A stretch of DNA of 64,000 nucleotides from an uncultured Nitrospirota bacterium (GCA_937139405.1 CAKZPV010000020.1:1-64000), one strand, 5' to 3'. Positions 1 through 64,000 are shown, numbered from the stretch's first letter. Program-made: numbers and translations. Notes: generated by a model not told the origin, from the sequence alone.

Positions 1-193
1 ACCCTACGGTAATGCCTAAACCCGTAAATATGTACAAGGCAAAAAACATCGTCCAGGCCAGCCAGGAGAAATCATAAAAATAGGCATACAAGGGAACGGT
101 GATTATCGTTCCTGCTGCTATGAAACCAAAAACGATGGTATTGAGATAGTCTAGTTGACGATTTTGGGTAACTGTTTTGAGTATTTGATCCAC
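1..193 (-). CDS. fatty acid desaturase, N-terminal part (runs off window)
   Basis: Partial gene; the remainder lies before base 1. Reading the minus strand from a GTG at 193 gives 64 codons without a stop. The protein has a membrane segment with VFGFIAAG, then YAYFYDFSWLAWTMF and FTGLGITVG. This matches, nearly residue for residue in the second half, the N-terminus of the complete desaturase encoded at 595-1455 (YAYFYDFTWVDWTMF, ITGLGITVG). The first histidine box would follow just beyond the edge. By family it would insert a double bond in an acyl chain at the membrane using a di-iron centre. No good Shine-Dalgarno precedes the GTG, so the start is tentative; no ATG lies in a better place. 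It is a paralogue placed head-to-tail with the next gene. Confidence 0.85.
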   Translation of the reverse strand, partial: MDQILKTVTQNRQLDYLNTIVFGFIAAGTIITVPLYAYFYDFSWLAWTMFFALYIFTGLGITVG

Positions 194-594
194 GATGAGA
201 GGCCTAGTGATTGAGCTATAAGGTTAAAATATTCGTATACGAACGAATAAACATTATGAAATCACAACATGCAGCAAAACAGAAAGCAGTCAAGAAGGGC
301 ACACTTAGGATACCTCTTGCACGTATTGCTGTAAAGGAAAAAGCCCTTAGCCGCGTTCTATGGTAAGCGGGAGTCGGCCATAGGTTTTCGTTAAACATTA
401 CGCTGTATTTTTCTTGAATTTCAGCCGCAATGTTATTTCCAAAACTCTTGTGAATACAGGTGAATTTATCACACGATTTCTTCTATTCTCAATTATGACC
501 GCACGAGAGCATCAAAAATGCCAGCGGTTGGGAAAAAGAGATACAACGGGATGTGATTTCGAATTGTGAACGAGCTAGAGACGTAGGAAGGCCG
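194..594. other. intergenic region between the two desaturases
   Basis: No convincing gene. A 36-codon plus-strand frame (256-366, basic, starting MKSQHAAKQK) has no ribosome-binding site, and a 60-codon minus-strand frame is unlike any protein I know. Apart from the palindrome at 232-243 I see no repeat or terminator. Confidence 0.5.
232..243. promoter_or_regulatory. perfect 12-bp palindrome upstream of desaturase
   Basis: TTCGTATACGAA is its own reverse complement and is extended by a partial further repeat (ATTCG ahead, CGAAT after). It lies 39 bases upstream of the GTG of the partial desaturase. TetR-type regulators of unsaturated fatty acid genes (FabR, DesT) use palindromes of this size, so an operator is a reasonable guess, but the sequence does not match a known consensus I can quote. 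Confidence 0.35.
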
Positions 595-1455
595 CTAGTT
601 TCGGCTGGAAGCTGGGCGGCGCAGATCGTAAGCCAGTCCAATTTTGTTCAGCGTCCAAATCAACCATTTTGATGGGTCAAAGTCATACCAGCGAGCCCCA
701 TTGCGATAATCGCTTTGGTACATGTGATGATAGTTGTGGTAGCCCTCCCCAAACGTGAGTAGAGAAATCCACCAACTATCTCGGCTGGAATCCGCAGTGC
801 TATGAGGTTGCTTACCCCACATGTGGCAGATGGAATTAATGAAGAATGTGGAGTTTAACACAAAAAAGGTGCGGGCTAGGCCTGCCAAAAGAAAACAACC
901 TATTCCACCAATCCACCCGTTGTAGAGCAATCCGACAAAAAAAGGTAGGAAAAGCCCGATCAAAACAATTGGAAGATAATACCGATTTTGCCAGACGACC
1001 AACGGATCTTGTAGAAGACGTGTTTGATATTTGGGATCTCGGTTTGGGTCTTTCCAAAAAATCCATCCACAATGGCTATGCCAAAACCCAAGTGTTGCAT
1101 TATGGGGGTCTTCTTTTTGATCACAGCGAGCATGATGTCTGAGGTGATCTCCACACCATCGTAATGCAGAATTTTCTAGAGCCATGCCTCCAGCAATTAA
1201 AAATCCCATCTTGACCCAATTGGGGCATTTGAAACTTCTGTGCGTTAGCAAACGATGATAGCCTACTGTAATGCCGAGTCCTGTGATCATGTACAAGGAG
1301 ACAAACATGGTCCAATCAACCCATGTAAAGTCGTAAAAATAGGCATATGTTGGCAACCCAACTAGAGTGGCCAACACGATGAATCCAAAAAGGAACATAG
1401 TGGGGTAGTCTCGTTGAGGTATCCCGGCTTTAGCGGGGTCTAGGGTTCTTGACAT
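595..1455 (-). CDS. acyl-CoA/acyl-lipid delta-9-type fatty acid desaturase
   Basis: A 286-residue integral membrane di-iron desaturase of the stearoyl-CoA desaturase family. The three histidine boxes are visible: HRLLTH (67-72), HLRHH (104-108) and YHNYHH (239-244). Hydrophobic stretches around residues 18-40, 48-66, 83-92 and 160-190 give the usual four-helix topology. In this family oxygen and electrons from a ferredoxin or cytochrome b5-type donor introduce a cis double bond, tuning membrane fluidity. No dedicated electron donor gene lies next to it. The ATG start at 1455 follows the family length. The gene stands alone and downstream of it is a paralogue cut by the window edge. The call is firm; substrate and position of the double bond are inferred from family. 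Confidence 0.95.
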   Translation of the reverse strand: MSRTLDPAKAGIPQRDYPTMFLFGFIVLATLVGLPTYAYFYDFTWVDWTMFVSLYMITGLGITVGYHRLLTHRSFKCPNWVKMGFLIAGGMALENSALRWCGDHLRHHARCDQKEDPHNATLGFWHSHCGWIFWKDPNRDPKYQTRLLQDPLVVWQNRYYLPIVLIGLFLPFFVGLLYNGWIGGIGCFLLAGLARTFFVLNSTFFINSICHMWGKQPHSTADSSRDSWWISLLTFGEGYHNYHHMYQSDYRNGARWYDFDPSKWLIWTLNKIGLAYDLRRPASSRN

Positions 1456-1500
1456 GGCGGCAATGTTCTTATGTATTCCTCACCGAAAGATCCTGATGCC

Positions 1501-1529
1501 ACGATATGATCCGATAGCGTGGGAATCAA
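1501..1529 (-). promoter_or_regulatory. candidate promoter of the desaturase
   Basis: On the minus strand a -35-like TTGATT (1529-1524) and a -10-like TATCGT (1506-1501) are separated by 17 bases, each matching four of six consensus positions. It lies about 50 bases ahead of the ATG at 1455. Confidence 0.3.
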
Positions 1530-1560
1530 TTAATCGAGAAAACATTAAATAATGGTTACT

Positions 1561-1622
1561 CTTTTACAGGAAAGTGGGTTGCTAATACTATACTTTACAG
1601 GTTGGACCTGCTTGTGTAAAAG
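1561..1622. repeat. three copies of a CTTTTACA-like element
   Basis: CTTTTACAGG (1561-1570), CTTTACAGG (1593-1601) and the inverted TGTAAAAG (1615-1622) lie within 62 bases, the last two flanking a small inverted repeat CAGGT/ACCTG. They lie just upstream of the candidate desaturase promoter and downstream of ahcY. They may be regulator-binding sites or chance; I recognise no known box. Confidence 0.35.
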
Positions 1623-1751
1623 AGCAAGATGAGGATACACGCTAGCAGGTTCTATGTAAAGAGGTAGCTAGTCGTAGATAGCAATCCTCCCCTCCATCAG
1701 CTTACCAGAATTATGTGAAAAATCTAGTCGGTTGTTTAGCCAGCGAAGGTG

Positions 1752-1789
1752 GCTTTGATCGCTTTCCTCAAAATGAAAGCGACCAAAGC
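1752..1789 (-). terminator. hairpin downstream of ahcY
   Basis: Two 15-base arms (1752-1766 and 1775-1789) pair around an 8-base loop. The single mismatch becomes a G-U pair in minus-strand RNA, so the RNA from ahcY forms a full 15-pair stem. It starts 11 bases past the ahcY stop codon. A run of T after the stem is missing, so it may be a 3' stabiliser or factor-dependent stop rather than a classic intrinsic terminator. Confidence 0.55.
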
Positions 1790-1799
1790 ATATGGTCAA

Positions 1800-3185
1800 T
1801 TAGTACTTGTAGGTATCTTCTTTGAATGGGCCGTCAGTAGATACGTGAATATAATCAGCTTGGGCTTGAGTCAGCTTCGTCAAAACGCCGCCAAATCCAC
1901 GGACCATATGGGCTGCGACCTCTTCATCCAAAATCTTGGGTAGAACTTGAACCGTTGGGGTTTCTGGTTCAGCGTGGTCAGCAAACTTTCGCTCATATAA
2001 ATAAATTTGCGCGAGGACTTGATTAGAAAATGAGCCATCCATAATCCGTGAAGGATGACCGGTGGCATTTCCGAGATTTACCAGTCTTCCTTCAGACAAT
2101 AAGATCAAATGATCTTTAGCGGCTTTATTCCGATAGACTTTGTGGACTTGAGGTTTGACTTCTTCCCACTCCCAATTTTTCCGCATGTAAGCCGTGTCGA
2201 TTTCATTGTCGAAATGTCCGATATTACACACAACCGCGCCATTTTTTAACGTTTGTAACATGGCTGAATCGCAAACATTCAGGTTCCCAGTTGTCGTCAC
2301 AACTAAGTCTGTGTTGCCAAGAAGGCTGGCATTGATGTCTTCGATTTGCCCAGTATTATTTCCGTTATTGTATGGGGAAACAATTTCAAACCCATCCATG
2401 CAGGCTTGCATAGCACAAATAGGATCGATTTCTGATATTTTGACAATCATGCCTTCTTGTCGAAGTGATTGAGCAGATCCTTTTCCAACATCACCATAGC
2501 CAATGACCAGTGCTTTTTTCCCTGCCATCAAATGATCAGTTCCACGCTTTATGGCGTCATTCAAGCTGTGGCGGCATCCGTATTTATTGTCATTTTTGGA
2601 CTTCGTGATGGAGTCATTCACGTTGATAGCCGGAACTTTTAATGTGCCATTTTTCAACATTTCTTGTAACCGATGCACGCCTGTGGTTGTTTCTTCAGTA
2701 ATGCCGTGAATGTGATTCATCATGGCGGGGAATTTTTCATGGAGCATAAGGGTGAGGTCGCCCCCGTCATCTAGAATCATGTTGGCATCCCAGGGCTTGC
2801 CATCTTTTAAGATGGTTTGTTCTAGACACCATTCATATTCTTCTTCGGTCTCGCCCTTCCATGCAAAAACGGGAATCCCTTTAGCGGCAATTGCCGCCGC
2901 CGCGTGATTCTGTGTTGAAAAGATATTGCAAGAAGACCAGCGTACTTCAGCACCCAGCTCAATGAGGGTCTCAATGAGCACACCAGTTTGGATGGTCATG
3001 TGTATGCAGCCCAAAATTTTGGCGCCTTTCAGCGGTTGGGAGCTACGAAATTTATCTCGGAGAGCCATCAATGCTGGCATTTCCGTTTCGGCGATCTGGA
3101 GTTCTTTTCGGCCCCAGGCGGCAAGGTTGATATCCGCAACTTTATAGTCTTGTGTTGTTGTTTCTAATGTGCTTGCAGTACTCAT
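1800..3185 (-). CDS. ahcY: adenosylhomocysteinase (S-adenosylhomocysteine hydrolase)
   Basis: A 461-residue cytosolic enzyme that splits S-adenosylhomocysteine into adenosine and homocysteine, removing the inhibitory product of methyl transfer. Sequence marks include [12 protein letters not shown] near the N-terminus, [15 protein letters not shown], the NAD-binding [32 protein letters not shown] and the C-terminal KEDTYKY, typical of the family. Length is normal. The ATG at 3185 has a GAGGGGAG ribosome site upstream. It lies 125 bases downstream of metK on the same strand, so the two steps of the methyl cycle are adjacent. The leader contains a hairpin but nothing that matches the SAH riboswitch as I know it. 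Confidence 0.98.
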
Positions 3186-3249
3186 AATGATCGCTCCCCT
3201 CGTTGGTCTGTGGTCTAACTAATTATGCTAATTACGCAATACAAAGATA

Positions 3250-3289
3250 TAGATTGAGGGGAGGAAGTTTACTTTCTTCCCTCAATCTA
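3250..3289. terminator. long hairpin between metK and ahcY
   Basis: Arms TAGATTGAGGG (3250-3260) and CCCTCAATCTA (3279-3289), extended by a purine/pyrimidine inner stem around loop TTTA, form a 17-pair stem on the plus strand with two G-U pairs. In minus-strand RNA the two inner pairs become A-C mismatches. It lies just after the metK stop and ahead of ahcY, so it may end or process the metK transcript. The T tract is weak. Confidence 0.55.
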
Positions 3290-3310
3290 GCTGAAACGTT
3301 TTTGATAAAA

Positions 3311-4462
3311 TTATAACCCAGCTTCCCGTCGTAGCAAGGCAGCTTTGTCGGTTTTTTCCCAGCTAAACCCTGGTTCGTTGCGCCCAAAATGACCATAGGC
3401 GGCTGTTTGTTTATAGATAGGACGGCGCAATTTGAGGTGTTCGATAATGCCCTTTGGTGTTAAGGAAAAATGTTTACGCACTAATTTTTCAATGCGCTCT
3501 ACGTTGGTTTTTTCTGTTCCTTTGGTATCCACCAAAACTGAGACGGGTTCAGCAACGCCAATGGCGTAGGCTAATTGCACTTCACATTTTTCAGCCAACC
3601 GAGCGGCAATGATATTTTTGGCAATGTAGCGGGCCATGTATGAGGCCGACCGATCAACTTTGCTCGGATCTTTTCCAGAAAAGGCCCCTCCACCGTGGCT
3701 ACCCACTCCACCATAGGTGTCAACAATAATTTTGCGGCCCGTGAGTCCTGCATCACCCATTGGTCCTCCCACAACAAATCGTCCTGTTGGATTAATGTGG
3801 AATTTGATATTTTTAGGGTTAAACAGTTTCTTGGGCATGACGGGAATAATAACTTTTTCCATGATATCTTTTTCAATTTTCTTTGATGTCACCACATCAC
3901 TATGTTGTGTCGAAACCACGATGGTATCTATTCTGACGGGCTTGCCATTTTTGTATTCAATGGTGACTTGGGCTTTCCCATCTGGCCGGACCCAATTCAA
4001 AATGTTTTTCTTTCGCACTTCGGCTAAACGTCGAGTGAGTCGGTGGGCCAGGACGATGGTCATTGGCATGAGTTCAGCGGTTTCATTGGAGGCGTAACCA
4101 AACATGAGGCCTTGATCCCCGGCTCCTCCGGTATCTACTCCCATCGCGATATCGCCAGATTGATTATCAATTGAGGTCAAGACAGAACAGGTACGATGAT
4201 CAAATCCCCATGTTGCATCTGAATACCCAACGCCTTTAATGGTGTCTCGAATAATATCAGGAATTTCCACGTAGGCTTTGGTGGAGATTTCTCCAGCAAC
4301 AAATGCAATCCCAGTGGTTATCAACGTTTCACAGGCTACCCGGCAATTCTTATCTTTAGCCATGATCGCATCTAAAATCCCATCAGAAATCTGGTCAGCA
4401 ATTTTATCGGGATGTCCTTCAGTAACCGACTCCGAAGTAAACAGGTAGCTGCTTTGTCTCAT
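3311..4462 (-). CDS. metK: S-adenosylmethionine synthetase
   Basis: A 383-residue cytosolic enzyme that makes S-adenosylmethionine from methionine and ATP. Family signatures are clear: [18 protein letters not shown] at the N-terminus, [13 protein letters not shown] (ATP-binding) and [13 protein letters not shown], followed by [17 protein letters not shown]. Length is typical. The ATG at 4462 follows a purine-rich leader (AGGGGGA). It is the likely first gene of the metK-ahcY pair. The roughly 75-base leader does not match a SAM riboswitch class that I can recognise. Confidence 0.98.
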
Positions 4463-5081
4463 TGAATCCCCCTAGCAATTAGTTGAGCCTCATGCTCCTC
4501 TCGGACCAAGACCCTAAGTGAATAATGCAAAAACCAAAACGCTTATTATACGGTAAAGCGAGGTAATTGTGCAAAATTTTTGCAAAAAACAGGCGTGCAA
4601 GACTGCAAGTTGTGAATAATTAGATTGGGGGTTTTTCGGAAAAAAACAAAAAAACTTGAAAAGAGCGAACTTGATTTAAGGATATAATGGCCAATGCTTT
4701 AATTCAACAGATAGATACTGGCCTTCTTTTCTTTTTCCTACTTTTAAATTGAGGCTTTTGTCTTTTTTGAGTTCGTATTTCTTAATTTATTAAGTTATAA
4801 TACATATTTTTAATTAAATATACTTACTTGTTATGTGATGATCAGTTCCAAGGGCATGGCAACAAAATTCTTCATCAAAACCAGTTGAAAAATAGATGAT
4901 TTTTCCAAAGTGACTTCATGGTGATGACTCCTGCGTTTTGCTTGCATAACCGAAATTCAGGGTGGTAAGATCCGCTGTTAATTTACTGAGAAACTTAGGA
5001 ATATCGGTGAATTTCCTTGCGAAAAATGCGAGAGGGGTATTGGTGCTTTTTTCAGGGGAATCTCGATAAGGAGGCTCGTGA
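4463..5081. other. divergent intergenic region metK / stress operon
   Basis: Minus side holds the metK promoter. Bases 4620-4830 are strongly AT-rich, with a plus-strand TATAAT at 4796-4801 but no good -35 at proper spacing. The stress operon start is fixed by AAGGAGG at 5068-5074. Short frames here look like chance. Confidence 0.5.
4545..4573 (-). promoter_or_regulatory. metK promoter
   Basis: On the minus strand a perfect -10 TATAAT (4550-4545) is preceded, after 17 bases, by TGCACA (4573-4568; four of six). This puts the transcript start about 75 bases before the metK ATG. Confidence 0.5.
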
Positions 5082-7175
5082 ATGTATAAAACGATATATG
5101 TCCCAGTCGATAACTCAGACCATTCTAATATGGCTGTGGAGCTGGGCGTCCAATTTGCCAAGGTTTTTGGTTCAAAAATGGTGGGGAGCCATGTCTATGC
5201 AGCCAAGATGCACGACAAACGGTTTAAGCAAATGGAAGCCGGTCTCCCTGAAGAATATCATGATGAGAAAGAATTGGATCGACAGAGGCAAATCCACGAT
5301 TCTCTTATTACCCGAGGTCTCCAAATCATTACCGATTCTTATTTAGACTATGTCGGCGAGAAATGTGATGAAGCCAATATTCCTCTGGAACGGCGCTCAT
5401 TGGAAGGGCGCAATTGGAAAGCTATTGCAGAAGATATCGCGAAGAATGGCTATGACCTAACTATAATGGGTGCCTTGGGCGTGGGTGCTGTCAAAGACTC
5501 TCTTATTGGAAGTAACACTGAGCGTGTCATACGGAGAGTTCGAAATTCTGACATGTTCATTGTAAAAGATACCAAGCCCATGAATGGAGGGAAAATTGTG
5601 GTTGCCGTGGATGGTAGCCATTATTCTTTTGGTGGATTAAAAACGGCGTTGGCTCTGGGGAAGGCATTGAATAAGCCGGTCGAAGCGATTTCTGCATTTG
5701 ACCCCTACTTTCATTATGCCGCGTTCCATAGCATTTCCGGCGTTCTGAACGAAGAGGCCGGGAAAGTCTTCCGGTTTAAAGAACAAGAAAAACTGCATGA
5801 AGAAGTGATTGATAGTGGATTGGCCAAAATATACCAATCACATTTAGATGTCTCACGCGATGTGGCACAGGACGAAGGGGCTGATATTAAAACCACGCTG
5901 TTGGATGGGAAAGCCTTTGAGAAAGTTATCCAATATGTGCGGAAAGAGCAGCCTTGGCTGCTCATCGTTGGTCGCATAGGTGTGCATAGTGATGAGGATA
6001 TGGATATCGGCAGTAACGCAGAAAATCTCTTGCGTTCCGCTCCTTGTAATGTTTTGGTCTCAAATAGAAAATTTGTACCGCCGATTGATACCCAAGCAGA
6101 ATACACGATTGCCTGGACGGAAGAATCCTTACGACGTATGGAAAAAATTCCAGTCTTTGCGCGAGGTGTAGCAAAAACCGCCATTCATCGCTATGCCATT
6201 GAAAAAGGCCATACGATCATCAGTAATTCTGTGATTGATGAGGCGGTGGGGGATATTCTCCCGGCTGGCGCCATGGACGCCATGAAAACTCTTGGTGGAA
6301 ACTTGGATGCTGCAGGTATTGATCGGAATGCCATGCAAGCGGACAATCAGGTGGCGCAAGATTTAATGGGATCCACAATGAGTGGGATGATGTCTCAGGT
6401 GGTAGAAGAAAAACCAACTACTGCCAATCCATTGAGTGCCGGAAATCAAAATTATCTAGATCGAATGTCTCGAGATTATTATGTGTGTGGGGGATGTGGC
6501 TATATTGGGAAAGGGGCTCATCCGGTCATGTGTCCGGTTTGCAGCCTTGATGGTGCGCAATTTAAACAAGTGGATAAATCTATTTTTGATGCGGCGGCTC
6601 AAGCGGAGGGTGGCCTAGAAACCGACGTTGCCTACGACGATATTCCCATGCAATGGACCAAAGACGCGCGAGAAGCCATTCGTGCGGTTCCCGCAGGATT
6701 TCAGCGTCGGCGAGCAAAAGCAAAAATCGAAAAAACAGCGAGAAAATTAGGAATAACAACTATTTCGTTGGAGTATGCGGCCCCGATGATTCAAGAGGCG
6801 GCGGCCGAGGACTATACTCCAATTTTTGCCAATAAAACTGCTGGGGAGGCCTCCACTATGGGTTCTGATAAGAATGATCAAGCGCCTGAGGCCAATGGAT
6901 CTGATCCGTTTACTTGGGAGCCGGATGCCCTTCAGCGACTTGAACGGGCTCCAGCTGGTTTTATGAGAGACTGCACCAAAGCGTTAATCATCAAACATGC
7001 AGAAAAAGTCGGGACCACGACCATCACCCTTGATGTGGCGAACCAAGGTATTGAGCAAGCGAAGGAAACCATGGAAGAAGCCATGAAAACGGGGAATGTC
7101 AAAGACATTGTTGCCAAGTTGACCGGGACAGGGGCTTCCTCCGAAGCTCAATCCGGAGCTGGCAATAATGGGTAA
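5082..7175 (+). CDS. double universal-stress domain, zinc-ribbon and triple PCP_red-like protein
   Basis: A 697-residue soluble multidomain protein. Two Usp domains (about 1-162 and 169-328) each keep the ATP-binding G-2x-G-9x-G-S pattern: G130/G133/G143-S144 and G297/G300/G310-S311. A rubredoxin-like zinc ribbon follows, with C469, C472, C484 and C487. Three copies of a roughly 48-residue module start with W at 345, 525 and 612 (WTEESLRRMEKIP, WTKDAREAIRAVP, WEPDALQRLERAP). They resemble PCP_red, the small C-terminal domain of the light-independent protochlorophyllide reductase B subunit. A perfect AAGGAGG fixes the ATG. Its last 8 bases overlap the radical SAM gene, whose product ends in a fourth such module, so the two products very probably work together. 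Role unknown; sensing of energy or redox state is a guess. Confidence 0.93.
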   Translation: MYKTIYVPVDNSDHSNMAVELGVQFAKVFGSKMVGSHVYAAKMHDKRFKQMEAGLPEEYHDEKELDRQRQIHDSLITRGLQIITDSYLDYVGEKCDEANIPLERRSLEGRNWKAIAEDIAKNGYDLTIMGALGVGAVKDSLIGSNTERVIRRVRNSDMFIVKDTKPMNGGKIVVAVDGSHYSFGGLKTALALGKALNKPVEAISAFDPYFHYAAFHSISGVLNEEAGKVFRFKEQEKLHEEVIDSGLAKIYQSHLDVSRDVAQDEGADIKTTLLDGKAFEKVIQYVRKEQPWLLIVGRIGVHSDEDMDIGSNAENLLRSAPCNVLVSNRKFVPPIDTQAEYTIAWTEESLRRMEKIPVFARGVAKTAIHRYAIEKGHTIISNSVIDEAVGDILPAGAMDAMKTLGGNLDAAGIDRNAMQADNQVAQDLMGSTMSGMMSQVVEEKPTTANPLSAGNQNYLDRMSRDYYVCGGCGYIGKGAHPVMCPVCSLDGAQFKQVDKSIFDAAAQAEGGLETDVAYDDIPMQWTKDAREAIRAVPAGFQRRRAKAKIEKTARKLGITTISLEYAAPMIQEAAAEDYTPIFANKTAGEASTMGSDKNDQAPEANGSDPFTWEPDALQRLERAPAGFMRDCTKALIIKHAEKVGTTTITLDVANQGIEQAKETMEEAMKTGNVKDIVAKLTGTGASSEAQSGAGNNG

Positions 7176-8556
7176 ATCTCTTCCAGTTCTCAACTCAGTC
7201 TTCAATAGCCTAGCTTCATTAGGTTCGAGTACCGTCTCGAAATTTGAAACCTTGCGACCAGGCACAGGAATTGACGCACCGGGTGATGGTCGAACGGTTG
7301 ATGATTTCAAGCCATATCTTGTCGCCCTTAATCTCACCAGTCGCTGCAATCTTAAATGCGATCATTGTTATTTGGATGCCACAACGAAAATGGGTGGTGG
7401 AGATGATGAACTCACCACAGAAGAATGCTTTCGTTTGATTGATCAAATTGCCGAGGTCAATCAGGGAAGCTTGCTTGTAATTACAGGCGGTGAACCGTTG
7501 GTCCGTCCCGACATTTTGGACATCGCGCGTCATGCTGTAAAACATCAATTTATGGTGGTCTTTGGCACCAATGGTATGTTGATTGACGATGCCATGGCGA
7601 AGCAAATGGTTGAAATCGGTGTGATGGGAGTAGGCATCAGCATTGATTCCCTTGATGCAGCCAAACACAATGCCTTTCGTGGATTGCCGAATGCCTGGGA
7701 AGGTGCATTGGCAGGTATCGAAGCCTGTAAACGCAATGGGCTCCAATTCCAAGTGCATTTCAGTGCACAACCCATGAATTATCAAGAATTGCCCGCCGTC
7801 ATCGACTGGTCCCATGATCTTGGAGCCAAGGTGCTGAATGTGTTTTTCATGGTTTGTACGGGCCGAGGAGAAGAACTCACTGACATTTCTCCCTCTCAAT
7901 ACGAAGAAGTCTTAACTCATCTGATCGAATCCCAGGACAAATACCAGGATATGTTGGTTCGAGCGAGATGTGCGCCGCACTTTAAGCGTCTAGCCTATGA
8001 AAAAGACCCGAATTCCCCTATTACCAAAGCGCAAGGTTATATGGGTGGTGGATGCCTTGCTGGGACCAACTATGCCAGGGTGACACCCAATGGCGACCTC
8101 ACGCCTTGCCCATATATGCCTTTGTCTGCAGGGAATATTAAGGATAATAGCTTCGTTGACTTATGGGAAAAGTCGGAGATTTTTGATTCCTTTCGGTACC
8201 CGCACCTCAAAGGCAAGTGTGGCGATTGTGAATTCAGTGAAATCTGTGGCGGTTGTCGAGCGCGACCTTACGTAGATCATGGTGATTGGATGGATGAAGA
8301 CGAGTGGTGCCTGTATACTCCAAAGGGTGGTGAGAAAATCCAGGTAGCTTTCAATGTGCCGGAATCTTCATCTGTGGAATGGGACCAAGCGTCAGAAGAA
8401 CGGCTGAGTCGCATTCCCTATTTTCTGCGAGCCATGGTAAAAAAAGGTGTAGAGCGCCATGCGACTGAACAGGGCATCCCTGTTGTCACCATTGAATTAA
8501 TGGAAGAACTTCGCAAGCGTCGCTTTGGCAACGAAAAGCCGGTCTTTAAGTTCTAA
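7168..8556 (+). CDS. radical SAM/SPASM protein with C-terminal PCP_red-like module
   Basis: A 462-residue protein. The radical SAM cluster motif is C60-x3-C64-x2-C67 within TSRCNLKCDHCYLDA, and GGEP follows. A SPASM-type Cys-rich region comes later: GGGCLAG, TPCPYMP, CGDCEFSEICGGCRARPY and EWC, giving auxiliary iron-sulfur ligands. The last 50 residues (VEWDQASEERLSRIPYFLRA onward) repeat the PCP_red-like module of the preceding gene. The N-terminal half resembles the haem-pathway enzymes NirJ/AhbC/AhbD, so tetrapyrrole or peptide modification is possible, but substrate cannot be read from sequence. It overlaps the upstream gene by 8 bases, and its stop codon overlaps the next start (TAATG), so the three are co-translated. 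Confidence 0.92.
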   Translation: MGKSLPVLNSVFNSLASLGSSTVSKFETLRPGTGIDAPGDGRTVDDFKPYLVALNLTSRCNLKCDHCYLDATTKMGGGDDELTTEECFRLIDQIAEVNQGSLLVITGGEPLVRPDILDIARHAVKHQFMVVFGTNGMLIDDAMAKQMVEIGVMGVGISIDSLDAAKHNAFRGLPNAWEGALAGIEACKRNGLQFQVHFSAQPMNYQELPAVIDWSHDLGAKVLNVFFMVCTGRGEELTDISPSQYEEVLTHLIESQDKYQDMLVRARCAPHFKRLAYEKDPNSPITKAQGYMGGGCLAGTNYARVTPNGDLTPCPYMPLSAGNIKDNSFVDLWEKSEIFDSFRYPHLKGKCGDCEFSEICGGCRARPYVDHGDWMDEDEWCLYTPKGGEKIQVAFNVPESSSVEWDQASEERLSRIPYFLRAMVKKGVERHATEQGIPVVTIELMEELRKRRFGNEKPVFKF

Positions 8557-9083
8557 TGGAATCCCTTCTTGGGGTTCTCACCGACCTCAATCAACTCATT
8601 CCCATATTAGTGCATTGGCTTCATCTGCTTTCTGCCGTCGTGTGGATTGGTGGCCTCGCCTTTCTGGTCATGGCTGTCACTCCTTGTCTGAAAACTACCG
8701 TTCCAAAAGAATTGATCAAACCCATATCAGAAACATTTTACAGGCAGTACAAACGAGTAGTGGGAATTCTCTTGGTTGTCATTCTCTTTACCGGAGGAGC
8801 TAACTTACATTATGTCAGTGAAGGGATGATCATGGCGACGGGAGAAGGCGTAGCCCATCATGCCAAATATCTTACCGTTTTTTTCATTAAGTTGTTCTTA
8901 GTCTTAGGGATTCTGACGATATTTCTCTATACCATCATTTTTCAAAATGACCCGACTGGCCATGAGGATCAGGAAGAGTTGGATGAAATGGCTGTAGAGC
9001 CTGTACCCTTTCAACGAGTAGCTCTGTGGATGGGCGTGTTTATTATTTTATGTGCTGCTGCCATGAAACATCTTCATACCTAA
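8556..9083 (+). CDS. CopD-like four-helix membrane protein
   Basis: 175 residues with four predicted membrane helices at roughly 14-42, 72-90, 107-133 and 152-168. The first helix reads VHWLHLLSAVVWIGGLAFL, the histidine-bearing signature of CopD and related haem- or copper-associated membrane proteins; a second histidine cluster (HH, about residue 101) precedes helix three and the protein ends KHLHT. An acidic cytosolic loop (HEDQEELDEM) separates helices three and four. The ATG overlaps the stop of the radical SAM gene. It could serve as a membrane anchor or haem/quinone partner of that system. The family call is moderate; the function is inferred. Confidence 0.75.
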   Translation: MESLLGVLTDLNQLIPILVHWLHLLSAVVWIGGLAFLVMAVTPCLKTTVPKELIKPISETFYRQYKRVVGILLVVILFTGGANLHYVSEGMIMATGEGVAHHAKYLTVFFIKLFLVLGILTIFLYTIIFQNDPTGHEDQEELDEMAVEPVPFQRVALWMGVFIILCAAAMKHLHT

Positions 9084-9094
9084 TTGAGATTGTT

Positions 9095-9110
9095 CTCGTA
9101 TAGATACGAG
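9095..9110. repeat. 7-bp inverted repeat after the stress operon
   Basis: CTCGTAT and ATACGAG flank a two-base centre, 12 bases after the stop of the CopD-like gene. The tiny centre suits a protein-binding palindrome better than an RNA hairpin, and no T run follows. Confidence 0.35.
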
Positions 9111-9187
9111 TTGTCATATCCTTCCCTCTGTTTTTCATCAAGTCTGATTCATTTCTCAAAAAAATGCACTTCAGAAAGGAATCGCCA

Positions 9188-10108
9188 ATGTTCTTCATTA
9201 CAGCGAGCGGCAACTCCGTGTTAACTCGGAAAGCATCGAAGAATTGTTTACGGCGAGCAATATGGATGCTCAGCTTGAGTGTTCTTCTGTTCCTGTATGG
9301 GAATTGGGGAGTGTGGGCTAAAGCACCGGAGAATAAAATAGACAATCCAGAAACCGTCATTCGAAAGATCGTCAAAGCTAATGCTGAAATGGACTTAAAG
9401 ACTCTCGAAACCCATATGGCCGCAGATGAGGATACTGTGGGTTACACCATAGGTGGTCGCAAATACATCGGATGGAAAGACGTGAAGCAAGCCTTTGAAG
9501 AAGAGTTTTCCATGCTCAGTGGATTAACCATCGATATTCTAAACCTTAAAGTTTGGCAACAGAGAGATGTTGCCTGGTTTGCCATGGAAATTGATTATAA
9601 CCGTGAAGTGGAAACGGCTGATGGCCCGGTCAAGAAAACCTGGCCTTTGCGCGATACGGGCGTCTTGAATCGTCGCGATGGGACATGGATGCTTGTCAAT
9701 TGGCATGAATCTATGCGGGAACCCATTAAACCTTTGGCTGTGAAACATGAAGTTACGTCAACAAAAACTGGAGACAGTTCAGTTGAGATGGACTTCACCG
9801 GTGAATGGGAAATTCAAGAAGAAGACAAAGCATATCAAGCCACTTTAAATGCCAAGGGCAATGGTCCATACAATTGGCAAGAAGGGCGGATTCAAACTGA
9901 AAAGGTGATTGATCGACTCTGGTCAGGCACTTGGCATCAAAAGGGTAACGATCGGGAAGGTGGCTTTGAAGTGCTTTTGTCAGAAGATGGTAAGACAGCC
10001 AACGGCGTTTGGTGGTACGTCCGAGTCGGTACGCAAAAAAATATCCCGCCACGTGAATGGGGTGGTACCTACAAAATCAAGCGTTTATCTCCAGTGCCCA
10101 CGCCGTGA
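9188..10108 (+). CDS. exported NTF2/SnoaL-like domain protein
   Basis: Predicted periplasmic protein of 306 residues from the ATG at 9188. This start is chosen over an in-frame ATG at 9164 because AGAAAGGA ends 7 bases ahead of it. A basic stretch (RKASKNCLRRAIW) precedes a hydrophobic segment MLSLSVLLFLYGNWGVWAKA, a signal peptide. The middle (NPETVIRKIVKANAEMDLKTLE to WMLVNWHESM) has the pattern of SnoaL-like/ketosteroid-isomerase-like domains of the AtzH or DUF4440 type. The C-terminal part, rich in Trp and Gly (FTGEWEIQEE, LWSGTWHQKG, GVWWYVR), looks like a separate beta domain. No function is known. It stands alone about 100 bases after the stress operon. Confidence 0.8.
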   Translation: MFFITASGNSVLTRKASKNCLRRAIWMLSLSVLLFLYGNWGVWAKAPENKIDNPETVIRKIVKANAEMDLKTLETHMAADEDTVGYTIGGRKYIGWKDVKQAFEEEFSMLSGLTIDILNLKVWQQRDVAWFAMEIDYNREVETADGPVKKTWPLRDTGVLNRRDGTWMLVNWHESMREPIKPLAVKHEVTSTKTGDSSVEMDFTGEWEIQEEDKAYQATLNAKGNGPYNWQEGRIQTEKVIDRLWSGTWHQKGNDREGGFEVLLSEDGKTANGVWWYVRVGTQKNIPPREWGGTYKIKRLSPVPTP

Positions 10109-10454
10109 TCCTAAAAAACCTCAAATGTTTCTAGCTGATTAAGAATCATTCCGCTCAACTGTTCAATATGATTTCTTAAAAAAATTCGTCTATTCTCTTC
10201 CTGCACTTCTAATAGTTTTTGCTTTTATTGGATTGATCTCCACAAAATTTCATAAACATCTACCAACGTTCTTCAATTAGTCCAATCTCTCTTCAACATT
10301 GCTCATTCCTATGGGGGATCGATTGTGAGCAATTCGATAAGTATCGTGGACGACATCATTGAGTTCAGGACTCAGTGCTTATAAAACTTGAACAATAGAA
10401 AATGGCGCTAAGATTAATCAGATGAGAATTTCGACCAAAAGAGGGAGGTTATTT
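10109..10454. other. intergenic region with a weak promoter
   Basis: No gene seen. TTGAGT (10359-10364) and TAAAAC (10382-10387), 17 bases apart, may be a promoter for the small exported protein that follows. A five-base inverted repeat (TGAGT/ACTCA) overlaps its -35. Confidence 0.35.
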
Positions 10455-10787
10455 ATGACAGAATCAAAGTGTTCCGCTCTTGCGTGTCTTGCTTCACGAA
10501 GTATCAAATCTATCGTTCTTCTCAGTTGTGTATTATTTGTGGGCATACAAACGGTCTCGGCGCACTCATCTAGTAATACCAAGAAAAACGATATCAAAGT
10601 TGTGGCACAAAAACGAATGGAAAAAAATCTTCCTGGGACCTATCACTATCAATCACAATATGAAATGACCAAAGACCGAAAAGGGAATTATCACTCAACC
10701 TATGAAAGCCAGAAAAACGAATGGTTTTGCTGCATGGATTGGTTTTCATCAGAAGAGACATCATCTACAAAAGCGGAGAAGTCATAA
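10455..10787 (+). CDS. small exported protein of unknown function
   Basis: 110 residues starting at the ATG that has GAGGGAGG six bases upstream; an earlier in-frame ATG at 10422 lacks such a site. The N-terminus is a signal peptide (SIVLLSCVLFVGIQTVSAHS, cleavage probably after SAHA-like VSA). The mature part is polar and basic, with a central YHYQSQYEMTKDRKGNYHSTY and a late FCCMDWF pair of cysteines. I do not recognise a family. Flanked by long non-coding stretches, so it is probably transcribed alone. Confidence 0.7.
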   Translation: MTESKCSALACLASRSIKSIVLLSCVLFVGIQTVSAHSSSNTKKNDIKVVAQKRMEKNLPGTYHYQSQYEMTKDRKGNYHSTYESQKNEWFCCMDWFSSEETSSTKAEKS

Positions 10788-11276
10788 TTTTGATTGAGAC
10801 AACATTCTAATAAATTCACCACTATCGATTAGTGGACAATATCTATCCAGCCCATTTCAGAAAAGGAGGCTGGTAAAGTTCCCTGTCGACTTCGTTGTTT
10901 CTTCTCCTCAAAAAAATTTCCTCTTGAATCATCAGAATGATCTGCCCGAAAATTGGCTCAGGAATAAAATCGTTCATCGATTTTTCAGGCAGGATAGCCT
11001 CTGAAGCTTGGTTTGAAGATGCTTCTAGAGTCTCTTGTTAAACTAGTAACCGATATCTGTTCTCTTGACGGAACATTCTTCTCTGAAAAGTTAGATTATT
11101 CTTCGGCAGGATTCTGAATGTATGGGAAGAAAACAACAATGATGAAGTGTGTTGTTCTCTGATATTCATACAGGCAAACAATCTAAGCAGATAATTCAGG
11201 GATTTGCTACAGTGTTGAAATACTGGACCAGATGGCCTAGTCTCTGTTACTCAGCCACCTTAATAAGGGATAATGT
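10788..11276. other. intergenic region upstream of der
   Basis: No supported gene, RNA or repeat. A TTGACG at 11065-11070 could be a -35 box but no fitting -10 follows. Short frames here lack ribosome sites. Confidence 0.45.
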
Positions 11277-12719
11277 TTGTTTATGGTTCGAGCATCTCAA
11301 CAAGGATTGCGCCCAAAAAGATCACGGAGTGGCCAAGCACCAAAAACAGAGCCGCTTCCTTTGGATCTTTTCGAAGAGGAGAAGGCTGAAGAGCGACTGC
11401 CGCAAAAACCATTAGTGGTCATTGTTGGCCGACCAAATGTCGGCAAGTCCACCCTCTTTAACAGAATTGTGGGGCACCGGACCGCCATTGTGGATGATGT
11501 CTCGGGTGTCACACGTGATCGGAATATGGCGGAATGCGACTATCAAAACCGAATGTTTACTTTGGTTGATACTGGAGGTTTAGATCTGAATGCTGAAGAT
11601 GTGATTGTGTCGCAGATTAAGGAACAAACCCAAGCGGCCATGTCCGAAGCTGACTTAGTGATCGCTGTCATGGATGGTCGTGTTGGATTATCTCCGCTGG
11701 ATATCGAATTGGCAGATCTTCTACGTCCTATTACTAAACCCGTCTTTCTGGCCGTCAATAAAATTGATACTCCCAAGTCCGAACCCCTCCTTGCAGATTT
11801 TTACCAATTGGGTGTGAAAGACATCTTTCCGATTTCTGCTGAAGGTGGGATGGGAGTAGATGAATTACTTGAAGCGCTCATACCCTATCTACCTCTAGCC
11901 CCTGACGAGTTGGCTCAACCTGAAATTCCGAGGATAGCTGTGGTGGGTCGACCCAATGTCGGCAAGTCGACCTTGGTCAATGCTATTTTGGGAGAACAAC
12001 GACTCATTGTCAGCGACATCCCTGGGACCACCCGCGATCCCATTGATTCGCTTCTCACTCGAGAAGGGCAAAACTATATCTTTACCGATACTGCGGGGAT
12101 TCGTAGACGAGGCCGTATTGACCGCGGCATTGAAGGCTATAGTGTCGTGCGCGCCATGCGGGTCTTGGGTCGCTCTGATGTCGCCGTCTTAGTGTTGGAT
12201 GGCATTGAAGGTGTGACAGAACAAGATACTAAAATTGCAGGGTTGATTAGTAAACAAGGACGTGGGTGCGTCATTCTGGTGAATAAATGGGATGTGCGTG
12301 AAGATGACCCGGCAGCGCACCCTGCTTACAATTTAGAACTATCTCGGCGTTTCCCATTCTTTGCTCATGTTCCCGTGCTGTTTGGCGCGGCGGTACAATC
12401 TGAGACACTTCCACGTTTATTCTCTAAAATTGATCAAGTCGTCGCATTTTTCGCGAAACGGATTCAGACACGAAAGCTTAATCTCTTTCTTCAGCAACTC
12501 CTCGAAAAAAATCCTATTTCCCTGCACCGTGGTAATCCCAAAAAATCTATGTTCATCACACAAGTAGCCACTAAGCCTCCGACATTTGCCTTATTTGTCA
12601 AAGGAGCAGAGAAGATTCCTACTGCTTATCTTCGGTATCTGGAAAATTCCGTCCGGGCGGAATATGGCTTTCAGGGTATTCCAATAAAAATTTTATTGCG
12701 GGGGAAAGGAAAAAAATAG
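11277..12719 (+). CDS. der: ribosome biogenesis GTPase Der (EngA)
   Basis: A 480-residue tandem GTPase for assembly of the 50S ribosomal subunit. Two G domains are plain: each has the P-loop GRPNVGKST, followed by LFN in the first (about residue 51) and LVN in the second (about residue 224). NKID and NKWD are the respective base-recognition motifs, DTGG and DTAG the switch-II motifs. A KH-like C-terminal domain ends GIPIKILLRGKGKK. The protein carries about 45 extra basic, proline-rich residues before the first G domain. A TTG at 11277 has AAGGGA at good spacing; the ATG two codons later is the alternative. Stands alone. Confidence 0.96.
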   Translation: MFMVRASQQGLRPKRSRSGQAPKTEPLPLDLFEEEKAEERLPQKPLVVIVGRPNVGKSTLFNRIVGHRTAIVDDVSGVTRDRNMAECDYQNRMFTLVDTGGLDLNAEDVIVSQIKEQTQAAMSEADLVIAVMDGRVGLSPLDIELADLLRPITKPVFLAVNKIDTPKSEPLLADFYQLGVKDIFPISAEGGMGVDELLEALIPYLPLAPDELAQPEIPRIAVVGRPNVGKSTLVNAILGEQRLIVSDIPGTTRDPIDSLLTREGQNYIFTDTAGIRRRGRIDRGIEGYSVVRAMRVLGRSDVAVLVLDGIEGVTEQDTKIAGLISKQGRGCVILVNKWDVREDDPAAHPAYNLELSRRFPFFAHVPVLFGAAVQSETLPRLFSKIDQVVAFFAKRIQTRKLNLFLQQLLEKNPISLHRGNPKKSMFITQVATKPPTFALFVKGAEKIPTAYLRYLENSVRAEYGFQGIPIKILLRGKGKK

Positions 12720-12823
12720 AAAAAAAAGGAAATTTGATAGTAATGCACTTCTCTCGTCATGATTGCCATAAGGTAGTGGCCTTAGTCCGTTCGCTAGGTC
12801 TTTCAAATAGCGGCCCTTCCTGG

Positions 12824-12850
12824 AAAAACCTAAGTCACATTTCACTTAGG
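12824..12850 (-). terminator. intrinsic terminator of the M20 dipeptidase gene
   Basis: In minus-strand RNA CCTAAGT and ACTTAGG pair around an 8-base loop and are followed directly by five T. The stem starts inside the last codons of the gene and includes its stop codon. Confidence 0.75.
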
Positions 12851-14196
12851 GCGCGGAAGTATTCCACTAAGGCATGCATGCCGCCTGAGGCTTGGCCCCA
12901 ATCAAAGTATTCATTTGGCGCATGGTAGCCATGTTCTGGCAAACTCAATCCCATAAATAAAATAGGTACTTTCCAAGCACGTTGTAACGTGGCGATGGCG
13001 CCGATTGACCCGCCTTCTCGGACAAATACGGGGCGACGACCAAAACCTTGTTCCACGGCATCTTGTAGTGCGTTCGCATAGGGACCTTCGGAAATGCCAC
13101 GAAAGGGTTCCAGGGCTCCGTCAGCGATTACATCAATATCCGGATTGCGCTCACGAAGATGCTTTTTTAAGAGGCGGAAAATTTTTTGAGGATTCTGATT
13201 GGGGACCAAACGCATGCTGACTTTGAGTTCTCCCCACGCAGGCACAATCGTTTTGACACCAGGGCCCGTGTGGCCACCCGTTAAGCCATGCACTTCAAAG
13301 GTGGGCCAGGCCCAAATGCGTTTGAGTAATTCTTTGGGGTCAGACGTTCGTAATGAACGAAGTTGATAGGCCTCCTTAAACTTCCGAACTTGAAATCCTG
13401 AGGCGACGAAATCCTTCATTTCTGTGCGAGTAGGCGATACCACATCGTCGTAAAAACCTGGAATTTTCACCCGTCCAGTTTTTGCATCGAGGCATGAGTA
13501 AGCGGCATCACATAACTCCGCTAAGGGATTGCGAGCACCGCCTCCGGTGAGGCCTGAATGAATGTCGGTTTCTCCTGTGCGAAGGACTAAGCGAGCTCCT
13601 AATAAGCCACGAAGTCCACAAGATAAAGCCGGACGATTTTTCGCTACCCAAATGGTATCAGAAATTAAAACTGAATCGGAGGCGGGGACGGTTTTGCGGT
13701 TCTGTAAAACTTCGGAAAAATTAGGACTGCCAATTTCTTCTTCCAATTCCCAGAGCACTCGAATATTGAGAGGAATGCCCGCTTCTCGTGCAAATCGTGC
13801 AGCAAAAAGTGCTGTGAGGGCGGGGCCTTTGTCGTCGGTAGCACCGCGCCCACAATAACGGTCGCCGTCTTTGTGAAAAGTAAATGGTGATTGCCGCCAT
13901 TCCGGTTCCAGAGCGGGTTGAACATCTAAGTGATTATAAATAGTGATTGATGGGTATTTCCGGCCCGCCCACCATTCCCCAGCGACACTGGGATATCCTT
14001 TAGTCTTGACGATGGCCGTCCGTGCACCGAATCGTTCCAGGTAATTCATAGCCAATTCAGCCATCTTTTGCATATCCGATGCGTGATCAGGATCAGAGCT
14101 TACCGATGGTGTTTCCACCATTTGGCCTAACATATCTTCAAAGTTACTACGTTGGTCTTGAATGTAGGAGCGAATGTGGGAATTCGGAGTAGCCAT
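12835..14196 (-). CDS. M20 family dipeptidase/metallopeptidase
   Basis: 453 residues, cytosolic, no signal peptide. Di-zinc site motifs of the M20 family are present: NHLDVQPA, GRGATDDKGP, the catalytic LEEEIGSPN and the late GYHAPNE histidine. The lid/dimerisation domain (HSGLTGGGARNPL to TGGHTGPGVKTIVP) sits between. This layout is that of the CNDP/DapE-like dipeptidases that hydrolyse dipeptides. ATG at 14196; length normal. It converges with der, with an intrinsic terminator covering its own stop. Substrate is unknown. Confidence 0.93.
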   Translation of the reverse strand: MATPNSHIRSYIQDQRSNFEDMLGQMVETPSVSSDPDHASDMQKMAELAMNYLERFGARTAIVKTKGYPSVAGEWWAGRKYPSITIYNHLDVQPALEPEWRQSPFTFHKDGDRYCGRGATDDKGPALTALFAARFAREAGIPLNIRVLWELEEEIGSPNFSEVLQNRKTVPASDSVLISDTIWVAKNRPALSCGLRGLLGARLVLRTGETDIHSGLTGGGARNPLAELCDAAYSCLDAKTGRVKIPGFYDDVVSPTRTEMKDFVASGFQVRKFKEAYQLRSLRTSDPKELLKRIWAWPTFEVHGLTGGHTGPGVKTIVPAWGELKVSMRLVPNQNPQKIFRLLKKHLRERNPDIDVIADGALEPFRGISEGPYANALQDAVEQGFGRRPVFVREGGSIGAIATLQRAWKVPILFMGLSLPEHGYHAPNEYFDWGQASGGMHALVEYFRALSEM

Positions 14197-14314
14197 GTCT
14201 AAAGAATCCTTTTGAATATGAAGCCCAATTCAATCTAGGCCGATCTGATGAGCAGTGATAATCAGATAAACTGCTGCATCAGAGCTGATCCTGTTGATAG
14301 CGGACTATCTGATT

Positions 14315-15463
14315 TCAACCTACTGAAAACGGAACTGGAGCAAAGGTAATAATAAAAATGACAAGAGCTCCCCAGGCTACCCATTGTCGGCCTTTCCCTA
14401 ATCCGATATCTGGGTCCGTAACCGGAGGATGAGCTAGCCCGACTATACTGGCCATTCCTACCCACAGAATCCACCCAGGCCAACCCGTAAGGCCAAGATA
14501 GATTAATATGGGTACACTGATATAGGCTAACTGTCGTTGCCGCCGTCCAAGAACGGCAAAGGCCACATGCCCCCCGTCGAGTTGTCCCAACGGTAGCAGA
14601 TTGATAGCGGTAACAAAAAAGCCAAACCAAGCCGCAAATGCAATGGGATGCAGGACAAGGTCATGTGTAGACGGAATTGGTCCGAACATAAGCCAGGCAA
14701 ATCCTTGCAAGAGCAGCGGTTCGCCGAGTTGAAGGCCGAAGGCATGTTCTTTGGGAACGACATATGAAAAAGAGAGTCCTACAATGACGGCAAACACTGC
14801 GGCAATAAATCCGGCAATAGGCCCAGCCACTCCGATATCAAACAACGCTCTTCGTCGCATAATGGGCGAGCCCATGCGAATGACGGCACCAAACGTTCCA
14901 ATGAATTGTGGTGGTCCCGGGATAAATAGGGGAAATGATGTTGGCATACGATGGATGCGGGCGAGCACGTAGTGTCCCAGTTCATGTATGACCAAAATAC
15001 CTAAAAGGGTAGCAGCGAAGGGTAAGCCGTTGAACAAAGAAGCTGGATATTTTTCGAGAAAGTCCCAGGCACCGCTCACTGGTTTCGTGTTGACCTGATA
15101 TGCGCCAGCCCATAACGTTGTAAACACCGTGAGGCTGAAAAGAAGGATGGGTAATCCCCAAGCCGAAAATGAACTTGGTGGTTGTGGAGGCTCATGATAA
15201 AACGAGTGACGGGGTATTTCCCTATCTTCCTCCTCAGATTTGGAGGTCCATGTTATGCGGTGTGGGTTCTGGAGCATTCGATTTCTAATCACCTCTTCCT
15301 TAGAAATTGGGGCAATGAGGGACCCAGAAGGAATCGCTTGGGACGTGTCTTCAGTGGAAGAATTTGAAAGTGAGAGGTTTGATGAGGTGTCAGAGGGGGC
15401 TGTTGGAATTTGCGGAGAGGAGTCCTGGGGTTGTCGATCATCCATGTCCGAGGAAGATGTCAT
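14315..15463 (-). CDS. M50 family site-2-type intramembrane metalloprotease
   Basis: 382 residues. A polar, serine-rich N-terminal region of about 110 residues is followed by several membrane helices. The zinc site is in HELGHYVLA (HExxH) and the second motif is NLLPLGQLDGGH, typical of the site-2 protease family. The order of helices and the FGAVIRMGSPIMRRRALFDIG loop resemble plant and cyanobacterial EGY-type members. These enzymes cut membrane-spanning substrates; the substrate here is unknown. The ATG at 15463 is the first in frame and lacks a strong ribosome site. The gene lies 33 bases after the HTH-metallo-beta-lactamase gene on the same strand, so they may form an operon. Confidence 0.92.
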   Translation of the reverse strand: MTSSSDMDDRQPQDSSPQIPTAPSDTSSNLSLSNSSTEDTSQAIPSGSLIAPISKEEVIRNRMLQNPHRITWTSKSEEEDREIPRHSFYHEPPQPPSSFSAWGLPILLFSLTVFTTLWAGAYQVNTKPVSGAWDFLEKYPASLFNGLPFAATLLGILVIHELGHYVLARIHRMPTSFPLFIPGPPQFIGTFGAVIRMGSPIMRRRALFDIGVAGPIAGFIAAVFAVIVGLSFSYVVPKEHAFGLQLGEPLLLQGFAWLMFGPIPSTHDLVLHPIAFAAWFGFFVTAINLLPLGQLDGGHVAFAVLGRRQRQLAYISVPILIYLGLTGWPGWILWVGMASIVGLAHPPVTDPDIGLGKGRQWVAWGALVIFIITFAPVPFSVG

Positions 15464-15496
15464 GGGACAATAAAAGCCATTCTATCCATTCCGTTG

Positions 15497-16348
15497 TTAA
15501 CCGAAGGGATTGTGTGTTTGTTCTTCCACTACAGTGCTTGAGGGACCGTGCCCAGGGAATAAGACTGTCTCTTTAGAGAGGTGTAACAATGTTTGCCGGA
15601 CTGATTGGAGATGTTGGGGGTAGAGAGAAAAGGGATTAGATCGACCGACCGATCCTGCAAATAGAGTGTCGCCTACGAAACAGAGTGATTGTGCTTTTTG
15701 CGTTGTGAGGTAGCAAAACCCTCCTGGTGTGTGGCCGGGGGTGGCCAGACATTCCACAGTCAATTCCCCCACCGCAATCATTTGATGGTTGGTTGGAATT
15801 TTCAATGAGGCTAGATCTGGTTTCCAGGGGAGCATATCAAAATCGCCGTTCCCTAGGTAGACTGGGACAGGCCATTCCAACAAAATTTCCTCTAATCCTC
15901 CAGCATGGTCTGCATGACCATGAGTCAACCCCACGCCAATGAGAAGTAACTCTCGTTCTTTAATGCTGGCTAACATCTGCTGAGCATTGTACCCTGTGTC
16001 AATCATGAGGGTTTGTTTAGTGTCTGGATCCGTTAACAGATATCCTTTGACTTCATATCCGCCTATATCACCTTTGATAGTTTCCACCAAAAGGTTTTCA
16101 GTGGTCCAATCCGGTTGGGGTTGAGGTACCCATCCGTCCAATGTAAGGGCGACCATAGAATGCAGTCGCAAATGCAAGGCCTGGCAAATGTGTTGGATTT
16201 CAGCTCTAGTTGGTAATCGCTGGCCTTTTTCAAGGCTCTCAAGGTCGCTGAGGTCGATATGAGCTAGTTCAGCTAGAGTTTTGAGACTATGTTCTTGCCC
16301 AAAGCGTGCCTTCTTCAGAATATCGCAAAATTCATCTTCTAGATTCAT
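15497..16348 (-). CDS. HTH (XRE)-metallo-beta-lactamase fold fusion hydrolase
   Basis: 283 residues with two parts. Residues about 5-70 read as a Cro/XRE helix-turn-helix: SLKTLAELAHIDLSDLESLEKGQRLPTRAEIQHICQAL split over helices two to four. Residues about 85-280 are a metallo-beta-lactamase hydrolase with THGHADHAGG, CLATPGHTPGG, FVGDTLFAGSVGRSN and LFPGHGPSST, the pattern of glyoxalase II-like thioester hydrolases. Such a fusion suggests a regulator that senses or hydrolyses a thioester, or an enzyme with a leftover DNA-binding domain. The ATG at 16348 is the natural start. It lies directly upstream of the M50 protease gene. Confidence 0.9.
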   Translation of the reverse strand: MNLEDEFCDILKKARFGQEHSLKTLAELAHIDLSDLESLEKGQRLPTRAEIQHICQALHLRLHSMVALTLDGWVPQPQPDWTTENLLVETIKGDIGGYEVKGYLLTDPDTKQTLMIDTGYNAQQMLASIKERELLLIGVGLTHGHADHAGGLEEILLEWPVPVYLGNGDFDMLPWKPDLASLKIPTNHQMIAVGELTVECLATPGHTPGGFCYLTTQKAQSLCFVGDTLFAGSVGRSNPFSLYPQHLQSVRQTLLHLSKETVLFPGHGPSSTVVEEQTHNPFG

Positions 16349-16640
16349 ATGATCCTCATAGATTCATTGTTCCCGTTCACAAGTTGCGAGCAAATGTTCG
16401 TGTTGATATACCATCTAACCAAAAAGAAGGTGCCTAGGGAAAGAGGCGTGGTTTCTGGGCATGTTCGGCATCCTATGCTGTTTTGGCCCTGGCTTGAAGA
16501 TTAGGTACAATTGATCACTTGAGGAATCGAGCTCTTTGGAGTGCTTGCCGTCTTTTTGAAAGCTATTAGACATGTGTGGCGACTCGTGAGACTAGGACAA
16601 TCTTAAGGTCTTCCTTGGTTTCGATTTGAGTACGATAGAT

Positions 16641-17945
16641 ATGACGACTTCATCTAATTCCTGTGATGTAGTGGTTCTTGGAGGAGGGCCTGCTGGTTCT
16701 TCAATTGCTACTATCCTTTCAGAAAAGGGTTGGCATGTAGAAGTGTGGGAAAAAGAGCCTCATCCACGTTTTCATATTGGAGAGTCCTTGCTCCCTCACA
16801 CACTACCGTATTTGAAAAAGCTTGGTGTACTGGAAGAAGTCGAATCGATCGGGTTACAGAAATTTGGTGCAGAATTGGTCTCGCCCTATCATGATGAATC
16901 GGTGACATTGTTTTTTTCTGGAGCGATGGATAAATTCCACCCCTATGCTTATCAGGTGCGTCGATCTGAGTTTGACAACATCCTCTTACAAAATTGCAAA
17001 AAAAAAGGTGCCCAGGTTCATGAAGGGTTTGAGGCCAAGTCTGTGGATTTTTCTGACCCAAACCTGGCAGTCATTTATGGAAAAAATGCTCAAGGAATGA
17101 CCGTCAATCGACAGGCTCGGTATGTTGTCGATGCCACGGGGCGGCAGACATTTCTGGCGAACCAGTTGCATGCCAAACGGCGAAATCTCCATCACAATAG
17201 CGCTTCAGTCTTCGGTCATTTTGAGGGTGTCATACGACATTTAGGGAAGGACGAAGGTAATTTAACGATCTGTTGGTTTGAACATGGCTGGTTTTGGATT
17301 ATTCCCTTGCCTGATGGCGTAACGAGTGTCGGAATGGTGTGTTGGCCCTCGTATTTGAAATCTCGAAAAGGCAACCTTGAAGAATTTTTTTGGCAAACGG
17401 TCCATGGTTCACTGCCTATGCTTGATCGTATGAAGAAGGCCAAGGCAATCATGCCTATTGAGGCTACGGGGAATTATTCCTACCAATCTTCGGTCATGAT
17501 GGGATCGCAATTCATGCTGGTAGGCGATGCATTTGCGTTTATGGACCCTATTTTGTCCAGCGGAGTTCACTTGGCTTTACATAGTGGAATTCGTGGCGCT
17601 GAAGTGGTAGATGCCTATTTACAGGGTCATGCAGATGCCGAACAGAAGGCAAGAGATTTTGAAACAGCGGTGAAGCATGGTCTCGAAACCTATTCTTGGT
17701 TTATCTATCGGATTACTCAGCCTGCCTTTCGGAACCTAGCTATGGCTCCCAGAAATTTTTTTCGGATGCATGAGGCCATATCCTCTGTGCTGTCGGGGGA
17801 TGTGTTTGGCGCAACACCTGTAAAATTTCCCATATTCCTCTTTAAAGGTTTTTATTATCTCATGGCTATGCTTGACCTTAAAGCCAATCTCGTTCAATAT
17901 CGAAGAAGAAAACATGCGGTGGAAGGGGAGCCGGTGGCGTCATAA
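16641..17945 (+). CDS. flavin-dependent halogenase-like oxidoreductase (pigment locus, plus arm)
   Basis: 434 residues from the ATG at 16641; a TTG at 16626 would add five residues, and neither start has a clear ribosome site. The FAD-binding VVVLGGGPAGSS and the RFHIGES loop open the protein. The Lys of KFGAEL (K74) is at the place of the catalytic lysine of flavin halogenases, and the hallmark W-x-W-x-I-P is present (W217-P222, WFWIIP). FMDPILSSGVHLALHSG matches the C-terminal flavin motif. In the family, FADH2 and oxygen make HOCl/HOBr that is passed to the lysine. Sequence cannot exclude a simple monooxygenase. It precedes the chorismatase by 54 bases, suggesting action on a hydroxybenzoate or its polyene product. 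Confidence 0.88.
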   Translation: MTTSSNSCDVVVLGGGPAGSSIATILSEKGWHVEVWEKEPHPRFHIGESLLPHTLPYLKKLGVLEEVESIGLQKFGAELVSPYHDESVTLFFSGAMDKFHPYAYQVRRSEFDNILLQNCKKKGAQVHEGFEAKSVDFSDPNLAVIYGKNAQGMTVNRQARYVVDATGRQTFLANQLHAKRRNLHHNSASVFGHFEGVIRHLGKDEGNLTICWFEHGWFWIIPLPDGVTSVGMVCWPSYLKSRKGNLEEFFWQTVHGSLPMLDRMKKAKAIMPIEATGNYSYQSSVMMGSQFMLVGDAFAFMDPILSSGVHLALHSGIRGAEVVDAYLQGHADAEQKARDFETAVKHGLETYSWFIYRITQPAFRNLAMAPRNFFRMHEAISSVLSGDVFGATPVKFPIFLFKGFYYLMAMLDLKANLVQYRRRKHAVEGEPVAS

Positions 17946-17999
17946 CTACCAGAGCAAGAGAAACGTCAATTAGAAAAAAACGGTATCAGGTGTGGAGTC

Positions 18000-19109
18000 A
18001 TGGATAGCCAGTTCTCTCATAAAAAAAGTGGTGTAGGTTCTGCTCTTGGCGTACCTGTTGGGTGGGATATGTCATCGCCATTACCCTCATCGTCATGCCC
18101 TGATGGGTTAACACTCTTGTACGTCCAATCATCCAATCTTTCGCATGTATTAGAGTCAGAAGCATCTCATATACTAGCGATTATTGATCATGGGGGAGGA
18201 CATTCTGTTGGAGCGATGGGGAAAGGCCTCACCATTGCTGTGAATCTTCCACAATTGTCTCAACCACCTATAGTCGAAATTTGGAGAAGCGCAGCTCCGG
18301 TTTTGTGCGATCAGGTTCAGGATATTCGTCTGGCCTTTACTGATGAGGCCGTCTTTGGTTGTCTGGAGGTTCAGGAATCGTCTGGAGATGTGCTTGAGGA
18401 CTTGGCTCGCTCTGCATATGAAAAAATCTTTGAGTACTGCACGCAGTCAGGGTTTTCTCATCTGCTCCGTATGTGGAACTATTTCCCTAGTATTAATGCA
18501 GATCAAAGCGGGCTAGAACGCTATAGACGATTTTGTGTGGGGAGACATCAGGCTTTCTCGACATATAATAATAAATTTGCATCAATTCTTCCTGCAGCCA
18601 GTGCTGTCGGTACTCAGAATGGTCCATTCCAAGTACTGTTTTTGGCCGGCAAACAACCTGGAAAACCCTTTGAAAATCCACGACAAATCAGTGCATATGA
18701 GTATCCTTCTATCTATGGGCCCAAGAGTCCTTCTTTTGCTCGAGCGACTCTATATTCGACATCCACGAGGTGCCAATTATTTGTTGCCGGGACTGCCAGC
18801 ATTGTAGGCCATGCTACACGACATCAAGGTGATCCGGCTAAACAGACGCTGGAAACCTTATCAAACATTGATGCAGTTCTTAATCGAGTGTGTCACGAAA
18901 GACAGGAGGCATGGGGTACAAAACCTCCCGAAGGTCTTTTAAAAGTCTTTGTGCGTCATCAGAAAGATTTTCTGACTGTTCGTGAAGTGTTAGAGGATCA
19001 CAAATATGGGAAGAGCCCTATTTTGTATGTGTTGGGTGAGATGTGTCGCAAAGAATTGTTGCTAGAAATCGAAGGTATGTGGAGCCTGGTTTTTCTTTCA
19101 AATGAGTAA
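18000..19109 (+). CDS. chorismatase (FkbO/Hyg5/XanB2 family), hydroxybenzoate synthase
   Basis: A 369-residue cytosolic enzyme of the chorismatase family, which removes pyruvate from chorismate to give 3-hydroxybenzoate, 4-hydroxybenzoate or a dihydroxy acid. Sequence marks: RMWNYFPSINADQSG, LERYRRFCVGRHQAF, YEYPSIYGPKSPSFARA, FVAGTASIVGHATRHQGD and the C-terminal CRKELLLEIEG. C349 and E356 are seven residues apart, the same spacing I recall for the Cys and catalytic Glu of Hyg5, the 3-hydroxybenzoate-forming type. XanB2 of Xanthomonas feeds xanthomonadin in this way, and this gene sits at the edge of a polyene locus. ATG start at 18000; co-directional with the halogenase-like gene and the lipoprotein. 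Confidence 0.93.
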   Translation: MDSQFSHKKSGVGSALGVPVGWDMSSPLPSSSCPDGLTLLYVQSSNLSHVLESEASHILAIIDHGGGHSVGAMGKGLTIAVNLPQLSQPPIVEIWRSAAPVLCDQVQDIRLAFTDEAVFGCLEVQESSGDVLEDLARSAYEKIFEYCTQSGFSHLLRMWNYFPSINADQSGLERYRRFCVGRHQAFSTYNNKFASILPAASAVGTQNGPFQVLFLAGKQPGKPFENPRQISAYEYPSIYGPKSPSFARATLYSTSTRCQLFVAGTASIVGHATRHQGDPAKQTLETLSNIDAVLNRVCHERQEAWGTKPPEGLLKVFVRHQKDFLTVREVLEDHKYGKSPILYVLGEMCRKELLLEIEGMWSLVFLSNE

Positions 19110-19275
19110 TAACGACACTGGCATTCTACTGCCTGATTATTTAACATATTGGATTCTTGGGAAGATTTGCAGCTGTTCCCTAAATTCCCTAGTGTAAACA
19201 TAAATAGAAAAGTCATGAATGACGTCTAACTATTGTTGGTGTTGCTGACAAATTTACTAAGAGGAGGACTTTCCG

Positions 19276-19686
19276 ATGAAAAATCGAGCCTGGGCTCAGT
19301 TGATCTTTTTGGCGGTCGTTTTGGTATTGTTTGTGGGATGTCGAACCACGCCTGTTTTTAATGTCGAAAATGCAAATATTAATACAGTATCCGGTAAAGA
19401 ACCCACATTAGAGGATGTCACCAGAGCGATTGTGAGTGCATCGGGGAATTCAAATCCTCCGTGGAATATGCAGGTGGTCAAACCCGGTCATATTGTGGCT
19501 ACATTACATACTCGGAGTCACATGGCCCAAGTAGATATTCAATATACGTCTAAAGGATACAGTATTACACGTAAAGATTCGGCCGATCTGAAGTATGACC
19601 CAGAGAAAGGGACGATTCATCCGAGTTACAATAAATGGATCCAGCGTTTAGATAGCAATATTCGAATGAAAGTGAATATGCTCTAA
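19276..19686 (+). CDS. small lipoprotein of the pigment locus
   Basis: 136 residues with an ATG preceded by AAGAGGAGG. The lipobox is LFVGC, with C22 as the lipidated residue after a hydrophobic stretch. The mature part includes TLEDVTRAIVSASGNSNPPW and a beta-rich second half (HIVATLHTRSHMAQVDIQYT). I know similar small lipoproteins near aryl-polyene genes but no proven function; an outer-membrane role is likely from the lipidation. It is the last gene of the plus arm and ends 24 bases before the shared terminator. Confidence 0.85.
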   Translation: MKNRAWAQLIFLAVVLVLFVGCRTTPVFNVENANINTVSGKEPTLEDVTRAIVSASGNSNPPWNMQVVKPGHIVATLHTRSHMAQVDIQYTSKGYSITRKDSADLKYDPEKGTIHPSYNKWIQRLDSNIRMKVNML

Positions 19687-19709
19687 ACAGTTCTGTCAGA
19701 AATGTGAAG

Positions 19710-19746
19710 AAACCGTCCATTGGTAAAACCCAGTGGGCGGTTTTTA
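19710..19746. terminator. bidirectional terminator shared by the two pigment arms
   Basis: AAACCGTCCATTGG (19710-19723) pairs with CCAGTGGGCGGTTT (19730-19743), 14 pairs with two G-U, loop TAAAAC. A run of T follows on the plus strand and overlaps the stop codon of the minus-strand glycosyltransferase. It should end the lipoprotein transcript and, from the A-rich opposite side, also the long minus operon. Confidence 0.85.
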
Positions 19747-20547
19747 TTGGTGAGAAGTGCGGGATGAGGGCACGTCCTGAAGGTTGGTCCTTTGTTCGGC
19801 AAGTGGTTGACCAAATAGGGCATGATACAGATTTCGTGGCGCTAACCCTTCTGACAAGAGTTTCCCAGCAATCATCAGCGTAATACGGGCAATATCTACG
19901 ACAGGGCGGAAGTAACTTGGTCGCGGAGCTTGTCGAGGTTCTGATTCGATGGGAACCGCAAGGCTCCAATATCCCAGCCTCGCTCCTTCCACTAAAATCT
20001 CACTTTCAAAAACAAAGCTCCTCTCACGGTTTATTCGGATGTTTAGGTGCGTGATTAATGGCATGGGATAAATTCGAAACCCCGATTGGCTATCGGCTAT
20101 TGGATGTCCCGAAGCCCACGAGACCCAAAAATCAGCGACCCGATTGGCGAAAATGCGGTGCCATGTCTGGCGAGTCCATGGTCTTCTTCGGGCGCCAATG
20201 ATGATGCGATGAGGTGTGGCTTCGGCCTGCGTGATGAGTCGGGGAATATCTTCAGGGGAATGTTGCCCATCTCCATCCAACGCGATAACTGCAGTCATGC
20301 CTTGTTGTTCTGAGTATTGAAAGCCCTTCCATAAGCTAGCAGCTTTTCCGCAATTGGCAGTATTTTGAAGGACGGTGACTGGTAATTGCTGCAAGACTTG
20401 AGCTGTTCGATCTGTAGAGCCGTCATCAATGACAATCACATGCTTAAGATGTTTGAGGGCCTGCTCAGCTACGGCGTAGATTGTGCTCTCTTCATTAAAT
20501 GCCGGAATCACCACAGCATACTGCTGTTGTCTTTCTTCATCCATCAC
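19744..20547 (-). CDS. family 2 glycosyltransferase (pigment operon, last gene)
   Basis: 267 residues, GT-A fold. Motifs AVVIPAFNEE, VIDDGSTDRTA, NCGKAASLWKGF and the metal-binding DGDGQH place it with the dolichol-phosphate mannosyltransferase-like GT2 enzymes. SQSGFRIYP and ERSFVFESEILVEGAR complete the domain. There is no C-terminal membrane pair, so it is probably a peripheral enzyme. In aryl-polyene loci a glycosyltransferase attaches the polyene acid, or builds its lipid carrier head group. The start codon is GTG at 20547 (or ATG at 20544) and overlaps the ketoreductase stop, so it is translationally coupled. Confidence 0.92.
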   Translation of the reverse strand: MMDEERQQQYAVVIPAFNEESTIYAVAEQALKHLKHVIVIDDGSTDRTAQVLQQLPVTVLQNTANCGKAASLWKGFQYSEQQGMTAVIALDGDGQHSPEDIPRLITQAEATPHRIIIGARRRPWTRQTWHRIFANRVADFWVSWASGHPIADSQSGFRIYPMPLITHLNIRINRERSFVFESEILVEGARLGYWSLAVPIESEPRQAPRPSYFRPVVDIARITLMIAGKLLSEGLAPRNLYHALFGQPLAEQRTNLQDVPSSRTSHQ

Positions 20548-21263
20548 GCCATAGCTCCATTCACGCCAATGATTTGACCGGAAAGGTACCCAGCTTTCTC
20601 CGAAGCCAAAAATCCCACAACCGAGGATATTTCTTCGGGCTGACCTACACGTTTCATCGGTACCATAACCTCAATTTGTTCTACCGTAAATGTGTTCTCC
20701 GTGGATGGAGTGCGGATCAAGCCCGGAGCCACAACATTTACCGTAATGCCTCGAGAGGCGACTTCAGTCGCAAGCGATCGAGCGGCGCCATGAAGCCCAG
20801 CCTTTGCGGCGGAATAATTGGTCTGCCCCCGATGTCCAATCATTCCGGAGAGAGATGAAATGGCAATGATGCGTCCCCAGCGGGTACGGATCATAGGAAG
20901 CAATAGTGGTTGTGTGACATGAAAAAATCCATGAAGTGAGACTTCTATCACACGATGCCATTGTTGCATTGACATTCCAGCCATCGGTGCATCATCAAAA
21001 ATTCCTGCATTATGAACAATGACTTGGATCGGGCCGTTTTCGAGTAGCGTATTCATCGTGAGCTCTGTTGTTTCTGGATCTGTGAGATCGCAACAGATGG
21101 ATTCGGCTGAGCCACCTGTTTCAACAAGTTCCCTTGTGAGGTCATCGGACAATTTGTGGTTTCGGTGCCCATGAACAATGATGTGATAATCCATCGAAGC
21201 CAATTCACGACATATTGCAGCTCCGATTGGACTATTGCCACCTGTGATGAGTGCCCGCTTCAT
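20544..21263 (-). CDS. 3-ketoacyl-ACP reductase of aryl-polyene synthesis (ApeQ/FabG-like)
   Basis: 239 residues, short-chain dehydrogenase. NADP-binding TGGNSPIGAAI at the N-terminus, NAG at about residue 90, catalytic Ser in AISSLSG, and Y-x3-K in NYSAAKAG are all present. ITVNVVAPGLI and YLSGQIIGVNGA end the fold. It would reduce the 3-keto group after each chain extension before dehydration. The ATG overlaps the dehydratase stop (ATGA). Confidence 0.93.
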   Translation of the reverse strand: MKRALITGGNSPIGAAICRELASMDYHIIVHGHRNHKLSDDLTRELVETGGSAESICCDLTDPETTELTMNTLLENGPIQVIVHNAGIFDDAPMAGMSMQQWHRVIEVSLHGFFHVTQPLLLPMIRTRWGRIIAISSLSGMIGHRGQTNYSAAKAGLHGAARSLATEVASRGITVNVVAPGLIRTPSTENTFTVEQIEVMVPMKRVGQPEEISSVVGFLASEKAGYLSGQIIGVNGAMA

Positions 21264-21709
21264 GTGGTGGCTTTTCGCCCTTTAATAAAAATTGAGGCGC
21301 GTCCTTGAAGAAGCATGACCTGGTTGGCTTTCATTGAAAAAGAGTACATGAAGCTCATGTGTTGTTCTAGTAATAAGCTAGCCTTAATGGTCAAGTCTTC
21401 TGCAAACTGCTGAAACGTACGACTGTTAATCTTGAGATCACGCACAGCCCCGAGATAACCCAATGATGCATTGTGCTCAGAAATGTCCGTTGTAAGCCCT
21501 ACATGCACGGCCATGGCCTGAGCTGCGTATTCTAGCCCTGCGATCATTTCCAGCCTACCCTGCCGTCGTAAAGGGTTGTCATGATTTCGGTGTGTAGATG
21601 TGAGACAGGTGATCGATGAAACATCCCAACATTCAACCGATGAGAGAAGGCACATATCGTCGCCATGCGGCAAAAATTTTGAGAGCTCTAGTCTAGAAAA
21701 GGCTGACAT
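21260..21709 (-). CDS. hot-dog 3-hydroxyacyl-ACP dehydratase (ApeP-like)
   Basis: 149 residues. LPHGDDMCLLSSV near residue 12 and MIAGLEYAAQAMAVHVG near residue 55 match the dehydratases of aryl-polyene clusters (ApeP type), distantly related to FabZ. It would remove water to give the trans double bond; together with the reductase and no enoyl reductase in the locus, the double bonds stay, giving conjugation. Its start overlaps the end of the half-ketosynthase gene by 22 bases. Confidence 0.88.
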   Translation of the reverse strand: MSAFSRLELSKFLPHGDDMCLLSSVECWDVSSITCLTSTHRNHDNPLRRQGRLEMIAGLEYAAQAMAVHVGLTTDISEHNASLGYLGAVRDLKINSRTFQQFAEDLTIKASLLLEQHMSFMYSFSMKANQVMLLQGRASIFIKGRKATT

Positions 21710-22506
21710 GGTTTATGGTCAATGCGAAGTTGAAGATTATCTAAAAAATCAAAATAGACGCAGCAAGCCAAGTTGGTGGCAATCGTTCGTAACAAAGGAA
21801 AACTTCGCGCAGCGGGGTTACCAGACCGCAATTCCTCAAAGGAGGATTGAGACATTGCTGTGGATGCATGGTCCATCCGATCTGGTAAAAGGGTGATGTC
21901 TAGCATCGACACACTATTTGGTGCAGCCTGTTTACTCAGGACGAAAGCCATAGCGAAGGGCGCAATGATTGGTCGGGTCTCATGCAACGGAAAAGGTGCA
22001 GGAGTATCATATGCCACGAATAAGACAGCTTCTTCCTGGTTGGCAGATAGCAATGTGGCTGCCTCAAGCAACCCTGCCGCAAATGATGAATCATAACATG
22101 CTAGGCTTGTCGAAGGACGTTGTGAGCCTGACGCAATACTCCAGTAACCAGCAGCTGCATTGTGGACAGACTGATGAAATAAGGTTGGAGAAACCATGGG
22201 CGGGTCAGAGTCTAGCGATTGACAAATTTTATGGAGAATACCTGTTTCCCCACCGGACGAGGCAAACACAGAGGCCATTTTTTTCGGATCAAACTGACTC
22301 TGTTGCACCGCTTCGTGTGCCACGTGCAAGGACCAACGAACGACATCACTACTTCGTCGCCGTTCGTTGGCGGGTAGTATCGAAGGCATGGGATCTGGTG
22401 TCACGGAGTCATCATAAGAACATTGTTCCTTGAATAGTCTTCTGCACGATTCCCAATTTTCAATCCCTGGTCCAAGCACTCCGACGCCATGTACAAAGAT
22501 TTTCAT
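21688..22506 (-). CDS. beta-ketoacyl synthase-like chain-length factor (ApeC-like)
   Basis: 272 residues from the ATG at 22506, which overlaps the ketosynthase stop as TGATG; an in-frame ATG nine codons earlier lies inside the upstream gene and is less likely. The protein is a short ketosynthase relative: VHGVGVLGPG at the start, SVHNAAAGYWSIA in the middle and LACYDSSFAAGLLEA where a full ketosynthase has its active-site Cys. It ends after about 270 residues, without the two catalytic histidine regions. By analogy with ApeC it pairs with the full ketosynthase and helps set chain length. Confidence 0.88.
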   Translation of the reverse strand: MKIFVHGVGVLGPGIENWESCRRLFKEQCSYDDSVTPDPMPSILPANERRRSSDVVRWSLHVAHEAVQQSQFDPKKMASVFASSGGETGILHKICQSLDSDPPMVSPTLFHQSVHNAAAGYWSIASGSQRPSTSLACYDSSFAAGLLEAATLLSANQEEAVLFVAYDTPAPFPLHETRPIIAPFAMAFVLSKQAAPNSVSMLDITLLPDRMDHASTAMSQSSFEELRSGNPAARSFPLLRTIATNLACCVYFDFLDNLQLRIDHKPCQPFLD

Positions 22507-23702
22507 CAGCGTCTTCCTAGAATTAAGGTGCAATTGTTTCCACCAAATCCAAAAAAATTATTCATGATGGAGCGAATTGGTCGTTCCTGGTTTTCGAGTA
22601 GGACCTGACTGGAGAAGCTGGGATCAATCGTATTGGTGTTCAGACAGCCGGGAAGAAATCCATATTGGAGACAAAGGTCTCCTAAGGCTACTGCGACTGC
22701 TCCAGCAGCGCCGAGCGTATGTCCTGTCCATCCTTTGGTTGAACTACAAGGAGTTTCAGCACGAAACATGCTAGCAATGGCGCGGTCTTCGGTTTGGTCA
22801 TTTGCCACTGTCGCTGTTCCATGCATATGAATATAGTCGATGTCTGATATGGAGAGGGCGCTACTCGCCAATGACGCCTGCATGGCTAGCGTCGCACCTT
22901 GACCTGTGGGATGAGGATGGGACATATGGTAGGCATCGCTACTTTCCCCATAACCTAAAAGCCTGGTCTCTGGCTGGTTCTCATTGGTAGACGCATTTTC
23001 CAAAAAGATAAAGGCGGCGGCTTCTCCTATGGTCAAGCCTTCTCGGTTAACATCGCATGGACGACAGGGGCCTGGAGCTGTTAATTGCAAGGCTGAAAAC
23101 CCATGCAGTGTGGTGAGGCAGAGACTATCTACTCCGCCGACAACGACGGCCTCGCAGAGGCCAGCTTCGATATATCTAGATGCTGTTGCAAAGACTTTCG
23201 CACTTGAGGAACAGGCTGTGGATATGACTGCAGCTGGACCAGTAAGTTGTAAATACTCACGAACAAAATGGGCAACGGAAAACGTGTCTTGCGTATACCG
23301 GCCTCGTGGCACAAAGCTTGCGGGAAGCTTTCCTGTGACCGCATCTTTTTGTTGATACGCCAGTTCAGTTTCTAAGATTCCAGCAGTGCTTGTACCAATG
23401 AGTACACCGATTCTATGGGATCCGTATTGTCGGCGCGCTTTGGCAATGTAGCTTTCAAAACCATCCTGCTGCAGGCCAAGTAACGCCAGTTGATTATTTC
23501 GGCAGTGAAAACGGCTGAGGCTAGATGGAAAGGACACATCTTCAAGTCCCTCTACCATTCCCATATACGTCGGTAGGTTGCTTCCCTGGAAATGACAGGG
23601 TTGCAGACCTGATCGCTGTTCTCGTAGGGCTCTGATATGTTCCGATTTCCCACGTCCAATTGCTGTGACGAGAGTGGAATGTCCGAACAAAAGAGGAATC
23701 AT
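22506..23702 (-). CDS. beta-ketoacyl-ACP synthase (ApeO/ApeR-like)
   Basis: 398 residues from the ATG at 23702 (a TTG two codons earlier is possible). A full ketosynthase: active-site Cys in STACSSSAKVF, first His in HMHGTATVANDQTED, second His in GWTGHTLGAAGAV, and the closing NNFFGFGGNNCTLIL. It condenses malonyl-ACP with the growing aryl-polyene chain. The gene begins four to ten bases after the flavoprotein gene and its stop overlaps the chain-length-factor start, which supports a heterodimer. Confidence 0.93.
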   Translation of the reverse strand: MIPLLFGHSTLVTAIGRGKSEHIRALREQRSGLQPCHFQGSNLPTYMGMVEGLEDVSFPSSLSRFHCRNNQLALLGLQQDGFESYIAKARRQYGSHRIGVLIGTSTAGILETELAYQQKDAVTGKLPASFVPRGRYTQDTFSVAHFVREYLQLTGPAAVISTACSSSAKVFATASRYIEAGLCEAVVVGGVDSLCLTTLHGFSALQLTAPGPCRPCDVNREGLTIGEAAAFIFLENASTNENQPETRLLGYGESSDAYHMSHPHPTGQGATLAMQASLASSALSISDIDYIHMHGTATVANDQTEDRAIASMFRAETPCSSTKGWTGHTLGAAGAVAVALGDLCLQYGFLPGCLNTNTIDPSFSSQVLLENQERPIRSIMNNFFGFGGNNCTLILGRR

Positions 23703-23711
23703 TGGCAATCG

Positions 23712-25277
23712 TTAGGCTGAGGGCTGTAGAGTAAGAAAATGTGAGAGTGGAAGTGGATATTCCATTTTATTGGTCCCAAGGAGTTGGTTGGCTTGTTCTT
23801 GGGAGCGATTGAAAATCTCATGAAGTCGGGTAAAGAATTGACGAGGTGTTTGAGGCTGTCCCACTTCTTCCAACCATTCGACTCCTTCCACTGCGTTAGT
23901 AAAATTTCCAAGGTTCCCTCGAAAAAATGTCTTGGTTTCACGAAGGTGTCGTTCAACTTTTTGAAAGAGTTGAGAGAAATTCGATAGCGCATTGAGCACT
24001 GGCTGTTGTTCTTGAATCTTCTGGGCGAGAAATTCTTCGTTGAGATGAAGATCCTGCATAAATTCGGAAAGCCAAATGTGATAATAGGATGGAAAATCCA
24101 ACTGCCATTTTAATTTGAGGAGTTCATAACTGCCAAAGAGTGAATAGAGATTTCTGTAGAGACGCATACTGGCCTCATAGCGAAAGTGCATGTAGTCGTT
24201 TGAACGATTGACGAGATTTTGCAGGTATTGTGCCGATGTGCCTTCTTCTTCATAGCGAATCATATTCGTTAGGAGGTCATTTTCCAACGCGATAAAGTCT
24301 GACCCAGGACTGTAAAATGGGTCAGTAAAGGCTGCAGCTTCACCTGTCAACCCCCATCGATTTTGGCTGAAATATTGTCGTGTCCCATAGGTCAGATGGT
24401 GGTAACTGCCAATATCTAGAAGGTCGGCCTCCTGGAGCAATGACCATGCTGCATGGTGTTGTCGGAGGAACTCTAAAAACCCATCGGTTTTCCGAAGGCG
24501 ATCTTGCCAGCTGCCAGGACGCTCCATGACGATACCGACGCTCACGATATTGTGTCCAAGGGGAATAAACCAAATCCAATATCCTGGATAACAAAAGTGT
24601 GTTGTCGATGAGTGCCGACTTGTGCCATGTACGCGTTGTCGAAACGTCTCCGGACCGACTTCGTCAAGGTTGGTCACATTTCTGAATCGTCCCCATACTG
24701 CAGCCAATGTGTGATGTGATTTAGGAGTCCTCAAGTTTTCTTGCCGTGCAAGGACTGAAGACCGGCCACTTGCATCGATGAGCCATCGGCTCTGAACATT
24801 CCAGTGTTTGCTAGTGGTCCTCACGGAAAACTGATGAGGAGATGAATCAGAACTGAGCCGCAGGTCCGAGACTCGGCTCCCCAAATGAAGTTCGATGCCA
24901 TCTTCTTGATTCATTTGCTGGAGATCGGTCTCTAAGCGTGAACGATCCAATTGAAAACTTTTGTGAAAAGGTTGTTCGATTCCACCGATTTCACTCATAT
25001 CAATCAAGGGAGCTTGACGATTTTCTTGGTCAAAGAAAAATCGCAGGCCATTTTTGACGATGTGATGTTTAGTGAGATAGTTCCCAAGGCCAAGCCGTCG
25101 AATCAGATAATTTCCTGTAACCTCAACCGTGGATTCTCCAACTTTAAATGAAGTGGATTCACGTTTTTCAAACATCCCAACAGTGAGGTGCGGAAATGTC
25201 TGTCGTAGTTGCCTAGCCATGAGGTTCCCAGCAAGTCCTCCCCCGAGGATGGCGATATCAAGGTGATGCCTGGGCAT
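23712..25277 (-). CDS. second flavin halogenase-like monooxygenase (pigment operon)
   Basis: 521 residues. N-terminal FAD motif IAILGGGLAGNLMARQ, then SFKVGEST. K75 in VKNGLRFFF lies where halogenases have the catalytic lysine, and W-x-W-x-I-P is present as WIWFIP (234-239). FTDPFYSPGSDF is the second flavin motif. The C-terminal about 150 residues are helical and beyond the core. Related enzymes occur in xanthomonadin and flexirubin loci as halogenases or aryl hydroxylases. The gene lies six bases after the exporter gene. It differs clearly from the plus-arm flavoprotein, so two aromatic modifications are possible. Confidence 0.88.
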   Translation of the reverse strand: MPRHHLDIAILGGGLAGNLMARQLRQTFPHLTVGMFEKRESTSFKVGESTVEVTGNYLIRRLGLGNYLTKHHIVKNGLRFFFDQENRQAPLIDMSEIGGIEQPFHKSFQLDRSRLETDLQQMNQEDGIELHLGSRVSDLRLSSDSSPHQFSVRTTSKHWNVQSRWLIDASGRSSVLARQENLRTPKSHHTLAAVWGRFRNVTNLDEVGPETFRQRVHGTSRHSSTTHFCYPGYWIWFIPLGHNIVSVGIVMERPGSWQDRLRKTDGFLEFLRQHHAAWSLLQEADLLDIGSYHHLTYGTRQYFSQNRWGLTGEAAAFTDPFYSPGSDFIALENDLLTNMIRYEEEGTSAQYLQNLVNRSNDYMHFRYEASMRLYRNLYSLFGSYELLKLKWQLDFPSYYHIWLSEFMQDLHLNEEFLAQKIQEQQPVLNALSNFSQLFQKVERHLRETKTFFRGNLGNFTNAVEGVEWLEEVGQPQTPRQFFTRLHEIFNRSQEQANQLLGTNKMEYPLPLSHFLTLQPSA

Positions 25278-25283
25278 AGTCGC

Positions 25284-27626
25284 TTACATGACTTGTTGAC
25301 GTTTGAAGGGTGAGCAGATGGCCGCAAAGATAAAACAGATGAGGGATCCAAAGAATGCTGTTAAGCCAATTCCATGAAGGACAGGAGTCTGTGAACAGGC
25401 TAATAATCCAAACACGGTGATCGTGGTGAGACTACAGACGATGATAGCTGAAATTGTCTGTTGTCGTTCAGCCGTCGTCTTATGGGGGCGTTGAAAAAAC
25501 AAGGTGTAATCTAACCCGATACCAAATACTAAGAGTAGAGCTGCCAGATGAAACAAGGAGAGACGTTCACCAAGAGCATGTAGAATAGCTAAGTCGAGCA
25601 TAATCGAGCCTGCGATAGGAAGCAAGACAGCAAGCATCTTGGGAATGGATCGTAGTCCGATACCCAGAATAAGGATCAGAATCCCCATTCCGATTGCCAG
25701 ATATGTAGTGACTTCTTGTCTATAGATCGTGACCATATCATTGGATTCAGTTTTCAGGTCCAAGTAATGCACGGCTTTGAGGGATTCGGTCCGAATAGCC
25801 TGCTGGATGGCCTGTCGATTAGTCACGTCACGCAAAAGAATTGTTCCCACCCAGTGATCTTGATGAGAATAGAGCAACCCACGGATTTTCGTACCTATTA
25901 TTGTGTTCTTAACAGATTGAAGGTCTAAGGGCTTCAAATGCTTAGACTCGGCCATACTCCGGAGAAAGGGTTCAAACAGGTCTGGTTTGAATGGTAGATC
26001 ACGTTGAGCGTGACTCAAATGTTTTTTTAGAGTCGCGTGATCGGGTAAGGCTTTCTGTCTCATGCCTTGTGTTTGAATGCTAGGCAGGTAATCTGCGGCC
26101 ATTTCATACCCGGTCATATGTTCTTGATCGACTAACTGATCTAGGGTTCCTTTGAGAGCCTCACTTTGCTCCAGAACACGTTGTGCATCTGGTGCCACGA
26201 TGACCATCATGTCACGGAGAGCGGGTGCACCTAATTCCTGCCGTAACCATATATCACGGTCTCGGAGATTCTGGGGGACAGGGCTAAGATTAGCAATATC
26301 CATCTCCCAAAACGGTTTATCGGACCAAGCTAGATAGGTGAGAGACAACACCATGCTGATAGGAACTATTATCATCATTCTAGAATTTTGATGATGAAAT
26401 GGGAGCCAGGTGGACCATGGAAGGGGCTTTCTTATCTTCGAAGGAACAAGTACTGGAAGAATCCACCGAGTGGCCGTAGCAGCACCTAATAGTCCGGCAA
26501 TGGCGAACAGCCCCAATTGTGACAGGCCCGGGAAGCCCGAGAACAACATGGCTCCATAGCCGATTGCCGTAGTGATGGCACCTAATCGAATTGTCGGCCA
26601 GATTTGCATGATGGCCAACTTTGGCGATCGATCCGATTCCAAATGCGCGCAAGCATGGAGAGGATAATCGATAGCTACGCCAATTAAAGTTGCACCGAAT
26701 GCTAAGGTCATACCATGAATGAACCCAAACCCTAGATAGGCTGTTATCGCGGCAACAAGTAGTCCTGTCACGAGTGGGACCAAGGCCAGGAAAAGTATCG
26801 TGAATGATCGAAACGTAACGAAAAGCAGGGTAAGGACAAATCCTCCGCCGAGCAGAGAGAGCCATTGGGCGTCGTCTTTAATCCCTGCTCTCGATTGAAC
26901 GGCGAAGACTGATGGACCGGAGAGGATCAACTCAAGCGATGCGAGTGATGATTGAGGTGAGAATGAGGTGAGAATGTTTTCGAAATTGGTCGTTAAAAAG
27001 TCTTGGATGGCTTCTTGCCCATCCAGGTCGTAGCCTGATACGGCAGTTTCTGCCACAAGTAAGGCGACCTGTTCATCTGAGGAAAACCAAACCCCATGGG
27101 TCGTCTTGAGTGTGTTTTTGGATTTTAGTTGCTGGAGGATGTTCTGAAATGAACCAGTCGGATCTTCAGGAATTTGTTTTTTAAAAAATGAAGGAAGAGG
27201 ATTGACCATGTCTTGGAGTCGATTCTTCAAAATTTGACGTAATCGATGTGTGGTGAATTGATCTGGTGAAACGGTTGGGCTGAAAAGATATCGGTATCGA
27301 TACAAGAGGTCCTGATCTAAGTTGAGAGCTGTCTGTTCTCCGTTATAGACATGAAGAAACTGACTCTGGGCACGCATGGCTTCTGCTAATTTCTTGCTCG
27401 TTTTAGCTAAGAATGAGGGTTCAGCGCCTTGTAGCCCGAGTAAAAGAATTCGAGATGTTGGCCCAGACTGCAGTTGGTCAACGAATAATTGTTGCGAGAA
27501 TGATCCGGAAGACGGCAGCAAGAGCGGAAGCTCTGTTTGAATCGGAATGGAAGTTATGGCAAAGGCTGAAGCAAGGCCGATACTTACGAACCAGAGTAGC
27601 CAGGGCATAGCACGAATGTTGATCAC
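25284..27626 (-). CDS. MMPL/RND-family exporter of the pigment operon
   Basis: 780 residues with about twelve membrane helices in two six-helix halves, each led by a large periplasmic loop. The first helix (WLLWFVSIGLASAFAITS) leads into loop one, and LLGGGFVLTLLFVTFRSFTILFLAL begins the central bundle split in two runs; FGATLIGVAIDYPLHA and LVFGIGLDYTLFF are the paired sterol-sensing-like helix motifs with the proton-relay Asp. It is the predicted inner-membrane exporter of aryl-polyene lipids. The start is GTG at 27626, overlapping the LolA-like stop (GTGA). Confidence 0.92.
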   Translation of the reverse strand: MINIRAMPWLLWFVSIGLASAFAITSIPIQTELPLLLPSSGSFSQQLFVDQLQSGPTSRILLLGLQGAEPSFLAKTSKKLAEAMRAQSQFLHVYNGEQTALNLDQDLLYRYRYLFSPTVSPDQFTTHRLRQILKNRLQDMVNPLPSFFKKQIPEDPTGSFQNILQQLKSKNTLKTTHGVWFSSDEQVALLVAETAVSGYDLDGQEAIQDFLTTNFENILTSFSPQSSLASLELILSGPSVFAVQSRAGIKDDAQWLSLLGGGFVLTLLFVTFRSFTILFLALVPLVTGLLVAAITAYLGFGFIHGMTLAFGATLIGVAIDYPLHACAHLESDRSPKLAIMQIWPTIRLGAITTAIGYGAMLFSGFPGLSQLGLFAIAGLLGAATATRWILPVLVPSKIRKPLPWSTWLPFHHQNSRMMIIVPISMVLSLTYLAWSDKPFWEMDIANLSPVPQNLRDRDIWLRQELGAPALRDMMVIVAPDAQRVLEQSEALKGTLDQLVDQEHMTGYEMAADYLPSIQTQGMRQKALPDHATLKKHLSHAQRDLPFKPDLFEPFLRSMAESKHLKPLDLQSVKNTIIGTKIRGLLYSHQDHWVGTILLRDVTNRQAIQQAIRTESLKAVHYLDLKTESNDMVTIYRQEVTTYLAIGMGILILILGIGLRSIPKMLAVLLPIAGSIMLDLAILHALGERLSLFHLAALLLVFGIGLDYTLFFQRPHKTTAERQQTISAIIVCSLTTITVFGLLACSQTPVLHGIGLTAFFGSLICFIFAAICSPFKRQQVM

Positions 27627-28276
27627 GGTACCTGTGAGTCTAATTGGAGTTCCGATCGGTCGCCGTTGGTTTCATGGATAGAAATGGTGCGCAGGTGGAC
27701 ATCATCTCCAGTCAAGCGAATACAGCTTACGCCATCTTCCTCATGATGTATTTTGGGAGAAAGGTTGAGCTCCCATCTGTCAGATGTGCCTGTCATTGAA
27801 ACATGAAAGAATCGGCGTAATGTTTGTTCGTCCCCGTTAAAGAGTGATCGTAATCCCTCAATGAATGCTGAGAGAGCGGGATAGTCTTGAAGGGAAAATG
27901 TTCGAGAAATCTCTCGAGAAGGATTATCGTAAAGCAGATTATCGCCCTCGGCGATAAAGGATTCTTTTATAGGGAGCAGTACATGCTTTTCCAAACGAGA
28001 GGGAGGATGAAAGACCAGCCGTCCTTCTTTGTGCGAAGGTGTCGTGAGCATGCCTGAATAATACGTTTCATGAAACGTTCGTTCATGAATCGTTGATTGT
28101 CCAAGATTTTCAATAACGCTACTCAAGCCCAAGGATTCTTTTTGAAACGGAATGCTCTGAGCCACGTTTGGGTCAGGCTCACATGCATGGGAATATGAAA
28201 ATATCCCTAACATGAAAAGGCCAACCCATGTCAGACGACAGAAGATGGGTCTATTTATCCGATTCCCAAAAGTCAT
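27623..28276 (-). CDS. LolA-like periplasmic carrier of the pigment operon
   Basis: 217 residues from the ATG at 28276; an earlier in-frame ATG (28333) would put a long overlap on the acyltransferase gene and hide the signal peptide. RLTWVGLFMLGIFSYSHA is a signal sequence. FHETYYSGMLTTPSHKEGRLVF and RLEKHVLLPIKESFIAEGDNLL follow the beta-strand pattern of outer-membrane lipoprotein carriers (LolA fold). It should ferry the aryl-polyene lipid across the periplasm after the MMPL exporter, whose gene overlaps its end by four bases. Confidence 0.87.
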   Translation of the reverse strand: MTFGNRINRPIFCRLTWVGLFMLGIFSYSHACEPDPNVAQSIPFQKESLGLSSVIENLGQSTIHERTFHETYYSGMLTTPSHKEGRLVFHPPSRLEKHVLLPIKESFIAEGDNLLYDNPSREISRTFSLQDYPALSAFIEGLRSLFNGDEQTLRRFFHVSMTGTSDRWELNLSPKIHHEEDGVSCIRLTGDDVHLRTISIHETNGDRSELQLDSQVP

Positions 28277-29147
28277 AAAAGTTAAACCAATTGGATGGAG
28301 CCAATTTGCAGTAGGCTTCCAGTCGATGCACATAGCGCTCTGTCCATTCTTGCAGACCTTGCGCGCGGTTTTCTCTTGGGATGTTTACGGTTTCTGCGAA
28401 CAATTCAAAATGAATGTCATATCGCCCACCCCCGCGATACAGACAAAAAAATAACACGACCGGCACCTTGAGGATACTGGCGAGTAACATCGGGCCTGAC
28501 GGAAACTGGGCCGTGTGCCCAAAAAATTGGCAAGGTACAGCCTTTTCATGTTTAAGCGGACGATCACCAAGCATGCCCACCAATCCTCCCTCATCCAGGC
28601 ACTCCTTTGCACGTAACATCGTCTCGGGTTCTCCGACTGGAATAATACTATCTAACATAGTAGGGTCAAGGTTCCCCAGCACTTCGTTGAGAATCGGTGC
28701 ATTCTCTTGATGCATGAGTAACTTGATGGGGATAGCTCTGCTTATTAATCCAGTAGCTCGAAGGATTTCGAAGCTTCCTAAGTGGGAACCGAGCAAAAGA
28801 CATCCTTGCTGTCGGTCGACACGGTCAAGTAGTGGTTTCGCATCACGAATAGTCAGGTCGAATTCATGATATCGACCAGCTAAAAGAAAGGCCCGGTCTA
28901 ACAAGGTTGAGGCAAAGGCATGATACTGGCAAAAGAGATCGGTGAGTGTCACCGGGCGTTGCAACACGCGGCCTAAGAACGTCTTGATGCCTCGGCTTGC
29001 CGTCCAGGAAAACAATACGTAATAGATACAGATCGGATAGAGCAGCGCTCTCGCGGCCTTCCGTCCCAAGCGAAGTGCCACCCACAGCATGCATTCGTAA
29101 GCCCAGCGATGACCTCGTTCACGTTGCGCCAGCCAACGTTTACTCAT
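28251..29147 (-). CDS. lysophospholipid-type acyltransferase (HtrB/LpxL-like)
   Basis: 298 residues. An N-terminal hydrophobic, amphipathic anchor (about 33-52) precedes the acyltransferase motif H-x4-E in GSHLGSFEILRA. MLGDRPLKHEKAVPCQFFG and FPSGPMLLASILKVPVVL match late lipid A acyltransferases. In aryl-polyene operons such an enzyme joins the polyene or a fatty chain to the glycolipid carrier. Start ATG overlaps the stop of the hot-dog dehydratase gene (ATGA), and its own 3' end overlaps the LolA-like gene by 26 bases. Confidence 0.92.
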   Translation of the reverse strand: MSKRWLAQRERGHRWAYECMLWVALRLGRKAARALLYPICIYYVLFSWTASRGIKTFLGRVLQRPVTLTDLFCQYHAFASTLLDRAFLLAGRYHEFDLTIRDAKPLLDRVDRQQGCLLLGSHLGSFEILRATGLISRAIPIKLLMHQENAPILNEVLGNLDPTMLDSIIPVGEPETMLRAKECLDEGGLVGMLGDRPLKHEKAVPCQFFGHTAQFPSGPMLLASILKVPVVLFFCLYRGGGRYDIHFELFAETVNIPRENRAQGLQEWTERYVHRLEAYCKLAPSNWFNFYDFWESDK

Positions 29148-29470
29148 GACGGTGAGGAAGGAGTTTGGCTGTCCATTTGAAAAATGAATTCACCCGAGGC
29201 AATGAGTCTTGAACCGACTTGACAGGAAAAAGTGACGACATGATTCGAAAGAATATCGAAATTGAGCTGGAGTGATTCGTTTGGACGAAGCGGAGAGTGA
29301 AATTTGACCGAAGGCACTTTGGCTAACATGGGTGATCCGTTGAGTGATTCACCAATGAGCTCGAGCACTTCTCCTAGAATAACGACGCCTGGCACAATAG
29401 GGTTCCCGGGGAAGTGTCCGGTGAGTGAAGGATGCGAAGAGTCAATATGTAAATTTTTTTCAACCATCAT
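29144..29470 (-). CDS. FabA/FabZ-like 3-hydroxyacyl-ACP dehydratase (ApeI-like)
   Basis: 108 residues, single hot-dog domain. SHPSLTGHFPGNPIVPGVVIL is very close to the signature of ApeI dehydratases, with the active His in GHFPG. It is the second dehydratase of the operon; in characterised aryl-polyene systems ApeI and ApeP together do the dehydrations. Two consecutive ATG codons (29470, 29467) open the gene, which overlaps the ligase gene by about ten bases. Confidence 0.92.
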   Translation of the reverse strand: MMVEKNLHIDSSHPSLTGHFPGNPIVPGVVILGEVLELIGESLNGSPMLAKVPSVKFHSPLRPNESLQLNFDILSNHVVTFSCQVGSRLIASGEFIFQMDSQTPSSPS

Positions 29471-30902
29471 CGACTAATCTTCGGTCACGTGTCGTAGCTA
29501 AATCATGTTGTGTTCGTAATAATGTTTCTATGTCTTCTTGCATCAATTTCCCTGTGGGATTACGAGGAAGTGCTTTGACCAGATACAGCGGGCGTGGTAA
29601 GAACACGCGTGAAATTTTATGACGAAGTGCGGCAAAGATGGCTTCAGAGGTTTTTTCGGGTGCGACGACGAAAGCTATTAAACGTGTGACCGACTCTTCT
29701 TTTTCTTCTGGCATATAAAACGTACCGTCCACAACTCCTTCAATTGAAAGAAGTTGAACATTCAATTCGTCCAAAGACCCGCGATGTCCTCCAATATTGA
29801 TCAAATGGCTAGGACGTCCTTCCAGGCTGAATTGCTGTGGATTGGCAGACTGAATTGTATCAGGAATGGGTACAGGGTTGGAAAAATATGGTGTACTGAC
29901 TGCATAGCCTTCAGTGTGAGAAACCAAAGTTAGTTCAGGTAGCAATGTCCAACTGTCTTCTTGAACTGGACGACGTGTTGCGATGGTGCCTGCCTCGGCG
30001 AAACCATAAATTTCTATCATAGTCGTACGAAACAAGGTTTCCACCTGTTTCGCTAACTGTTGGGGGAGGGGGGCAGTAGCGGAAAGAGTACATGCCACTT
30101 CTGGAAACTTTGATTCAGTCATGACGCAGGATCGGAGATGTATGGGTGTGGAGACTAAAATTCGGGGTGAACATTGTGCATGTAAAACGGATACGATGTC
30201 TTCTGGAAAAAAGGGACGTTCTGAATATACGCACCATCCCTTTTGAAGGGGCAACATGATAGAGGTTTCCAACCCGTACATATGCTGATGTGGAACGGTT
30301 GCAACAACTGTTACTGGACTTTTTGCGGAAATTGGCAGTCGTTCCGCAGTTTTTTTTGCGATCTGGACCATCGATCCCCATGATTTTTGACTTGGGCGTG
30401 GAGTGCCAGTCGTACCAGATGTAAAGGCAATGGCGGCAATGTGTGTATTGGAAAATTGAGGATTTGCCATAGGTGCTTGGTCTGAATTTATATCTAAATC
30501 GAGTGTGAGACCTTCCACTCCTTCGATTCGCTCATGGCCATCGGTTAGGTAGTAACAATCGGAGTATTGGCTTAGGAGTTGTTGAAGAATATCTGGTGAT
30601 CGGTTTGGTGGTAGCAGAGTTGTTTGGTTTCGACACAGAGCTGCAGCAAATCCAACCAAAAAAGAATAGCGGTCTTGGCACAAATTAATCACGTATGGTT
30701 TGTGCGGCAATTGATCGCGAATAGTCCTGACATGAGTTAACAACTTCTGTGTTGATATAGTTTTACCTTGATGCCAGGCGACAATGCTGTCAGGCTTGTA
30801 AGGACCGAGAAATGGGGAATGTGTCATAACGTTTGGTTTGAGGCAGGATTCATGCAGGTAATGAGATCCATGGTTTGGTGGTGGCGATTCCCAAAAATCC
30901 AT
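29460..30902 (-). CDS. AMP-dependent aryl/acyl-ACP ligase (ApeH-like)
   Basis: 480 residues from the ATG at 30902. A TTG at 30938 and an ATG at 30827 are alternatives; the conserved domain begins only near the latter, so the true start is uncertain. The P-loop FTSGTTGTPRPSQKSW, a YGFAEAGTIATR adenylation motif, GRPSHLINIGG and the C-terminal LPRNPTGKL with its catalytic Lys define an adenylate-forming enzyme. It should activate the hydroxybenzoate made by the chorismatase and load it on the ACP. It is the second gene of the operon, 69 bases after the ACP. Confidence 0.92.
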   Translation of the reverse strand: MDFWESPPPNHGSHYLHESCLKPNVMTHSPFLGPYKPDSIVAWHQGKTISTQKLLTHVRTIRDQLPHKPYVINLCQDRYSFLVGFAAALCRNQTTLLPPNRSPDILQQLLSQYSDCYYLTDGHERIEGVEGLTLDLDINSDQAPMANPQFSNTHIAAIAFTSGTTGTPRPSQKSWGSMVQIAKKTAERLPISAKSPVTVVATVPHQHMYGLETSIMLPLQKGWCVYSERPFFPEDIVSVLHAQCSPRILVSTPIHLRSCVMTESKFPEVACTLSATAPLPQQLAKQVETLFRTTMIEIYGFAEAGTIATRRPVQEDSWTLLPELTLVSHTEGYAVSTPYFSNPVPIPDTIQSANPQQFSLEGRPSHLINIGGHRGSLDELNVQLLSIEGVVDGTFYMPEEKEESVTRLIAFVVAPEKTSEAIFAALRHKISRVFLPRPLYLVKALPRNPTGKLMQEDIETLLRTQHDLATTRDRRLVDDG

Positions 30903-30971
30903 TTCACCACGAGATGCCGGACGTGGGAGGTGTTTCAATGATGATTGAGGAAGGTATTCACGATGCTTTTG

Positions 30972-31253
30972 TTATTTCGTGCGGTTCTTCTGTATAGCCT
31001 CACAGAGGGACCGAAGAGAAGAAAAAATGGTCGTGTTATCCGGGTCATCGGACCGTAATTTGTATCCGTAGTTTTGATGAATCACCAGGGCAATCTCAAG
31101 AGCATCAATGGAGTCCAACCCTAAACCTTCTCCAAATAACGGGTCTAACGGTGGGATTTTTGCCGGTTCCACCTTCAAGTTTAATGTGGTCACGAGGAGT
31201 TGGGCAATTTCAGTTTCAAAAGGTGCCTGGTTAGACAACGACCATTCCTCCAT
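30972..31253 (-). CDS. acyl carrier protein of the aryl-polyene operon
   Basis: 93 residues from the ATG at 31253. GLGLDSIDALEIALVI carries the phosphopantetheine Ser in DSID. The longer frame from 31394 is rejected because a good promoter lies within it (31290-31318) and its extra 47 residues are basic and unlike any ACP. It is acidic and helical as expected. It is the only ACP of the locus, whereas well-known clusters usually have two. First gene of the minus operon. Confidence 0.93.
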   Translation of the reverse strand: MEEWSLSNQAPFETEIAQLLVTTLNLKVEPAKIPPLDPLFGEGLGLDSIDALEIALVIHQNYGYKLRSDDPDNTTIFSSLRSLCEAIQKNRTK

Positions 31254-31289
31254 TGATAAGATTTTGTTAATAACTTTGGACGAATACCG

Positions 31290-31318
31290 ATTGTCCTGTT
31301 TGAATTCAGAGATGTCAA
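31290..31318 (-). promoter_or_regulatory. promoter of the aryl-polyene operon
   Basis: On the minus strand a perfect -35 TTGACA (31318-31313) and a -10 GACAAT (31295-31290; four of six) are exactly 17 bases apart, about 37 bases upstream of the ACP start codon. Confidence 0.6.
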
Positions 31319-31450
31319 TATAACTTCGTTTAATGAAGAAAAATCGTGAAAATCTTTCTTTTGAAACAATCAATTTTTGTAGGTAGAATACCAAAGTCCA
31401 GTATTTGAGAATTTAAGCAAAAGGCATTTTGGACATCTGCTGAAGACTCC

Positions 31451-31479
31451 TTGACACATTTAGGGTGGCTCCGTAGGGT
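31451..31479 (+). promoter_or_regulatory. weak candidate promoter of the B12-radical SAM gene
   Basis: A perfect TTGACA (31451-31456) is followed after 17 bases by a poor -10, TAGGGT. It is the only plus-strand candidate I see in this divergent region. Confidence 0.25.
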
Positions 31480-31590
31480 AATTTCCGGTCGTCGTGACAT
31501 TTTCATCTGTTGTGTATGGTCGCTCCCTCTAAATTTCTTTCCTTTTTCAAGCATTCCTCCAGCCTCTATGGCGAATGATGACCTAGCTCC

Positions 31591-33333
31591 TTGAACCCTT
31601 TGTTGAAATCAAAACAATCATTTCATGTCGTGTTGATCAAACCCTCTCATTACGATGATGAGGGGTATGTCATTCAATGGGGACGGTCCGCCATTCCATC
31701 TAATAGCTTGGCGGCTCTGAATGCCTTAGCCATGGATTCTGTCGCGCGAAAGGTCTTGGGTAAGGATGTTCATATTCATGTGGATGTCTATGATGAAACC
31801 AATGCTGTCATTCCCACGAAACGAATTATCCGACGTATTCGAAATGGACTTGGGGGCATGATCGGTTTTGTCGGCGTTCAAACCAATCAGTTTCCTCGTT
31901 CTCTCGATTTAGGGAAGCTGTTCTTGGAGGCAGGGATTCCAGTGGTCATCGGAGGTTTTCATGTGAGTGGCTGTTACGCCATGTTGAAAGAACTGCCGCA
32001 GGATATTCAACAGGCTCTGGCTGATGGGTATACGCTCATTGCGGGCGAAGCCGAAGGGCACTTAGATACTATTCTTAAAGATGCCTACGAAAAACGTTTG
32101 AAGTCTTCCTATAATTTTTTGTCCAATACACCAACCTTAGAGGGTGTTCCTTCCCCATTTCTTCCTGCCAGTCTGGTGAAAAGGACGTTTCGGCGTCTCT
32201 CAAGTTTTGATGCCGGACGAGGGTGCCCGTTTCAATGTAGTTTTTGCACGATTATTAATGTGCAAGGGCGAACATCCCGATGGCGGTCGGCTGATGATAT
32301 TGAAGCTTTGATTCGAGTGAATCTCCAACAAGGCGTCTGGCGATTTTTTATTACGGATGACGATTTTGCGCGGAATCAGGGCTGGGAACCCATTTTGGAC
32401 AGAATGATTCATCTACGAGAAGAAGAAGGCTTTCAGCTGTCTCTTACCATTCAAGTCGATACGCTCTGTCATAAAATCCCTCGATTCATTGAGAAAGCCG
32501 TGAGGGCGGGATGTCATAATATTTTTATAGGTTTGGAAAGTTTAAATCCTGCATCATTGGTTGGCGCGAAAAAACGTCAAAATAAAATTGGAGAATATCG
32601 AAAGATGTTACAGACCTGGAAAACCCACGGCTGTACCACGGTAGGTGGCTATATTCTTGGGTTTCAGGCTGATACTCCGTCGAGTATTGCCCATGATATT
32701 GAGATCATTAAAAAAGAACTCCCAGTTGATATCGTGGAATTTTTTATTCTCACCCCGTTACCTGGATCTGAAGACCATCAACAACTCTATGAGCGTGGTG
32801 TGTGGATGGAACCGGACATGAATGTCTATGATTTGGAACATGTCACCATGGTGCATCCGCAGATGACCAAGGTGGAACTGACCGAGACCTATCGTAAGGC
32901 TTGGCGGAGCTATTACACCTGGGACCACATGGAAGTTCTCATGCGACGTGCCGCAGCAACTGGAGAACCGGTTATCAAACTCATGTTTTTATTATTTTGT
33001 TTTTATGGATGTATTATGTTTGAAGGTGTTCATCCATTGGAAGGCGGCGTGGTTCGATGGCGTGGCCGACGATCTCGTCGTCCGAGTTTGCCAGTGGAAT
33101 CTGCCTGGACTTTTTATCCCAAACAAATTCGGATTGCGGTGACAATGACATGGCAATGGTGTGCGTTAGGGTGGAAACTGAATCAGCTACGAAAAAAGAT
33201 TGAAAACGACCCTGCTAAACTTCAATATTCAGATGTTTCCCTCATGTCCTTCCCAGATGAGTCTGAAGATCATCTTGACTTGCATCAGACATATGGCTCT
33301 CTGCTTGGTATAAAAAGTCTTGCAAAACAATAG
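31591..33333 (+). CDS. B12-binding-domain radical SAM enzyme
   Basis: About 580 residues. The N-terminal part (VVLIKPSHYDDEGYVIQWG to VVIGGFHVSG) has the Rossmann pattern of cobalamin-binding domains. The cluster motif GRGCPFQCSFC (C-x3-C-x2-C) begins the radical SAM barrel, followed by RFFITDDDFARN and GLESLNPASL. The C-terminal 150 residues include a hydrophobic MFLLFCFYGCIMF stretch and are basic. This architecture is common in methyl- or ring-modifying enzymes of lipid and pigment pathways; substrate unknown. No ATG is in frame near the N-terminus, so TTG at 31591 (or 31600/31603) is used. It diverges from the polyene operon. Confidence 0.9.
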   Translation: MNPLLKSKQSFHVVLIKPSHYDDEGYVIQWGRSAIPSNSLAALNALAMDSVARKVLGKDVHIHVDVYDETNAVIPTKRIIRRIRNGLGGMIGFVGVQTNQFPRSLDLGKLFLEAGIPVVIGGFHVSGCYAMLKELPQDIQQALADGYTLIAGEAEGHLDTILKDAYEKRLKSSYNFLSNTPTLEGVPSPFLPASLVKRTFRRLSSFDAGRGCPFQCSFCTIINVQGRTSRWRSADDIEALIRVNLQQGVWRFFITDDDFARNQGWEPILDRMIHLREEEGFQLSLTIQVDTLCHKIPRFIEKAVRAGCHNIFIGLESLNPASLVGAKKRQNKIGEYRKMLQTWKTHGCTTVGGYILGFQADTPSSIAHDIEIIKKELPVDIVEFFILTPLPGSEDHQQLYERGVWMEPDMNVYDLEHVTMVHPQMTKVELTETYRKAWRSYYTWDHMEVLMRRAAATGEPVIKLMFLLFCFYGCIMFEGVHPLEGGVVRWRGRRSRRPSLPVESAWTFYPKQIRIAVTMTWQWCALGWKLNQLRKKIENDPAKLQYSDVSLMSFPDESEDHLDLHQTYGSLLGIKSLAKQ

Positions 33334-33430
33334 GACTTCAATCTTTGTCTCAGATTGACTACTGGGAATAAGGGAAATCTTTGATAAAATATCTTGAAGG
33401 TGTCGAGAGAACTAGAACGTTGGAGGGAGA

Positions 33431-34060
33431 ATGAAACGATCACATGTAAAATTTTTGCTGAGCATCGCGATGAGCCTGATAGTCATTTGTGCGTTTTCAG
33501 AAAATGTACGGGCAAAAGGGGTTGATTCTGGAGAATCAAATTCAGTCGTCATTTCCGCTGGCGGAGGGATCTTTTATCCGTTTCAAGGAAAATCAGGATT
33601 TAACGGTGTCATACAGGCGGCAGGAAAAATCTCTTCCCAGGAACGACTGGGTGTGGAGCTGGAATTTCGGAAGTATGAAACGGAACTCTTTAATGCCAAG
33701 AATATCGATACAAAATCGTATATTGTCCGAGGGATCGGACAGTATTTTTTTCGTCCCCATGGTATCTCTCCTTATATTGGCCTTGGTATCAACTTTGCTG
33801 TCAATACTTTTGACGAAGATGAAATTGAAAGAAAGAGATCTTCAGTCAATGTAAAACATGGTTGGGGTTTTGGATATGGAATCATGGGTTTATTGGGAGT
33901 TGAGGTGCCAGTTGGTGGGGGGCTGGCTTTTTTTGGAGAAGGTCGAGTGAGCGGTGACTTTCAGCTCACGCGTTACAAGAAACGATCAGGAAAGAATAAA
34001 CTCAGAGTTGAAAATTTGAGTGGGTTGACTGGAATGGGTGGCATTCGGATGCGATTTTGA
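33431..34060 (+). CDS. outer-membrane beta-barrel protein
   Basis: 209 residues. Signal peptide (KFLLSIAMSLIVICAFSENVRA), then alternating beta strands (VVISAGGGIFYPFQG, LGVELEFRKYETEL, SYIVRGIGQYFFR, GISPYIGLGINFAVN) ending in the aromatic-last GGIRMRF typical for barrel assembly. Likely an 8-stranded OmpA/OmpW-like barrel; function unknown. TGGAGGGAGA upstream fixes the ATG. Confidence 0.87.
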   Translation: MKRSHVKFLLSIAMSLIVICAFSENVRAKGVDSGESNSVVISAGGGIFYPFQGKSGFNGVIQAAGKISSQERLGVELEFRKYETELFNAKNIDTKSYIVRGIGQYFFRPHGISPYIGLGINFAVNTFDEDEIERKRSSVNVKHGWGFGYGIMGLLGVEVPVGGGLAFFGEGRVSGDFQLTRYKKRSGKNKLRVENLSGLTGMGGIRMRF

Positions 34061-34156
34061 TCTGAATTGAAAATGAGGCAATAACACTTGGATAGATTGA
34101 TCAAGAAGAGAACAATGAGACAAAGGTCGATCCCACCCAGAGAATCCATCCATGGG

Positions 34157-34921
34157 TTATGGTTTAGAGCCGGAATAGTCTCTGAGTAATCCACCAAAGA
34201 GAGTATATTGCTGGCTTCGCATAAAGCCGGATTTGGCAAGAGCTTGCAGTATGGTTTCTGGTGGGACGCAGAATTCAATCGTATCCCAATAATATTTCAT
34301 GAGTTTGTGAGCATGTGGATTTTTGGTGCCTAAATAGGCCATCCATGGGACGATCTGTTTAAAAAAAATACGGCTCACCTGATAGGGCAGAAATGAATCT
34401 GGCCTGGCGATTTCCAGAATAAGCAGTTGCCCACCTGGTTTCAGGACTCGAAAGTATTCTTTGAATGTGAGGGTGAGATCGGTGACATGGCGAAGAGCAT
34501 AGCCCATGCTGATAAAATCAAAAATTGAGTCAGGAAAGGGAAGATATTCCGCCTTGCCTTGTAAAACCGTTGAGACGCCTTGTTTTTGAGCTTCGGTCAC
34601 CATACCAAGGCTTGGGTCTAATCCGACAACCCTTCCCGTTTTCCCGACGATTTGTTGGGCGCAAGCTGAGACGGTGCCTGGCCCGCAGGCGACATCAAGA
34701 AGAACATTCCCCTCCGAAAGTCCTGACCTTTTTAATGCTTCTCGCCGATACCATTTTCCCGAACCAAAAGACGAGGCTTGAGTAATCCAATTGTAGTTGG
34801 GTGCGACATGGTCAAATTCGGTGGATAAGAGTTGTTTGCGCTGTTCTTCCGTTTGGTAATAGTCGGGGAGAGGAGGGTGAGGAGCGAGAGAGGTGGTGGT
34901 CTGTCTGAAAACAGAAGGCAT
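34157..34921 (-). CDS. UbiE/MenG-like class I methyltransferase
   Basis: 254 residues from the ATG at 34921 (a TTG six codons earlier is possible). AdoMet-binding VLLDVACGPGTVSACA, VGLDPSLGMV, FDFISMGYALRHVTDL and LKPGGQLLILEIARP give the pattern of quinone C-methyltransferases. It ends LFGGLLRDYSGSKP, close to the menaquinone/ubiquinone enzymes (GG...HRG...). Membership in MenG/UbiE is likely but other methyltransferases of the group cannot be excluded. It is convergent with the beta-barrel gene. Confidence 0.85.
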   Translation of the reverse strand: MPSVFRQTTTSLAPHPPLPDYYQTEEQRKQLLSTEFDHVAPNYNWITQASSFGSGKWYRREALKRSGLSEGNVLLDVACGPGTVSACAQQIVGKTGRVVGLDPSLGMVTEAQKQGVSTVLQGKAEYLPFPDSIFDFISMGYALRHVTDLTLTFKEYFRVLKPGGQLLILEIARPDSFLPYQVSRIFFKQIVPWMAYLGTKNPHAHKLMKYYWDTIEFCVPPETILQALAKSGFMRSQQYTLFGGLLRDYSGSKP

Positions 34922-35100
34922 GGATGGAATAACCAGCAATTAACTATGAATAGTTAGAATGGCATATTTTACCATGAGGGTATCATGATGAGATAGCCTA
35001 CTAAGAAAATTCTAAGCGCCAAAAACATGATGCGTGCATCAGCTGAGACAACATGGATATGTTCTGAGGGGGATATGGGGAGGGGTTTTCTTAGGTATCA

Positions 35101-37008
35101 TTAAAAATAACCATGAAGAATAGCCAGAATCTCGTTGTCTCGATCATGATGGGTAAACGTCGAACGAAAAGCAAAATTTTTGGCAAATGTCCATCGTTGG
35201 CCAACGGTCATTCTCACATCATCTGATTGATCTCCGAAGAGATACCCCAAATATCCACCTGAAATCAGCCATTTCCAGTTATCCGTCACATTGGCGACCA
35301 CTCCTCCAGATATTCCTCCCCCTACTCGATGGTTCTCGTCATAGGCCCTACTCACGTTCACATCCGCTTCACCAAAAAGAAAAAAAACTTCTCTTTGCAG
35401 CAGGTGGCTTTCAAGTGCTCCTCCGGCTCCAACGTTCATATGCCCATTGGAGCAAAGATCACATGAGTGTGTTTTCACGGTATTCATCCCAAATTTCAAT
35501 TTCCATGATGGCCCATGAAACCACGAATCAATTGGTGCCAGAGATATCACATTGGCAAAGGTAAGCTGTTCGATTCGGAATTGGTTTCGACGATGATAAT
35601 GCCGTAACGCCAAACTTCCCAGTTCAATTTGGGAATCTCGTGTGTAGCCAGGATCGGGATCAAGCAAGTCATGGTAGGCTGCTCGAATACCGATTTGTTC
35701 AAAAAATTCATGGTTACGCCAGCCGACACCAATATTCATCCGAAGTGTGTCATGTCCTTGTTCGGGTGAGAGTGTGAAGGGGCGGATTGGAAACGGAGGA
35801 GACGGAATTTTGATATGACTTCGTCTGGTCAAGATTGCTTGATTTTTGGCCTGGTATTCATTGGCTCGACTCTTATTGGTTCGATTTTTATAGCGGAGAT
35901 AATCTGATGCCAGATCGAGTAAAAAAATTTGTTGAGGTTCTGGCAAGGCATGAAAATCCTTTTGGTCTGCGATAGACGGATCATGTGTCAATTGATCCAG
36001 AAAATGAGAGTCTGTCCGTTGGATGGCAGCTCGTTTACGTTTAAGTGTTGTACTGCCAGAAGGGCGATAATTGATGGCTTTGACAAAGCCTTTTTGTCGG
36101 GTGAGTAGTCGAATTGTATCTGCAGGAATCGTCCAAAAAAGAAACCGATCTGTGAAATGAAATTGTGGGTTGGCTATTTCCAGGAGAGAAAGAATGTGGT
36201 AGGCACAATTTTCTTTGAAGAAATAATAATCAAAATACGCGTTACCCATTTCCCAGGTGTGCATGAGCAAGCGATATATTTGTTCTGGGGAAAAATGTAA
36301 TTGGTATTCCCAAATATCTCGATTCTCAATATCTCGGTACTCTTGCACTTTGACATAGTAAGGAATCGTGGAGAAGAAGCCTTGGTACCCCCCCCCGATG
36401 CCTTTTAATGCGAACTCCACACCGGCATTGGGTGGCACCTCTGCAGCATAGTTGATGGTATACGCCAGAATACGTGTGTGTTCGGTTTGCCCCTGTTGGT
36501 CGATCCGAAGAAATGAATGCCCAAACATTGAAACCGGGTTATCCATAAATGCAGAGGGGAAGATCATGGTTATGGAAGCGGGGTTGAGTTCATTGAGCCA
36601 ATGCTCGAATCGTTCACACTTTTGAAAAGGTAAACGAGTTTCATCGAACTGTAAGTGAAGCCGAAGCCACTGAAATCTAGCGATAAAGGCACATTGAGCA
36701 ACTTGCTGAGAGCGCCCGACTACATTGTCAGAAAAGAATTGAGCCAGAGTGGCATGTAGTTCGGCTTCTGGGTCAAATTTTCCTTCTTTAGATTGAAAAA
36801 ATCCTGGGTCATCTACCTCGCTGGTGTACCCACCTAAGAAATCTTGGCGATAATGTAGAAGAAGGTGCCAATACCGTTGTTGATGAAGTTTTTTATGATC
36901 GGCCAGCTCAAGAAGCTCTTGGAGATAGGTCGACGGGGATTCTTGGGCTAAGGCCAAAGGTGGCAAGAATGAGAGCCCCACACACAACAAAATTATTCGT
37001 GTGATCAC
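35101..37008 (-). CDS. DUF4105 (Lnb N-terminal-like) exported protein
   Basis: 635 residues starting at GTG 37008. Signal peptide ITRIILLCVGLSFLPPLALA. The core ITMIFPSAFMDNPVSMFGHS, then FLRID, and FFKENCAYHILSLLEIANP are those of DUF4105, also called the Lnb N-terminal periplasmic domain; the His and Cys in these motifs suggest a papain-like amidase/acyl-transfer site. The C-terminal 200 residues are beta-rich and end in FRSTFTHHDRDNEILAILHGYF, like an outer-membrane barrel. Function in cell-envelope lipid or lipoprotein processing is inferred from the family only. Confidence 0.88.
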   Translation of the reverse strand: MITRIILLCVGLSFLPPLALAQESPSTYLQELLELADHKKLHQQRYWHLLLHYRQDFLGGYTSEVDDPGFFQSKEGKFDPEAELHATLAQFFSDNVVGRSQQVAQCAFIARFQWLRLHLQFDETRLPFQKCERFEHWLNELNPASITMIFPSAFMDNPVSMFGHSFLRIDQQGQTEHTRILAYTINYAAEVPPNAGVEFALKGIGGGYQGFFSTIPYYVKVQEYRDIENRDIWEYQLHFSPEQIYRLLMHTWEMGNAYFDYYFFKENCAYHILSLLEIANPQFHFTDRFLFWTIPADTIRLLTRQKGFVKAINYRPSGSTTLKRKRAAIQRTDSHFLDQLTHDPSIADQKDFHALPEPQQIFLLDLASDYLRYKNRTNKSRANEYQAKNQAILTRRSHIKIPSPPFPIRPFTLSPEQGHDTLRMNIGVGWRNHEFFEQIGIRAAYHDLLDPDPGYTRDSQIELGSLALRHYHRRNQFRIEQLTFANVISLAPIDSWFHGPSWKLKFGMNTVKTHSCDLCSNGHMNVGAGGALESHLLQREVFFLFGEADVNVSRAYDENHRVGGGISGGVVANVTDNWKWLISGGYLGYLFGDQSDDVRMTVGQRWTFAKNFAFRSTFTHHDRDNEILAILHGYF

Positions 37009-37040
37009 CTGAAGTTACGGGAAGAATACAGCTATGGCGT

Positions 37041-37066
37041 AGGCTCCGGCTTGGTTGCCGGAGCCT
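37041..37066. terminator. perfect hairpin after the DUF3015 gene
   Basis: AGGCTCCGGC (37041-37050) and GCCGGAGCCT (37057-37066) form a ten-pair GC-rich stem with a six-base loop, 12 bases after the DUF3015 stop on the minus strand. No T run follows on either strand, so it may be an attenuating or 3' stabilising structure ahead of the DUF4105 gene. Confidence 0.55.
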
Positions 37067-37077
37067 TAAAATGGATT

Positions 37078-37593
37078 TTACTTCGACGTTGAAGCTTGCG
37101 CTAATACAGGATGCTCATTCATGGCACTATAAATCGCGTTGACGACAGCTTTCGGTGAGGCTTCACCAGCATGAATCAGCGCGGTGTATTTTTCTTGAGC
37201 CATCGAAAAAAAGATTCCATGTTGATCGGGAGGAATGGCCATCAAGGTGGCGAGTGAGGATAAATGTTCACCTTGGCCTTGGGCCATCTCTTGAGAAATG
37301 TTATCGATATTGATGGCAGCAAACACGTTAACTTTCTCAGAAGCGAAAATCGTTCCATCATTGGTACAACCTGAGGTTCCGGAGCTGATACCAAATGTTT
37401 GAGCGCTGAATGTTCCATTCGTTGTCGCCTGCAACACTTGTGGCCCAATTGATTGCTGGCCAGGGTAGGAGCTCCAAGCCAATTTTCCTAAACCACATCC
37501 TGGACCATTGTCAGGATGGGCCGAAAATGATAGCCCTGCCATTCCAAATATAAATATTACCGATGTGAGTACGAGAAGTGTCCGTTTAGTCAT
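37078..37593 (-). CDS. DUF3015 family exported protein
   Basis: 171 residues from the ATG at 37593, chosen because a perfect AGGAGG stands ahead of it; an ATG 16 codons earlier lacks one. Signal peptide TLLVLTSVIFIFGMAGLSFSA. The mature protein has GPGCGLGKLAWSS, TNGTFSAQTFGISSGTSGC and AINIDNISQEMAQGQGEHL, the pattern of DUF3015, a periplasmic family of unknown function with conserved Cys pair. It ends 70 bases before the DUF4105 gene with a hairpin between. Confidence 0.9.
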   Translation of the reverse strand: MTKRTLLVLTSVIFIFGMAGLSFSAHPDNGPGCGLGKLAWSSYPGQQSIGPQVLQATTNGTFSAQTFGISSGTSGCTNDGTIFASEKVNVFAAINIDNISQEMAQGQGEHLSSLATLMAIPPDQHGIFFSMAQEKYTALIHAGEASPKAVVNAIYSAMNEHPVLAQASTSK

Positions 37594-37794
37594 GCAGTTC
37601 CTCCTGAATAAATGGTTGAAAGCAGAAAGGGTTTTCCACAATACGTAGAACTCAGTGTAGCATGTTCAAAAGGATTGAATAGTCTTCATCAAAAACGAAG
37701 CTGTTATAATTTCTACTTTCTTAAAGCTATTTATTAGCACTGCTGGATGCTTCTGGGTGGGCATTTTCGTACTACCGAGGATTTTTATCATGAA

Positions 37795-38832
37795 CTAGAA
37801 CATAGCTGTCTGCCACTCTATGTTTTGGGCTGTGTTTTCCTTGTCTTTTCCATATTTTTCTAATAATCGTTGCAAGATGGCGTGGCCCTCTTGATATTGA
37901 GGATGGAGAGCTGTCAATTCTCGCATTGTGGTTAAAGCCTGCTGAAGCTGTCCAGTTTCTAATAAGAGGGCAGCTAATCGTAGCCATCCAGTTAAATGTT
38001 CGGGGTTTCGTTTAACCAGGGATTGTAGAGTTCGGATTCCTTCTTGGGGCTCGCCCAATACTACAGATTTATCTGCATAGACTTCGTAGAGATGCATATC
38101 CAAGGGCGAAGGGTGTTGAGGATCTTCTAATTGTGCCCATTCCACATTTATATCTGACTTCATCGGTAAAGCTTTTTGAACTAAATGAAAACGATGATCT
38201 AAGGGTTGGGATAGGTTTGCTGAGATTTCCTCAAACAAAGTATTTTTCAAAAAAGTTAGGCCATTGTTGTGAAGCTTTTCGGAAATTTCTTGGATTGAGT
38301 ACGATCGAATCCCAATAGTATCTTCGATCGGCACATCACAACAAGGGCCGATGGGAAGTTGCAAGGCCAGATAACCTTCGGGTGCGAGGATTCGATTAAT
38401 TTCGCCTAAATAATGCTCAAAAACAGGCCGAGGCATATGTTGAAAGGCCACATAGGAATAGACCAGATCAAAGGACTGATCTTTGAAATCGCAAAGATCT
38501 ACTCCAGAGGTTTCGAAGGTTGTGATATGCGGATGTTTGGAGAGCCACGCTTTGCTTTGTGCAATCATGCTTGAGGATACATCGATGCCTACTAAAGTAT
38601 GAAAATATTTGGCAAGAGGCTTGAGCACTCGTCCTACCCCACAGCCGATATCTAAGACGTTCCAGGATGACTGATACAAATCGCCTAATGTCTTCAAGAG
38701 TGCTTGTGCTGTGCCCTCTCCTGATTGCGCAAACACTTCTTCTGTTTGATAGTTTTCGGTGGCAATCCAATATCGCGCGTGATGTTGAGCCCGTTGATCC
38801 CAATCTTGTTTCATTTTTTCAGAAATATTCAT
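37795..38832 (-). CDS. class I methyltransferase with C-terminal TPR
   Basis: 345 residues. AdoMet site NVLDIGCGVGRVLKPLA, then VGIDVSSSMIAQSK and FDLVYSYVAFQHMPRP. From about residue 245, MHLYEVYADKSVVLGEPQEG through ALLLETGQLQQALTTMRELT looks like two to three tetratricopeptide units. The substrate cannot be told. Transcribed alone on the minus strand. Confidence 0.87.
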   Translation of the reverse strand: MNISEKMKQDWDQRAQHHARYWIATENYQTEEVFAQSGEGTAQALLKTLGDLYQSSWNVLDIGCGVGRVLKPLAKYFHTLVGIDVSSSMIAQSKAWLSKHPHITTFETSGVDLCDFKDQSFDLVYSYVAFQHMPRPVFEHYLGEINRILAPEGYLALQLPIGPCCDVPIEDTIGIRSYSIQEISEKLHNNGLTFLKNTLFEEISANLSQPLDHRFHLVQKALPMKSDINVEWAQLEDPQHPSPLDMHLYEVYADKSVVLGEPQEGIRTLQSLVKRNPEHLTGWLRLAALLLETGQLQQALTTMRELTALHPQYQEGHAILQRLLEKYGKDKENTAQNIEWQTAMF

Positions 38833-39166
38833 AGAGGCTGCTTTCTCTCCTAGAAATGAAAAGTGGAAAATTTATTGAAATTTTAGCGGTGGATTTTGTG
38901 ATAGTGATAATGCTCTATTGTTTTCATCATATTTTTATTTAGCAAATCCGAGGCCAAAATTTTTTGGAAAGTGGTTGTCGCATGCAAAAAGTCTCCTCTA
39001 TTGATTTCATGCTGTCCTCAAGAAAAATTCGGTCTGGAGTCGAATTGAAACCTCAAGAAAATAACTGGGTAATTCGTGAGGGTCGAGAGAAAATCCTGCC
39101 TATTGTTGAAGACAAGAAAAGTAAGATCTGGATTAGTAGCGTGTGGAAAACGAGAGGATTCTGATC
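38833..39166. other. intergenic region, no gene supported
   Basis: A 66-codon plus-strand frame (38964-39164) has no ribosome site and an unfamiliar sequence. AT-rich 38870-38945 probably holds the methyltransferase promoter; I could not fix its boxes. Confidence 0.4.
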
Positions 39167-39670
39167 TTAAACAAAGAGATCAATGCGAGGAAAATGGGGA
39201 GGAGCAGCGTTCTCTCCTTCAGATGGAGTCGCTTCTTGTTCTTCCCTTTGAATTTCTTGCCGAGCTTGGGCTTCGAGTGCAGTTGCTGAGGCCGCTACAG
39301 CACGATCTTGTGCTGATGGATTAGCCGGAGCGAGAGCTGCCGCACGAATTTGTTGGGCTTTTTGGATAGTGGCTTGAGGGTTTCCTGAAACAGGGGAAAT
39401 ATCAATGTTGACTTCCCCGCCTATTGCGTACTGTTTTCCGTCTGGCCCTCGTTGAAAGGAAAAGGTGGCTCCACTTGTCGCTGCTCCACCAGCAGCTATA
39501 TGGGCTTGTTCGTGAGTGCGAACTTCCTGGTCGCGCTTTCGAAGTTTTGCGATTTCAACCTGCTCTTCTGTTTGTGGTTTTGAGGGAATCGAAGATTGTT
39601 GTCGCGCGTTTGGCTTCTGAGAAAGATTTAGAGAAAGGAGGGTATGGGTTTGAGATGAGGAAATTTTCAT
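39167..39670 (-). CDS. putative metalloprotease of the SprA-related (CJM1_0395) family
   Basis: 167 residues from the ATG at 39670 (an ATG 23 codons earlier is less likely). The core is VRTHEQAHIAAGGAATSGA with H-E-x2-H, followed by YAIGGEVNIDISPVSGNP and a long helical Ala/Gln-rich C-terminus (QDRAVAASATALEAQARQEI). This is the SprA-related putative metalloprotease family. No signal peptide. Function unknown. Confidence 0.82.
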   Translation of the reverse strand: MKISSSQTHTLLSLNLSQKPNARQQSSIPSKPQTEEQVEIAKLRKRDQEVRTHEQAHIAAGGAATSGATFSFQRGPDGKQYAIGGEVNIDISPVSGNPQATIQKAQQIRAAALAPANPSAQDRAVAASATALEAQARQEIQREEQEATPSEGENAAPPHFPRIDLFV

Positions 39671-39949
39671 CAGTGATAATCCTAAAGGATTCTTTCGGAT
39701 ACCATGATGGGAAAATTGACCCCGTATTTGACCCCTCAATATAAAGACCTACATTGGAAATACACGGCCTTGGAATGTCGGTAATTCATCTCGATTATGA
39801 TAAGATTTCTTTACGTAATTTTGTCATTTACTGGTCATTCTTAAGCGTTCTTTGGTGTCCTTGACAGCATATGTTTAGTGAGCCGTTTCTATTCTTCTAA
39901 GGGTCTGATTGAAATTCTTTGTTTTGGGCTCTTGAGTCATGCAACATTC

Positions 39950-40213
39950 TTAATCCTTTTTGCAATGGCGGCGTAATCTTTTGATGATTTTCTCCGTTTG
40001 CATGACAGGCTTTGATGGCCACAGGGTTATGGCGCCCATGAATATACTGATGACAACCAATAATAGGATGGTCGTTGTGGCATCTGGTCGATTTATCTGA
40101 TCGACATATAACGTTTGGGCATTAGCCAGCACCTGGTCAGCTGCTGTTGCACCCCCTAAGAGCACCATAGTCATCATAGACCCTATGATCATTCCGCCAA
40201 ATATTTTTAGCAT
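39950..40213 (-). CDS. small membrane protein
   Basis: 87 residues; AAAAAGGGGA precedes the ATG. IFGGMIIGSMMTMVLLGGATA could be a signal peptide or a first helix, and TTTILLLVVISIFMGAITLW is a second. A basic tail (KIIKRLRRHCKKD) ends in the cytosol. I do not recognise a family. Confidence 0.65.
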   Translation of the reverse strand: MLKIFGGMIIGSMMTMVLLGGATAADQVLANAQTLYVDQINRPDATTTILLLVVISIFMGAITLWPSKPVMQTEKIIKRLRRHCKKD

Positions 40214-40487
40214 CTGTTTCCCCTTTTTAGATGAGTGTGGCGCTATCCATTATCCTGCTTAGTTTTGGTGCAGGTTCTGATTTGACCCGGTAAGCTAAAT
40301 CTTGTGTTATTTAAAGAGATATCAAGAGGGAGGGAGATGCGTATATACCGCGAACGGGCTAGATATTGCGAGATTTTATGCAGTTATCAGATACTTATGG
40401 GTGTTGGTACTATGGGTCGAGAAAAACTACAGAAGATGTGAAAAGACCATAGGGAGAAGGTATGGGTGGAGCTAAGCAAAGCCTCGA

Positions 40488-40856
40488 CTAGGCCTGAAGG
40501 GCTAATTGAACCATAGAAAGAAATTCGCTGAAATTACATGGTTTATCCAGTATGGCAAACACTCCGGCCTGACGAGCCCGATTCTTGTCTTCTTCGTTAA
40601 GATGGCCACTTAAGAGAATAACTGGAGATTCATTTACAGGATTTTGGCGTGATTGGATTTGCTCGATAAAGTCTAGCCCTGTGAGAACAGGCATTTGATT
40701 ATCAGAAATGATTAGATCAGCCTGGTTGGAGGCTAGCCAATCCAGAGCTTCCGATCCATTACCGACTTCGATACATTGGATATGTTGAGATTCCAAAACA
40801 AGGCGAAGCGCCTCGCGTGTATTCGTATTATCGTCAACTAACAGCACTCTTTTCAT
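40488..40856 (-). CDS. CheY-like single-domain response regulator
   Basis: 122 residues from the ATG at 40856, which has AGAAGG eight bases upstream; an ATG 7 codons earlier is less fitting. MKRVLLVDDNTNTREAL has the acidic pair DD, the phosphorylated Asp is in IISDNQMPVLTG, and the conserved Thr/Ser and Lys are in ILLSGH and LDKPCNF. No output domain follows. No histidine kinase is nearby, so its partner is elsewhere. Confidence 0.93.
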   Translation of the reverse strand: MKRVLLVDDNTNTREALRLVLESQHIQCIEVGNGSEALDWLASNQADLIISDNQMPVLTGLDFIEQIQSRQNPVNESPVILLSGHLNEEDKNRARQAGVFAILDKPCNFSEFLSMVQLALQA

Positions 40857-41093
40857 GTATTGACCTTCTACCAGCAATGGCTGTTTTTTTGTTCCCTCAG
40901 ATCAGTTTTCATAAAGTGACATGTAAGGGTAACTGCGTCTATTCCTCTCATGCACTAGTAATGCATCCTTTAAAAAATTACTAGAACATTTCTACCTGAG
41001 CCCTAAAAAACTAAATTGTAATGATTTTTCCCTTGTTTTTCAATCATGAATGTTTTGGAAAGGGCCATGATGTATAGGGAATCTGGTTCCATT

Positions 41094-41873
41094 TTAGGTC
41101 TCATCAGCAATTTGCTTGAGGCTCCAGGTTGCCCAAAAATGAACATTTGGAGTCGGGTCGGTTTCCCTGGCTTGGAGGAGAGCTGGTCTATCGGCAGGGC
41201 CACCTAATTTTCCTAGACGAAATGCCGCTTCCGATCGAACGCCGACATTGGAATCCTGAAGTAAGTGAGTTCGCAGCACCTTCAGACCTCGGGGATCTCC
41301 CAGCTCGCCTAGTCCTGCTATAGCCGTTTGACGGATTAGAGGGTCTGGACTTTTGAGAGACTGAATGAATAACCCATAGGCAAATGGAAACTCAAATTGC
41401 GAAAGCGTTTGAATGATAGTAAGTTGAGTCGCATGGGTAGAGATCGTGTATGCTTCCGCCAAGACTTGCATCATTGCCTCTGAAATGGTCGTTTGACTTA
41501 AGGCTAAAACAACGGCCTGTCGGACGGCGTCTGAAGGGTCAGCAACATGCTGGACTAAGCTCACTAATGCCACATCGGGAAGCGAGTCCGCGAGGTTTCC
41601 GAGGGCCCATGCGCTCCATTGTCGTACTTCTTCATCTGGATCAGATAAGGCTTTTATCAAAGCGGAAATGCTCTGAGGATCGCTGATTTTTCCTAAAGAA
41701 AGCGCTGCAGTTCGTCTGGTATCAGGTTGAGGGTCACGTAACAAAATGATGAGTCGTTCCGTAACTTTTGCAGAAGATTCTGGGGTTTTTTCAATGACAC
41801 ACCCTGTCAGAGCACACAAAGAAATTAACCCAAGAAAGAGAATGAGGCGTGAGAAAAGAAAATTTCGCAACAA
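41094..41873 (-). CDS. HEAT-repeat lipoprotein
   Basis: 259 residues from a TTG at 41873; there is no ATG before the lipobox, so the unusual start is required. Signal FLFSRLILFLGLISLCALTGC with C25 lipidated. The rest is five or six HEAT/PBS-lyase-like units (TRRTAALSLGKISDPQSIS, VRQWSAWALGNLADS, IRQTAIAGLGELGDPRGLK, VRSEAAFRLGKLGGPADRP), a protein-binding scaffold in the periplasm. It starts three bases after the tatA-like gene, so they form an operon. Confidence 0.87.
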   Translation of the reverse strand: MLRNFLFSRLILFLGLISLCALTGCVIEKTPESSAKVTERLIILLRDPQPDTRRTAALSLGKISDPQSISALIKALSDPDEEVRQWSAWALGNLADSLPDVALVSLVQHVADPSDAVRQAVVLALSQTTISEAMMQVLAEAYTISTHATQLTIIQTLSQFEFPFAYGLFIQSLKSPDPLIRQTAIAGLGELGDPRGLKVLRTHLLQDSNVGVRSEAAFRLGKLGGPADRPALLQARETDPTPNVHFWATWSLKQIADET

Positions 41874-41876
41874 CAG

Positions 41877-42686
41877 CTACACGGAGCTGGAAGGTTCTTT
41901 AGGGGTCAATGGCTGCTTGACGACTTCAATTGATTCTTTCATTTCTTGTTCAGCCGATTCTAACTCTGCTTGAATAGTACGCATTTGGGGATCAATTGAG
42001 TTTTGAATATCAGCTGCGGCATCTCTAAACGTACGGACGGCACTTCCCAGCCCTTCACCTAATGACTGCATATCTTGTGGGGCAACTGTTGCTGCTTGAG
42101 CTTGTTTGCGGGCTGCCTGCTGAGCTTGGACCCTTGCGACAGCTTGTTTATTCACAATAGCTGAAGGACGTTTCGCCAAGGGTTTCGCTTGAGCTCCTGG
42201 AGGCAGAGGAGGATATGGTGCTGAGGCAGTTGGTGCTGGTTGCGCGAGTCGGTCTTCCATTGATACCGGGCCGGGAACCGTGACATTGGGTTGAACCGGT
42301 GCGGAAGTCGGAATATTTGAGCCTACATTAGATTGTTGAGCTGGTTTGGGCCCGGCACCTTGATAGAGTAAAGCTGCTGCTGTGCCTGGAGTCTGTTCTG
42401 GGCCTGGCTGGTACGGTTGATTAGCGGCTTGGGTGACCGGAGGCTGGTTCGACGCAGATGCCTGATCGACAGGTGTTGAGACTTCGACGATGGGCTCACC
42501 AGTGGTAGGATTTCCTTGCGGATCATTGGGATCCATTGCAGACGGAAGGTCGGCGACCTCTTTCTTGAATCCTTTCAGGGCTTTCCCAACGCCTTCACCA
42601 ATTTGGGGGAGCCGACCGGCTCCAAAAATAATCAAGATAATCACTAAAATGATCATCAGTTCTGAGAACCCCATGGTGCCGAACAT
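41877..42686 (-). CDS. tatA: TatA-family protein with long linker and duplicated amphipathic helix
   Basis: 269 residues, far longer than the usual 60-90 for TatA. The membrane helix (GFSELMIILVIILIIFGAG, residues 6-24) and hinge RLPQ are followed by an amphipathic helix at 29-53. A Pro/Ala/Gln-rich linker of about 150 residues then leads to a second segment, 209-233, that repeats the first: both read G-E-G-x-G-x-A-x3-F, later A-D, and end D-P. A charged helix (AELESAEQEMKESIE) follows. It would be a pore or adaptor subunit of twin-arginine export. AAGGGG precedes the ATG. It is followed after three bases by the HEAT lipoprotein. Confidence 0.88.
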   Translation of the reverse strand: MFGTMGFSELMIILVIILIIFGAGRLPQIGEGVGKALKGFKKEVADLPSAMDPNDPQGNPTTGEPIVEVSTPVDQASASNQPPVTQAANQPYQPGPEQTPGTAAALLYQGAGPKPAQQSNVGSNIPTSAPVQPNVTVPGPVSMEDRLAQPAPTASAPYPPLPPGAQAKPLAKRPSAIVNKQAVARVQAQQAARKQAQAATVAPQDMQSLGEGLGSAVRTFRDAAADIQNSIDPQMRTIQAELESAEQEMKESIEVVKQPLTPKEPSSSV

Positions 42687-42870
42687 GGTCTTACCCCTTC
42701 GTTGAAATCAGCCAATAGTCAAAAACTAAAAGCGAGAAACTGAAAAGACTCTATCGTTCAAGATTGACGAGTGTCAACCCAAATGCGGTAGGCTTTGTCC
42801 TGTCGTATCAAGAGATTTCGTTTAACATTGTGTCTTGGCAATCTTCTTTGGGAAAGTCTATGGTTGTCTG

Positions 42871-43347
42871 ATGTCTCTCCTTTCGCCACCACAAATTCCG
42901 CTCTTTCGCATTACGCTTTTCTACGGTCCTGAAACCTTTGAAGGTGCTTCAGAAGCCATACACTGTGTCTTTAATGTCAAAAAACGATCTTGGAAGGGTG
43001 GAGTGCAAGTTGACATTGTGGTGGGAAGGGGTCAAATTCAGCAGCTAGAGGAAACACTCAGATTTCAATCATGGATAGGCGAACTTCTTCGGATAGTGCC
43101 AAGCAATGATCGAGAAGGTTACCTCAGGCAGGCATACGACTTATTCAGCCAATTTATCTGTTTTCATAAGCTGGGAATCTATATTCAGCGGGGTATCAAG
43201 CAGGAGAATATCCAGGTTCCTGCGGATATCCTCATTTCAGAAACTCGTGAAATCATCCAACGCGAGGTGGAGAAAATTAAACAACAGATCAAAGTCGAGT
43301 TAGATCTTGAGGAATTTGATGAGGACATAGAGCCAACCTCGGCATAA
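42871..43347 (+). CDS. hypothetical protein
   Basis: 158 residues from the ATG at 42871; a TTG at 42835 would add 12. ITLFYGPETFEGASEAIHCV and WKGGVQVDIVVGRGQIQ suggest an alpha/beta N-terminal part. The C-terminal half is helical and acidic (REIIQREVEKIKQQIKVELD and EEFDEDIE), perhaps a coiled coil. No signal peptide. I recognise no family. It diverges from tatA. Confidence 0.7.
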   Translation: MSLLSPPQIPLFRITLFYGPETFEGASEAIHCVFNVKKRSWKGGVQVDIVVGRGQIQQLEETLRFQSWIGELLRIVPSNDREGYLRQAYDLFSQFICFHKLGIYIQRGIKQENIQVPADILISETREIIQREVEKIKQQIKVELDLEEFDEDIEPTSA

Positions 43348-43451
43348 ACTTTGCTGTCGTGTATACTTACTATTACAAGAAAAGAAGGTACAATCTAGAG
43401 ATAGATCTATGCATGAGGTTTTTTAGACCATAAGGTAAAGGAGGGTCGCGC

Positions 43452-43862
43452 GTGATGAAACCATCTTACAGTTTTTTGAAAGCTTCAATGAAACAAAGTA
43501 TTGGTGCATTGGTGTTATGTGCGTTTGTGTTAGTGGTGTGCCTGGGAATTCCAGGTGCGAGTTGGGCAGGGAACGAAGATACAAGCCCTAGCAATGAGGC
43601 GGCATTAGGTTTGGGCAGTGGACTTCTTACTTTGCTGTATTTGCCAGCAAAAGTGGTCTATGCCACGTTAGGTGGGATCGTTGGTGGGTTTACCTATGGT
43701 TTGACTGGTGGAAATTTAGAAACAGCCCAAGCAGTTTGGGAGCCGAGTTTCTATGGTACGTATGTCATTACTCCGGATCATCTTAAAGGCGATGAACCTG
43801 TTCGGTTTTATGGATCGTCTCCTTATCAAGAAGAAGCCTATTTGACAGAAAGAGTGGATTAA
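43452..43862 (+). CDS. exported small protein with glycine-rich hydrophobic segment
   Basis: 136 residues. AAGGAGGG stands ahead of adjacent GTG (43452) and ATG (43455) starts; either works. Signal peptide SIGALVLCAFVLVVCLGIPGASWA. The mature part has a hydrophobic LGLGSGLLTLLYLPAKVVYATLGG and a GGFTYGLTGGNLETA stretch, then WEPSFYGTYVITPDHL. This pattern recurs in small periplasmic proteins of unknown function. Its stop is directly upstream of the PuuD-like frame. Confidence 0.75.
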   Translation: MMKPSYSFLKASMKQSIGALVLCAFVLVVCLGIPGASWAGNEDTSPSNEAALGLGSGLLTLLYLPAKVVYATLGGIVGGFTYGLTGGNLETAQAVWEPSFYGTYVITPDHLKGDEPVRFYGSSPYQEEAYLTERVD

Positions 43863-43866
43863 ACCA

Positions 43867-44631
43867 CTGAGTCCTTCCAGTAAAATCGGGAAACCTGTTA
43901 TTGGGGTAACCCCGGATTTCAATGCCGGCAACCGTAAAGACATGGGGGGAAAAGAGCCTACCTATTTTTTGCGAGCCCGGTACCTTCAAGCTATCCAAGA
44001 GGCAGGGGGAGTGCCATTGGTGCTCCCTCTGGTCGTAGGGCGAACTCAACACACATTCCTATTGCAGCGGTTGAATGGATTATTGGTGACTGGGAGTGGG
44101 TCTGATTTGGCCCCTCGATTCTATGGAGAATCTCAGCAGTATCCTTTCCAAAAAATGAGCGAGGAGCGTGCCCGCTTAGAGCTCGGGCTCTCAAAATTGG
44201 CGTTTGAGCAGCAGGTACCTACGTTAGGGATTTGTGGCGGGATGCAATCTATGAATGTGGCATTAGGTGGAACGTTGATCCAAGATATCCCAGCTCAGAT
44301 TACGACAAAGATTCAGCACCTGCAAAAAAAATCAGCGGAACACATGGCACATCTCATTCATATTGAACCGAAGACGTTGCTTCGGCAGATTCTCAAGAAA
44401 CCCAGTATTCTCGTAAATAGTTCTCATCATCAATCGGTTAAATCCATTCCGAAGTCCTTTCATATTAGTGCCGTGGCACCAGATGGAGTGATTGAGGCTA
44501 TTGAGGCGGCCAGTCATCCATTTTGGTTAGGAGTGCAATGGCATCCGGAGTTTCTTTACCGCAAAGATGTTCTCCAAAAACGTCTATTTTCGGCTTTCAT
44601 CAAAGCTGCTCGCCATACTGCCAATAGTTAA
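43867..44631 (+). CDS. gamma-glutamyl-gamma-aminobutyrate hydrolase-like amidotransferase (PuuD family), non-AUG start
   Basis: A class I glutamine amidotransferase-fold hydrolase of about 255 residues. Catalytic Cys in LGICGGMQSMN, His in LGVQWHPEF, and Ser/His-rich VNSSHHQSVK match PuuD-type peptidases (C26). The first ATG (43942) would drop the first beta strand, yet the frame upstream encodes KPVIGVTPDFNAGNRKD, which is the conserved N-terminus. No ATG, GTG or TTG precedes it before an in-frame stop at 43843-43845. CTG at 43867 with GAGTGG upstream, or ATT at 43858, are the only candidates; I chose CTG. The gene follows its neighbour by a few bases and may depend on coupling. Confidence 0.85.
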   Translation: MSPSSKIGKPVIGVTPDFNAGNRKDMGGKEPTYFLRARYLQAIQEAGGVPLVLPLVVGRTQHTFLLQRLNGLLVTGSGSDLAPRFYGESQQYPFQKMSEERARLELGLSKLAFEQQVPTLGICGGMQSMNVALGGTLIQDIPAQITTKIQHLQKKSAEHMAHLIHIEPKTLLRQILKKPSILVNSSHHQSVKSIPKSFHISAVAPDGVIEAIEAASHPFWLGVQWHPEFLYRKDVLQKRLFSAFIKAARHTANS

Positions 44632-44693
44632 GTCCTAAAGACTTTTACATCAACGTAGGCAGGCATTCTGCGATTGAAAAAATCGCGAAAAAA

Positions 44694-45122
44694 TTATGAG
44701 ACAGGAGTTTCTTGCGAGGCCGAGTCGTCAGCTTTGGTAGGTGGTGGCGTTGTCGGTGGAGGCGAAGCCACGGGCTTTTCTGCCGCAGATGCGTCCGCAT
44801 CGGGTTTTGCTGTTGGTTTCGCTGCAGGGGTAGCAGCTGGTTTAGGTGGCGGTTTGGGTTTTTCTGGTTTAATCCCGCCTTCCCAATGAGGCCCCGTGTA
44901 CATTTCTTCGGTCAAACCTGTTTCTTTCCATTTATTTTGAAAGTCAGCGGCAGCCCGGTTAGGAGAATCACCAATACCAACGGTACGGTTCCATGGATAA
45001 ATACGTGGAGAGATTTGGCAGATGGAACCATCCTGACGCATATACAACGCAATGGGGTTTCCACGGTAAGGCCCCAATATGATATGCACGGTTCCGACTA
45101 ATTCAGGGAGAGATTCCATCAT
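44694..45122 (-). CDS. hypothetical protein with Pro/Ala-rich tail
   Basis: 142 residues. The first 80 (VGTVHIILGPYRGNPIALYM, ICQISPRIYPWNRTVGIGDS) look like a compact beta domain; the last 60 are Pro, Ala, Lys and Thr-rich low complexity. No signal peptide or membrane segment. I recognise no family. Convergent with the PuuD-like gene. Confidence 0.65.
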   Translation of the reverse strand: MMESLPELVGTVHIILGPYRGNPIALYMRQDGSICQISPRIYPWNRTVGIGDSPNRAAADFQNKWKETGLTEEMYTGPHWEGGIKPEKPKPPPKPAATPAAKPTAKPDADASAAEKPVASPPPTTPPPTKADDSASQETPVS

Positions 45123-45276
45123 TCATTCCATCGAGATGCAATAAGAAATGGGGGATAATAGTGCCACAGCCCTTCGTCGAGTGCAAGGTTGATAGAATCA
45201 GAAAAGACAAAGGAAAGAAGAGAATTTTGATTTCTCAAAAAAGGGTTGAGAATACCGGCAAGGGGATAAGACAAAC

Positions 45277-45756
45277 CTATTTAGTCAGAAGCGGTTCAAC
45301 TGGCTGTTCGGTCTTTTTCAACAAAAATAAAGCAATCATAAGCACGAGAATAACGACAACATGCAATCCCATGTCCATCAAGTAATGACGGAAGACCTCT
45401 TCAGGGACATTCTCCTGATGAGAGAATTCAGCGCCTGCCGTTAAAATTCGTCTGACTGAAGCAATGATTCCCACATGGAGGAAGGGTTCGAGACGAATCC
45501 GATCAGATTGTAAAAATCCTAAGACGGTGCGAAATAATTCTAAGAGGATGATGACGAATAACAAATCATTCAACAAGGTGATTGTTGCCGGCAAAAATGC
45601 CTTTTCGACCGATTGTGCATAGGCGAACCAGCTGTAGCCAAATACCAACATGCCCACGATGAGAAAGCTCAGACAGGCGGTAATATAGCCCCACCGATCC
45701 AGAAACTGCATCCACTTGACCCATTGCTTAATTGATTCCGGCGTCCAACCCCACAT
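45277..45756 (-). CDS. PsiE-like membrane protein
   Basis: 159 residues from the ATG at 45756; an earlier ATG (45846) lies within the upstream gene and adds a basic stretch. Four membrane helices (about 20-42, 58-80, 90-105, 128-148). LLNDLLFVIILLELFRTVLG and PFLHVGIIASVRRIL are the conserved blocks of the phosphate-starvation-inducible PsiE family. Function is unknown in general. It follows the desulforedoxin-like gene by about 20 bases. Confidence 0.85.
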   Translation of the reverse strand: MWGWTPESIKQWVKWMQFLDRWGYITACLSFLIVGMLVFGYSWFAYAQSVEKAFLPATITLLNDLLFVIILLELFRTVLGFLQSDRIRLEPFLHVGIIASVRRILTAGAEFSHQENVPEEVFRHYLMDMGLHVVVILVLMIALFLLKKTEQPVEPLLTK

Positions 45757-45775
45757 AATAATATAACGTCTTCCT

Positions 45776-46177
45776 TTATGCCGTTCCTTGGTGCGGCGTA
45801 TTCGGTGTGGCTTCAGGGACTTTCTCTTCAGTCCGCATTTGCCCAAACTTCAAGTCCTGCATGCCACTGGTTCCAATGGAATGCCCACAGCACTTTACTT
45901 CCTGAAATCCTTCGCCACCACCCATCACCATGAATCGAAGGCCGCACGAATCAGTGGAAACCCGTTTTTCATCGATGGTCATTCCAACGACTAACGGACC
46001 CTTTTTTCGCCCTCGGCCTTGGTTCAGTGTTGGCACGACATCATCTTCGGTCAATTCATGCCCACAACAGATAATTTTTTCAAAACCTTCTCCGCCGTTC
46101 ATCACTTTCAGGACTAAACCACAAGAATCAGGGAACCGCTTGTGTTCATCAATAATATCACCCTTTTTTAGTGCCAT
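45776..46177 (-). CDS. protein with two desulforedoxin-like repeats
   Basis: 133 residues, soluble. Two copies of a roughly 35-residue unit: residues about 6-41 and 68-102, each with DSCGL, then V-M-x-GGEGF, then CCGH. Desulforedoxin-type iron sites have C-x2-C...CC; here the first Cys is replaced (FPDSCG, STDSCG), leaving Cys, Cys-Cys and a new His per unit. A metal site with changed ligands is possible. The tail is polar. It starts the small operon with the PsiE-like gene. Confidence 0.8.
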   Translation of the reverse strand: MALKKGDIIDEHKRFPDSCGLVLKVMNGGEGFEKIICCGHELTEDDVVPTLNQGRGRKKGPLVVGMTIDEKRVSTDSCGLRFMVMGGGEGFQEVKCCGHSIGTSGMQDLKFGQMRTEEKVPEATPNTPHQGTA

Positions 46178-46337
46178 CGGTTCTCTCCCTCATGTGAAAA
46201 ACCATTCCTAGAATGAATTTCTCAAATCAAGACGATAAAACATCTATGAAATTTTAAAAAATATAGATGAACAGCTAAACAAATTGCTGAGGGGAATGTC
46301 CAGGAATACAAATTGGGTATATCTGCAAGCGGTAAAT

Positions 46338-47426
46338 TTAGGCTCCCATATCAGCTTGGTTCATGATGCTAGCCAGGACGCCGCGATGAGAAGGATTTCC
46401 AATGATATGAGAAAGCGTTGAAGGATCGATAGGATGATAAGGATAGACAAATTGCTGTTTCACTGCATGAATTCTGGCTAAGCTCGCTTCTACCTGATTG
46501 TCGTCGAGCTGCTGAGTAGTGAGACCGTGGCGAATGGTATGGAATGTGTCCGTCGCCAGTACTCGGCTTTTACAGATAAGCAACATATCTGCCCCAGCTT
46601 GCAAAGAACGAATGGCAGCATCACCCACATTGGCATGATCTAAGATCGCCCGCATTTCTAAATCGTCGCTCAGAATCACACCGGAAAAGCCTAATTCCTG
46701 ACGTAGGAGGCCTGACAAAATCCTTGGAGAAAGCGTGGCGGGGCATGTGGGGTCTAGGGCGGGATAATGAACATGGGCTGTCATCATCGCCTGGAGTCCG
46801 TGATGAATGGCATGGCGAAATGGTTGTAATTCGATCTCTTCCAACCGTGTACGTGAGACATGTACGGTGGGCAGTTCGAGGTGCGAGTCTGTGTTGGTGT
46901 CACCATGTCCGGGGAAATGTTTTCCGCAGGCGAGTACGTGATGATCCTGGAGTCCGGCGATCGTTGCAGCGCCCATTTTGCAAACTTGTTCCGGCTCTGT
47001 GCCAAACGCACGATTCCCAATGATGGGATTAGCAGGATTGGTATGAATATCCAGAACCGGGGCCATATTCATGTTGATGCCCACACTTCGTAATTCTTGA
47101 GCCGTGACGGCTGCCGCTTGATAAGCGAGGTCGATTGATCCTGCTAGAGCGACAGTGGCCGCTGGCGGGAAAATCGTAAAGTCAGAAGGGAGGCGTGAGA
47201 CGCGTCCGCCTTCTTGATCAATAGCTATGAGGAGGGGAACATCGCCAGCGAGTGTCTGTAAATCGTTGGTCAGCTTTGCAATTTGTTCAGCGTTGATCAA
47301 ATTGCGGGAAAAGAGAATGACGCCACCTGGTCGATACTCCTGCATCCAGGCTCGAAGATCCGGAGTCACCTCCGTCTCTTCGAACCCAATCATGCACAAT
47401 TGTCCGATCTGGTCAGTGAGATTCAC
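46338..47426 (-). CDS. nagZ: beta-N-acetylhexosaminidase NagZ
   Basis: 362 residues, GH3, start GTG at 47426. It removes N-acetylglucosamine from muropeptides in cell-wall recycling in the cytosol. Signature KHFPGHGDTNTDSHLELP with the flexible catalytic His, and the nucleophile Asp in VILSDDLEMRAI. IDQEGGRVSRL and NMAPVLDIHTNPANP also fit. Length normal. It lies 13 bases after pepA on the same strand. Confidence 0.96.
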   Translation of the reverse strand: MNLTDQIGQLCMIGFEETEVTPDLRAWMQEYRPGGVILFSRNLINAEQIAKLTNDLQTLAGDVPLLIAIDQEGGRVSRLPSDFTIFPPAATVALAGSIDLAYQAAAVTAQELRSVGINMNMAPVLDIHTNPANPIIGNRAFGTEPEQVCKMGAATIAGLQDHHVLACGKHFPGHGDTNTDSHLELPTVHVSRTRLEEIELQPFRHAIHHGLQAMMTAHVHYPALDPTCPATLSPRILSGLLRQELGFSGVILSDDLEMRAILDHANVGDAAIRSLQAGADMLLICKSRVLATDTFHTIRHGLTTQQLDDNQVEASLARIHAVKQQFVYPYHPIDPSTLSHIIGNPSHRGVLASIMNQADMGA

Positions 47427-47439
47427 GCGATTTTAATAA

Positions 47440-48948
47440 TTAAGAGCCATTGGCGCGATTAATGAGATATTGAATCAATAATCGAGTGCCGGTCCCTGTG
47501 GGGCCTTTCGAGAAGCACGCGCGTTCACTGGCACTCCAATCCGTGGCGGCAATATCCAAATGGACCCACGGATGATCGCCAATAAATTTACTCAGGAACA
47601 GGGCTGCGGTAATCATGCCGCCTCCTCGTCCACCGATATTGCGCATATCAGCCACATCACTTTTTAATTGTTCAAAATATTCATCCCACAAAGGCATTTC
47701 CCAGACACGTTCACCGGAATCATGCCCGGCTTGCCGCATCGCGGTTTTCAGCGCATCGTCATTGCCGAGCATGCCGATGGCCACGTTGCCCAGTGCAACC
47801 ATGGCTGCGCCCGTTAATGTCGCAATGTCGATAACACAGGCTGGTTTCAGGCGAGTGGCATAGGCCAAGCCGTCAGCCAAAATCAGGCGTCCTTCTGCAT
47901 CGGTGTTTTGGACCTCAACGGTTTTGCCAGAAAGCATGGTGAGCACATCACCAGGTTTCGTGGCCCGCCCTCCTGGCATATTTTCCGTCACAGGAAGCAG
48001 TCCGATGACATTCATAGGGAGTTTTAATCGCGAGGCCGCACGTACAGCTGCCAACACCTCAGCTCCACCGGTCATATCGGCTTTCATATGTTCCATATTT
48101 TCAGATGGTTTCAAGGAGATGCCGCCAGAATCAAACGTAACGGTTTTGCCGACTAAGACAATGGGACGTTGTGTCTTCGGACCGCCGGAATATTCCAAAA
48201 TGATAAAATGCGGAGGTTCAATGCTACCCTGTGCGACCCCTAGCAAGCCTCCCATGCCGAGCTTCTTCATGTTCTGGCGATCCAACACTTTCAATCGAAT
48301 CTTGGATTCCTTTGCAATCGATTTGGCTTCGGCCACAACGCGGGAAGGTTTCATGACATTGGCCGGATGGTTGCACATATCTCGGACAAAGCAGGTTGCT
48401 TCGCCGAGTATGTGCCCTCGTTTGGCTCCTGCCGTGACCAAGGCATGGTTCGGGGCTTTTGGTGCCAGCAAGGTGCAAGCTTGTAACGTTTTATGGTCCT
48501 CAGCATGATCGGTGAAGTATTTCGTAAAACGATAACTTCCTATAACAGCGCCTTCGGCCATGGCTTGTGCAACATCATCGAGGCGTCCGGTAGATTTGGG
48601 TACGTCAGGCATAACGCAGGCCATACCCTTAGCTTTGACCCGCCTGGCCCGTTTCACGGCCATGCCCATAGCTTGCCGCACACGTTCAAGCGTCAGCGTT
48701 TCTCGTGTTCCAAGCCCGACAAGCAACACCCGTTTTGCCGGGATCTTCCCATTGATATGCAACAGAGTGGTTTCATTTGGTTTTCCAGAAAATTCACCAG
48801 TTTTTTTGACATCACTGAGCTGCCCACCCAACTTTTTGTCCAACGCCCCCAGGGCTTTGTTCCAGGACTTTTCTTTCTCATAGGTCAAACAGACCAACAA
48901 TTCTGTTGAGGCCGTCGTGGCCTCCCCCTGCTTTGCCAGAATATTCAT
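47440..48948 (-). CDS. pepA: leucyl aminopeptidase
   Basis: 502 residues, M17 family, cytosolic. The di-zinc site is seen in VGKTVTFDSGGISLKP, MKADMTGGAEV and NTDAEGRLILADGLAY. The N-terminal macro-like domain (about 1-165) precedes it. It trims N-terminal residues from peptides; hexamer by family. AAGGAG precedes the ATG. Adjacent nagZ and the upstream queE are co-directional. Confidence 0.97.
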   Translation of the reverse strand: MNILAKQGEATTASTELLVCLTYEKEKSWNKALGALDKKLGGQLSDVKKTGEFSGKPNETTLLHINGKIPAKRVLLVGLGTRETLTLERVRQAMGMAVKRARRVKAKGMACVMPDVPKSTGRLDDVAQAMAEGAVIGSYRFTKYFTDHAEDHKTLQACTLLAPKAPNHALVTAGAKRGHILGEATCFVRDMCNHPANVMKPSRVVAEAKSIAKESKIRLKVLDRQNMKKLGMGGLLGVAQGSIEPPHFIILEYSGGPKTQRPIVLVGKTVTFDSGGISLKPSENMEHMKADMTGGAEVLAAVRAASRLKLPMNVIGLLPVTENMPGGRATKPGDVLTMLSGKTVEVQNTDAEGRLILADGLAYATRLKPACVIDIATLTGAAMVALGNVAIGMLGNDDALKTAMRQAGHDSGERVWEMPLWDEYFEQLKSDVADMRNIGGRGGGMITAALFLSKFIGDHPWVHLDIAATDWSASERACFSKGPTGTGTRLLIQYLINRANGS

Positions 48949-49015
48949 ACGTCTCCTTCGAAAAATGAAATAAAAGATTTACGTCAGTTAAGTAATGTCG
49001 CCTGATTTATTAAGT

Positions 49016-49669
49016 CTAGACGCCGCGGGTTTCCGGATCCCAAATGAGCTTATGGAGTTGCACTTGCATGCGAACAGGAAGTCGATCACTCAGGATCTGC
49101 TCAGCTAACGGTTGTAGGTCGAGCGATCCAAAGACAGGACTAAATAGCACGGCGCATCGCTCGCCTAGTCTGTAATGTTTCACAATGTCTGCGGCCCATT
49201 CATAATCCGCTTGATCCTTTAAGACAAATTTTACTTCGTCTTTGAGCGAGAGGTGTTCGATGTTGCCCCATCGCATTCGATCAGTCATGCCGCTACCAGG
49301 GCATTTCACATCCATAATAATGGACACACGTGGATCAATGGCAGAGATATCAAAACTTCCGCTGGTCTCAATCATGACCTGGTACCCGGTATCGCATAAC
49401 TTCTGTAACAATACCAGAGCTCCTGGCTGATGCAACGGTTCTCCCCCCGTCACCTCCACCAATGAACAACCATAGGATTGCACGCGGTCCAAAATGGTTT
49501 CTAGAGGCATGGTCTCTCCACCATGAAACGCATATTCGGTATCGCACCAGGTGCAGCGAAGGGGGCAGCCCGTTAAACGGACAAAGACGCAGGGTTGTCC
49601 CACGCGAGTGGATTCACCTTGAATGCTATGAAAAATTTCTGTGATCTGTAGGGTCGTGGACATGGTCAT
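49016..49669 (-). CDS. queE: 7-carboxy-7-deazaguanine synthase
   Basis: 217 residues. Small radical SAM enzyme of queuosine precursor synthesis, making the 7-deazaguanine ring from carboxytetrahydropterin. N-terminal EIFHSIQGESTRVGQPCVFV, cluster motif C-x3-C-x2-C in GCPLRCTWCDTEY, VEVTGGEPLHQ and VIIMDVKCPGSGM-like block are typical. ATG at 49669 or 49663. No other queuosine gene is in the window. Confidence 0.95.
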   Translation of the reverse strand: MTMSTTLQITEIFHSIQGESTRVGQPCVFVRLTGCPLRCTWCDTEYAFHGGETMPLETILDRVQSYGCSLVEVTGGEPLHQPGALVLLQKLCDTGYQVMIETSGSFDISAIDPRVSIIMDVKCPGSGMTDRMRWGNIEHLSLKDEVKFVLKDQADYEWAADIVKHYRLGERCAVLFSPVFGSLDLQPLAEQILSDRLPVRMQVQLHKLIWDPETRGV

Positions 49670-49758
49670 TGAAGAGAATGGATCAGCGTCGCAATCGGAA
49701 ATTGTACCGAATCTATGTGGTGTAGGGGAAAGGAATCAACAACCTGAGGGTATCAAGA

Positions 49759-50454
49759 CTATGCCCATTGCGTCACAGGCCAACCTTGTTGCTTGGCGAT
49801 CCGGGCCATTCCGCGAATGGGATTCACCACGAAGGGATGCCCGACCAATTGCAAGGCATGAAAGTCACCGGGACTATCACCATACGCATAACTTCGACTC
49901 AAATCCAGATTATATTGACCAGCTACCCGTTCGATGTATCGGCCCTTCCCTTCCCCATACGGCAAGGGGGCAAAGACGCGGCCGGTATATAAACCAGACT
50001 TGGTTTCTAATTTGGCACCAAAGACCAAGGAAACCCCCAACTTTTCAGACAAAGGTTGTACCAAGCATTCTGGTGATCCACTCACAACGGCCACAATATG
50101 TCCGGCCTGTTTGTGGTGCGCGAGGCGACCTAATGCACGAACCGCCACGCGGGGCCACACAAATAACTCCACATATTCCTGTGCGAGTTGCTCAATGTTG
50201 GAAACATCTTGTCCAAGAAGATAGAGTTTATTCCCGCGGAGAGGGCTGAGGGAAATCGGGGGCATGTGTTGAACGGCATACTGCAAACTCCTCCACAATT
50301 CTGCCCAGCCGACCACGCCGTGCTTCCACAAATACCGAAAAAATCCAATTTCAATAGAAGGTCCGGGAACCAAGGTATTATCCATATCAAAAAACGCCCC
50401 AATCCAATGTTGAGATTGGGAAAGCGGGGCAGGTGAAGAAGAAGAGGTTGCCAT
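49759..50454 (-). CDS. HAD-IB family phosphatase (SerB-like)
   Basis: 231 residues. HAD motif I AFFDMDNTLVPG with nucleophile Asp, motif II VAVVSGSPE, motif IV YGDSPGDFHAL. Length and the helical cap suit the HAD-IB group that includes phosphoserine phosphatase and lipid-phosphate phosphatases. Substrate unknown. It reads towards queE. Confidence 0.92.
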   Translation of the reverse strand: MATSSSSPAPLSQSQHWIGAFFDMDNTLVPGPSIEIGFFRYLWKHGVVGWAELWRSLQYAVQHMPPISLSPLRGNKLYLLGQDVSNIEQLAQEYVELFVWPRVAVRALGRLAHHKQAGHIVAVVSGSPECLVQPLSEKLGVSLVFGAKLETKSGLYTGRVFAPLPYGEGKGRYIERVAGQYNLDLSRSYAYGDSPGDFHALQLVGHPFVVNPIRGMARIAKQQGWPVTQWA

Positions 50455-50520
50455 AGAGGTGTCAGAACGAGAGAGTCAACAATGAAGGGTTGATGGCGAT
50501 TCTACCCGCCATCCTATGCG

Positions 50521-50549
50521 TTGACAAGCACTGCGGGAGGTTTCATAAT
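50521..50549 (+). promoter_or_regulatory. tRNA-Leu promoter
   Basis: Perfect -35 TTGACA (50521-50526), 17-base spacer and -10 CATAAT (50544-50549; five of six). The start would fall about seven bases before the mature tRNA. Confidence 0.88.
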
Positions 50550-50562
50550 CGTGCCATTGAGT

Positions 50563-50648
50563 GCCGAAGTGGTGGAATGGCAGACACGCACGTTTGAGGG
50601 GCGTGTGGGGGTTTCCCCATGCGGGTTCAAGTCCCGCCTTCGGCACCA
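50563..50648 (+). tRNA. tRNA-Leu (anticodon GAG)
   Basis: Class II tRNA. Acceptor arms GCCGAAG and CTTCGGC pair fully. The D region is TGGTGGAATGGCAGAC. The anticodon arm has CACGT and GCGTG around the loop TTGAGGG, so anticodon GAG. A long variable arm (GGGG/CCCC) and T arm GCGGG-TTCAAGT-CCCGC follow. CCA is encoded (50646-50648). The last 23 bases occur again at 50836-50858. Confidence 0.97.
50626..50648 (+). repeat. direct repeat copy 1 (3' end of tRNA-Leu)
   Basis: Runs from TTCAAG in the T loop through CCA. Identical over 23 bases to copy 2. It ends where the tRNA ends, as expected for a tyrosine-integrase attachment core. Confidence 0.85.
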
Positions 50649-50988
50649 TCTTTTCATCTTCTTATGCAATAACCACTGACACCTTTCCGTTGCCCCTCTC
50701 ATCTTTCGATTCTTCTATTTGAACGAAGTGTTCTATCCTGGGTATTCCCCCTTCAAGGGGTGACCGGAGCGTAGCGGAGGCACGAGGGGGCGTGGCCCCT
50801 AGTGGGAGCTGGAGCTAGGCTTCCGCTCCTGCGACTTCAAGTCCCGCCTTCGGCACCAAAAATCTTATAGACTATAGATACGGCCCACTCTTCAAAGCCT
50901 TCCCCAAGAATTTTGCTAAGGAGGAAGCCAAATTTCTGTTTATTACCCTTCAAATTCTTTCTATTTCTTAATACATTGATAGAGACAG
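50649..50988. other. non-coding region with tRNA 3'-end duplication and nested hairpins
   Basis: Between the two repeats are 187 bases without a gene. They hold three GC-rich hairpins in series: CCCCTT/AAGGGG (near 50747), GGGGC/GCCCC (near 50786) and GGAGC/GCTCC (near 50803-50828). No integrase remnant is visible. After copy 2 there are 130 bases of AT-rich sequence leading to the TPR gene. Confidence 0.6.
50836..50858 (+). repeat. direct repeat copy 2 (displaced tRNA-Leu 3' end)
   Basis: Exact 23-base copy of 50626-50648. The bases before it (CTGCGAC) no longer pair as a T stem, so it is not a functional tRNA. Consistent with an attachment-site scar. Confidence 0.85.
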
Positions 50989-53016
50989 ATGGTTGGATTC
51001 TTTAGGAGTCCCTGTCTAAGACTTCCTTTGTGCTTCAAGCAGAAGAATAAGAGAGTGAGATTTGTGAGAGATCATGTAGACCTCAAATTTGTACTGATCG
51101 TGATGAGTGCCTGTCTGTTCAGCTTTGGGTTAGCTAGTGGCGCTTTAGGCTTTGCGGCTGAGCCCCTAGAGGAATTAATGTCGTTGCCCTCTGATGAATA
51201 CGAATCGGCTGAAGGACATTTACGGCTTGGCTTGGATTTTTTTCTGACGGATGAATTGGATGTGGCGATTGATGAGTTTCGGGAGGCCGCTCATCAGAAG
51301 CCTGATTACGCGGATGCCTATCACAATCTGGGTGTGGCACTCGCCAAGACAGGAGATCTTACTGGTGCCATCACGGCTTGGACCGAAGCTGAACGACTGG
51401 ATCCGACGGGCATGTCCTTACGTTATTCCTTGTCTGCGCTGGTTTCCTATAACTATGGCGTGTCTTTGGTAGAGGAGGGGCGGGTTGAACAGGCGATGAA
51501 GGAATGGCAGGCGGCGCTTCGCATTCAGTCTCATTTTCCTGAAGCTCACTATGCGCTAGCTTTAGGATTTTTAGCCAAGCAGAATCCGGCTGTGGCCTTA
51601 GTGCATTTGAAGTCTGCGCTTTCTCTGGTGCCCGATTGGATGCAGGCACATGTGGCGTTGGGACAGGCTCATTATGAATCGCATGAGTATGACTTGGCGC
51701 GGGTAGCATGGGTCAAGGCGTTGGAATTGAATCCAGGTAATGCCCAGATCTATGCCAGTCTGAGTCACTTGGCTGTGGAGGAAGGGAATTATCAAGAAGC
51801 CATAGACTATGCTCGCCAAGCGATGGCGCTTCAACCCGGGTTGGTTTCCGCCCATTTTCATTTAGGGGTGGCGCTATTGGGGAAGGGTGACGTGCAGGGG
51901 AGTATGGAAGCCTTCGAACAGGCGTTGGTTTTGGAGGAACGTTTGACGTCTGCTCGATTGTTGTTGGGTGTGGCCTGGAGTCGGCTGGGGAATTGGGCGC
52001 GGGCGGCGCATTGGTGGCGAGGGGCACTTCAGCAAGATCCATTTGGCTCGGAAACCTTTTGGCTTCATGTCAATTTAGGAATCGCTCTCACCTCAATGGG
52101 ACATTTCCAGGATGCTATCAAAGAATTTCAATGGGTGGTTGAGGAGCGGCCAGATTGGGCTCAAGGGTGGGCACAGTTAGGTGTCGCGCTGATGTCTCAG
52201 CGGAGATGGCGTGAAGCTGTCGTTGCCTTTGAGGTTGCTGCCACACGGGAACCCGATTGGGCGCATCTTCACTTTATGCTGGGGACAACGCATGCGGAAC
52301 AAGGAGAACTGGCCATAGCCGTTCAGGCGTTTCGAGAGGCGATCCGCATTGACCCGAATTTTGTGGACGCGTTGTTTCATTTGGGTATCGTACTGCGTGC
52401 ACAAAATATGATGGATGACGCGATTGCTCCACTTCTTCAGGCAGCAGAAGGCGGATCACGGGAAGCCCAGGGTCTCTTAGCGTCGATGTATGTGAATGGC
52501 AATGGGATTGATCGCAATGTTCCATTGGCAATGCTGTGGTGGTCTCGCTGTAGTCGGGGATCAATTCCTGACACGATTACTCGAACCGCAAAGAATCAAT
52601 TAGCTCAATTGCGTCGAAGGCTTCACCGGCAACATTTCAATCCGACCGAACAACAGGATGTGCTGACCGGATTTGGGTTGATACGCCAAGATCTTACGAA
52701 TCACGCTCCTGTTCAATTGCAGGGGAAGGCATGGTCGAAGGCTTCTGTTTGGAATCGTGGAGGTTCTCCAAAGATTTTTCTTCAGTGGATGGTGGAACGT
52801 GCTCTGGCATTAGATCCAACGGCCCAGGATACATTGCGTGGTTGGTATGTTGATGGCGTGGATGGTCACATGTCGCCACATTATGCTTCTGTTCAAGAAT
52901 ATTGGCTTCAGGTGGCGAAGGAAGGAAATTCTGTCGGGTGCGAGCTGATTAAAAGTTTGACCCCTCAAGAACAATATCCTGCTGTACGGCAGGCTTGTCA
53001 GTCTCTTCGTCAATAA
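50989..53016 (+). CDS. exported TPR-repeat protein with Sel1-like unit
   Basis: 675 residues from the ATG at 50989; a GTG at 51064 would start nearer to the hydrophobic LKFVLIVMSACLFSFGLASGALG, which is a signal or anchor. Then about eleven TPR units (for example AIDEFREAAHQKPDYADAYH, AVQAFREAIRIDPNFVDALF) to residue 480. A Sel1-like stretch GSREAQGLLASMYVNGNGID follows. The C-terminal 150 residues have another repeat-like part (LRGWYVDGVDG). Probably a periplasmic or membrane-bound scaffold. It is followed within nine bases by the sigma-54 activator and probably co-transcribed. Confidence 0.88.
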   Translation: MVGFFRSPCLRLPLCFKQKNKRVRFVRDHVDLKFVLIVMSACLFSFGLASGALGFAAEPLEELMSLPSDEYESAEGHLRLGLDFFLTDELDVAIDEFREAAHQKPDYADAYHNLGVALAKTGDLTGAITAWTEAERLDPTGMSLRYSLSALVSYNYGVSLVEEGRVEQAMKEWQAALRIQSHFPEAHYALALGFLAKQNPAVALVHLKSALSLVPDWMQAHVALGQAHYESHEYDLARVAWVKALELNPGNAQIYASLSHLAVEEGNYQEAIDYARQAMALQPGLVSAHFHLGVALLGKGDVQGSMEAFEQALVLEERLTSARLLLGVAWSRLGNWARAAHWWRGALQQDPFGSETFWLHVNLGIALTSMGHFQDAIKEFQWVVEERPDWAQGWAQLGVALMSQRRWREAVVAFEVAATREPDWAHLHFMLGTTHAEQGELAIAVQAFREAIRIDPNFVDALFHLGIVLRAQNMMDDAIAPLLQAAEGGSREAQGLLASMYVNGNGIDRNVPLAMLWWSRCSRGSIPDTITRTAKNQLAQLRRRLHRQHFNPTEQQDVLTGFGLIRQDLTNHAPVQLQGKAWSKASVWNRGGSPKIFLQWMVERALALDPTAQDTLRGWYVDGVDGHMSPHYASVQEYWLQVAKEGNSVGCELIKSLTPQEQYPAVRQACQSLRQ

Positions 53017-53024
53017 GAACGGTC

Positions 53025-55622
53025 ATGGGATTTTTTATGAGTACACAGCATAAAAGGCCTGAAGTGCAAAACGTGTTAGTAGGCTTGGCTGTTGTTGTGT
53101 TCTGTACAGGGCTGGGTTTTAGTTTTTCGCACATCTTTCCTCAAGGAGAGCGTTGGCTGGCCACTTGGCAACTATCGAGTCGATCTCCTCAACCTATTGC
53201 GTCTTCACTCGTGCTCATTCGTGCAGATAAAACGAGCTCAGCTCTTTGTGGCGAGGGGCGATGGAATCTTCATGATTTGGAGTCCATGTTTCAGGCGCTT
53301 CATCAGGCAGGGGCGTCCGTCATTGCTCCCATGTTGGATGTGGCTCTACCTATTGCATCCGAATGTGGAGGGTTGTCGGGTTTTGTGAAACTGGCTGAAG
53401 CCACGAAACAGGTGGGATCGGTGGTTTATCCTGATTCGGTGCCATCCGCGCTAGCGCAGGCTGCCAACCAAACTGGTCTTGTAGAGTTCCCCTTAGATGA
53501 AATAGAGAGGTTTCGGGGTTTCACATTCAACGCGTCGTCCTTGTCTTCTCCACATGTCCCTTTTGGAATAGCGGCTGTTTCCAGTAGTAAAAGCCATGTC
53601 CACCCGCCAACGATCAATTCCTTTCTCTATGTTCCAAGTCTGACATCTCAACCAGAGCGGGTGGTCATTCCTCCTTATCAATACACTGACGTTTGGAGTT
53701 TGATTCAAGCAGGACAACGAGAAGAGCTGGCTGGTCTTTTCGAGGGTAAAGTGGTCTTTCTCTATTCGGATTCTACAGTGAGCCCTTCTACCTCAAATAT
53801 TTCTGGCGATCAGGTTGCCCTTCTTCATGCGGCATTGGCGAATGCCTATTTAACCGACTCATGGGTTGTTCCCGCCCCATTACCACTTACTTTTCTTATA
53901 GCTCTTACCCTGGGTTGGTTGGGCATGGCTTTCATGTTGGGTGAGTTACATCTGAACCATCTTAGTTTTAACAGAGGGGGCATTGTGTTGGTTCTGACTG
54001 TGCTGTTCTTTTGGGGATTCCAACTGGACTGGCTGTGGCCGCTTTTCAGTATGGGGTTGCCTGTAGGGATGACGATAATTGGGACGAGTGTGTGGAAATT
54101 CTCGCGCTCTCGATCGACGGTGCAACAATGCATCACTGAGAGGGAACAACAACTTACACTTCTCGAACATAAATTATCAGGGAAGCAACATCACGTTCGA
54201 GAATTAGAAGAACAATTGTCTATTGCTCAGCAACAAACGAATCAATCTGTGACCGCAATTAAGGAATTAGAGGTTTCTCAGCATACTTCGCGTTCACAAT
54301 TACATAAATATCAGGATGAAGCTCAGGAGACTCGGCGAAAGATCGAGCGTCTACAAGAGGAGTTAGGTGATCTTCGACAGCATATGCCAGTCATTGCCGT
54401 ACAACCTTCTTCAGCGCTGTTGCCCATTGATGATCAAGAGCTGATAGAAGAATGCGAAACTTGCAAAATCCTGACTCGTGATCAGGCCGTACTTCGACTG
54501 TTTCACAATTTGAAAAAAGCGGCTGCGACCCAGGTGCCCATATTATTATTGGGCGAAACTGGTACGGGTAAAGAAGTTTTTGCAAAAGCCGCGCATGCTT
54601 TGAGTCCTCGCCGGCAGGGGCCTTTTGTCTCGGTGAATATGGCCGCCATTCGTGGTGAATTATTTGAGGGGGAATTATTTGGTCATGTGAAAGGGGCTTT
54701 TACCGGAGCGATAGGACGTACAGGGTTTTTAGAATCGGCGCATGGTGGGACGTTGTTTTTAGATGAGGTGGGTGACCTCCCCCTCGACCTACAAGCCAAA
54801 CTGCTACGATTTTTAGAGGATGGCGGATTTCACCGGGTGGGGCAGAGTGTTGTGACTCATGTGGATGTTCGTATTGTTGCTGCGACGAATCGCGATCTGC
54901 AAGACGAGGTCCGGGCTGGACGTTATCGAGAAGACCTCTATTACCGCTTACGAAGCATTGTATTGACACTTCCCCCTCTTCGTGTGCGGAGTCAAGCGGA
55001 CCATGTCTTGTTAGCCCAATCATTTTTGCAGCAATGTGCTCAGTCGCAACACCGAACCGATTTGGCATTCACACAAGGTGCATTGGATGCCATCGTAGGG
55101 CATCAATGGCCAGGAAATATTCGTGAATTGCGCCAGACTGTTGCGCAAGCTGTTGCTCTTGCCAATGGATCGGTCATTACAGAAACAGAGTTGAATCTAG
55201 AAGTCCCAAAAACAGAAGGAATGCGAGAAAATGGGATCAAGGAAGATTTAGGACAACGAGAAGACGCGATGGTCTTGGATTGTTTACGGCGTCATAAATT
55301 TGAAATGCAAGCGACAGCTTCTACTCTCGGGTGGGATCGGGGAACAGTCACTCAGCGTTTGAAAGGTTTAGGCTTTCAGGCACTCATGGAGTACCAAGGC
55401 GATATACACGCGGCAGCACGAAAATTGGCGGGTGAGGAGCAATACGTGCGAGTTGTCGAAGGACGGCTCCGTGAATATACGAACAACTTGGTGCCTCGCT
55501 CAAAAAAGTATGGCTCAGTTGATGAGGCCATTACAGATTGTCGAAAACGCTTTCGAAATTTACCAGAACGACATTTCCCAGCCGTTGAACATTTGCTTCA
55601 CGAGCGCTTTGCAGCGTCGTGA
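53025..55622 (+). CDS. CHASE2-type membrane-anchored sigma-54 activator
   Basis: 865 residues from the ATG at 53025 (53037 also possible). Helix one (LVGLAVVVFCTGLGFSFSHI) precedes a periplasmic domain of about 260 residues with the CHASE2 layout. Three helices follow (about 285-350), then a coiled coil (about 365-455). The AAA+ domain has Walker A GETGTGKE (about 510-517), the sigma-54-binding GAFTGA (about 556-561) and GGTLFLDEVGDLPLDLQAKL. An HTH region near 750 (MVLDCLRRHKFEMQATASTL) resembles Fis. It likely senses an envelope signal and activates sigma-54 promoters. It lacks a receiver domain. Paired with the TPR gene. Confidence 0.9.
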   Translation: MGFFMSTQHKRPEVQNVLVGLAVVVFCTGLGFSFSHIFPQGERWLATWQLSSRSPQPIASSLVLIRADKTSSALCGEGRWNLHDLESMFQALHQAGASVIAPMLDVALPIASECGGLSGFVKLAEATKQVGSVVYPDSVPSALAQAANQTGLVEFPLDEIERFRGFTFNASSLSSPHVPFGIAAVSSSKSHVHPPTINSFLYVPSLTSQPERVVIPPYQYTDVWSLIQAGQREELAGLFEGKVVFLYSDSTVSPSTSNISGDQVALLHAALANAYLTDSWVVPAPLPLTFLIALTLGWLGMAFMLGELHLNHLSFNRGGIVLVLTVLFFWGFQLDWLWPLFSMGLPVGMTIIGTSVWKFSRSRSTVQQCITEREQQLTLLEHKLSGKQHHVRELEEQLSIAQQQTNQSVTAIKELEVSQHTSRSQLHKYQDEAQETRRKIERLQEELGDLRQHMPVIAVQPSSALLPIDDQELIEECETCKILTRDQAVLRLFHNLKKAAATQVPILLLGETGTGKEVFAKAAHALSPRRQGPFVSVNMAAIRGELFEGELFGHVKGAFTGAIGRTGFLESAHGGTLFLDEVGDLPLDLQAKLLRFLEDGGFHRVGQSVVTHVDVRIVAATNRDLQDEVRAGRYREDLYYRLRSIVLTLPPLRVRSQADHVLLAQSFLQQCAQSQHRTDLAFTQGALDAIVGHQWPGNIRELRQTVAQAVALANGSVITETELNLEVPKTEGMRENGIKEDLGQREDAMVLDCLRRHKFEMQATASTLGWDRGTVTQRLKGLGFQALMEYQGDIHAAARKLAGEEQYVRVVEGRLREYTNNLVPRSKKYGSVDEAITDCRKRFRNLPERHFPAVEHLLHERFAAS

Positions 55623-55656
55623 GACAAAGATTTTGCTTTCTCACCGCTTCTTTTTT
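55613..55656 (+). terminator. intrinsic terminator after the sigma-54 activator
   Basis: AGCG, GTGAG and AAAG on the left pair with CTTT, CTCAC and CGCT on the right, with two small bulges, followed by TCTTTTTT. The stem starts within the last codons. Confidence 0.7.
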
Positions 55657-55664
55657 GCTTCCTG

Positions 55665-56174
55665 CTAGGCTGGTACAAACTTCAGGGCGGCTGAATTAAT
55701 GCAATACCGTAATCCTGTTGGTTGTGGGCCATCGTCAAAGATATGTCCCTGGTGCCCGCCACAACGCGCGCAATGTACTTCCGTCCGAGGATAAATAATT
55801 TTCCAATCGGTTTTTGTTTCGACCACCTGTTCTGAAAGGGGCTCCCAAAAGCTGGGCCAGCCTGTTTTACTATCAAATTTCGTCTCTGAGGAGAACAATG
55901 CCAGCTCACATCCGGCACATCGATAGATGCCCTTGGCTTTGCTGTCATGATATTCATTGGCGAAGGGCCGCTCGGTCCCCTCATGTCGTAAGACTTGATA
56001 TTGTTCGGGCGTGAGGAGGGTCTTCCATTCTTCGTCAGTTTTGGTGATTTTTTGAATGTCTGAGTTCTCTGGGACAGGATTACTGGCTGCCAGAGAGACC
56101 CCTAATGATTTAGCGAGGATTCCGAGGCTCAATGCGGCACCGACTTTCATAAGATTCCTCCTATTTAACGACAT
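55665..56174 (-). CDS. msrB: peptide-methionine (R)-S-oxide reductase with Tat signal
   Basis: 169 residues. The N-terminus SLNRRNLMKVGAALSLGILA is a twin-arginine signal (R-R-x-L-M-K). MsrB domain follows: YRCAGCELALFSSETKFDSK, GWPSFWEPL, HCARCGGHQGHIFDDGP and the catalytic Cys in RYCINS, with two CxxC zinc pairs. It repairs oxidised methionine in exported proteins. AAGGAGG stands before the ATG at 56174, and a second AGGAGG, made of the two Arg codons themselves, stands before an internal ATG at 56150. Confidence 0.96.
   Translation of the reverse strand: MSLNRRNLMKVGAALSLGILAKSLGVSLAASNPVPENSDIQKITKTDEEWKTLLTPEQYQVLRHEGTERPFANEYHDSKAKGIYRCAGCELALFSSETKFDSKTGWPSFWEPLSEQVVETKTDWKIIYPRTEVHCARCGGHQGHIFDDGPQPTGLRYCINSAALKFVPA
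56158..56163 (-). promoter_or_regulatory. internal AGGAGG, doubles as the twin-Arg codons of msrB
   Basis: On the minus strand AGG AGG encodes R5-R6 of the Tat signal and is also an ideal ribosome-binding site seven bases before the ATG of M9 (56150). Initiation there would give a protein without the twin arginines. Confidence 0.5.
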
Positions 56175-56243
56175 GATTGACCTCCTTTTTGCTTGTTGTA
56201 GATCAGTAAATTATTCAGAATTGACCCTGTGTGGATTCTCAAT

Positions 56244-56260
56244 CTGATCTACATGATCAG
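56244..56260. repeat. inverted repeat between msrB and hpf
   Basis: CTGATC and GATCAG flank a five-base centre; a further GATCAG lies at 56201-56206. It could be an operator in this divergent region. Confidence 0.3.
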
Positions 56261-56303
56261 TCTACCAAAGTTTATAATTATTACGGAAATATGCCAAAAT
56301 TCT

Positions 56304-56332
56304 TTGACGCAACTTGGAATAATTTTTACAAT
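56304..56332 (+). promoter_or_regulatory. promoter of the hibernation factor gene
   Basis: -35 TTGACG (56304-56309; five of six), 17-base spacer and -10 TACAAT (56327-56332; five of six). The leader of about 115 bases contains AGAGGAGGT without a start codon and a small hairpin (AACCCTG/CAGGTT). Confidence 0.75.
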
Positions 56333-56455
56333 ATAGGTGTATCACATAATCTAAAAAGAGGAGGTATTCTCGCCAAAAAACAGTAACCCCATACAAGTGA
56401 TAACCCTGGTCCGATCAGGTTTAGCCACATCAGTGACGGAAGGAGTTGTGTTGTT

Positions 56456-56833
56456 ATGACTGGACAATCGCTGGATATTAAAATTGAAAGCAGAAACGTA
56501 GGTATGACTCCACGCTGGAAAACCGAAATTGAACGGAGAGTTCAAGCCTTAGAAACCGGAATTATTCGTCCTACCCATGCCCGTGTTACTCTCACCAAAA
56601 ATGCCCACCATAAAAAGGGCGCTGACAACGCCGAGGCCTTAGTCGTCATTACGTTGCCTCCTAAACGGACGGTGACGGCACGAAAAGAATCCAAAACGTT
56701 TGAAGAAGCGATCCGGGCCGCCTTTCAGGCCATCGATCATGAACTAGAAAAAATTGAAGAAAAGCGAATAGCCCGTGCGGCTAAAGCAGCTGGAAAAAAA
56801 GCTCTGAAGGTCGAAGCGTTGTCGGTGGCTTAA
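56456..56833 (+). CDS. ribosome hibernation-promoting factor (HPF/RaiA family)
   Basis: 125 residues. LDIKIESRNVGMTPRWKTEI and ARVTLTKNAHHKKGADNAEA follow the beta-alpha-beta pattern of HPF/YfiA. The C-terminal helix EEAIRAAFQAIDHELEKIEE and a basic KRIARAAKAAGKKALK tail end it. No long C-terminal dimerisation domain, so the short form. It binds the small ribosomal subunit in stress or stationary phase by family. GGAAGGAG precedes the ATG. Confidence 0.85.
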   Translation: MTGQSLDIKIESRNVGMTPRWKTEIERRVQALETGIIRPTHARVTLTKNAHHKKGADNAEALVVITLPPKRTVTARKESKTFEEAIRAAFQAIDHELEKIEEKRIARAAKAAGKKALKVEALSVA

Positions 56834-56909
56834 TTGAGAATAAGGGGCTGAGGTTTGGCAAGCTTGCGAATATTCGCAAATTGTATGGGGAATAGAATCG
56901 TCTCATTGC

Positions 56910-58337
56910 TTAGGTTTTTGATATTTGGAGTAAATCTCGTCCGGCTTGCATGATTTCTTCCAGCCGTTTAAGAGTTTTAGCTTCGGCATAGCAGCGGACA
57001 ATGGGTTCCGTTCCGGATGGGCGAATGAGATACCAGCTCCCATCTGGGAGCAGCCATTTACAGCCGTCTAATTTATTGACCTGCGTCACTTCTTCTCCGG
57101 CAAAGGTGGTTGGAGGTTGATCAATGATACTTTTAACTTGCTCTCGCATGTGCTCGCTGATTGTCAGATCTTCTCGTGTGGATTGGAGGACTCCCACTCT
57201 CTCGAAGAGATCCTTCAACAAGGCTTGAATGGTCTTCCCAGTAAAGGCCACCATTTCTGCCACCAATGCTCCGGCTAGAATCCCATCCTTTTCTGGTACA
57301 TGGCCTTTGATGGACAAGCCGGCACTTTCTTCTCCCCCGAAGACGATTTCCCCTTTTGCCAATAGCTCTCCAATAAATTTGAATCCCACCGGTGTTTCAT
57401 GCACAGATAAGCTGTGATGTGCAGCTACGGCATCAATCAAATGCGTAGTAGCTACTGAACGGGCAACGGCTCCGGTCCATTGCCGGCTTTTTATCAGGTA
57501 ATCTAGGAGAACTGCCAAGATAAGGTTAGCTTGAATGAAGGTGCCGTCAGCATCCACGACTCCGAACCGATCGCCATCTCCATCGGTGGCCAGCCCAAGA
57601 TGAGCCCTTTCTTTGCTGACGGTATCTTTTAGTTCTTGCAATGTCTTGTCTGTGGGTTCAGGCCGAAACCCTCCAAAATACGGATCACGCCAATGATGCA
57701 AAATCGCCATTTTTGCTCCGGCTCCTCGAAGAAACTCGTCGAGATAATTTCGGGTGGTGCCGAAGAGAGGGTCGAAGATGACGCGGATCTGGCCGTTGCG
57801 GATGCGATCTCGGTCAACGAGTTTTTCAAGTGCTTTGAGATAATCTGCCTGAGGGTCAAAATATCGTACCATCCCGTCGTTTTGTGCACGTTCCCAGGGT
57901 AACCATTTGAGATGTTCTCCATGCAATAAGGGAAGGATTCTGAGCTCAATGGCCTTAGTGGTTTCGGGCAAAGCTGGCCCTCCCCAGTCCGGGGTAAATT
58001 TGATGCCATTCCACTCAGGGGGATTATGACTCGCTGAGATATTAATCCCACCCGCCAATTTTCGATTGATGACGTGATAAGAAATCGTCGGAGTAGGCGT
58101 GTCTCGATCACAGAGTAAGCAGGGAATACCATGAGCAGCCATAACTTCTGCCACCACTTTCGCAAATCGTTCTCCTAGAAACCGTGCATCATAGCCAATC
58201 AGCATACCCTGCTGACCGATTTTTTGTTGACGGAGGTATTGAGCAATGCCTTGGGAGACGATGCGGACGTTTTGGACCGTAAAGTCCTCCGCAACAATTG
58301 CCCGCCAACCTGAAGTTCCGAATTTAATAGAGTCCAT
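56910..58337 (-). CDS. phosphoglucomutase/phosphomannomutase family enzyme
   Basis: 475 residues in four domains. The phosphoserine loop is ISASHNPPEWNGIKF, the metal loop DGDGDRFGVVD, the sugar loop GGEESAGLSI and the phosphate loop RPSGTEPIVRCY. FGTSGWRAIVAEDFT begins the protein. It interconverts hexose 1- and 6-phosphates; glucose or mannose preference cannot be told. Alone on the minus strand, ATG 58337. Confidence 0.94.
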   Translation of the reverse strand: MDSIKFGTSGWRAIVAEDFTVQNVRIVSQGIAQYLRQQKIGQQGMLIGYDARFLGERFAKVVAEVMAAHGIPCLLCDRDTPTPTISYHVINRKLAGGINISASHNPPEWNGIKFTPDWGGPALPETTKAIELRILPLLHGEHLKWLPWERAQNDGMVRYFDPQADYLKALEKLVDRDRIRNGQIRVIFDPLFGTTRNYLDEFLRGAGAKMAILHHWRDPYFGGFRPEPTDKTLQELKDTVSKERAHLGLATDGDGDRFGVVDADGTFIQANLILAVLLDYLIKSRQWTGAVARSVATTHLIDAVAAHHSLSVHETPVGFKFIGELLAKGEIVFGGEESAGLSIKGHVPEKDGILAGALVAEMVAFTGKTIQALLKDLFERVGVLQSTREDLTISEHMREQVKSIIDQPPTTFAGEEVTQVNKLDGCKWLLPDGSWYLIRPSGTEPIVRCYAEAKTLKRLEEIMQAGRDLLQISKT

Positions 58338-58487
58338 AAAAAGAGAGGGAAAAATGAGGTCAAAAAAATTGAGTTACATGAAAGAATAGATCATTTCCTA
58401 GTCATTGCCAATGATGAAGAAGAACTTTTTCATCCACCACAATTGATTGTTGTCGTATTTCTCTGACAATTCTAAAAAACGTATGAG

Positions 58488-59261
58488 TTATGCTGATTGT
58501 AATTCACACCAGACGGGGGTATGGTCTGAAGGTTTCTCCATTCCGCGGGGAGTTCGATCGACATCAGACGTGATCAATCGATCGGTAGCTTGGGGTGAGA
58601 GCATGAGGTGATCAATCCGTAGGCCTTCGTCTCGACTCCATCTTCCGGCCTGATAATCCCAGTAGGTGTAAAGTCCCCGTTGTGGATGACATGCGCGAAG
58701 GGCATCGGTAAAGCCTGAGTGGCAGAGTTCTCGAAAGCGGGATCGGGACTCTGGTCGACAGAGTGCATCATCGGCAAAGCCTTTGGGGTCGTGCACGTCA
58801 TTGTCAGTAGGACACACATTAAAGTCGCCAGCTAAGACTACCGCTTCTTCCAGTGCCAGAAGAGAACGAGCATGAGTGAGTAATCGGTCCATCCATTTGA
58901 GCTTGTAGGAAAATTTTTCCGTGTCTATTGGATTCCCATTTGGTAAATAAATGGACGCGATTCGAACATTGCCTATCACGGCTTCTACATAGCGGGCTTG
59001 TTCGTCAGAGGGATCGCCGGGAAGTGCCGTTTGTTCTACTTCAATAGGCAGCTTGGAGAGGATCGCTACACCATTGTAAGTTTTTTGCCCAACGACGGTC
59101 ATGTTGTATCCCAGTTCGTCGACGGCCAACCTGGGAAATTGGTCTTTCGTCGTTTTGAGTTCCTGTAAGAGGATGACATCTGGGTCAGCTTGTTTGACCC
59201 ATTCCACTAGATGAGGAATTCTGACTTTTATGGAGTTGACGTTCCAGGTGGCAATTTTCAT
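58488..59261 (-). CDS. xth: exodeoxyribonuclease III
   Basis: 257 residues, endonuclease/exonuclease/phosphatase fold. MKIATWNVNSIKVRI, LLQELKTTKDQFP, LAGDFNVCPTDNDVH and the closing KPSDHTPVWCEL are family motifs with the metal-binding Asn, Glu, Asp and His. It repairs abasic sites and 3' blocked ends. Lies next to polA, a repair partner. Confidence 0.96.
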   Translation of the reverse strand: MKIATWNVNSIKVRIPHLVEWVKQADPDVILLQELKTTKDQFPRLAVDELGYNMTVVGQKTYNGVAILSKLPIEVEQTALPGDPSDEQARYVEAVIGNVRIASIYLPNGNPIDTEKFSYKLKWMDRLLTHARSLLALEEAVVLAGDFNVCPTDNDVHDPKGFADDALCRPESRSRFRELCHSGFTDALRACHPQRGLYTYWDYQAGRWSRDEGLRIDHLMLSPQATDRLITSDVDRTPRGMEKPSDHTPVWCELQSA

Positions 59262-59292
59262 GGTCAGATGAATCGAGTGTTTTGAACTATGC

Positions 59293-59580
59293 CTAAGATG
59301 ACGGCGACGATGACGTTTCGGTGTCGCGTTGGAAGATGACTTGAAATCCTTGAAATTGTTTTTGAAATAGCGTTTTTAAAATGAAGGGAGTAATGCCCAG
59401 GAACAATACGCCATAGATACAGATTTCTAAAATATATTGAGAGTCTTCAGACACGGTCGTATTGACAATCACGGGTACTGCCCATCCGATCGTCATGCTT
59501 ACAAACATAAGAATGACCACATGTCGCCAGACTAGAAACCACATGAGTTTCAATAGTTCCCCATAGGTTGGTATCTCCAT
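59293..59580 (-). CDS. small two-helix membrane protein
   Basis: 95 residues from the ATG at 59580; the frame extends upstream into polA but that start is less likely. FLVWRHVVILMFVSMTIGWA and YILEICIYGVLFLGITPFIL are two membrane helices. The tail is polar, Ser-rich. I recognise no family. It follows polA by 40 bases and may be in its operon. Confidence 0.65.
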   Translation of the reverse strand: MEIPTYGELLKLMWFLVWRHVVILMFVSMTIGWAVPVIVNTTVSEDSQYILEICIYGVLFLGITPFILKTLFQKQFQGFQVIFQRDTETSSSPSS

Positions 59581-59620
59581 CAGTCTAGTATCCCTTTCTC
59601 TTACATCATGTAAAGGTTCT

Positions 59621-62482
59621 TTAATGAGCGTCGTCCCAGGATGGGCCGTGGCCGACATCGACGGTGAGTGGAACAGATAATTGAAGGGCTGGGAGGGTAG
59701 CCGATTCCATGACCTGTCGTATGACCTGGGATGTGTCTTTTAATGCCGATTCTTGGACTTCAAAAAGTAATTCATCGTGCACGGTCAACAACATGAAGGC
59801 TTGGCCTGATAAGCCATGTTCTTCTAGAGCTTTCGGTACGCGGATCATGGCGCGTTTTAAGATGTCGGCTGCAGTTCCCTGAAGAGGAGCATTGATTGCC
59901 GCGCGTTCGGAAAAATTTCGTCGTGCTGGATTTTTGTCGTGAATGGCCGGAACGTGGCATCGACGCCCAAATAAGGTTTGGACATATCCATGTTCACGAC
60001 AAAATTGTTTTGTGCATTTCATGTAGTCTTGAATCCCAGGATACTGTTCAAAGTAGGTTTTGATATAGGACGCCGCTTCAGATTGTTCGACGCCTAATTG
60101 TCTGGCTAAGCCAAATGCGCTGATGCCATAGATAATGCCGAAGTTAATGGCCTTCGCCTTACGTCGAACTCCCGAATCCATGTTCTCCAAGGGAATCCCG
60201 AAGACCTGACTGGCCGTAAGGGCATGAATATCTTGTCCTTCTAAAAATGCCTGTTTCAAGACGGGAATATCCGCGACATGGGCTAAGAGGCGTAATTCGA
60301 TCTGTGAATAATCCAAAGACAACAGTTGAGACCCTGGTTCGGCCACAAACGCACGGCGAATTTTCCGGCCTTCTTCAGTGCGAATAGGAATATTTTGAAG
60401 ATTGGGATCGGTTGAGGACAATCTTCCCGTCGCGGCCGATGCCATGGCATAGGAGGTATGCACACGATTGGTGTGCGAATTAATTTGATGAATGAGTGCT
60501 TCAGCATAGGTGCTACGGAGCTTGTCCAAATGCCGCCACTCCAAGATTATCTCCGGTAGTTCATGGCCTTGTGCGGCCAAGGATTCTAAGACATCGGCTC
60601 CGGTCGCGTAGCTCCCAGCTTTGCTTTTTTTGCCGCCTTCCATCTGAAGATCCTCAAAGAGGACTTCCCCTAGTTGTTTCGGCGAACCCACATTGAACGT
60701 TTTTCCTGCGAGACGGTGAATGTCTTGTTCCAAGGTCATGAGCCGCTGTGAGAATTCTTGCGAAACTTGTTTGAGCTTTCCCATGTCGGCTTTAATACCT
60801 TTTTGTTCCATGGCTGCCAGTACTGGAATCAAAGGACGTTCGAGCGTTTCATAGGCCGTGGTTAAATGTTCTTCTCTGAGGCGTGGCTTGAGAGCCTGAT
60901 GGAGGAGCAAGGTGACTTCCGCGTCTTCTGCGGCGTAATCCAAGGCTTTCTCCAATGGAACCCGGTCAAAGGTGACTTGGGATTTGCCCGTGCCAGTGAC
61001 CTCTTTATATTTGATGGTGGTGTATCCTAGGTATAGATCAGCAAGGTCGTCCATGCCATGACCATGCTTGCCGCCTTCTAAGACATAAGACAGGAGCATT
61101 GTGTCATCGACCGGCGAAACCGAGAGGCCATAGCGGGCCAAGACGACCATGTCGTATTTGATGTTGTGGCCGATTTTCAGAATGCTTGGATCTGTGAGAA
61201 CCGGCCTGAGCATATCTAGCACGGTTTGAAGTGGGATTTGCTGAGGTCTTTCAGAGTCGGCATTGGATTGTTCCAATAAGTCCATAGAAGTTGTTGTTCC
61301 AGGTGCGACATGCCCCACAGGAATATAACAGGCGTTTCCTTTTTCAATGCAGAGCGAGATCCCAACCAGTTCCGCCCGTGTTTGGTCCAAGGAAGTTGTT
61401 TCCGTATCAACGGCCACGAGTCCTTGTCGGAGTGCTTTATCGACCCAGGCTTGCAAGGCTTCGACAGTTTGCACTAATTCGTAGTGCGGTTGGGAGATTG
61501 TTGGAAGACTCGAAGGGCTTGTTTTCTCCGAACTCATAGAGGAGGAGGGACGAGGTACTGGTGTGTCCGATGAGATAGAAGATGGTATTTTCTGAGTCCG
61601 ACTTTGGATGCGAGCAAGGATTGTTTTGAACCCTTGTTCCGTTAAAAATTTTTCTAAATGAACAAGGTCGGGTTCGCGTCGTCCTAGTCGGCTCAGAGGA
61701 ATTGTCAGTGGGACGTCATTTCGCAAGCGTACGAGTTCTCGCGAAAGTCTAGCCTTGTCAGCATGTTCGATGAGATTTTCACGCCGCTTGTTTTGCTTAA
61801 TCTCTGAGGCCCGTGCAAGGAGCGTATCTAAGTCACCGTATTCCTGAATCAATTGTGCGGCGGTTTTGACCCCGATGCCAGGGACTCCTGGTACATTATC
61901 GGTCGAATCACCGGCTAGTGATTGCACGTCCACGACTTTTTCTGGGTAGACGCCAAATTTTTCTTGAACTTGTTCAGGACCGATCCGGCGATTTTTGAAG
62001 GAATCGAACATAGTGACTCGTTCTGTGACCAGCTGCATCAAATCTTTATCTGAGGACACAATGGTAACCTCGGCTCCCTCGTTTATCGCTTCCTTGGTGT
62101 AAGTAGCGATGAGGTCGTCGGCTTCAAATCCACTCAACTCGATACAATCCAAGTTGAATGCTTGCGTGGCTTCTCTCACCAGGGCAAATTGAGGCACTAA
62201 CTCGTCTGGAGGTTCGGTGCGATTAGCCTTATATGATGGGTCGATGTCATTGCGAAACGTTTTGCGAGCGGTATCGAAAATAATGGCGATATGGTCGGGC
62301 TTCATATCATCCAGTAACTTCATGAGCATGGTGATAAAGCCATAGACGGCATTCACTGGCGTTCCGTCAGGACGGGTGAGGATTTGAATACCGTGGAAGG
62401 CACGAAAGATGAAGCCAGATGCGTCAACTAACACTACGTGATGAATGGGTAAATGGGAAGGAAGATCGATCGGAGCTGTCAT
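59621..62482 (-). CDS. polA: DNA polymerase I
   Basis: 953 residues with all three activities. 5'-nuclease domain (about 15-300) with LVDASGFIFRAFHGI and AGDSTDNVPGVPGIG. 3'-5' exonuclease (about 325-510) keeps VAVDTETTSLD with the metal-binding Asp and Glu, so proofreading is likely. Polymerase domain has LSLDYSQIELRLLAH, RRKAKAINFGIIYGISAFGL and LLTVHDELLFEV. It fills gaps in repair and removes RNA primers. ATG at 62482. Confidence 0.98.
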   Translation of the reverse strand: MTAPIDLPSHLPIHHVVLVDASGFIFRAFHGIQILTRPDGTPVNAVYGFITMLMKLLDDMKPDHIAIIFDTARKTFRNDIDPSYKANRTEPPDELVPQFALVREATQAFNLDCIELSGFEADDLIATYTKEAINEGAEVTIVSSDKDLMQLVTERVTMFDSFKNRRIGPEQVQEKFGVYPEKVVDVQSLAGDSTDNVPGVPGIGVKTAAQLIQEYGDLDTLLARASEIKQNKRRENLIEHADKARLSRELVRLRNDVPLTIPLSRLGRREPDLVHLEKFLTEQGFKTILARIQSRTQKIPSSISSDTPVPRPSSSMSSEKTSPSSLPTISQPHYELVQTVEALQAWVDKALRQGLVAVDTETTSLDQTRAELVGISLCIEKGNACYIPVGHVAPGTTTSMDLLEQSNADSERPQQIPLQTVLDMLRPVLTDPSILKIGHNIKYDMVVLARYGLSVSPVDDTMLLSYVLEGGKHGHGMDDLADLYLGYTTIKYKEVTGTGKSQVTFDRVPLEKALDYAAEDAEVTLLLHQALKPRLREEHLTTAYETLERPLIPVLAAMEQKGIKADMGKLKQVSQEFSQRLMTLEQDIHRLAGKTFNVGSPKQLGEVLFEDLQMEGGKKSKAGSYATGADVLESLAAQGHELPEIILEWRHLDKLRSTYAEALIHQINSHTNRVHTSYAMASAATGRLSSTDPNLQNIPIRTEEGRKIRRAFVAEPGSQLLSLDYSQIELRLLAHVADIPVLKQAFLEGQDIHALTASQVFGIPLENMDSGVRRKAKAINFGIIYGISAFGLARQLGVEQSEAASYIKTYFEQYPGIQDYMKCTKQFCREHGYVQTLFGRRCHVPAIHDKNPARRNFSERAAINAPLQGTAADILKRAMIRVPKALEEHGLSGQAFMLLTVHDELLFEVQESALKDTSQVIRQVMESATLPALQLSVPLTVDVGHGPSWDDAH

Positions 62483-62540
62483 AGTGAATCTTTTGAGAAA
62501 TGAATCAAGAGGGGAAAGATACCTGATAGGGAACGCCGTG

Positions 62541-62571
62541 TCGACAGGTCTTTAATGCTCGTTCCTATAAT
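62541..62571 (+). promoter_or_regulatory. candidate promoter of the AsmA-family gene
   Basis: TCGACA (62541-62546; five of six) and a perfect TATAAT (62566-62571) with a 19-base spacer, about 53 bases upstream of the leader end. Confidence 0.4.
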
Positions 62572-62630
62572 AAGAATTCGGCATGCTAGAATAGCGAATC
62601 CCTCGTTATTTATAGTAGGAATCCATTGTC

Positions 62631-64000
62631 ATGAGGAAATTTATGATCGTTGTTGCCATTGTCTTAGTGCTCTTGGCTCTCATTATTCTTTCGCTGCCAT
62701 TTTTACTTGATCTGAATCGGTATCGAGACCAGTATTTGCCAATTTTGGAGCAAGCGCTTGATCGCCATATTGAAGTTGAAGACGTTCGATTGACTCTTTT
62801 TCCAACATTAGGAGTTCAGTTACGCGAAGTAGCTATTGCTGATGACCCTGCCTTCACCTCCAAGCCCTTTCTGATGGTTCCTTCCGTGCAGGTGGTTGTA
62901 GAGTGGAGGCCCCTGCTGCAAAGACGAATTGAAGTTCAAAGGATATTGGTTGAACGTCCAATTGTGCAGGTCATTCGGTCAATAAAGGGTGACCTCAATA
63001 TTTCGACGATGGGGAAAATTCCGACTTCTGGTCAGGTCGCCAGCAAAAGCGCTGACCCCAAGGACTCAGTTTCTCCTTTGTTGGGGGTCTTGGCGGTGAA
63101 GCAGTTTTCTGTGATTGGCGGAACCCTGCAGTTTGAAGATCGTATGCCCCTACATCCAAAGAGGTATCAAATTGAAAATATGACATTGAACACAGAATCG
63201 GTAGGAATTGGGAAAACTGCTCAGGTTCGGATACATGGCATGGTGATGCCTTATCAGATTCCGTTTGATGTTAAGGGGCGATTTGGTCCTGTTCAAGAAA
63301 ACTTGGATATCTCAGAGCTTGCCATAGATGGTCTCGTCGGTAAGGTGGCAGTGACGGCAAAGGGGAAAATGGTTGATGGACAACTGACAGCAGATGTCCA
63401 GATTCCAAAGGCTTCCACAGAGGATATTCCAATAGAACTTGGGTTGAACAAACCAGTAAGGCTCTCTCAATTGCAGGCCCATGTCGTGGCTTCAATATTT
63501 TCCAAGGGACCCCGGGTCCTCTCTCACGAAGTTCTTGTTGATCCTCTTCGAATGAATCTTCATGTTGGTCAATCCATCATCCATGTAACTGGAAAAGGTT
63601 CTCCTTCGCGGTTTTCGCTGGTTGGCGATTCTCCCACATTCCTTTCGCAAGATTTTCCTGTTTTTCTTCCCGTTCAACGCCCTTTTGCTTTAGAACAACT
63701 TGAATTTGCAGCAGAGATTCAAGGGGAGACATTGGAGGTCCAATCCTTCAAGGCTAAGGCGTTTGATGGAACATTGAGCGCAAAAGGGGTTCTAGGAATA
63801 GTGAATCTTCCTCTGACTTTTTCGACGCAGGGTGCGTTCAGCAACTTTTCAACTGAGAAGCTTATGAAGACCATGAGGCCGTCTTCACTCAGTATGACTG
63901 GAGTTGGGGAATTGAAGTGGAAGGTGAGCGGAATCGTTCCATCTTTGGCCCGTCCAGAATTTGATGGTCCTCTCCACTTGACCATTCGTGATGGCGCAAT
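62631..64000 (+). CDS. AsmA family protein (runs off window)
   Basis: 456 complete codons read from the ATG at 62631 to the edge without a stop. An N-terminal helix (MIVVAIVLVLLALIILSLPF) anchors it, followed by LLDLNRYRDQYLPILEQALD, the AsmA start, then RHIEVEDVRLTLFPTLGVQL. Beyond, beta-rich repeats (GGTLQFEDRMP, ALEQLEFAAEIQGETLEVQS, STQGAFSNFSTEKLMKTMRP) follow the AsmA/TamB-like bridge pattern. These proteins span the envelope and affect lipid transfer to the outer membrane. TAGGA lies upstream. Confidence 0.92.
   Translation, partial: MRKFMIVVAIVLVLLALIILSLPFLLDLNRYRDQYLPILEQALDRHIEVEDVRLTLFPTLGVQLREVAIADDPAFTSKPFLMVPSVQVVVEWRPLLQRRIEVQRILVERPIVQVIRSIKGDLNISTMGKIPTSGQVASKSADPKDSVSPLLGVLAVKQFSVIGGTLQFEDRMPLHPKRYQIENMTLNTESVGIGKTAQVRIHGMVMPYQIPFDVKGRFGPVQENLDISELAIDGLVGKVAVTAKGKMVDGQLTADVQIPKASTEDIPIELGLNKPVRLSQLQAHVVASIFSKGPRVLSHEVLVDPLRMNLHVGQSIIHVTGKGSPSRFSLVGDSPTFLSQDFPVFLPVQRPFALEQLEFAAEIQGETLEVQSFKAKAFDGTLSAKGVLGIVNLPLTFSTQGAFSNFSTEKLMKTMRPSSLSMTGVGELKWKVSGIVPSLARPEFDGPLHLTIRDGA

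Follow-up and report, generated by a model that had tools for sequence, protein, structure and literature searches.

A predicted xanthomonadin-type aryl-polyene locus with its own chorismatase in an uncultured Nitrospirota bacterium

Among the closest described systems are the arc genes of Azoarcus sp. BH72 (the arcuflavin loci, arcA-X), which have been described as xanthomonadin-like, and whose authors considered that sequence alone cannot settle whether the product is 3-hydroxybenzoate (3-HBA) or 3-/4-HBA (PMC3949708). About 90% of the Lysobacter pigment depends on the chorismatase homologue, and 3-HBA restores pigment; Lysobacter has no halogenase, and this goes with an unbrominated pigment (PMC3691225). 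The residues Gly173, Gly240, Cys327 and Glu334 have been reported for the enzymes that form 3-HBA (PMC7170507). Aryl-polyene clusters were recorded by antiSMASH in 2022 in Nitrospira inopinata, N. lenta and N. japonica (PMC9765116), and in 2026 in another Nitrospiraceae genome (PMC13055281). The occurrence of aryl-polyene clusters in this phylum is therefore not new, and the novelty that the original prediction attached to a pigment outside the best-known hosts falls away.

The window analysed here is a stretch of 64,000 nucleotides from an uncultured Nitrospirota bacterium. A contig of the same assembly encodes a protein of which 1022 residues match subunit A of nitrite oxidoreductase (1336 bits; a binning error is possible), so the host, a member of the Nitrospirales, is very probably a nitrite oxidizer, a possibility that the original prediction had raised. 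By ORF calls, the window contains a 15-gene aryl-polyene locus (16626-31394) arranged in two convergent arms, with three genes on the plus strand and 12 on the minus (Table 1). Read from 31394 down to 19744, the minus arm encodes an acyl carrier protein (ACP), ligase, dehydratase, acyltransferase, LolA-like carrier, MMPL exporter and the flavoprotein FAD2, followed by a ketosynthase (KS), a chain-length-factor-like subunit (CLF), a second dehydratase, a ketoreductase and a glycosyltransferase. The plus arm encodes a second flavoprotein, HAL1, the chorismatase and a lipoprotein. Adjacent genes overlap, or lie no more than a few dozen bases apart. The conserved locus extends further, to 34939, where genes for a radical SAM protein, an outer-membrane protein and a methyltransferase follow. 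The 15 ORFs and two arms of the original prediction are thus where it put them, at 16641-31253, but that interval stops about 3.6 kb short and leaves the methyltransferase out.

Most of the ORFs have significant matches to Pfam families and curated models, and family, profile or structure matches bear out all of the pathway genes first proposed (chorismatase, ligase, ACP, KS, CLF, ketoreductase, dehydratases, acyltransferase, glycosyltransferase, LolA and MMPL). No enoyl reductase was found within the locus, again as predicted. Two genes without a Pfam match were named by other means: the second dehydratase (21260-21709) and the ApeA-like lipoprotein (19276-19686). In the former, PH and EYxxQ are invariant among 24 homologues; its predicted structure, with a mean pLDDT of 36.9, is too poor for use. 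NF006618 and NF006617, the models matched by the KS and the ACP, are families that collect aryl-polyene KSs and ACPs, respectively. The ORF at 23699-23992, which lies in another frame and overlaps the end of FAD2, was left out of the gene count. Promoter and terminator scans of the locus gave results near chance level.

Table 1. Genes of the pigment locus and of the conserved extension beside it, in window coordinates
Gene product	Coordinates	Strand	Evidence
HAL1, flavin-dependent halogenase-like (ChlB4/PltA type), arcA counterpart	16626..17945	+	PF04820 82.6 bits; ChlB4 7fco 199 bits
Chorismatase, FkbO/Hyg5/XanB2 family	18000..19109	+	PF21168 128 bits; TIGR04444 229 bits, under cut-off 325
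ApeA-like lipoprotein, lipobox FVGC	19276..19686	+	33% over 124 aa, E 2e-18, to E. coli ApeA-position ORF
Family 2 glycosyltransferase	19744..20547	-	PF00535 87.6 bits
Ketoreductase, FabG type, YSAAK	20544..21263	-	NF004200 324 bits, cut-off 273; flexirubin FlxB model 243 bits, under cut-off
Second dehydratase, ApeP-like	21260..21709	-	ApeP-like proteins in profile-profile comparison, E 2e-15, probability 98.5%
Chain-length-factor-like subunit, truncated	21688..22533	-	PF13723 110 bits; 281 aa, N-terminal KS domain only
Ketosynthase	22506..23708	-	NF006618 499 bits, cut-off 407; TACSSS, HGTAT, STKGW, GHTLGA
FAD2, second halogenase-like flavoprotein	23712..25277	-	CmlS 3i3l 78 bits, PltA 50 bits; motifs
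MMPL/RND exporter	25284..27626	-	PF03176 54 bits
LolA-like periplasmic carrier, true start probably internal to ORF	27623..28333	-	PF19574 49 bits
LpxL-type acyltransferase	28251..29147	-	PF03279 36.6 bits
First dehydratase, FabA/ApeI-like, GHFPGNPIVPG	29144..29470	-	PF07977 29 bits, over cut-off; PF22818 ApeI-like 23.7 bits, under cut-off
Aryl acyl-ACP ligase, AMP-forming	29460..30938	-	PF00501 68.6 bits; coumarate-/hydroxybenzoate-ligase models under cut-off
Acyl carrier protein, GLGLDSIDAL	30972..31394	-	NF006617 115 bits, cut-off 70
Radical SAM protein, island gene, pigment role uncertain	31591..33333	+	PF04055
Outer-membrane beta-barrel-like protein, island gene	33431..34060	+	PF13505 25 bits, under cut-off; 74% homologue in G008 island
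UbiE-like methyltransferase	34157..34939	-	PF01209 112 bits

By every available sequence test, this is an aryl-polyene locus. The best solved relatives of both condensing subunits are the aryl-polyene KS:CLF heterodimers 7f28 and 6qsp (7f28_B and 6qsp_A for the KS; the small subunits 7f28_A and 6qsp_B for the CLF). A KS placed outside the aryl-polyene group had been named beforehand as grounds for refuting the assignment, and the tree gave no such grounds. In a maximum-likelihood tree of 64 KSs, drawn without those of Xanthomonas, Lysobacter, flexirubin clusters or Bacteroidota, the window KS falls inside the aryl-polyene/xanthomonadin-like clade with support of 100/100, and the FabF-type KSs of the host and the second (ApeR-like) KSs are set apart, also at 100/100. 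Within the clade, resolution is weak among the branches toward Azospirillum, Caballeronia and Roseomonas, and several deep forks are weak or long-branched, and so we claim membership of the clade and not an exact position within it. Around this KS stand the other components of an aryl-polyene pathway: truncated CLF, ACP, aryl ligase, ketoreductase, two dehydratases, MMPL and LolA-like export genes, glycosyltransferase and acyltransferase, with no enoyl reductase at the locus. Gene order is kept across many genomes, and pN/pS, measured against one congener, is 0.15-0.41 in all genes tested, indicating purifying selection; these are not, therefore, chance ORFs. Synteny, selection and the KS tree together led us to reject both chance ORFs and recruited fatty-acid enzymes as explanations.

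The subtype is suggested by the genes that accompany this core. Chorismatase, a halogenase-like protein and a methyltransferase, taken at their predicted activities, supply all the marks of xanthomonadins (genes for a 3-HBA starter, for halogenation and for methylation), and point to a pigment of that subtype, presumably with a 3-hydroxybenzoate starter and a decorated head group. Homologues of the methyltransferase (37-52%) adjoin the clusters of Roseomonas, Caballeronia and Azospirillum, as well as five of the seven further chorismatase-bearing Nitrospirota clusters that were examined at length. With the KS tree, this gene content and the gene order of xanthomonadin-like clusters support the xanthomonadin-type assignment proposed at the outset.

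The chorismatase aligns with Hyg5 and FkbO. In Hyg5 numbering, G240, C327 and the catalytic E334 all have their counterparts in it, three of the four residues of Hyg5-type (CH-II) enzymes; at position 173 all of the Nitrospirota copies aligned have Ala in place of Gly, and we assign the enzyme to no chorismatase subtype. The equivalents of G240 and C327 make it unlike FkbO, and we predict that it yields 3-hydroxybenzoate, and perhaps the 4-isomer also. A search for UbiC in the host and 20 relatives found none; accordingly, no ubiquinone-type route to 4-HBA is known in the host, and the chorismatase is the only source of hydroxybenzoate found. Of 396 Nitrospirota genomes, 42 have a pigment KS and 354 do not; strong matches to the chorismatase (E below 1e-9) occur in 31 of the 42 and in 4 of the 354 (Fisher p 1.6e-32, a value that overstates the evidence because the genomes share ancestry). 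Within the genus of the window, all seven cluster-bearing genomes have the chorismatase and none of the 14 cluster-free genomes does. In the genera coded g6, g20 and g27, the cluster takes a second form, without the HAL1-chorismatase-lipoprotein arm, and one g20 genome has a chorismatase at another place. In one locus of this chorismatase-free subtype (L064, 14185-16695), the glycosyltransferase ORF runs on into a second glycosyltransferase-like domain. Elsewhere, the pigment cluster at locus L068 (G405:C4) is degraded and its chorismatase interrupted; another contig of that genome carries a further pigment KS together with a chorismatase that is uninterrupted.

HAL1 and FAD2 both carry halogenase motifs, in agreement with the two halogenase-like flavoproteins first reported. 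Both keep GxGxxG, WxWxIP, F..P..S.G and the lysine (in HAL1: GxGxxG, WFWIIP, FMDPILSSG and the Lys of IGLQKFG), motifs that by themselves are no proof of halogenation. Homologues of HAL1 occur in other xanthomonadin-like clusters. FAD2 is the more distant of the two (78 bits to CmlS, compared with 199 bits for HAL1 to ChlB4), and is peculiar to its family: it occurs in 9/9 CLF-bearing members and in 0/15 cluster-free members covered by both searches, always, where readable, between exporter and KS. It was seen in no other cluster examined outside the family, where its best matches, in a plasmid collection, are 30-33% identical. Four congeners have two copies in tandem, and a fifth has two on separate contigs (duplicated loci: L009, 6644-9991; L012, 2815-6199; L011; L010). 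The second copy in G005 and G006 is without WxWxIP, and a stop interrupts one of the G005 copies, perhaps through an error of assembly. In the window FAD2 is single; gaps of 6 bases to the exporter gene and 3 bases to the KS gene contain no trace of another copy. Its pN/pS of 0.17 against a congener is among the lowest in the locus, which argues that it is in use; its predicted structure, with a mean pLDDT of 32.5, is likewise too poor for use.

The locus behaves as a presence/absence island. In four cluster-free congeners (G010, G268, G208 and G003), the genes that flank it in the window (15497-16348 and 35101-37008) lie about 2 kb apart, and gene order beyond both flanks is conserved (L153-L156). 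The interval from about 16.6 to 34.9 kb (roughly 18 kb, including the radical SAM protein, outer-membrane protein and methyltransferase) is therefore all-or-none. The 2 kb at the empty site encodes another outer-membrane protein and a TRL-like protein, and no direct repeats were found at the island ends. The island radical SAM family is present in 3/3 cluster-bearing and 0/7 cluster-free genomes tested; two paralogues of the protein are found elsewhere in the genome (G000:C50, C32). The flanking Lnb_N/DUF7840/DUF7843 protein (35101-37008) persists in the cluster-free congeners, and also flanks pigment clusters of other families (L055, L057, L061, L063 and L067). A CrtI-like desaturase (under the family cut-off, and split in G010) occurs in 5 of the 14 cluster-free congeners (G003, G208, G415, G418 and G010) and in none of the seven cluster-bearing ones. 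This mutual exclusion within the genus is not significant (p = 0.12), and the distribution gives a hint of carotenoid/aryl-polyene replacement. We advance one composite idea tentatively, as possible and on balance doubtful: that FAD2 acts as a further halogenase peculiar to the family, or else tailors the ring or chain oxidatively, leading to a polyhalogenated or otherwise new aryl polyene, and that the island comes and goes as a whole and may take the place of carotenoid-type protection in the genus.

What the locus makes, we consider with high confidence, is a membrane-bound aryl polyene of the xanthomonadin type, presumably yellow. The chemical steps, halogenation, location and function set out here are our reading of its genes. 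The chorismatase would convert chorismate to 3-hydroxybenzoate (possibly also 4-), and the ligase would load the hydroxybenzoate on the ACP. KS:CLF would add malonyl units, from each of which the ketoreductase and two dehydratases would form a double bond; for want of an enoyl reductase, the chain should stay conjugated. Decoration of the aromatic head may fall to the flavin halogenase, or halogenases, and to the UbiE-like methyltransferase. A lipid or glycolipid would then be joined to the acid by the acyltransferase and glycosyltransferase, and the MMPL exporter, LolA-like carrier and lipoprotein would take the product to the outer membrane, where the pigment might protect against oxidants and light.

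Three other readings share some of this evidence. A hybrid of the flexirubin or arcuflavin kind, with an ester bond between polyene and dialkylresorcinol, is unlikely: the arc genes have the same order and the same chorismatase-halogenase pair, and the ketoreductase and LolA weakly match flexirubin models, but no darA/darB or ammonia lyase gene occurs among the ORFs of the locus. We think it very unlikely that this is an ordinary cluster of the E. coli/Vibrio type, with a 4-hydroxybenzoate starter and no halogenation. The core genes are common to both, as is the ApeA-like lipoprotein with the E. coli type; yet the KS is 48-52% identical to those of the xanthomonadin-like clusters of Azospirillum, Caballeronia, Roseomonas and Variovorax, and 38-41% to those of the E. 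coli, Pseudoalteromonas and Cupriavidus type. The second KS, thioesterase and DUF3261 gene are absent from the locus, and the chorismatase, halogenase-like gene and methyltransferase are present in a host in which UbiC was not found. Most improbable is a non-pigment type II product or modified lipid, with KS and dehydratases recruited from fatty-acid synthesis. The LpxL-type acyltransferase, radical SAM protein and UbiE-like methyltransferase are lipid-type genes such as it would call for; against it, the KS is split from FabF with full support in the tree, the CLF is truncated as in aryl polyenes, and the entire gene order is common to pigment clusters.

The new observations are the all-or-none island, the family-restricted FAD2, and the chorismatase that tracks the pigment KS in Nitrospirota. 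The literature searched holds no record of gene-level anatomy in this lineage, of the FAD2 component or of the switchable site. Nitrite oxidizers grow slowly and are central to the nitrogen cycle; a putative polyene shield with a starter from a committed chorismatase, present or absent among species at a single site, offers a natural test of the role of the pigment, and FAD2 is a concrete candidate enzyme for new halogenation chemistry.

The locus can be set beside several known systems, among them the aryl-polyene cluster of E. coli. The two share KS:CLF, ACP, ligase, two dehydratases, ketoreductase, RND exporter, LolA, glycosyltransferase/acyltransferase and the ApeA lipoprotein, but the E. 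coli cluster has a 4-HBA starter via UbiC, a second KS, a thioesterase and DUF3261, and no halogenase or chorismatase is listed for it (PMC8253772). The published Nitrospira clusters belong to the same class and come from the same order of bacteria; the present locus differs in its family, FAD2 and island structure, and the text of that paper gives no gene-level description (PMC9765116). The plasmid cluster of Azospirillum ramasamyi (NZ_CP029832.1) has the order ACP-ligase-dehydratase-acyltransferase-LolA-MMPL ... KS-CLF-dehydratase-ketoreductase, a family 2 glycosyltransferase, a HAL1 homologue (52%) and methyltransferases. It differs in having a deacetylase and a methyltransferase in the slot of FAD2, and no chorismatase in the stretch; the window lipoprotein has no match to the small ORF near that cluster. 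The xanthomonadin clusters of Xanthomonas and Lysobacter enzymogenes, likened here via published descriptions, come from another phylum and differ in that the window has a second halogenase-like protein. Both have a KS with truncated CLF, two dehydratases, ketoreductase, ACP, acyltransferase and a chorismatase homologue (XanB2/ORF5), and Xanthomonas has a halogenase as well (PMC3691225). The arc genes of Azoarcus are divided between two loci, where here there is one, and include a polysaccharide deacetylase, second acyltransferase, antiporter and MltA-interacting protein not seen in the window. The window locus, for its part, is without dialkylresorcinol genes, and it alone has FAD2 between exporter and KS. 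The likeness is otherwise extensive: the order ACP, ligase, dehydratase, acyltransferase, LolA, exporter is identical, as is the order KS, N-terminal KS (CLF), dehydratase, ketoreductase; the halogenase adjoins a XanB2-type chorismatase (arcA-arcB), and a glycosyltransferase and methyltransferase are present in both (PMC3949708).
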